33,356 bases of DNA from Rubrivivax sp. (GTDB lineage Bacteria; Pseudomonadota; Gammaproteobacteria; Burkholderiales; Burkholderiaceae_C). The position numbers were made by a program, and so were the translations under genes. This document shows, one piece after another, positions 1 to 33,356 of this stretch (its first letter is position 1; each line of letters begins with the position of its first letter). The notes beneath the pieces were generated by a model. That model ran no database searches. It saw only the letters and a program-made list of their open reading frames with translations, and was not told the DNA's origin. Location of the stretch: NCBI GenBank assembly GCA_016790425.1, contig JAEUPF010000135.1:1-33356 (forward strand), read 5' to 3'.

Positions 1-1
1 G

Positions 2-1378
2 ACCTGCCACAAGAGCACCACGAGCTGGGCCAGCGCCAAGGTCGACCACAGCACCTTCACCTCGGCCACCAACTGCACCACCTGCCACAACGGCACCAGC
101 GCCACCGGCAAGAACGCCACGCACATCCCGTCGGGCACGACGAACTGCTACGCCTGCCATAACACCACGACCTGGAAGCCGACCAAGTTCAACCACACCC
201 AGGTGCCGGTGACGGCGCAGTGCGCCACCTGCCACACCGGCGGCTACCCGCCGGCCGACGGCAAGAGCGCCACGCACACGCCTTATCAACTCGTGGCCAC
301 GCTGGCCAGCGCCAACTGCGACACCTGCCACAAGGCGGGCTACACGGCGTGGACGCCGGCGCGCCTGCACACCAACGCGACCGTGACGGCGCAATGCGCC
401 ACCTGCCACGCCGGCATCAAGCCGGCGACGCAGGTGCACACCGGGCAGACGGTGTGCGAGACCTGCCACAAGAGCACCACGAGCTGGGCCAGCGCCAAGG
501 TCGACCACAGCACCTTCACCTCGGCCACCAACTGCACCACCTGCCACAACGGCACCAGCGCCACCGGCAAGAACGCCACGCACATCCCGGTGGGCACGAC
601 CAACTGCTACGCGTGCCACAACACGACGACGTGGAAGCCGACCAAGTTCAACCACACCCAGGTGCCGGTGACGGCGCAGTGCGCCAGCTGCCACACCGGC
701 GGCTACCCGCCGGCCGACGGCAAGAGCGCGACGCACACGCCGTATCAGCTCGTGGCCACGCTGGCCGCCGCCAACTGCGACACCTGCCACAAGGCGGGCT
801 ACACCGCCTGGACGCCGGCGCGCGTGCACACCAACACGACGGTGACCGCGCAATGCGCGAGCTGCCACGCCAGCATCAAGCCGACGACCCCGGTGCACGT
901 GGGCCAGACCGTGTGCGAGAACTGCCACCGCAGCACCACCACCTGGCTCGGCGCCAAGACCGACCACACCACCTTCACCGCGGCGACCAACTGCACCACC
1001 TGCCACAACGGCTCGACGGCCACCGGCAAGAACGCCACCCACATCCCGGTGGGCACGACGAACTGCTACGCCTGCCACAACACCACGACCTGGAAGCCGA
1101 CCAAGTTCAACCACACCCAGGTGCCGGTGACGGGCCAGTGCGCCAGCTGCCACAGCGGCGCCTACCCGCCGGCCGACGGCAAGTCGGCCAGCCACCTGCC
1201 CTACCAGCTCGTGGCAACGCTCGCCGCGGCCAACTGCGACGCCTGCCACAAGGCGGGCTACACCGCCTGGACGGGCGCCAAGGTGCATATCAACGTCACC
1301 ATCACCGGCCAGTGCAAGACCTGCCACAGCGGCAGCTACGCCGGCCAGGGTGCGGTGGGCAAGCCGGCCAACCACATC
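2..1378 (+). repeat. 459-bp tandem repeats inside the multihaem cytochrome gene
   Basis: Three units are in view, starting at 2, 461 and 920, a constant 459 bp (153 codons) apart. Each carries six haem motifs in the order TCHK, TTCH, YACH, ATCH/ASCH, DTCH, ATCH/ASCH. Units 1 and 2 are nearly identical: bases 2-130 match 461-589 without a mismatch. Unit 3 is more diverged and degrades after about 1300. More units probably lie upstream of the window. The pattern fits recent duplication or gene conversion. Confidence 0.9.
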
Positions 1379-1654
1379 CCCGAGTCGCAGCTGCTCAATG
1401 GCGCGGCGATGGAGTGCAACGCCTGCCACACCACGACCACCAGCTGGTCGCAGCGCATGAACCACAACAACAGCCAGGGTGGCGGCGCCGGCTGGTGCAA
1501 GGGCTGCCACCTGAGCGGCACCAGCTACGCCGGCGTCGGTGACCGCAAGTCGCTGACGCACAAGACCAAGACGCCGCCGGCCATCGACTGCTCGGAGTCC
1601 GGTTGCCACCGGCCGCTGGGCACGCGAGGCACGACCTACACCAAATGGGACTGA
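2..1654 (+). CDS. Secreted multihaem cytochrome c with tandem haem repeats (5' end outside window)
   Basis: The reading frame is open from base 2, so the gene begins upstream; the GTG at 203 lies inside a repeat and is not a convincing start. The visible 550 residues hold 19 complete CXXCH haem-attachment motifs, a cut CXXCH at the left edge and a terminal CX4CH (CSESGCH). Nearly every motif is preceded by a His 6-14 residues upstream (for example in FNH, VDH, THIP, LHTN), as expected if haems are bis-His ligated. The motifs fall in a 153-residue (459-bp) repeat with six haem sites. Between motifs the chain is Thr/Ala/Asn-rich, with no membrane segment in view. Such proteins are exported by Sec and matured by the Ccm system in the periplasm; they transfer electrons and have no catalytic site that I can see. 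The stop codon overlaps the start of the next gene, suggesting joint expression. Partner and direction of electron flow are unknown. Confidence 0.9.
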   Translation, partial: TCHKSTTSWASAKVDHSTFTSATNCTTCHNGTSATGKNATHIPSGTTNCYACHNTTTWKPTKFNHTQVPVTAQCATCHTGGYPPADGKSATHTPYQLVATLASANCDTCHKAGYTAWTPARLHTNATVTAQCATCHAGIKPATQVHTGQTVCETCHKSTTSWASAKVDHSTFTSATNCTTCHNGTSATGKNATHIPVGTTNCYACHNTTTWKPTKFNHTQVPVTAQCASCHTGGYPPADGKSATHTPYQLVATLAAANCDTCHKAGYTAWTPARVHTNTTVTAQCASCHASIKPTTPVHVGQTVCENCHRSTTTWLGAKTDHTTFTAATNCTTCHNGSTATGKNATHIPVGTTNCYACHNTTTWKPTKFNHTQVPVTGQCASCHSGAYPPADGKSASHLPYQLVATLAAANCDACHKAGYTAWTGAKVHINVTITGQCKTCHSGSYAGQGAVGKPANHIPESQLLNGAAMECNACHTTTTSWSQRMNHNNSQGGGAGWCKGCHLSGTSYAGVGDRKSLTHKTKTPPAIDCSESGCHRPLGTRGTTYTKWD

Positions 1655-4527
1655 TCCGAAGCTGCGCTGCTGGCCGCCTGCCGCCGACCACCTTTCGCCC
1701 CTTGCCGACGCCCGTCATCGCTGCGCCCTGCCACCGGCAGGCCGCCGCGGCATTGCGTGCGCTGGCCTGGGGTTGCGTGGTGTGGCTCGTTACCGCGCTC
1801 GGCGCGCTCGCGCACGCGCAGCTTCTCGACGACCTCGACCTGAGGCGCGAGGGCGCCGATGCGGTGCTGGTGATCCGCCTCGTCGCCGAAGTGCAGCTCG
1901 TGCGCTCGGTGGGCAGCAGCGCCGGCGACCAGTCGCTGATCTTCTACCGGCTGCTGGCGTCGCCGCAGGGCGCCGGGCCGGCCCAGGCGCAGCGGCTGGC
2001 CGGCCGCAGCTCGCTGGCCGGCAGCAGCGGCATACCGGCCGTCACCGTGACCGACGAGGCCGAAGCCGGCATCGCCGGCGACGAGCGGCGGCTGCTCGTT
2101 CGCTTCGGCGAGCCGGTGGCGCACCGCGTGCGCGCCGGCCGCGGCGGCCGCCAGATCGAGGTGGTGCTGCTCGGCCGCGGGGCGGCCCTCGCCGCCGCCG
2201 CGCCGGCCGCGGCGCCGCCGGGTGCCGGGCCCGTGCCTGCGGCGCCGGGCCCGGCCGGCGGCAGCTACCGGGTGACGATCGACGCGTCCGAAGGGGGCCA
2301 GGGGCTGTCGACGCCGATCCCGGCGGCGTTGCAGCACCTGAATGTCTTCACCACCCGCCGCGTCGAACAGGGCCGCACGATCGTCGAGACGCACATCGGG
2401 CCGTTCGCCACGCGCAGCGAAGCCGAGTTCGTGCTGTCGGTCGCGCGGCTGCGCTTCCCGAACGCGCGGGTGACGCTGCCTTCGGGCGCGGCACCGGCGG
2501 CGGGCGCGGACGTGCCGACCACGACCTTCGTCATCCCGAGCGCGCCTTCGACGGATCCTCTGCGCCCGGCCGTGCCGCGGCCGGCCGCGCCACCGCCTGC
2601 GGCTGCATCGGCACCGCCTGCGGCGACCACAGCGCCCGCGGCTGCACCGGCACCGGTGCCAGCTGCTGCTGCCTCCGCACCGGCGCCAGCGGCCGCGGCT
2701 TCGGCACCGGCGCCAGCGGCGGCGGCATCGGCACCGGCCCCCGCGGCGGCGGCTTCCGCGGCAGCGCCGGCAGCGGCCGCGTCCGCCGCAGGTCCCGCCG
2801 CCGCGCTGCCGGAGCCGCCGTCAGCCACGCCCATGGCGCCGGCGGAAGTCGAAGCACGCGCGGCCGCGCTGATGGCCGCCGCGCGCGCTGCCATGTCCGC
2901 CGGCCAGTGGGATGCCGCGATCGAAGCGCTGTCGACGCTGCTCGACCTGCCGCCCAACAGCCTCTCGCGGGCTGCCCAGGCACTCATCGGCGAGGCGCGC
3001 CTGAAGGCCGGCGACACGGGGCGGGCGCGGGCCGAGTTCGAGGCCTTCCTGCGCCTCTATCCGCAAGGGCCGGATGCCGACCGCGCGCGTGCCGCGCTGG
3101 TGGAGCTCGGTGCCCCGGCGCCCGCTGCCACCGCGGGCGTTGCCGGCGCTGCGTCGGCACCCGACCCGCGCTACGGCACCACCACCACCGGCTCGGTCAG
3201 CCTCTACTACTACGGCGGGCAGTCGAAGATCCGCACGCAGGAGTTCCAGGACTCCGGCCTCGGCGGGCTGCCCACGCTCGTCTCCGACGCCACGCTGTCG
3301 GGCACCGACCAGCGGCAATGGGTGGGCAGCACCGACCTCAACTGGCGCCGCCGCGACGCCGACACCGACCAGCGCTTCGTCTTCCGCGACACCTACACGC
3401 GCGACGAACTGCGGCCCGACAAGAGCCGCAACCGCCTGAGCTCGCTGTACTACGACCACCGCTCCATCAGCGACGGCTGGCAGGTGCGCCTGGGCCGCCA
3501 GTCGCCGCTGGGCGGCGGCGTGCTCGGCCGCTTCGACGGCGCCTGGGCCGGCTACACCTTCCGCCCGCGCTGGAAGGCCAGCGTCGTCGCCGGCGTGCCT
3601 TCGGACGACCTGCTCGACGCCAGGCGCCGCTTCTACGGCGTGGCGCTGGACGCCGAGGCGCTGACGCCGAACCTGGGCGCATCGCTGTACGCGATGCAGC
3701 AGACGATCGACGGCGAGATCGACCGCCGCGCCGTCGGCACCGACTGGCGCTATGCCGACGGCGGCCTGTCGGGCACGGCGCAGATCGACTACGACGTCTT
3801 GCTGCGCGGCCTGAACATCGCCAGCGTCCAGGGCAGCTGGCAGCGGCCCGACAACAGCGTCTTCACGTTCCTGTACGACCGCCGCAAGCAGCCGCTGCTG
3901 TCGCTGGGCAACACGCTGTTCTTCGTCGACCCGAACCTGGCGACACGGCCCACCACGATCACCGAGCTGCTGGCCACCAGCAGCATCGAAGCGCTGCGCG
4001 AGCGCGCGCGCATGATCACGGCCACCTCCACGCAGGGCGCGCTCGGCTTCACGACGCCGGTGTCGAAGTCGTGGCAGGTGGGCCTGGACATCCGCCTGAG
4101 CAACACCACGGCCGTGGCGGCGGTTGCCGACATCCTGCCCACCGGGCTGCCGAGCACCGGCGACATCTGGAGCCTGGGTGGCCAGCTCATCGGCACCAAC
4201 CTGTACTCGGCGCGCGACACGCACGTCTTCATCGCCAACGCCGTCCGCGGCCCCACCTTCCACGGCGAACTGATTTCCTACAACAACGCCTCCACGCTGA
4301 GCGAGCAGTGGCAGCTCGAGCCATCGCTGAAGGTCTACCGGCAGAACGACGACACCGGACTCAAGATGACGCGCTGGACGCCGGGGCTGCGCGTCACCTG
4401 GCGCGTCGTCAAGCAGGTGGCTGTCGAGTCCGAAGTCAGCGTCGAGAGCGCCAAGACCAGCGGACCCAACCGCAGCGAGAGCTCGTCGCGCACCTTCTAC
4501 TACCTCGGTGCGCGTTTCGAGTTCTGA
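1645..4527 (+). CDS. Outer-membrane beta-barrel protein with SPOR and TPR domains (putative porin partner of the cytochrome)
   Basis: The chosen ATG at 1645 sits in ATGGGACTGA, overlapping the cytochrome stop codon by 10 bp; this gives 960 residues. A more upstream in-frame ATG (1603) would lie deeper in the cytochrome gene. A long N-region precedes a hydrophobic segment ending ALAHAQ (about residue 58), so a later TTG start is possible. After it come an AMIN-like beta-rich region (about 60-185), a SPOR-like domain (about 208-280), an Ala/Pro linker with 9-residue repeats, one or two TPR units (about 410-490) and a C-terminal region of about 450 residues. That last region has alternating aromatic and polar strands and ends in Phe (YLGARFEF), the usual outer-membrane barrel signature. 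The TPR-plus-barrel layout recalls BcsC/PgaA exporters, while linkage to a multihaem cytochrome recalls MtrB-type sheaths. The function as an electron conduit is inference. Confidence 0.72.
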   Translation: MGLIRSCAAGRLPPTTFRPLPTPVIAAPCHRQAAAALRALAWGCVVWLVTALGALAHAQLLDDLDLRREGADAVLVIRLVAEVQLVRSVGSSAGDQSLIFYRLLASPQGAGPAQAQRLAGRSSLAGSSGIPAVTVTDEAEAGIAGDERRLLVRFGEPVAHRVRAGRGGRQIEVVLLGRGAALAAAAPAAAPPGAGPVPAAPGPAGGSYRVTIDASEGGQGLSTPIPAALQHLNVFTTRRVEQGRTIVETHIGPFATRSEAEFVLSVARLRFPNARVTLPSGAAPAAGADVPTTTFVIPSAPSTDPLRPAVPRPAAPPPAAASAPPAATTAPAAAPAPVPAAAASAPAPAAAASAPAPAAAASAPAPAAAASAAAPAAAASAAGPAAALPEPPSATPMAPAEVEARAAALMAAARAAMSAGQWDAAIEALSTLLDLPPNSLSRAAQALIGEARLKAGDTGRARAEFEAFLRLYPQGPDADRARAALVELGAPAPAATAGVAGAASAPDPRYGTTTTGSVSLYYYGGQSKIRTQEFQDSGLGGLPTLVSDATLSGTDQRQWVGSTDLNWRRRDADTDQRFVFRDTYTRDELRPDKSRNRLSSLYYDHRSISDGWQVRLGRQSPLGGGVLGRFDGAWAGYTFRPRWKASVVAGVPSDDLLDARRRFYGVALDAEALTPNLGASLYAMQQTIDGEIDRRAVGTDWRYADGGLSGTAQIDYDVLLRGLNIASVQGSWQRPDNSVFTFLYDRRKQPLLSLGNTLFFVDPNLATRPTTITELLATSSIEALRERARMITATSTQGALGFTTPVSKSWQVGLDIRLSNTTAVAAVADILPTGLPSTGDIWSLGGQLIGTNLYSARDTHVFIANAVRGPTFHGELISYNNASTLSEQWQLEPSLKVYRQNDDTGLKMTRWTPGLRVTWRVVKQVAVESEVSVESAKTSGPNRSESSSRTFYYLGARFEF
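2674..2808 (+). repeat. Five 27-bp repeats encoding a 9-residue Ala/Pro linker
   Basis: Units begin at 2674, 2701, 2728, 2755 and 2782. Each encodes a variant of SAPAPAAAA and separates the SPOR-like region from the TPR region of the barrel protein. It is probably a flexible or extended periplasmic linker that can vary in copy number. Confidence 0.85.
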
Positions 4528-4536
4528 GCGCCGACG

Positions 4537-7500
4537 CTACGGCCGGCGGCACCAGTAGCTTGGCGCCGGCGCCGTCGGCACGGTGATGCCCGCCGGCACG
4601 CGGATCAGCGTGCCCGCCGGCGTCGGGGCGGTGAGGCTCGTGGCGGTGTGGCAGCTGCTGCAGTTCAGGCCCGCCCACGCCGCGTGCGGGTTGTTCGCGT
4701 TGTAGGCACGGTAGGTGGCGTCGGCGCGCGCGAAGTCGCAGTCGATGTAGCCGAACGAGAAGCCGTAGCCGGCCGAAGCTGCGCCCTCGTTGCCCGCCGC
4801 GTCGACGGCCATCGCCGTGAACGACCAACCCGCTGAGGGCAGGCCGGCGCCCGAGGGCGTACCGGCGGCCAGCGTGCCGCCTTCGTTGTTGACGAGCGCG
4901 AACGGCGAGGGCAGGTCGACGAGGAAGCAGTTGCTGCCGCAGCTGCCGCTGCTGGCCACCGCCACCGTGCTGCCGTTGCGCTTGACCCGCAGCGCCACGC
5001 CGGTGCCGAACGCGCCGCTGAACTGGATCTGCACGCGCGGCGAGTTGTCGTTGGTGAGGCCGCCGTTGGCGATGCCGTTGCCGTTGGGGCTGGCACCGGC
5101 CACGGTGGTGTTGGGCATCACCGAAGTGGTCGCGTTCGAGATCGTCGCCGTCGGCGCCGTCACCACGTTCAGCCGGTATTCGCCGCTCGTGTTGCCGTAG
5201 GCGGTGCCGTTCTCCACGCGCGCCACGTAGCGCCGCTGGCCGGTGCCGATGTTGGCGTCGGTGACCGACCACAGCGTCGAGCCGGCGCTGCCGCCGGCGT
5301 TCACCGACGGGCAGGTGCCCGTGCCGAACGTGGCCGGGGTGCAGGCGCCCAATGAGGTCGGCCGGTACAGGCGCACGCTGGCGCCCGCCGGCAGCACCGC
5401 GCCGAGCGTGCCGCTGACCGTGGGCGTGGTGTCGAAGACGGCGTTGTCCAGTGGCACCGGCCCCGTGATCGTGACGACGGAAGGCAGCGGCGCGATGACG
5501 TTGACGGTGGAAGCGGTGCTTTGCGTGCCGGGCGCGCCGGTCGCATCGGCGATGCGCACCGCGTAGCTGTACGAGCCCGGCGCCAGCGCCGCGGGCTCGG
5601 TGTAGGTCCAGCTCGTGCCGGTGGGCGCGACGAAGACGGTGGTGGTGCTGCCGCCGAGCACGCGGCGCAGCTGCAGCGTCTCGCCGCTGGCCAGCGCCCG
5701 CGCCAGCGTGCCGGCGACGCGCGGCGTCGAGTCCGCCGTGTTGTTGCCGGCGACGGCCACGTTGGCGTCGTCGAAGATGCCGCTCACCGCGCCCGTGGTC
5801 GCCGTGGCGATGGGTACGCCCGACGTCGCGCTCGGGGCACCGTAGACGGCGGCGTTGGCCGTCTTCTCGATGTTGGCGCTGAAGAAGTAGGTGGCGCTGG
5901 CCGGTAGCGCGCCGCTGGTGAAGGCCCAGTCCTTCAGCGCGCCGAGCGTGGCCGCGCTGATCGTGCCCGCGACCACGGCCGTGCCGCCGCGCGAAGGCGC
6001 CACCACCGGGCTCGTGGTGTTGCGGTAGATGACGAGCTGCTCGTCGGCGGCCAGGGCGCGCGCGATCGTGCCGCTGACCGCGGGCGTGGTCGTGTAGACC
6101 GAGCCGATCGTGGCACCACCGGCGGGCACCGCGATGCCGGCGACAAACCCGATCGTCGTGCCCGCGTCGACGATCGGCACGCTGCCCGGTGCCACCGTCA
6201 CCTGGCGCGTGCTGCCGGTGGCCGGGCCGGTCTGGCCGGCTTCGTCGACGACGCGCGCCGCATACGTCAGCGCCACCTGCGTGGCCGGCGGCGTGATGGG
6301 CACCGGCGTCGGCTCGGTGTAGGTCCAGGCCGTGCCGGCGAAAGGCGCCAGCGTCGCGACGACGCTGCTGTTGCGCAGGATCTGCAGGCGCTCGCCCGCG
6401 CCCAGCGGCGCAGTCAACGTGCCGCCGATCGTGGGCGTGGTGTCGGCCGTCGTCGGGTTTGCGCCGACGAGCACGCCGTTCACGTCGTCGGCGACGGTGG
6501 CGACATCGGCGCGCTGGGTCGGCGCGATGGTGTCCACCGTGACGCGGTAGGCCGCCGAAGGCGAGCCCAGCACCGCGCCCGCTTCGACGCGGGCCGTGTA
6601 GGCGTAGCTGCCGTCGCTCGCGCCGGGCTCCTGGAAGGTCCAGGTGAGCCCGCCCGCACCCAGGGTGGCGGTGCCGCGCGCGGCGCCGTCGCGCAGCACG
6701 CGTACCAGCGCGCCGGCGGGCAACGCCGAGCCCAGCGAGCCGCTGAACGTCGGCCGCGTGTCGTTGGTGGCACCCCCGTTGGCGATGACCGCATTGCTTG
6801 CGTTCACGGCCTGTGCAATGGTGGCGCCCGGCACGCCGGCCAGCAGCGTGAGCGTGGCCGCTGCGGAGGTCGAGCCGAGGTTGCCGGCGGCGTCGGCCAC
6901 GCGCGCGCGGTAGGTGTGCAGGCCGAGCGTCAGCGGCGCCGGCTCGGTGAAGCTCCAGGTGCCGCCGCCACTCACCGTCGCCGTGCCGGCGACGGTGCCG
7001 TTGCGCAGCACCTGGACCGCTTCGTCGGCAGCGAGCGCGCCGGCCAGCGTGCCGTTGATGCGCGGTGTCGTGTCGGTGGCGAAGCCGCCGATGGCGATCG
7101 CGCCGAGCGCGTCGTCGGCGAAGTCGCCCACCGCCGCGGTGGCGGTGGGTGGCGTGCCGTCGACGACGAGCGTGAAGGCATTGCTCGTGGCGCCGAAGGC
7201 GTTGCCGTTGACCACGCGCGCCGTGTAGCGCAGCGTCCCGTCGCCGGTGCTGTCGAGGAAGCGCCAGGTGGTGCCGCTCACCGTGGCCGCGCCGAGCACG
7301 GTGCTGCCGCGGGTGACTGCGAGCTGCTGGTTGGGGCCGAGCGGGGCCGAGAGCGTGCCGCGCAGTTCGGGCGTGCGATCGTTGGTCAGCGCGCCGCTGG
7401 CCAGCGTGGCGCCGGCGTCGTCGACGACGCCGGTGATGCTGGCCGTGGTGGCCAGCGTCGGCAGCTCGGCCGCCTGCGGCTGGGCACAGGAGATGCTGGC

Positions 7501-10053
7501 GTCGTTCAGCGGGCGCGCGATGACACTGTTGTGGCAGGTGGCGCACACCGTGCCCGGCGGGGTGAAGACGTGTCGCGGCGGCACCGTGCACGAATTCGTG
7601 GCCGGGCTGGGCGCGATGAAGCTGCGGCCGGGCAGGTCGGCGGGTGCCGTGCAGTTGACCCAGCCGCCGCTGTCGGCGAAGGGCAGGCGGCCGCTCGGCG
7701 TGAGCACCGGGTAGTTCAGCCGCGCGGCGTTGTGGCACAGCGCGCAGTCGGTCTCGGCGTGCACCAGCGAGCCCGTGTCGCTGCGGTGCGCCGAGATCGG
7801 AATCACGCAGGCAGCGGCGCCGGCGGGCACCGGCGGCGCCGCCGTACGCAGGTCGACCAAGGCCTGGTCGAGGAAGGTGTGGCACGAGTGGCAGTCCAGG
7901 CGCGGGCCCTGGTTCTGCGGCCGGTGCTGCGCGGCCGGGTTCTGCGGGTCGAACGACTCGGCCACGCGGCCGCGGATCTTCCACATGCCGCCGCGGTAGT
8001 CGACGCCCATCGCGGTGAGGCGGTCGAACGGCCGCGTGCCGTAGCCGACGAAGCCGCCGGGCATGAGGTCGCGCACCGGCGGCAGGCCGAGCACGCGGCC
8101 GGCCTCGAGGTCGCGCAGCACCGCGCCGGCCGTGATGTCGAAGTACACGCCCCACTGGAAGACCTGCCCGTTGGCCAGCAAGACGGCGAACACGCCCTGC
8201 TCGGTGATGACCTTGCGCACGGCCGCGCCGGGCGGCAGCCCGCGCACCTGCACCGGGCCCGGCGAGCCGCCGCGGTAGGCGCTGGAAGGGTCGCCGGCGT
8301 CGAAGGCCGCCTCGTCAGCGGGGAAGCTGCCCCAGTGCCAAACGCTGCCGTCGCGCTTGAGCACCACCGCGTCGTTGTCGCGGGCGCTGATCTGCACCAC
8401 CTGCGTGAGGCCGGGCACGGCCGCGGGTGTCTCCTGCACGCCGTCGCGCGCGCCGTTGCCCAGGAGACCGAAGCCGCCGTTGCTGCCCCACGACCAGACG
8501 CTGCCGTCGTCCAGCAGCGCATAGGAGGCCATGTTCGTGGCGGCCACCGCCAGCGCCGCTCGCGGCAGCGCCACGCGCAGCGGCGTCGTCGTGCCCGCCA
8601 GCGCCGCAGGCCCCTGGCCCTGGCCGAGCTGGCCGAACGTGTTGTCGCCCAGCGTGTACACGGCGCCGTCGGCCATGCGCATCACCGTGTGCGAGAAGCC
8701 GCCGGCGGCGTGCGTCAGCGCGCCGGGCAGCGTGATCTCGACGGCCGCCCCGGCGGTGGAGCGGCGGCTGCCCGTGCCGAGCTCGCCGTTGACGTTGTCG
8801 CCGATCGCATACACCTTGTGCCGCGGCCCCAGCGCGTCGGCCTTGTAGAAGCCGCCGCCGTGGGCGTTGTTGGCGTACAGCGCCAGCGCTCGCTGTTCGC
8901 CGGCGGGCAGGCGGTCGAACTGTTGCCCTGCCGACCAGCCGTTGCGGTTCTCCGAGACCCAGCCCGAGACGGTGCTGAAGGCGCGGCCGGCCTGGCTGAT
9001 CGAGCCGTCGAAGAGGTAGCCCTCGTAGCGGACGTTGCCGTAGTTCACCACCCGCGGCAGCACGTCGAGTGCTTCCTGCGCACCGAAGCGCGCCGCCTGC
9101 TCGGCCAACGCCGAGGTGAGTTCGCTGGTCAGCGTATTGGGGTCGTAGGTGCGGCTGCTCGCCGAGCCTGCGGGCAGGTCGCCGTTGCGGCCGTCGATGC
9201 GGCCGTCGAGCAGGTCCTCGGCGAGCTGGCGCACCGCGTCCAGCGTCGGCGTCGCCGAGTCGCCGTTGTGGAACGAGGCCTGCTTCGAGAAGGCGCCGTT
9301 GACCAGGCCATAGCGGCCGCGGGGGTCGGTGCGCATCGAGCCGGCTCGCAGGTCGCGGCTCTTGATGAACGGCAGCCGCGCGATGTCGTCCACCTGCAGC
9401 GCAGTCGGGAAATGCTCGTTCAGCGCCTGGCGGACGCGCTCGTTGGCGGCACGCACCTGGGTCTTGGTCAACGTGCTGCGCGAAGTGGGCGCGATGCCGC
9501 TGCCCACGCTTTCGGGCGCGCTGCCTTCGGTGAGCAGCCGCCAGGCCGCTTCGGTGAACGGCGTGATGCCGATGTTGCGGTCGATCTGCGGCACCCAGAC
9601 GCGGATCTTGCGGTCGGCCGGGAACGGCACTTCGGTGTCGCGCCCTTCCTCGTAGTAGGTGGCCGTCGGTGTGCCTGAAAGCTCGATGCGCAACCCGCCG
9701 CGATAGGCGCGACCGGGCTTGATCGTCACCATGCCCTTGACCGCGTCGGTGAGGGCGCAGCCCAGCTGCGTGCCGTCGTCCAGGTAGACGCAGACGTTGG
9801 CGTTGCGGAACTGCCCGAAGTCGCCGCCGGCGCCGACGCCGCCGTCGCCCGATGCGCCACCGTCGCCGACGCCGCCGCTGCCGTCGCCCCCCGTGCTTTC
9901 CCAATTCAGGTTGCCGGTGTCGGCAAAGCCGGTGAAGACGCCGAGCTGCTCGGCCGCGGGGTCGCCGCCGTCGCCACCACCGCCGCCGCAACTGCCCAGG
10001 GCCAGCAACACCAGCGCGGCCAGCGGAGCCAGGGCGGGAAAGCGCACTTTCAC
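4537..10053 (-). CDS. Large haem-binding lipoprotein with RCC1-type and bacterial Ig-like repeats
   Basis: The start is GTG at 10053, with AGGAG 7 bases upstream; the frame is open further upstream but that part is low-complexity and lacks a signal. The 1838-residue product begins with a lipoprotein signal ending LGSC (lipid Cys22) and a Gly/Asp-rich stretch, so it should be anchored in a membrane, most likely the outer one. Residues about 411-650 hold RCC1/beta-propeller-like repeats (GDNVNGELGTG, GDNTFGQLGQG, WSWGSNGGFG). CXXCH haem motifs lie at Cys721, Cys770, Cys837 and Cys1798. About eight bacterial Ig-like units of roughly 100 residues (each with a GTLxxxL core and WxxTEP) fill about 870-1740. 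It converges on the barrel gene with 9 bp between stop codons. A surface-exposed electron-transfer or adhesion role is plausible but unproven; the exact combination is unfamiliar to me. Confidence 0.82.
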   Translation of the reverse strand: MKVRFPALAPLAALVLLALGSCGGGGGDGGDPAAEQLGVFTGFADTGNLNWESTGGDGSGGVGDGGASGDGGVGAGGDFGQFRNANVCVYLDDGTQLGCALTDAVKGMVTIKPGRAYRGGLRIELSGTPTATYYEEGRDTEVPFPADRKIRVWVPQIDRNIGITPFTEAAWRLLTEGSAPESVGSGIAPTSRSTLTKTQVRAANERVRQALNEHFPTALQVDDIARLPFIKSRDLRAGSMRTDPRGRYGLVNGAFSKQASFHNGDSATPTLDAVRQLAEDLLDGRIDGRNGDLPAGSASSRTYDPNTLTSELTSALAEQAARFGAQEALDVLPRVVNYGNVRYEGYLFDGSISQAGRAFSTVSGWVSENRNGWSAGQQFDRLPAGEQRALALYANNAHGGGFYKADALGPRHKVYAIGDNVNGELGTGSRRSTAGAAVEITLPGALTHAAGGFSHTVMRMADGAVYTLGDNTFGQLGQGQGPAALAGTTTPLRVALPRAALAVAATNMASYALLDDGSVWSWGSNGGFGLLGNGARDGVQETPAAVPGLTQVVQISARDNDAVVLKRDGSVWHWGSFPADEAAFDAGDPSSAYRGGSPGPVQVRGLPPGAAVRKVITEQGVFAVLLANGQVFQWGVYFDITAGAVLRDLEAGRVLGLPPVRDLMPGGFVGYGTRPFDRLTAMGVDYRGGMWKIRGRVAESFDPQNPAAQHRPQNQGPRLDCHSCHTFLDQALVDLRTAAPPVPAGAAACVIPISAHRSDTGSLVHAETDCALCHNAARLNYPVLTPSGRLPFADSGGWVNCTAPADLPGRSFIAPSPATNSCTVPPRHVFTPPGTVCATCHNSVIARPLNDASISCAQPQAAELPTLATTASITGVVDDAGATLASGALTNDRTPELRGTLSAPLGPNQQLAVTRGSTVLGAATVSGTTWRFLDSTGDGTLRYTARVVNGNAFGATSNAFTLVVDGTPPTATAAVGDFADDALGAIAIGGFATDTTPRINGTLAGALAADEAVQVLRNGTVAGTATVSGGGTWSFTEPAPLTLGLHTYRARVADAAGNLGSTSAAATLTLLAGVPGATIAQAVNASNAVIANGGATNDTRPTFSGSLGSALPAGALVRVLRDGAARGTATLGAGGLTWTFQEPGASDGSYAYTARVEAGAVLGSPSAAYRVTVDTIAPTQRADVATVADDVNGVLVGANPTTADTTPTIGGTLTAPLGAGERLQILRNSSVVATLAPFAGTAWTYTEPTPVPITPPATQVALTYAARVVDEAGQTGPATGSTRQVTVAPGSVPIVDAGTTIGFVAGIAVPAGGATIGSVYTTTPAVSGTIARALAADEQLVIYRNTTSPVVAPSRGGTAVVAGTISAATLGALKDWAFTSGALPASATYFFSANIEKTANAAVYGAPSATSGVPIATATTGAVSGIFDDANVAVAGNNTADSTPRVAGTLARALASGETLQLRRVLGGSTTTVFVAPTGTSWTYTEPAALAPGSYSYAVRIADATGAPGTQSTASTVNVIAPLPSVVTITGPVPLDNAVFDTTPTVSGTLGAVLPAGASVRLYRPTSLGACTPATFGTGTCPSVNAGGSAGSTLWSVTDANIGTGQRRYVARVENGTAYGNTSGEYRLNVVTAPTATISNATTSVMPNTTVAGASPNGNGIANGGLTNDNSPRVQIQFSGAFGTGVALRVKRNGSTVAVASSGSCGSNCFLVDLPSPFALVNNEGGTLAAGTPSGAGLPSAGWSFTAMAVDAAGNEGAASAGYGFSFGYIDCDFARADATYRAYNANNPHAAWAGLNCSSCHTATSLTAPTPAGTLIRVPAGITVPTAPAPSYWCRRP

Positions 10054-10060
10054 GGTTTGT

Positions 10061-10065
10061 CTCCT
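10061..10065 (-). promoter_or_regulatory. Ribosome binding site fixing the lipoprotein start
   Basis: On the minus strand AGGAG is followed by a 7-base spacer and GTG at 10053. This is the best Shine-Dalgarno site near the lipoprotein signal peptide and decides the start. Confidence 0.7.
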
Positions 10066-10310
10066 CGGGCGCTCTTGCTTCGTCGCCCTTTGCTCGCGGC
10101 TTCTGCCGTGCCCGTTGGCTGCCAAGCGGTTTGCCGTGGCACGCGGCCCGGGCCAGCCGTCGCTGCGCGAGATGAGGGGAAGCTTAAGGGAGTTGCCTGC
10201 GCGGGTAACCCCCTGCTGTGGTGGAACCGCCGCGCCGACCGCACCGGCGCGTCGTGCCGCCGGTGGAGATGCCCCCTGCCGATGTGGGGCGGAACGACAG
10301 CAGCAGCGCG

Positions 10311-13300
10311 CTACAGCCGCGCCACCGCGAAGTCGGGCACGCCGCGCGGCGAGATGAACACCGGCCGCTGGCGGCCGTCGGTGAGCCGCGAGACCTCCTC
10401 GGAGACGAAGAGGTTCAGCGCCGCGTAGGTGATGCGGCCGGCGCGCATGAAGTCGGCGCGGCCCGACAGGCCTTCGAGCAGCGCCTTCGTGAAGGCCCCG
10501 TTGCCCCACGACTCCTTCTCCAGCGACTCCTCCTGGCCGGTGCTGGAGGCGAAGACGACGACGCCGTTCTCGCTGGCCGAGAGGTCGTTGATCAGCCGCT
10601 CGGTCTTCTTGGGCGTCTTGTGCAGCGCCCCCAGCGCGTTGCCGGCGAAGCAGGTGTCGATGAACATCAGCGTGCGGCCGCGGATCTGCGCCAGCGTCGA
10701 GACGATCGCCGCCTGCGGCACGCCGGTCGACAACAGCCGCTCGTGCTGGGCGTCGTGCGGCATGAAGAAGTACTGGCCCTGCGCGTCGTTGACGCCGTGC
10801 CCGGCGATGAACAGCATCGCCGTGTCGCCCGGCGTCACGCTGCTGCGCAGCCAGTCGAACTCGCGCAGCACCGCCGCCTTCGTCGCCTCGGCGTTGGTGA
10901 GCGTCTTGACGACGACGCGCCGGTACTGCCGCCCTTCCTGGCGCTTCATCGCCGCGGCGAAGTCGGCCGCGTCCTTGGCCGCCAGGCCCAGGCGGTACTC
11001 CGGCCGCGCGTACTCGGCCACGCCGATGGCCAGCACGTACAGATCCCCCGGCCAGCCGCCCGGCGGCGGCGGCGGCAGTTCGCGCTCGATGATGAACGCG
11101 AGCGGCTCGGAGTGCCCGTAACGGTTGCTGGCGATGATCTCCACCGACAGCGGGTTGACGCCGTCGGCCACCGGCAGCTCGATGCGCGCATAGCCCTGCA
11201 CCTGGCCGTTGAAGGTCTTGGGCAGCACCACTTCGCGCGGCAGCGTCGGCCGGCCGGCCACCTTGACAGCGAGGTCCACGTCGCCGGCCGCGGCGGGCGA
11301 CTGCAGCGCGAAGGGCAGCGTGACGACGTTGCCGGCTGCCTTCAGATGCGGTTCGCCCACGCCTTGCACGGCGGGCGGGAACTCGGCGGCGCGCAGCTCG
11401 GCCAGCGCGCGGCGCGCCGCTTCGGCGCGGCGGCGCTCCTCGGCTTCGCGCGCGGCTTCCTGCGCGAGGCGCTCGCGCTCGCGGGCTTGCTGCTCGGCGG
11501 CCAGGCGCTCGGCCTCCAGGCGCTGGCGCTCGCGCTCGGCGGCCAATGCCGTTTCGCGCTCCAGGCGCTGGCGTTCGGCCGCGGCGCGTGCGTCCGCTTC
11601 GGCGCGCGCGGCGGCTTGTGCGGCGGCCTCGCGTTCGGCCTGCGCCCGCGCCTGGGCCACCGCCGCCTGGCGCGCCGCTTCGGCCTGGCGCGCCCGTTCG
11701 GCCGCTGCGGCGGCCTCGCGCGCGGCGAGTTCGAAGCGGGCGCGGCGCTCGGCCTCGGCCTGCGCCGCGATGCGCACCTGCTCGGCCCGCGCCGCGGCTT
11801 CGCGCTCGGCCTGGCGTGCCATCTCGGCCTGGCGCTCGGCTTCGCGTTGCAGCGCCACGCGCTCGGCTTCAGCGCGTGCGGCCAGTTGCGCCAGCGCCGT
11901 GCGCTCGTCGCCGGTGGCGAGCACGGCGTCGATGACATCGGGCCGGTTGAACTGCTGCCGGAAGCGCGCCAGCGAGAAGAAGTCCATCGCCTGCGCCGGG
12001 CCGCGCGCCAGCGCCCAGCCGACGATGCGGTCGGCGCCGGCGCTGGCATCGAAGAAGCCGCTGGGCGTCCAGGCGACCCAGCGGCCGTCTTCCTGGGCCA
12101 GCAGCGACAGCAGTGGCACGCCGTCGGCGGCGCGGTGCCAGCGCAGCGTGCCGTCGGCCATCGCGGCCACGAGCAGGCGGCCATCGGCGCTGGCGTTGAT
12201 CGCGCGCACTTCGGTGTCGGTGGCGACGCGCCAGGCGAGGTTGCCGGCGGCGTCCAGCCGGTGCAGGGCGCGGTTGGTGCCCACCACGACCGCAGGCCCC
12301 GGCGCGGCCGGCTGCTGCGGCCGCTCGGTGAACGCAACGACGGCGCGCGCACGCTCGTCGCTCGCCAGCGTCATCGCGCGGCCGGCGACGACCGGCGCCT
12401 TGCCATCGGCCAGCCAGTCGGTGGCCACGCTCAACGGCCCGGCGCGCGTGGCCGGGGCGCGCAGGTTCAGGTCGGCCAGCGCCTGGCCGACAGCCAGCCG
12501 CCGCCGATCGAAGGCGAAGGCGAAGCCGCGCCCCGGGCCGCGCTGACCCCAGCGCGCGCCCAGGCCGTCGGCCGCCAGTTCGAGGTCGAACGGCGCGTCG
12601 CCGCGCACCGCCAGCACGGGCGCGCCGACGCGCCGCGGCTGCGCCTGGCCGGGAACGCCCACCGTGCCCCACGAGCCGTCGAAGCTCGCCCAGGCGAAGC
12701 CGCCGCCGGGCAGCGCCACGAGGTCGGTGATGCTGTCGCCGGCCACTTCGCTGCGGGTGGCCACGGTGCGCGAGGCGACATCGATGCCGACGACGGCAAA
12801 GCGCACCTCGCGCGAATGTGCCGTGCCGGCCAGCGCCAGCGTGCGCCCGTCGGCGCTGAAGGCAAGGACGCGCCAGTCGCCGGCGTAGGAATCGGGCGCG
12901 GCGATGCGCGCCAGTGGCTGCAGCGTTGCGGCGTCGAAGAGTTCGACGCCTTCGCGGCGCGTGGCGAAGGCCACCGCGAGCTGGCGGCCATCGGGGCTGA
13001 AGGCGACGCCGGCCGGCCGCCGCTGCCCGAGGCTGGCCGCGGCGACCCGCTCGACGCCGCTGCCGCCGGCGGCGATGCGGTACAGCCGCAGCGCGCCGTC
13101 CAGCCCCACCGCGGCTGCCAGACCCGCGGCATGTGTGGCCAGGCCGAACACCGGCCCCTCGGTGCGGTCGTCGAGCAGCTCGCGGCCGTCGCGCGAAAAG
13201 GCCCGCACGCCGTGCGTGCTGGCCGGGTTCGCGCCCTGCGTGCTGGCCGGGTTCGCGCCCTGCGTGCTGTTGTAGCCCGCGAACAGCACCTGCCCGTCGG

Positions 13301-13865
13301 CCGACCAGGCGAGCTTGCGGATGTCGCCGGCCCGGGCGTCGATCGTCGAGCGCAGCGCCCCCGAGTCGAGGTCGAAGAGATAGATGATGTGCGCATGCGC
13401 GGCGCCGCCGGGGGCCGTGCCGCCGGTGCTGCCGGCCAACGCCACCAACGGCTCCCGCGGATGGATCGCCACGCCGTACAGGCGGCCGCCCTCTGCGCCG
13501 AACGCGAAGGGGCGCAGCACGTGGCGCAGGGCGCCGCTGGCCAGGTCCCACACGCGTGCCGTGCGGTCGTCGCTGGCGGTGACAACGACACCGCGCGCGG
13601 CAGAGACGTCGATGCGGCGCACCGGCGCGCTGTGGCTGCCGTTCTCCACCGCCAGCAGCGGCCGCAGTGCGGCGTCGGCCGCCACGGCCTGTGCCTGCGC
13701 CTGCGCTTGTGCTGGTGGTTGTGCTTGCGCCCGAGCAGGCACCGGGGCCCAGAGCAGCGCGGCGCCGACGACGCAGGCAGCGAAGCCGGCGGCGCCACCG
13801 CGCGGGCCCAGGCCCGCGGCGAAGCGCGAGGCGACGGCAGCAACGGCGGCGCAAGCCTTGTTCAT
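10311..13865 (-). CDS. Exported WD40-repeat / coiled-coil / caspase-family (C14) protein
   Basis: The start is ATG at 13865, giving 1184 residues. A signal peptide ends near PARAQA (about residue 47) and is followed by a Gln/Ala-rich stretch. Residues about 60-640 are WD40-like repeats ([13 protein letters not shown] is a clear one), forming one or two beta-propellers. Residues about 664-825 are an Ala/Glu/Arg/Gln-rich coiled coil. The C-terminal caspase fold (about 935-1180) has the dyad His1023 in IAGHGV and Cys1072 in IDTCFAG, so it should be an active cysteine peptidase. WD40-caspase proteins occur in many bacteria, and their targets are mostly unknown. The signal peptide would place this one in the periplasm. 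It is divergent from ccmA, sharing a 166-bp control region. The frame stays open far upstream across ccmAB, but that part is an antisense shadow. Confidence 0.85.
13210..13268 (-). repeat. 24-bp tandem repeat in the caspase-protein gene
   Basis: Two full copies and a partial third copy of a 24-bp unit encode TQGANPAS repeated in a loop of the WD40 region. Copy number could vary by slippage without breaking the frame. Confidence 0.75.
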
Positions 13866-14031
13866 GTCGGGCGCCGATCCTAGTGGCCGGGGGCCTCGCC
13901 TCACAACCGTTGCCGATGGGAAGCCGGCCACCGCCGGCCCCCGCTGCCGGGGGGGGGCGGCGCCGGTGTTACCGTCCGCGTCGCGCACGGCAGCGGCGCC
14001 GAGGGCTGCGTCTGCGTTTCGAAGAAGAACC
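13866..14031. promoter_or_regulatory. Divergent control region between the caspase gene and ccmA, with a G8 tract
   Basis: This 166-bp gap must hold the promoters for both directions. It contains a GC hairpin made by a C5 run and a G8 run (G at 13950-13957) and a GAAGAA purine stretch just before the ccmA ATG that may act as its ribosome site. No clear sigma70 -35/-10 pair is visible for ccmA. Confidence 0.4.
13877..13882 (-). promoter_or_regulatory. Putative -10 element (TAGGAT) of the caspase gene
   Basis: On the minus strand CTAGGATCGGCGCC lies just upstream of the ATG at 13865, which would make the transcript almost leaderless. Similar CTAGaAT-GGCGCC strings precede other genes in this window. 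No good -35 box is visible. Confidence 0.35.
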
Positions 14032-14805
14032 ATGCCCGTGGCGCGGCTCGGCACTGCCGCCGCGGGTGCCTTGCTGCTCCCCTTCCACGTGTCCGACCGG
14101 CCTCCTTTGCAGCCGCTTGCGGCGACCGGCCTGCGCTGCGAGCGCGGCGAACGCGCCCTCTTCGACGGCTTCGACCTGACGCTTTCGCCCGGCGAGATGG
14201 TGTGGCTGCGCGGCGCCAACGGCCGCGGCAAGACGACGCTGTTGCGCACGCTGGCGGGCCTGGCCATGCCGGCGGCGGGCCAGTTGCGATGGGGCGGCGA
14301 GCCGCTGGCCAAGGCCGCTGCCCAGTGGCGCTCGCGCCTGGTATTCCTCGGCCACGCCAACGCGCTGAAAGACGACCTGACGGCGGCCGAGTCGCTGCAC
14401 TTCGCCGCGCGGCTGGCCGGCGCGCCGCGCAGCGCCGGCGAAGTGCGCGCGGCGCTGGCGGCCCTGGGCGTCGCCGCGATGGAGCGCCGCGCCGCGCGCA
14501 CGATGAGCCAGGGGCAGCGCCGCCGCGTCGCGCTGGCCCGCCTGGCGCTCGCGCCGCGGCCGGCGCTGGCGCTGCTGGACGAGCCGTTCGACGCGCTCGA
14601 CGACGACGGCATCGACCGGCTGGCGCGCCTGCTGGCCGACCTCGTGGCCGCCGGCGGCAGCGTGCTCTTCACGAGCCACCAGCAGATCGACCGCCTGCGG
14701 CCCGTGCCGCGCGTCGTGATGTTGCCCGACGCCCCACCGCCGGCCGGTGCATCGTCCGCAGCCGCCACGACTGCCGCGCGCCCCCCGCAAGGCCCGGCGC
14801 AATGA
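14032..14805 (+). CDS. ccmA: Cytochrome c maturation ABC transporter ATP-binding subunit CcmA
   Basis: This 257-residue ATPase of the CcmAB complex powers release of the haem-loaded chaperone CcmE from CcmC in the inner membrane. Visible motifs are Walker [10 protein letters not shown] (61-69), a signature MSQGQ in place of LSGGQ (158-162), Walker B LALLDEP (178-185) and the switch His in TSHQ. The family normally starts close to the ATGLRCERG segment, so the first 25 or so residues are an extension. GTG at 14089 is an alternative start, but ATG at 14032 has a purine-rich GAAGAAGAA upstream. The stop overlaps the ccmB start in ATGA. It is the first gene of the ccm cluster. Confidence 0.93.
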
Positions 14806-15470
14806 GCGGCTTCTTCGCCACCGTCATGGCGCGCGAACTGCGCCTGGCCGCCCGGCGGCCGGTGGAAGCGCTGCTGCCGGTGGTGTTCTTCGTCGTCGCG
14901 GCGAGCCTGTTCCCGCTCGGCGTCGGCCCCGAGCCGCAGACGCTGCGCCACATCGCGCCCGGCGTGCTGTGGGTGGGCGCGCTGCTGGCGGCGATGCTGT
15001 CGCTGGCGCCGATGTACGGCTCGGACCATGCCGACGGCTCGCTCGACCAGTTGCTGCTGGCGCCCGAGCCGGCCTGGCTGCTGGCACTGGCCAAGGCGGT
15101 GGCGCACTGGCTCACGCACGGCCTGCCGCTGGTGGCGGTGAGCCCGCTGATCGGCCTGATGTTCGGGCTGCCGGGGCCGGCGATCGCGCTGCTGGCCGCC
15201 ACGCTGGTGCTCGGCACGCCGATCCTGAGCCTCCTGGGGGGCTTGTCGGCGGCGCTGACGCTGGGGCTGCGCAGCGGCGCGCTCCTGAACCTGCTGATCG
15301 TGCTGCCGCTGGCGGTGCCGGCGCTGATCTTCGGCTCGGGCGCGGTTTCGGCGCTGGAGGCCGGGCAGGCGGTCGACGGCCACCTGTCGCTGCTCGCCGC
15401 GCTGTTCATCGCCACGCTCGTGGGCACGCCGCCCGCCACGGCGGCGGCGTTGCGCATCGCGACAGGCTGA
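14802..15470 (+). CDS. ccmB: Haem exporter permease subunit CcmB
   Basis: This 222-residue inner-membrane protein has about six hydrophobic segments and is the membrane half of the CcmAB ABC transporter. The N-terminus ([17 protein letters not shown]) and the [20 protein letters not shown] loop are typical of the family, whose usual length is about 220. Its ATG overlaps the ccmA stop by 4 bp, so translation is likely coupled. A gap of 150 bp follows before ccmC. Confidence 0.95.
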
Positions 15471-15577
15471 ACGCCGCACCCGCGCGGGCGGGGACCGCCG
15501 CCGCCCTCGTGCAACGGCCGGTTTGACCTGATGCAATGCAGGTGCAATCTGCGCCACCCCAGCGCGATGCATGGCCT

Positions 15578-15583
15578 AACATG
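15578..15583 (+). promoter_or_regulatory. Possible -10 element (TAACAT) ahead of ccmC
   Basis: The 150-bp gap between ccmB and ccmC is the longest inside the cluster. It contains CCTAACATGCGCC, which resembles the CTAGAAT-GGCGCC strings before other genes here, and a TTGACC hexamer at 15523-15528 that is too far away to pair with it. An internal promoter is possible but weakly supported. Confidence 0.25.
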
Positions 15584-15620
15584 CGCCGCCCCGGGTTCAC
15601 CGGTCGTCGCCCCTGTCTCC

Positions 15621-16442
15621 ATGGATCCCCGCGCCGCCTCCCGCGCCAGCCCTGCGTTGCGCCTGTTCACCTTCGCCGCGCCGATGCGTTTCTATCGGCT
15701 GGCGGGAGCGTCGCTGCCGTGGTTCTGGGTGGCGGCATTGGCCTTCGGTCTTGCAGGTCTTTACATCGGCTTCTTCGTCGCGCCGACCGACGCCACGCAA
15801 GGCGAGAGCTACCGCATCATCTTCATTCACGTCCCCGCGGCATGGCTGTCGATGCTGCTGTACCTGACGATGGCCTTCTGGGCCGCCATCGGCTGGGCCT
15901 TCAACGCCCGCATGGCTTCGGTGCTGGCGCGTGCCATCGCCCCCACCGGCGCGATGTTCACCGGCCTGGCGCTGCTGACCGGCGCGCTGTGGGGCCAGCC
16001 GACCTGGGGCACCTGGTGGGTGTGGGACGCGCGGCTCACCTCCGAGCTGCTGCTGCTGTTCCTTTACCTCGGCTACATCGCGCTGGTGAACGCCATCGAC
16101 GACCCGCGGCGTGCCGACCAGGCCGGCGCGCTGCTGGCGCTGGTGGGCAGCATCAACGTGCCGGTCATCTACTTCTCGGTGAAGTGGTGGAACACGCTGC
16201 ACCAGGGCGCCACCATCAGCATGACCGCCGCGCCGAAGATGGCGCAGACGATGCTCACCGCGATGCTGCTGACGACGCTGGCCTGCTGGGCCTACGCCTT
16301 CGCGGTGATATTCATGCGCGCGCGTGCCTCGATCCTCGTGCGCGACCGCCACGCGCAGTGGGCGCGCGAGCTGGCCGTCGCCAAGGCGGCCGACCGCGGC
16401 GCGGCGCCGCCGCACGCCGGACCGCGGGAGCGCACCGCATGA
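15621..16442 (+). CDS. ccmC: Haem handling protein CcmC
   Basis: CcmC is the six-helix inner-membrane protein that presents haem to CcmE for covalent attachment. The 273-residue product has the tryptophan-rich signature [13 protein letters not shown] (129-141) and the two conserved periplasmic haem-ligand histidines at 70 (FIHVP) and 194 (LHQGATIS). The ATG at 15621 was chosen because it gives the family length; the frame is open to 15531 but the extra stretch looks non-coding. The stop overlaps the ccmD start (ATGA). Confidence 0.95.
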
Positions 16443-16672
16443 ACTGGGGCAGCGCGGGCGAGTTCTTCGCGATGGGCGGCTACGGCGTCTACGTCTGGGG
16501 CTCGTACGGCGTTGCATTCCTGGCGCTGCTGGTCGAGCCCTGGCTCGCGGCGCGCCGGCACCGGCAGGCCCTCGTCTTCGTCGCCGAAGCGGCGCTCGAA
16601 GGCGATGGCACCGAATCGACGGGGAATGCGGACACCGACGGTGCCGCCCCCGAGGAGTCTTACCGATCATGA
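16439..16672 (+). CDS. ccmD: Haem exporter accessory protein CcmD
   Basis: This 77-residue protein has one membrane helix (about 16-38, [20 protein letters not shown]) followed by a basic segment (LAARRHRQ), the usual CcmD pattern. CcmD stabilises CcmE with CcmABC and helps release holo-CcmE. The acidic tail after residue 50 makes it slightly longer than many homologues. It overlaps ccmC and ccmE by ATGA on both sides. Confidence 0.9.
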
Positions 16673-17160
16673 GCACGATGAAGCCGCGCCATCGCCGGCT
16701 GGCCATCGCGGGCGTGCTGCTGCTGGCCGCCGGCGCCATCGCCGCGCTGGTGTTCAACGCCTTCCGCAGCAACCTCGTCTTCTTCTATTCACCCACGCAG
16801 GTGGCGGCCAACGAGGCGCCGGCGGGGCGCACCTTCCGCCTCGGCGGCCTGGTGGAAACCGGCAGCGTCAAGCGCGACGGGGTGCGCGTCACCTTCGTCG
16901 TCACCGACTCGGCCAAGACGGTGCCGGTGCGCTTCGACGGCGTGCTGCCCGACCTGTTCAAGGAAGGCAAGGGCGTCGTCGCGCAAGGCAAGCTCGAGAG
17001 CGGCGTCTTCGTCGCGCGCGAGGTGCTGGCCAAGCACGACGAGAACTACATGCCGCCCGAAGCGGCCGACGCCGTGCACCGCGCCACGCAGGCGCAGGAG
17101 CGCGCGGCGCGCAGCCTGGTGAGCGAGGGCAACGCGGGCGCCGCGGGCGGCAAGCCATGA
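16669..17160 (+). CDS. ccmE: Haem chaperone CcmE
   Basis: CcmE is a periplasmic haem chaperone held by one N-terminal helix (about 11-30). The 163-residue product has the OB-fold body and the haem-binding motif with His123, which forms the covalent bond to the haem vinyl group, and Tyr127 ([10 protein letters not shown]). A GAGGAG about 11 bases upstream serves as ribosome site inside ccmD. The start and stop overlap ccmD and ccmF by ATGA. Confidence 0.96.
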
Positions 17161-19238
17161 TTCCCGAGATCGGCCACTTCTTCCTCTGGCTGGCGCTGGG
17201 TGTGGCGCTCTTGCTGGCCACGCTGCCGCTGGCCGGCACGCTGCCGGTGCCGCTGCCGTTCGGTGCCGGCGCACGGCTGCGTCCGCACTGGGTGGCGCTG
17301 GCGCGGCCGCTGACGTACCTGTTCGGCTGCACGGTCGTCGTCGCCTACGGCTGCCTCACCGCGGCATTCGTGCGCAACGACTTCTCGGTGCTGTACGTGG
17401 CGCTGCACAGCAACGTCGACCTGCCGCTGCCCTACCGCATTGCCGGCGTCTGGGGCGGCCACGAAGGCTCGCTGCTGCTGTGGCTGATGCTGCAGGTGGT
17501 GTGGATGAGCGCAGTGGCGCGCTTCAGCCGCACCCTGCCGGCCGAAGTGGTGGGGCGCATCCTCGGCGTGCTGGGCATGGTGGCGGTGGGCTTTCTGCTC
17601 TTCACGCTGACCACGTCGAACCCGTTCGAGCGCCTGTTTCCGGTGCCGGCCAACGGCCGCGACCTCAACCCGCTGCTGCAGGACCCGGGCATGGTGATCC
17701 ACCCGCCGATGCTCTACACGGGTTATGTCGGCTTCTCGGTGGCCTTCGCCCTGGCCGTGGCCGGGCTCATCGGCGGCCGGCTCGACGCCACCTGGGCGCG
17801 CTGGACGCGGCCCTGGACCGTCACCGCCTGGGCCTGCCTGACGGTGGGCATCGCGCTGGGCAGCTGGTGGGCCTACTACGAACTCGGCTGGGGCGGCTGG
17901 TGGTTCTGGGACCCTGTGGAGAACGCCTCGTTCATGCCCTGGCTCGTGGGCACCGCGCTCATCCACTCGCTGGCGGTGACGGAGAAGCGCGGCGCCTTCA
18001 AGTCGTGGACGGTGCTGCTGGCGATCATCGCCTTCTCGCTGTCGCTGCTGGGCACCTTCCTCGTGCGCTCGGGCGTGCTGTCGTCGGTGCACGCCTTCGC
18101 CACCGACCCGGCGCGCGGCCTGTTCATCCTCGGCTTCCTGGTCACCGTGGTCGGCGCCTCGCTGGCTCTGTACGCCTGGCGCGCACCGACGGTGGGCCTG
18201 GGGTCGCGCTTCCACTGGGCCAGCCGCGAGACGACGCTGCTGGCCAACAACGTGATGCTGGTGGCCGCCTGCGGCGCCGTGTTGCTGGGCACGCTGTACC
18301 CGCTGGCGCTGGACGCGCTGGCGCTGGGCAAGATCTCCGTCGGGCCGCCCTACTTCGAGACCGTGTTCGTGCCGCTGATGGCGCCGCTGGTGTTCCTCAT
18401 GGGCGTGGGGCCGCTGGCGCGTTGGAAGCAGACCGAGCTGCCCGACCTCGGCCGGCGCCTGCGCTGGGCCTTCGCGGTGGCGGTGCTCGCCGCCGCGGCG
18501 CAGGCGCTGCTGCTGCGCGGTTCGGCCAACGGCGTGTCGCCGCTGGCGGTGCTCGGCCTCTTGATGGCGTGGTGGGTGGTGGCCTCGCTGGCGGTCGATG
18601 TCTGGGAACGGCTGCAGCCGCGCTCGCTCGCCGCCGGTGCGTCGGCGTGGGCTCGCCTGAAGGCCGCGCCGCGCGCCTTCGTCGAGCGCGCGCCGCTGGT
18701 GCCGCGCGCCGTGGCGGCGATGTGGCTTGCGCACCTGGGCGTGGCGGTGTTCATCTTCGGCGTCACGATGGTCAAGAGCTTCGAGATCGAGCGCGACGTG
18801 AAGATGCGCGCCGGCGACTTCGTCACCATCGGCGAGCTGACCTTCACACTGCAAGGCCTGCGCGAGCGCGAGGGCCCGAACTACCGTGCCGTGCAAGGCT
18901 GGGTGGAGGTGACTCGCGGCGAGGGCGCGGCGAAGTCCAAGGTGGCCGACCTGCTGCCCGAGAAGCGCGTCTACCGTGTGCAGGAGAACCCGATGACCGA
19001 GGCGGCCATCGCGACGCGCCTGATGGGCGACCTGTACGTGTCGCTGGGCGAACCGGTGGACGACGGCGCGGCGTGGATCGTGCGCGTGTACATCAAGCCG
19101 TTCGTCGACTGGATCTGGGGCGGCTGCGTGCTGATGGCGCTGGGCGGGCTGCTCGCCGCCGGCGACCGGCGCTACCGGGCGCGCGCCGAGGCCAAGGCCG
19201 CGCAGGCGCTGGTCTCCGGCGCCGCCGCGAAGGGGTGA
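17157..19238 (+). CDS. ccmF: Haem lyase subunit CcmF
   Basis: This 693-residue polytopic inner-membrane protein transfers haem from CcmE to apocytochrome CXXCH sites with CcmH and CcmI. It has the WWD signature [19 protein letters not shown] (244-262), conserved histidines including 182 ([12 protein letters not shown]) and 270, many membrane helices and a periplasmic C-terminal domain before a last helix. The length is typical. The ATG overlaps the ccmE stop (ATGA); ccmG follows after 6 bp. Confidence 0.97.
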
Positions 19239-19244
19239 GCGCGC

Positions 19245-19892
19245 ATGGCTGCTGATTCCTCGCTGCAGCCGCAGCAGCGTCCGGTTGCCGTCGACGCGCC
19301 CGGCGTTGCCGCGGGTGCGTCGGCAGTCCCGGCGGCGGCGCGTGCGCCGGCGCCCCGGCGCCGCCGCTTCTGGCTCTTCCTCACGCCGCTGGCGGCCTTC
19401 GCGCTGCTGGCGGTGCTGCTCGGCCGCGGCCTTTCGCTCGACCCGCGCGAAGTGCCCTCGCCTTTCGTCGGCAAGCCGGCGCCGGCCTTCGTGCTGCCGC
19501 GCCTGGACGACGGCAACGCCACCGCGAAGCTCGAAGACTTCGCCGGCAAGGTGTGGATCCTCAACGTCTGGGCGAGCTGGTGCGGCCCCTGCCGCGACGA
19601 GCACCCGCTGTGGGTGGCGTTCGCGCGCCGCAGCAAGGTGCCGCTGGTCGGGCTGAACTACAAGGACAAGCGCGCGGCGGCCCAGCCGTGGCTGGCGCAG
19701 CTGGGCGATCCTTATGCGATGTCGCTCTTCGACGCCGACGGCAAGGTCGCCATCGACTGGGGCGTGTACGGCGTGCCCGAGACCTTCATCATCGACCGCC
19801 AGGGCATCGTGCGCCTGAAGCACGTGGGCCCCATCACGGCCGAGCTGCTGCGCGACAAGATCGAGCCGCTGCTGAAGAAGATCGATGGCTGA
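19245..19892 (+). CDS. ccmG: Thiol:disulfide interchange protein CcmG/DsbE
   Basis: This membrane-anchored thioredoxin-fold protein keeps apocytochrome CXXCH cysteines reduced for haem attachment. The 215-residue product has a membrane helix at about 42-60, the active site WCGPC (Cys113, Cys116) and the cis-proline region GVPETFIID. About 40 Ala/Pro-rich residues precede the helix, which is longer than usual; no closer ATG exists. The last 8 bases overlap the start of ccmH. Confidence 0.95.
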   Translation: MAADSSLQPQQRPVAVDAPGVAAGASAVPAAARAPAPRRRRFWLFLTPLAAFALLAVLLGRGLSLDPREVPSPFVGKPAPAFVLPRLDDGNATAKLEDFAGKVWILNVWASWCGPCRDEHPLWVAFARRSKVPLVGLNYKDKRAAAQPWLAQLGDPYAMSLFDADGKVAIDWGVYGVPETFIIDRQGIVRLKHVGPITAELLRDKIEPLLKKIDG

Positions 19893-20394
19893 GCAGCGCG
19901 CGTCGGTATCGTTCCTGCGTGCCCGGCTGCTCGCTCGTGTCGTGCTGCTGGCGGCGGCGCTCGCGGCCGCTGCGGCCGGCGCGGTGCAGGCCGCCGGCCC
20001 GGCGCAGCCGCTGGCCGCCGACCCCCAGCTCGAGGCGCGCGTGCTGAAGGTGACCGCCGAGCTGCGTTGCCTGGTGTGCCAGAACCAGACCATCGCCGAT
20101 TCGCACGCCGACCTCGCGGTTGACCTGCGCAACCAGGTGCGCGAGATGCTGCGCCAGGGCAAGACCGAAGCCGAAGTGCTGGCCTACATGACCGCGCGCT
20201 ACGGCGACTTCGTGCTGTACCGGCCGCCGATGAAGGAGAGCACCGTGCTGCTGTGGCTGGGGCCGGGCCTGTTGATGGCCGGTGGCTTGGCAGCCCTGGT
20301 GATGGTGCTGCGCCGGCGCGCCCGCGCCGGCGACGAGGCCTTCGAGCCCGATCCCGGCGTGGAAGACGACGACGAGCGCGGCGAGCGCCGCTGA
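19885..20394 (+). CDS. ccmH: Cytochrome c maturation thioredoxin-like protein CcmH
   Basis: The 169-residue product has a signal peptide or anchor (about 13-37), the redox motif LRCLVCQNQ (Cys62, Cys65) and a C-terminal helix (about 120-142). It forms the haem lyase with CcmF and CcmI and resolves disulfides with CcmG. Its start overlaps ccmG by 8 bp. A short acidic cytoplasmic tail ends it. Confidence 0.96.
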   Translation: MAEQRASVSFLRARLLARVVLLAAALAAAAAGAVQAAGPAQPLAADPQLEARVLKVTAELRCLVCQNQTIADSHADLAVDLRNQVREMLRQGKTEAEVLAYMTARYGDFVLYRPPMKESTVLLWLGPGLLMAGGLAALVMVLRRRARAGDEAFEPDPGVEDDDERGERR

Positions 20395-20422
20395 AACGAG
20401 CAACCGACCCGACGACGAGCCG

Positions 20423-21742
20423 ATGGACGACCCGACCCCGACGACGTTGGACGCGCTGCGCCAGCAGTGGCACCAGCTGCATGAGCGGCAGCGCAGCGGC
20501 GCGCTCGACGCCGCTGCGTACGAAGCGCAGCGCAAGACGCTCGAGCAGCGCATCGTGTCCGCGGTCGTGCAGCAGCCGGTTGCGGCCGGCGCAGCGGCCA
20601 CTGCCTTTGCATCTGCTGCATCTGCTGCGTCCGCCGCTGTCGTCCCCGCGCCGCGCGCCTCCGGCCGCTTCATCGCCGTGGCAGCGGTGTTCGTGGTCGC
20701 CGTCGCCGCGGCCGGCTACGCGTGGAAGGGCGAGCCGCGCGCCGCGGCCGGCACGCCGCCGCACGGCTTCGAGCAGGCCGGCGCCGGAAGTGGCGGCGGT
20801 GAGGGCGGCGTCGCCGGCCATCCCGGTGGCGCCGGTGCCGAGCAACTCGACGCGCTCGTCCGGCAACTCCAGGAGCGTCTGGACAAGCAGCCCGGCGACG
20901 CGCAGGGCTGGGCGCTGCTGGGGCGTTCGCAGATGGCGCTCAACCGCTTCGAAGAGGCGGCGGCCGCCTACCGCAAGGCGCTGGCGATCAAGCCCGACGA
21001 CGCGGCCCTGTTGACCGACTACGCCGACGCGCTGGGCGTGCTCAACGGCCGCTCGCTCGAAGGGGAGCCGCAGCGCCTGCTCGACAAGGCCCTGAAGCTC
21101 GATCCGCGGCACATCAAGGCGCTGGTGCTGGTGGGCACTCTCGAATTCCAGCGCGGCAACTTCGCCGGTGCGCAGAAGCGCTGGGAAGAAGCGGTGGCCA
21201 TCGGCCCCGCCGGCGACGGCCTGGTCGAGCTGGCGCGCGAAGGCGCGTCGCAGGCGCAGGCCAGGCAGCAGGGGGCCGGCGGCGCGCGTCCGGGAACGGC
21301 TTCGAATGCGCCGGCCGCCGCGCAGCCGCGGCCGCAGGCGCCCTCGACAAGCGGCGGCGCCCCAGCCGGCGGCGCAGCCGCCGCGGCCGGTGGCGGCATT
21401 CGCGGCACGGTGCGCCTGGCGGCTTCCCTGAAAGCGCAGGCGGCGCCGGGCGACACGGTGTTCATCTTCGCCCGCGCCGCCGGCGGGGGCGGCATGCCGC
21501 TGGCGATCCTGCAAAAACGCGTGTCCGACCTGCCGGCCACGTTCACGCTCGACGACAGCCAGGCCATGTCGCCGGCGGCGCGCTTGTCCGCGGCGCAGCA
21601 GGTGGTGGTCACTGCGCGCATCAGCAAGTCGGGCCAGGCGACGCCGCAGCCCGGCGATCTCGAAGGCGTCTCGGCGCCGGTGGCGCCGGGCTCGGCGGCG
21701 GCCGGCGATCTCGTCGTCGAGATCGGCACCGTCAGGCGCTGA
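20423..21742 (+). CDS. ccmI: Cytochrome c maturation protein CcmI (TPR apocytochrome chaperone)
   Basis: CcmI holds the apocytochrome for the CcmFH lyase. The 439-residue product starts with a charged helical segment (about 8-48, rich in Leu/Gln/Arg), then a membrane helix at about 82-100, TPR repeats (about 150-270), an Ala/Pro/Gly linker and the beta-rich C-terminal CcmI domain (about 322-439). Classical CcmI has a membrane helix before the charged segment; here it is absent, and no in-frame extension supplies it in the 28-bp gap after ccmH. The position as last gene of the cluster supports the call. Confidence 0.88.
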   Translation: MDDPTPTTLDALRQQWHQLHERQRSGALDAAAYEAQRKTLEQRIVSAVVQQPVAAGAAATAFASAASAASAAVVPAPRASGRFIAVAAVFVVAVAAAGYAWKGEPRAAAGTPPHGFEQAGAGSGGGEGGVAGHPGGAGAEQLDALVRQLQERLDKQPGDAQGWALLGRSQMALNRFEEAAAAYRKALAIKPDDAALLTDYADALGVLNGRSLEGEPQRLLDKALKLDPRHIKALVLVGTLEFQRGNFAGAQKRWEEAVAIGPAGDGLVELAREGASQAQARQQGAGGARPGTASNAPAAAQPRPQAPSTSGGAPAGGAAAAAGGGIRGTVRLAASLKAQAAPGDTVFIFARAAGGGGMPLAILQKRVSDLPATFTLDDSQAMSPAARLSAAQQVVVTARISKSGQATPQPGDLEGVSAPVAPGSAAAGDLVVEIGTVRR

Positions 21743-21775
21743 GGCGGCTCAGGCGGTTCAGGCGCTTCAGCCGCC
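21739..21775. repeat. Triplicated 9-mer and hairpin over the ccmI stop codon
   Basis: Three imperfect copies of GGCGGCTCA follow one another from 21743 to 21769. The segment also forms inverted repeats: CTGAG/CTCAG over the stop codon, and GGCGGCT (21743-21749) with AGCCGCC (21769-21775). No T run follows, so a terminator role is uncertain. Confidence 0.4.
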
Positions 21776-21798
21776 GCGCCCCGCCAGCAGCGCCGCAG

Positions 21799-21813
21799 CG
21801 CGCCGCCGGCGCG
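21799..21813. terminator. GC hairpin between convergent ccmI and the FAD dehydrogenase gene
   Basis: CGCGCC-GCC-GGCGCG is a perfect 6-bp stem with a 3-base loop in the 78-bp gap between two converging genes. It is followed on the plus strand by TTCGCCTT. It may act as a bidirectional terminator, although the T stretch is poor. Confidence 0.35.
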
Positions 21814-21820
21814 TTCGCCT

Positions 21821-23248
21821 TCAGAGTGCGAACACCTTGCCTGGATTCATGATGTTGCGCGGGTCGAGCGTGCGCTTGATGCTGCGCATCATCTGCACCG
21901 CCACCGGGCCGGCTTCGTCGAGCAGGTAGCCCATCTTGTGCAGGCCCACGCCGTGCTCGCCGGTGCAGGTGCCTTCCAGGCGCAGCGCGCGCTGCACCAT
22001 CTGCACGCCCAGGCGCTCGACTTCGGCCACTTCGCGGGCGTCGTTGGGGTCGATCAGCCAGCTGAGGTGGAAGTTGCCGTCGCCCACGTGGCCGACGATC
22101 CAGTAGGGGATGCCCGCGGCGTCGCTCTCGGCGATGCTTTCGTTGATGCTCTCGGCCAGGCGCGAGATCGGCACGCAGGTGTCGGTGCTCTGGCAGCGGC
22201 AGCCCGGGCGCGTCTGCAGCGCCGCGAAGTAGGCCTTGTGCCGCGCCGTCCACAGGCGGCTGCGCTCCTCGGGCGTGGTGGCCCACTGGAAGTCGGCGCC
22301 TCCGTGCTCGCGGGCGATCTCCTGCACCGTGGCCGCCTGCTCGGCGACGCCGGCCGTCGTGCCGTGGAACTCCATCAGCAGCATCGGCTGCTCGCGCAGG
22401 CCGAGCCTGGCGTAGGCGTTGACGCCGCGGATCGCGTTGGCGTCCAGCAGCTCGCAGCGCGCGATCGGCACGCCCATCTGGATGACGGCGATCGTCGTGC
22501 GCACGGCCGCGTCGACGCTGGGGAAGTGGCAGATCGCCGCGCTCATCGCCTCGGGCAGCGGGTACAGCTTCAGCGTGATCTCGGTGATGACGCCCAGCGT
22601 CCCCTCGCTGCCGACGAACAGGCGCGTCAGGTCGTAGCCGGCGCTGCTCTTCTTGGCCCGCGTGCCGGTGCGCATCACCTCGCCGCCGGCGGTGACGACC
22701 TCCAACCCGAGCACGTTCTCGCGCATCGTGCCGTAGCGCACCGCGTTCGTGCCCGAGGCGCGGGTGGCGGTCATGCCGCCGATGGTGGCGTTGGCGCCGG
22801 GGTCGATGGGGAAGAAGAGCCCGGTGTCCTTGATCTCGCGGTTGACCTGCTCGCGGGTGACGCCGGGCTGCACGGTGACGGTGAGGTCGTCGGCGTCGAT
22901 GCGCAGCACACGGTCCATGCGGCCGAGGTCGAGCGTGATGCCGCCTTGCACCGCGAGCACGTGCCCCTCCAGCGAGCTGCCGATGCCGAACGGGATCACC
23001 GGCACCGCGTGCTCCTGCGCCAGGCGAACCGCCGCGGCGACGTCGTCGGTGCTTTCGCAGAACAGCACCGCCTCGGGCGGCGTGGCGGCATAGACCGATT
23101 CGTCGCGGCCGTGCTGCTCGCGCACCGCCGCGGCGGTGGAGCAGCGCTCGCCGAAGCGCTGGCGCAGCGCTTGCAGCATCGCCGGCGGCACCACGCGCAC
23201 GGCGGCGGCGCCAGGGGGCTTCAGGATCGGGTCGTGCGGAGCGTTCAT
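21821..23248 (-). CDS. FAD-binding dehydrogenase of the D-lactate (cytochrome)/glycolate oxidase GlcD family
   Basis: The 475-residue flavoprotein starts at ATG 23248, with AAGGA 9 bases upstream. The PCMH FAD-binding domain covers about 55-235 (VPVIPFGIGSSLEGH at 82-96; DPGANATIGGMTATRASGTN). The C-terminal domain carries GHVGDGNFH and ends with GTCTGEHGVGLHKM and LDPRNIMNPGK. These are standard for the VAO/PCMH family that oxidises 2-hydroxy acids such as D-lactate and passes electrons to cytochrome c or quinone. The absence of glcE/glcF neighbours favours a single-subunit D-lactate dehydrogenase, as in yeast Dld1 and human LDHD. The substrate is inferred. Confidence 0.88.
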   Translation of the reverse strand: MNAPHDPILKPPGAAAVRVVPPAMLQALRQRFGERCSTAAAVREQHGRDESVYAATPPEAVLFCESTDDVAAAVRLAQEHAVPVIPFGIGSSLEGHVLAVQGGITLDLGRMDRVLRIDADDLTVTVQPGVTREQVNREIKDTGLFFPIDPGANATIGGMTATRASGTNAVRYGTMRENVLGLEVVTAGGEVMRTGTRAKKSSAGYDLTRLFVGSEGTLGVITEITLKLYPLPEAMSAAICHFPSVDAAVRTTIAVIQMGVPIARCELLDANAIRGVNAYARLGLREQPMLLMEFHGTTAGVAEQAATVQEIAREHGGADFQWATTPEERSRLWTARHKAYFAALQTRPGCRCQSTDTCVPISRLAESINESIAESDAAGIPYWIVGHVGDGNFHLSWLIDPNDAREVAEVERLGVQMVQRALRLEGTCTGEHGVGLHKMGYLLDEAGPVAVQMMRSIKRTLDPRNIMNPGKVFAL

Positions 23249-23593
23249 CGCGGCGCGTCCTTGGGCAGGCGAAAGGGCGGGGGCGGGCGGCCGGGTGCGT
23301 CGCGCCGTCGGCACAGAGGGCGCCGATTCTAGGAGTGGGGGGCGCGATGCGCGGGCAGCGGGGCGGCGTGCGACCCGCCGCCCGCTGCAGGTGCCGCCGC
23401 CGCATGGCGTGGCCGCCCGGCGGCGGCGCGGGCACGCATCCTGCCCGCGCAGGTCGGCGCGAACAGGCTGCCTCGCCGGCCGCAATTCCGCACACCGGCC
23501 GGGGCGCCCGCGGCGCAACATGGCGCCGCCGTTCACACGCTCTTGCGCCACGCCGCCCCCCTTCCAGCCTGCCCAGCCACCCACTTCATCGCC
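23249..23593. other. 345-bp divergent gap with GC hairpins
   Basis: No gene is supported here. A 12-bp stem with one bulge pairs 23355-23367 with 23377-23388, and a looser GC inverted repeat follows at about 23390-23435. The left part holds the likely promoter and leader of the FAD dehydrogenase gene. I see no clear promoter for the small gene on the right. Confidence 0.45.
23326..23331 (-). promoter_or_regulatory. Putative -10 element (TAGAAT) of the FAD dehydrogenase gene
   Basis: On the minus strand CCTAGAATCGGCGCC matches a sigma70 -10 box in five of six positions. Transcription would start near 23319, leaving a leader of about 70 bases. No good -35 box is seen. Confidence 0.4.
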
Positions 23594-23914
23594 ATGGCCG
23601 CCGCCGCTGCCCCCGCCATCATCGCCGACCGCGGCGAGTTCATCGACGTGCTACGGGCGCTGTGGCGCGGGCACGTGCTCGTGCATTGCGGCGAGGAAGC
23701 CGGCGGCTGGCTGCTCGACGGCGGCCGCGTGTTCACGTCGTACAGCCCGCTGCTGCGATACGGCCTGGTGCGCGAGGTATCGAATCCGCAGGGTTTCGAG
23801 CATGTGCGCTACTTCCGCTTGAGCGAACGCGGCCGCGCGTTTGCCGAGCGGGCCATCGCGGCCTGGCGGCAGCGGCCGCTGCTGGAACGCCTGCTGGTGC
23901 GGCTGCTGGGCTGA
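23594..23914 (+). CDS. Small uncharacterised protein, winged-helix-like
   Basis: This 106-residue protein starts at ATG 23594; the frame is open to 23543, but the extra residues look unlike a protein. The sequence has predicted helices (EFIDVLRALWRG), a beta hairpin (GGWLLDGGRVF), a segment like a recognition helix (PLLRYGLVREV) and a closing helix with FRLSERGRAFAERAIAAWR. The FRLSERGR pattern resembles the wing and following helix of winged-helix proteins, so DNA binding is possible. I do not recognise the family. It lies 91 bp before the adenosyltransferase gene on the same strand. Confidence 0.65.
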   Translation: MAAAAAPAIIADRGEFIDVLRALWRGHVLVHCGEEAGGWLLDGGRVFTSYSPLLRYGLVREVSNPQGFEHVRYFRLSERGRAFAERAIAAWRQRPLLERLLVRLLG

Positions 23915-23989
23915 TCGGCGGCCTGCCGGCGCCCGCTGCGCGGGCCGGCCGGAACACCCTGAAACACGCCGTACCCGGCCGCGTGCGGC

Positions 23990-23995
23990 GAGAAT
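23990..23995 (+). promoter_or_regulatory. Putative -10 element (GAGAAT) of the adenosyltransferase gene
   Basis: GAGAATCGCCGGCGCC runs directly into the ATG at 24006, so the transcript would be leaderless or nearly so. It resembles the other -10-like strings in the window. The -35 region is not recognisable. Confidence 0.3.
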
Positions 23996-24005
23996 CGCCG
24001 GCGCC

Positions 24006-24584
24006 ATGTCCAACCGCCTCACCCAGATCGCCACCCGCACCGGCGACGACGGCACCACCGGCCTCGGCGACGGCCAGCGCGTCGGCAAGGACCACCGCCG
24101 AGTGGCCGCGATGGGCGACGTCGACGAGCTGAACTCCAGCCTCGGCGTCCTGCTGGCCGAACCGCTGCCCGAAGAGGTGCGCGAACTGCTGGTGACGATC
24201 CAGCACGAGCTGTTCAACCTCGGCGGCGAGCTCTCGATCCCCGGCACGAGCCTGGTCAAGCCCGAAGCCGTGACCGCGCTCGACGCGGCGCTGGCGCGCC
24301 ACAACGCCACGCTGCCGCGGCTCGTGGAGTTCGTGCTGCCCGGCGGCACCCGCAGCGCGGCATTGGCGCACGTGAGCCGCACCATCGCGCGCCGCGCCGA
24401 GCGTGCGCTGGTGACACTGGGCACCGCCGAACCGGTCAACGAAGCGCCGCGGCAATACCTCAATCGCCTGTCGGACCTGCTGTTCGTCCTGGCGCGCGTG
24501 CTCAACCGCGCCAATCTCGACGGCCTCGGTGGCGACGACGTGTATTGGCACAGCGAGCGGCTCGCCCGCTCGCGGCAACCATGA
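24006..24584 (+). CDS. Cob(I)alamin adenosyltransferase, PduO type
   Basis: The 192-residue enzyme transfers the adenosyl group of ATP to cob(I)alamin, making coenzyme B12. The N-terminal ATP-binding motif TRTGDDGTTGL (10-20), GDVDELNSSLG and RRAERALVTL are typical of the PduO/MMAB family, a trimeric four-helix bundle; the length is normal. The start ATG at 24006 gives the conserved N-terminus MSNRLTQIATRTGD. No other cobalamin gene lies in the window. The last codons fall within the first unit of a repeat cluster. Confidence 0.93.
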   Translation: MSNRLTQIATRTGDDGTTGLGDGQRVGKDHRRVAAMGDVDELNSSLGVLLAEPLPEEVRELLVTIQHELFNLGGELSIPGTSLVKPEAVTALDAALARHNATLPRLVEFVLPGGTRSAALAHVSRTIARRAERALVTLGTAEPVNEAPRQYLNRLSDLLFVLARVLNRANLDGLGGDDVYWHSERLARSRQP

Positions 24585-24682
24585 GCGGGCGGCCCGCCGC
24601 TCGCGCCAACTGTGAACGAGCGGCTCGCCCGCTCGCGTCGACCATGATCCGAGCGGCTGGCCTGCTCGCCGCAACCATGCCC
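24555..24682 (+). repeat. Four imperfect palindromic repeats between the adenosyltransferase and metallopeptidase genes
   Basis: Units start at 24555, 24583, 24618 and 24651, 28-35 bp apart. Copies 1 and 3 share GAGCGGCTCGCCCGCTCGCG exactly, and copy 4 differs by a few bases. Each contains the inverted repeat GAGCG/CGCTC (or a near match) and ends in a variant of CAACCATG. The first copy covers the end of the adenosyltransferase gene, and a weaker fifth start (GAGCTGAG) is at 24683. The cluster may be a REP-like element or a tandem duplication of a gene end. Confidence 0.75.
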
Positions 24683-24697
24683 GAGCTGAGAACGACG

Positions 24698-27600
24698 ATG
24701 ACTGCGATCGGCCGCTGCGCCTTCGCCCTGTGCCTGGCGTTGGCGGCCTGGTGGCTGCCGGCAACCGGCGCGCTCGCGCAGATCGCCGACCCCAGTCCGC
24801 CGTGGGACACCGCCGAGAGCGCGCACTTCCGCGTCCACTACCGCGCCGCGCAGCGCGCGCAGGCCGAAGCGGTGGCCCGCGCCGCCGAGCGCGCCTGGCC
24901 GCGCGTGACTCAGGCGCTGGCCTGGGAGCCGAAGAGCCGCATCGATGTCGTCGTCTACTCCGAGCTCGACATCTCCAACGGCTTCTCGACTCCGCTGCCC
25001 TTCAGCATGATCGGCGTCTTCCTGACGCCGCCCGACGAAGGGCAGCTGCTGGACAACAGCGGCTGGCTCGACCTGCTGCTCACGCACGAGCTGACGCACG
25101 CGGTGCACCTGGACAAGGTGCGCGGCGCGCCGCGTGTGCTGCAGAGCATCTTCGGGCGCATCGTCTGGTTCATCCCCAACCTGTTCAACCCCGGCTGGAT
25201 GGTCGAGGGCCTGGCGGTGTGGGAGGAAAGCGGGCGCGAGCAGGCCGGCAACGGCCGCGGCCGCCTCAAGGGCCCGGTGTTCGAGGCCTGGCTGCGCGCC
25301 GAGCGCAAGCGCGGCTTCATCAAGCTGGCCGAGCTGAACGCCGACGGCCGCGCGCTGCCCACGTCCAAGCAGTACCTCTACGGCGCCTACTTCTACGAGT
25401 TCGTCAACCGCCGCTACGGGCCGACGAAAGCGCAGGAGATGATCGAGCAGTACAGCGGCAACATCGGTTTCGCGCCGCGCCTGCACACCATGCCCTACGG
25501 CGCCACCGGCAAGACGATGGACCTGCTGTGGGACGAGTTCCTCGCCGACCTGGCCGAGCAGGTGGGCGCGCGCGCCGCGCCGATCGAGCGCGTGGCCGAG
25601 GTGGCCGGCCGGGCCGTGCTGGGGCCGATGTTCGACCTGCCCAGCGTCGCCGCGCTGCCCGACGGCGCCGTGCTGGCCATCGTCGACGATGGGCTCGGTG
25701 CGCCGTACATCGAGCGCATCCGGCGCGACGGCGCCAACGGTGTCGTTCGCGAGCGCGTCACCAGCGTGCTCGCGGGCGCGCGCCTGGAAACGGGCGCCGA
25801 CGGCAGCGTGCTCGTCATGCAGCCGGACATCTGCCGCATCCGCTATGTCGGCTACGACGTCTATCGGCTCGAGGGCTCGCGCTTGTCGCAGCTGACCCAC
25901 TGCGCCCATCTGCGCCGCGCGGTGCGGGTGGGTGCCACCGTCGCCGGCGGTGGCGCCGAACGCGGCCGCGGCGCCGTGGCCGCCGCGGCGGGCAGCGGCG
26001 ACCTCGTCGCCATCCAGCTCGACGCCGGCCGCACGCGCATCGTGCGGCTGGACCCGGCCCGGCGCGGCACGCCGCCGGCGGTGCTTTTCGCACCGCCCGA
26101 GGGAACCGACGTCATCGACATCGCCATCGCGCCCGACGGCCGCCGCCTCTTCGCGGTGACACGGCGCGAAGGCGACTGGCGCGTCGTCGAGTTCGACCTC
26201 GCCGCGGCGGCGCCGGCGCCCGTGCTGCGCCTGACGCACAACGCGCCGATCGCCAACCTGCGCCACGGCGCCGGCGGCCTGGAGATGCTGGCCGTCGACG
26301 GCGGCGTGCTCAACGTCTGGCGCCTGACCCCCGGCGGCGCGTGGCAGCGGCTGACGCACAGCCACACCGGCATCGTGGCGCACGGCGGCAGCGCGCGCGA
26401 CGGCTCGCTGGCGCTGGTGGCCGTGGCGCAGCAGGGCTACGAGCTGCGCTTCATGGCTTCGGTGGCGCCGGTCCAGGAGAAGGCGGCGCCAACGTCGGCG
26501 CCAACGTCGGCGCCAGCGTCGGCACCGGCGCGGGCCGCAAGCGCGGCCGCTGGCGCGGCCGGCGCAACGGCCGCAGGTGGTGCCGCGGCCGAAGGCACTG
26601 CCGACGCCGCGCTCGGCCCGGCGAAACCCTATGCGCCGTGGCGAACGATGTACCCGCGGTCGTGGTTCCCCACGATCACCAGCGACCGCGGCCTCACCGC
26701 CTACGGCGCCAGCACGGCCGGTGCAGATGCGGTGGGCTGGCATGCCTACACCGCGACGCTGCAGTACGAGACCTCGCAGCGCGAGTGGCTCGGCAACATC
26801 GAATACATCTACCACGAGCGGCACGGCCTGGCGGTCGAACGAAAGCTCGTCGCGCGCGCCTGGACCGGCGACAGCGCCGACGAGACGACCACCGTCTACG
26901 ACCGCGAGCTGCAGGCGCAGTGGCTGAGCCTGTTCCCGATCCCCGGCCTCAACAGCCTGGAGCGGCGTTGGAACATCGGCATCGGCGCGGCGCTGGACCG
27001 CATCGACCGCGTCACCGTGGCCGGCCCCACCACGGCGCGCCGGCAGGACGAACGCATCGCCGCGCTGCTGGCCGACTACGACAGCCGCAACGGCAACTGG
27101 TACTCCGACGGCGCCAACCGCGGCCTGAAGATCACGCTGCGCGGCGAGAGCTACAAGCCGTTCGAGACGAGCAGCAGCGACGGCGCGCCCGACTACGACG
27201 GCCTCGTCGTGCGCGCCGACGCCAAGGCGTACGTCGGCATCGGCCAGGGGGTGCTGGCGCTCAGGCTCACCGAAGCACGAGCGCGCAACCGCACGCGGCC
27301 GTTCCAGCTCGGCGGCGCCACCGAGACCGGGCGCGGCATCGGCTTCGCGCTCAACAACCGCGAGATCGCGCTGCGCGGCTACCGTGGCGACGAGCCCGAG
27401 CTGCTCGGCCAGCAGGCGCGGCTGGCGAGCGTCGAGTGGCGCATGCCGCTGGTGGACATCGACCGCCACGGCATGGTGCCGGCGCTGGGCATCAACCGCC
27501 TGTCGGGCACGCTCTTCTACGACATCGGCGCGGCGTGGGCGGCCGGCGTCAACAACCCCGACAGCTACCGCCGCGGCATCGGCGTCGAGCTGCGCGGCGA

Positions 27601-27718
27601 AGCGAAACTGCTGTATGCGCTGGCGATCGACCTGCGCATCGGCGTGGCGCGCGCACTGGATCCGATTCCAGGCCGTGGCAGAACACGCGGGTACCTGACG
27701 ATCGGGCAGGCGTTCTGA
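24698..27718 (+). CDS. Exported HEXXH metallopeptidase / beta-propeller / outer-membrane beta-barrel protein
   Basis: The ATG at 24698 gives 1006 residues with a signal peptide ending GALAQ (about 27); ATG 24677 is an alternative. The N-terminal domain has HELTHAVHLD (His130, Glu131, His134) and, 36 residues after Glu131's partner His134, GWMVEGLAVWEE with Glu170, a zinc ligand set of the gluzincin (MA clan) type. Residues about 300-590 look like a TolB/WD40-type beta-propeller (IAPDGRRLFAVTRREGDW). A Thr/Ser/Ala/Pro linker follows, and from about 650 there are amphipathic strands ending in FYDIGAAW and a terminal Phe (LTIGQAF), as in Omp85-like or other outer-membrane barrels. It is probably anchored in the outer membrane. 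The substrate is unknown. Confidence 0.78.
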   Translation: MTAIGRCAFALCLALAAWWLPATGALAQIADPSPPWDTAESAHFRVHYRAAQRAQAEAVARAAERAWPRVTQALAWEPKSRIDVVVYSELDISNGFSTPLPFSMIGVFLTPPDEGQLLDNSGWLDLLLTHELTHAVHLDKVRGAPRVLQSIFGRIVWFIPNLFNPGWMVEGLAVWEESGREQAGNGRGRLKGPVFEAWLRAERKRGFIKLAELNADGRALPTSKQYLYGAYFYEFVNRRYGPTKAQEMIEQYSGNIGFAPRLHTMPYGATGKTMDLLWDEFLADLAEQVGARAAPIERVAEVAGRAVLGPMFDLPSVAALPDGAVLAIVDDGLGAPYIERIRRDGANGVVRERVTSVLAGARLETGADGSVLVMQPDICRIRYVGYDVYRLEGSRLSQLTHCAHLRRAVRVGATVAGGGAERGRGAVAAAAGSGDLVAIQLDAGRTRIVRLDPARRGTPPAVLFAPPEGTDVIDIAIAPDGRRLFAVTRREGDWRVVEFDLAAAAPAPVLRLTHNAPIANLRHGAGGLEMLAVDGGVLNVWRLTPGGAWQRLTHSHTGIVAHGGSARDGSLALVAVAQQGYELRFMASVAPVQEKAAPTSAPTSAPASAPARAASAAAGAAGATAAGGAAAEGTADAALGPAKPYAPWRTMYPRSWFPTITSDRGLTAYGASTAGADAVGWHAYTATLQYETSQREWLGNIEYIYHERHGLAVERKLVARAWTGDSADETTTVYDRELQAQWLSLFPIPGLNSLERRWNIGIGAALDRIDRVTVAGPTTARRQDERIAALLADYDSRNGNWYSDGANRGLKITLRGESYKPFETSSSDGAPDYDGLVVRADAKAYVGIGQGVLALRLTEARARNRTRPFQLGGATETGRGIGFALNNREIALRGYRGDEPELLGQQARLASVEWRMPLVDIDRHGMVPALGINRLSGTLFYDIGAAWAAGVNNPDSYRRGIGVELRGEAKLLYALAIDLRIGVARALDPIPGRGRTRGYLTIGQAF

Positions 27719-27740
27719 GGGTGGGTGGTTGAGTCGAGCC

Positions 27741-27765
27741 GCGTCTCGGCCTCAGGCCGAGGCGC
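27741..27765. terminator. Hairpin between the convergent metallopeptidase and dedA genes
   Basis: CTCGGCC-TCA-GGCCGAG is a perfect 7-bp stem, extended to 11 bp by further pairs and one G-T wobble. The 3-base loop is the dedA stop codon read on the minus strand (27752-27754). The position, 22 bp after the metallopeptidase stop, suits a shared terminator for two converging genes. No T run is present. Confidence 0.5.
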
Positions 27766-28417
27766 GCTGCTCGGCCAACGCCTTGCGCCTTGCCTTCCAG
27801 GCCCCAGCCAGCGCAATCACGCCCGGCACGATGATCATCGCCCACACGATGACGCTGAAGTTCGCCTGCACCCAGGGCAGGTTGCCGAAGAGGTACCCCG
27901 CGCCGACGAGCGTGACGACCCACAACCCGCCGCCGGTGATGTCGTACAACGCGAACTTGCTGCGCGTCATCTCAGCCACGCCGGCGACGAACGGCGCGAA
28001 GGTGCGCAGGAACGGCATGAAGCGCGCCGCGACGATGGTGATGCCGCCGTAGCGTTCGTAGAAGGCGTGCGCCTGCTCGAAGGCGCGCTTGTTGAACCAG
28101 CGGCTGTGCTCCCAGCTCCACACCCTCGGGCCGACGGCGCGGCCGATCGTGTAGTTGGTCTGGTTACCCGCCACCGCGGCCAGCCACAGCAGTCCGATCG
28201 ACGGCGCCAGGTGCATGAGCCCGACGCCGCACAGCGCGCCGACCACGAACAGCAGCGAGTCGCCGGGCAGGAACGGCATCACGACGAGCCCGGTCTCGAC
28301 GAAGATGATCGCGAACAGCAGCGCGTAGACCCAGGTGCCGTAGGCGAGGACGAACTCGCGCAGATGGCGGTCGACGTGCAGGACGAAGTCGATGAGTTGC
28401 GGCAGGGCGTCGAGCAT
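27752..28417 (-). CDS. DedA-family inner-membrane protein
   Basis: The 221-residue protein has about four or five membrane segments and the family motifs FLPGDSLLFVVG, NQTNYTIGRAVG and the RFMPFLRTFAPFVAGVAEM block. DedA/VTT-domain proteins are linked to lipid (undecaprenyl phosphate or phospholipid) transport and to proton-dependent membrane homeostasis. It follows recG on the same strand after 53 bp, so the two may be co-transcribed. The stop codon lies in the loop of a hairpin. Confidence 0.92.
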   Translation of the reverse strand: MLDALPQLIDFVLHVDRHLREFVLAYGTWVYALLFAIIFVETGLVVMPFLPGDSLLFVVGALCGVGLMHLAPSIGLLWLAAVAGNQTNYTIGRAVGPRVWSWEHSRWFNKRAFEQAHAFYERYGGITIVAARFMPFLRTFAPFVAGVAEMTRSKFALYDITGGGLWVVTLVGAGYLFGNLPWVQANFSVIVWAMIIVPGVIALAGAWKARRKALAEQRASA

Positions 28418-28470
28418 GATGGGCGGCGCGGATTATCCCGGCCGCATCGCCGCGATAGGGCCTTGGCCAT

Positions 28471-32911
<4,441 letters not shown>

Positions 32912-32921
32912 CCCGGTTGCG

Positions 32922-32936
32922 GCCGCGGGGCGCGGC
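32922..32936 (+). terminator. Small GC hairpin after tgt
   Basis: GCCGCG-GGG-CGCGGC is a perfect 6-bp stem with a 3-base loop, 10 bp after the tgt stop. No T run follows, so its role as a terminator is uncertain. Confidence 0.3.
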
Positions 32937-32942
32937 TAGAGT
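32937..32942 (+). promoter_or_regulatory. Possible -10 element (TAGAGT) ahead of the last gene
   Basis: CTAGAGTGGCGCC resembles the CTAGAAT-GGCGCC strings before the caspase and FAD dehydrogenase genes. The ATG at 32983 is 40 bases further on. Confidence 0.3.
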
Positions 32943-32982
32943 GGCGCCGCCGCCGGACCGACGGCGCGACACACGCCCCTCC

Positions 32983-33356
32983 ATGCTCGTCATCGCGATC
33001 GCGCTCGGCGCCCTGTTCGGGGCTGCCCTGGGCCATGGCCTCTTCGGCGCTGCGGTGGGCGCGCTGATCGCCTGGCTTGTGCTGCGCCTGCAGCGGCTGG
33101 AGCAGGCGCTGGCCGACATGCAGCGCGCGTTGCTCGAGCTGCGCCGCGCGGGGGCGCGGCCGGCGGAAGCGAGCGCGACAGCGCCGGCTTCGCTGCGGCC
33201 GGGCGAGGTGCCCGCGACACCGGCCGCGCCGGCAGCGGCGCCAGAAGCGACGCCGGAAGCGACGCCGACAGCGAGACCGACAGCGAGACCGCTATCCACG
33301 CCGGCAGCGGCGACAGCGCCGGCAGCGCCGACCGCGACGCCGCCATCGACCCCCGC
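32983..33356 (+). CDS. DUF2339-like membrane protein, N-terminal part (3' end outside window)
   Basis: The frame opens at ATG 32983 and is still open at the window edge after 124 codons. The start has a glycine-rich membrane helix (IALGALFGAALGHGLFGAAVGALIAWLVL, here read as two short GxxxG-type segments), then a short coiled coil (LQRLEQALADMQRALLELRRA) and a long Ala/Pro/Thr/Glu linker with PEAT and PTAR repeats. This helix, coiled coil and proline-rich linker is the usual beginning of DUF2339 proteins, which continue with many membrane helices. The identification rests on the N-terminus only. Confidence 0.6.
   Translation, partial: MLVIAIALGALFGAALGHGLFGAAVGALIAWLVLRLQRLEQALADMQRALLELRRAGARPAEASATAPASLRPGEVPATPAAPAAAPEATPEATPTARPTARPLSTPAAATAPAAPTATPPSTP

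Follow-up and report, generated by a model that had tools for sequence, protein, structure and literature searches.

A probable PCC3-type porin–cytochrome cluster, split between contigs, lies beside ccm genes and a caspase–lipoprotein pair in Rubrivivax sp.

The left end of a contig from Rubrivivax sp. raises the question of whether three neighbouring genes, for a multihaem cytochrome, an outer-membrane barrel protein and a large lipoprotein with haem motifs, form an undescribed system for electron transfer across the outer membrane, as a sequence-only reading had proposed, or belong to a type already on record. The window, that is, the whole stretch of DNA that was analysed (33,356 nucleotides), is the entire contig C40 of this genome (G000), and its features are collected in Table 1. 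All three genes are real, as judged from open reading frames, CXXCH motifs and shuffling. The cytochrome frame is open at the contig start and lacks a start codon; its 550 residues contain 19 whole CXXCH motifs, one that is cut by the contig edge and one CX4CH, and its shuffled residues gave a mean of 0.21 CXXCH. The ATG of the barrel gene overlaps the stop codon of the cytochrome (1652–1654). The lipoprotein gene is convergent with the barrel gene, and its product has a lipobox-like LGSC together with RCC1 and Big_13 matches above the Pfam cut-off, so that the RCC1 and Ig repeats originally read into it hold. Its four CXXCH motifs were reached by 0 of 2000 shuffles. Since shuffles of the cytochrome and the lipoprotein rarely or never reach the observed counts, the haem motifs of both are not there by chance.

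Table 1. Position, strand and supporting features of the genes discussed in the window
Feature	Position	Strand	Features and context
Repeat multihaem cytochrome, 3' part, at the extracellular-MHC position of PCC3	1..1654	+	ORF 2-1654, CXXCH, repeats
PCC3 outer-membrane porin (probable)	1645..4527	+	Barrel of 22 strands behind TPR and two beta-rich domains at the N-terminus (predicted)
Large lipoprotein, RCC1 + Ig-like (Big_13) + 4 CXXCH	4537..10053	-	No match in the other PCC3 loci examined
WD40 + caspase (Peptidase_C14) protein, 1184 aa	10311..13865	-	Upstream of lipoprotein, same strand
Complete cytochrome c maturation (ccm) cluster	13933..21742	+	ccmC downstream of the porin in 18 of 39 distinct loci from relatives
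FAD-linked oxidase	21821..23584	-	Homologue directly after porin in L060, L061

A porin–cytochrome type termed PCC3 was described in 2017 (He et al., PMC5566968). In the accessible text of that paper, its membrane protein (IMP) has about 300 residues and 5 TM, with an SGXXG motif on TM4 and WX3HX13H on TM3 and TM5. The gene order is IMP, periplasmic multihaem cytochrome (MHC; cyt-c_p), extracellular MHC (cyt-c_e) and porin, as in Slit_1446-1449 (PMC12016527, in the portion available). The parts of the literature available to us further give 21, 24 and 27 haems for the periplasmic cytochromes of Gallionellaceae PCC3 (PMC10734462), cytochromes of 10–57 haems for PCC3 in the Sphaerotilus–Leptothrix group (PMC13386937), and 22–39 residues per haem. 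When the first 3 kb of the window was searched against its own genome, an 88% match was found on contig C153, stopping 15 bases short of the C153 end. At this end lie, on one strand and in order, a 313-aa membrane protein (IMP), a 27-CXXCH cytochrome and a repeat cytochrome represented by its 5' part, which has 25 CXXCH and an N-terminus resembling a signal peptide. This last piece is probably the 5' part of the window cytochrome. We infer the adjacency of C153 and C40 from their contig ends; a strain mixture in the draft genome may be an alternative to the join. Across the joined contigs, the order IMP, periplasmic MHC, extracellular MHC and porin is obtained.

The proteins agree with the PCC3 description as well. 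The IMP has five hydrophobic segments (putative TM, by hydropathy), with WX3HX13H at TM3 and TM5 and SGVAG, a form of SGXXG, at TM4; it matches no Pfam family. The putatively periplasmic cytochrome on C153 has 27 CXXCH in 686 residues, which is one of the three published Gallionellaceae numbers and fits the PCC3 range of about 21–27 haems. The repeat cytochrome is built of 153-aa units with 6 haem sites each, and T, A and G are its commonest residues; repeats, small residues and many haems are features of the extracellular MHC, and the protein would lie outside the cell. Residues per haem are 25.4 and 28.9 for the cytochromes. The window cytochrome, which had been taken as periplasmic, thus moves to the extracellular place in the PCC3 order, and the periplasmic place goes to the 27-haem protein on C153. 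On gene order and motifs, with the reference loci of Leptothrix cholodnii SP-6 and Sideroxydans lithotrophicus ES-1 compared by description, we consider it highly probable that the window start lies inside a contig-split PCC3 cluster, an electron conduit, and that the lipoprotein is a separate gene. The SP-6 and ES-1 loci were not among the best 80 of 426 IMP relatives discussed below.

Compared with Slit_1446-1449, the four-gene order, the IMP motifs, the haem-rich repeat cytochromes, the low residue-to-haem ratio and the large barrel are alike, whereas the extracellular MHC is here split by the assembly. The searchable parts of the published PCC3 text do not mention TPR, SPOR or AMIN on the porin; here TPR is predicted. 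The IMP of PCC4 shares the SGXXG and WX3HX13H motifs, but in the accessible description this type has three MHCs in the periplasm and none outside the cell (PMC5566968). The proposal of a porin–cytochrome electron conduit is supported by the anatomy and the PCC3 match, and its novelty is not, the type having been described in 2017 (PMC5566968).

The haem number of the joined repeat cytochrome can be given as a range. Alignment of the C153 and C40 ends in registers 0, 1 and 2 gave 87.4, 87.0 and 86.4% identity, and neighbouring repeats within C40 are 87.3% identical (for a stretch of C153, this measure gave 73.8%). Because the registers score like neighbouring C40 repeats, overlap and tandem copies look the same, and the protein would carry 28, 34, 40 or 46 or more CXXCH, depending on the overlap register (sum of unit counts). 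In relatives, 28 CXXCH are found in the nearest two (L060 and L061) and 46 in L028, and frames clear of contig ends hold from 17 to 70. The repeat cytochrome with 70 CXXCH is one closed frame (L035, 11486-17614, minus strand); L118 and L119 each contain 72 CXXCH in a frame, both frames running off the available sequence. For a plasmid origin, the porin was compared by tblastn with 72,556 plasmid records and had no match at E 1e-5.

The barrel expected from the sequence was recovered by structure modelling. AlphaFold2 (26 sequences) predicted a barrel of 22 strands preceded by two beta-rich domains and TPR-type helices, with a mean pLDDT of 76 and a pTM of 0.51. The domain labels that had been given to this protein fared unevenly in Pfam: TPR is retained, with one model at E 3.8e-7 yet under its cut-off and another just above cut-off, and AMIN and SPOR had no match and are suggested only by how the predicted structure looks. 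The N-terminal region of the porin recurs in 33 of 40 porin entries, in several of them only in part; shared by relatives, it belongs to the type as found in this group and marks no new type. In one relative (L033, G048:C73), a 10-kb contig carries two PCC3-type porins in convergent orientation.

MtrCAB, MtoAB and PioAB share the principle of a barrel plus multihaem cytochromes, and a complex of the MtrAB/MtoAB/PioAB type would follow the same logic, with a cytochrome beside a barrel. They differ in barrel family and in their decahaem cytochromes, and the genome has a separate locus of this kind on contig C88 (G000:C88:94830-103703; L157 4831-13704), where an MtrC-like decahaem cytochrome, a second decahaem cytochrome in the MtrA place, an MtrB barrel and an eight-haem cytochrome lie in a row. 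MtrB_PioB (PF11854) had no match in the window barrel with E values up to 0.01 but scored 447 bits on the C88 gene, and the two barrels have no similarity to each other (best E 2.4). With both the family test and the pairwise comparison negative, we dropped an MtrAB-type identity, to which we attach almost no probability.

Could the barrel be no static sheath around a haem chain but an export channel, through which the giant repeat cytochrome is threaded to form a wire at the surface? TPR helices joined to a barrel recall the cellulose-export protein BcsC, which Foldseek placed at ranks 17 and 32 against the PDB (9b8a, 9b8h); the top match was the pilus usher FimD. The cytochrome, for its part, is a chain of 153-aa repeats of the widely varying length seen among the closed frames (17 to 70 CXXCH). 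However, the 50 listed PDB fold matches are outer-membrane barrels of many kinds, with query TM-scores of 0.29 or lower and identities of about 10%, and represent generic barrel likeness; a PDB profile search with the barrel alignment returned mainly TPR proteins and no porin. Moreover, c-type haem attachment takes place in the periplasm, and an exported chain would therefore need to pass through the barrel loaded with haem. We consider the export channel unlikely and continue with the barrel as the porin of a PCC3 cluster.

Conservation of the set was followed in relatives with the barrel and with the IMP. Of 200 family genomes, 14 matched the barrel query, one of them the own genome. In 8 of the 13 other family loci, the IMP and periplasmic MHC stand in line with the repeat cytochrome and porin; in the remaining 5 (L027, L029, L031, L033 and L038), the contig ends inside the repeat cytochrome. 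Searching named genomes with the IMP alignment yielded 426 relatives, and the following counts cover the best 80 of these 426. A periplasmic-MHC match extended over at least 300 residues in 76 loci, was short in 3 and was missing from 1 (L115). A separate second MHC frame was found downstream in 64, 36 of which touch the sequence end, and all four genes occurred in order in 25. Isolates with an intact cluster include Piscinibacter defluvii (L135) and Caenimonas koreensis (L083). In another 5 loci (L098, L100, L102, L107 and L113), the layout of the set differs: a related barrel precedes the IMP and a 24-haem MHC by about 5 kb, and a second MHC is lacking downstream. These five, along with L115, indicate that the IMP is not always a marker of the full set. 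In a draw of 300 order genomes, the IMP profile matched 40, of which 15 gave one long piece at E below 1e-60 and 2 gave two pieces; the rest were short or weak and are likely other members of a wider family. The window's own genome has one further weak IMP match. Two searched genomes of the window's genus (G094 and G195) contained neither the PCC3 porin nor the IMP, a patchy presence. One contig filed under Candidatus Methanoperedens (L136, JAPZAO010000098.1) carries a PCC3 IMP and periplasmic MHC, which reflects either a binning error or transfer.

The lipoprotein does not follow this distribution. It had been assigned as the outer cytochrome in a new three-gene system, with the window cytochrome in the periplasm and the barrel as sheath, and two observations speak for that arrangement: the barrel and lipoprotein genes lie tail to tail, about 10 bases apart, and the four CXXCH motifs are kept at aligned positions in a homologue from genome G098 (53% identity over 1538 aligned residues), so the haem sites, judged from this alignment, are probably real. 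But the lipoprotein was found in 0 of the 13 family PCC3 loci and in 0 of the best 80 of 426 named IMP loci, within the available DNA, so that conservation of the three genes together breaks down at this gene. The barrel was present in 30 of these 80 named loci, and four contigs were common to both locus sets; the barrel entries number 43, or 39 distinct once the four double contigs (L028/L068, L034/L129, L037/L082 and L039/L081) are dropped. In the 43 entries, some of which extend only shortly beyond the porin, neither the lipoprotein (searched as four pieces, Ig part included) nor the caspase gene was detected at E 1e-6. Near full-length matches to the lipoprotein were confined to the own genome and G098 among the 200 family genomes and to the own genome among the 300 order genomes. 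In G098, the PCC3 porin and IMP searches were empty, and G199 of the same genus, as a control, was positive in both. These points, and the recurrent pairing of the lipoprotein with a caspase gene upstream of it, make the three-gene system very unlikely.

In both the window and G098, a WD40-caspase gene is located upstream of the lipoprotein (the G098 caspase part by tblastn). The window protein has a His and a Cys in surroundings that we take to be caspase-like. The lipoprotein N-terminal domain, which has no Pfam name and gave a single-sequence model with a mean pLDDT of 35, was traced to 14 regions outside the window, chosen from family- and order-genome matches. A WD40-caspase gene is present in 8 of these regions (L140-L147), upstream on the same strand in 6 and downstream in 2 (L142 and L143); the N-domain of L147 was seen only in the search of the 200 family genomes. 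By the same test, no WD40-caspase was found at the wider N-domain relatives L148, L149 and L158-L161, which argues against strict pairing. The own genome contains a second WD40-caspase with an N-domain protein, on C110 (L141). The pair in the window is thus like the others in domain content, and like 6 of the 8 in layout, but the four haem motifs of the window and G098 copies have no counterpart in L141 and L143, the two further copies in which motifs were counted. We found no description of a WD40-caspase and lipoprotein pair in the literature; the one paper that came up concerns cyanobacterial retroelements. The lipoprotein seems to be a separate caspase-linked gene, and this genome is the only one, among the loci seen, where it separates the porin from the ccm genes. 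A speculative idea of low probability is that the tetrahaem lipoprotein and the WD40-caspase act together as a redox-sensing protease module of the cell envelope; such a haem-bearing version of the pair would have settled between the conduit and its ccm genes and could respond to the state of the conduit.

The full ccm cluster noted about 4 kb away proved complete: ccmA (as ABC_tran), B, C, D, E, F, G (as Redoxin), H and I are all present, the first frame starting about 3.9 kb past the 10053 boundary of the lipoprotein. Oriented like the porin, ccmC lies 1.3–1.5 kb downstream of it in 20 of the 43 barrel entries (18 of 39 distinct) from relatives. It is absent there in 17 distinct entries with at least 2 kb beyond the porin, and the other 4 (L060, L061, L083 and L124) reach less far; L139, with a weaker CcmC match elsewhere, was counted as lacking ccmC. 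The nearest relatives, L060 and L061, have the FAD-linked oxidase homologue directly after the porin, and in the window the two genes are separated by about 17 kb (4.5–21.8 kb) containing the caspase pair and the ccm genes. The window is a PCC3–ccm island with a caspase–lipoprotein pair interposed. No paper treating PCC3, multiheme and cytochrome c maturation together was found.

The full cluster would thus run from the IMP through the 27-haem periplasmic cytochrome and the giant repeat cytochrome (28 to 46 or more CXXCH) to the porin. The IMP may bind two b haems and exchange electrons with the quinone pool, and the periplasm would be bridged by the long periplasmic cytochrome. In the outer membrane, the 22-strand barrel would insulate the crossing; beyond it, the repeat cytochrome would conduct on the outside of the cell, with a solid or soluble partner as electron donor or acceptor. 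We favour an electron conduit between the quinone pool and the cell surface, in one direction or the other, with haem loading, cytochrome locations, electron flow and direction as we infer them. PCC3 has been called functionally unverified (PMC12442390, in the part available). As a PCC3 role, Fe(II) oxidation is doubtful, since both PCC3 clusters of S. lithotrophicus ES-1 are downregulated on Fe(II) (PMC8788666) and Slit_1448 is 0 in each column seen of a proteome table (PMC12016527), in the accessible portions of these papers. Photo_RC had no match in the own genome (82% complete), which speaks against photosynthetic use.

With the MtrB-type locus on C88, extracellular electron transfer fits the organism, which very probably exchanges electrons with its outside. 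The window is now placed in a named electron-transfer type, PCC3, of putative function, which in this group is often linked to ccm genes (ccmC downstream in the 18 of 39 distinct loci). Where contigs break within the repeats, the remainder of such clusters is hidden, and surveys of draft genomes will undercount both PCC3 and its haems. The caspase–lipoprotein pair is a lead separate from PCC3.
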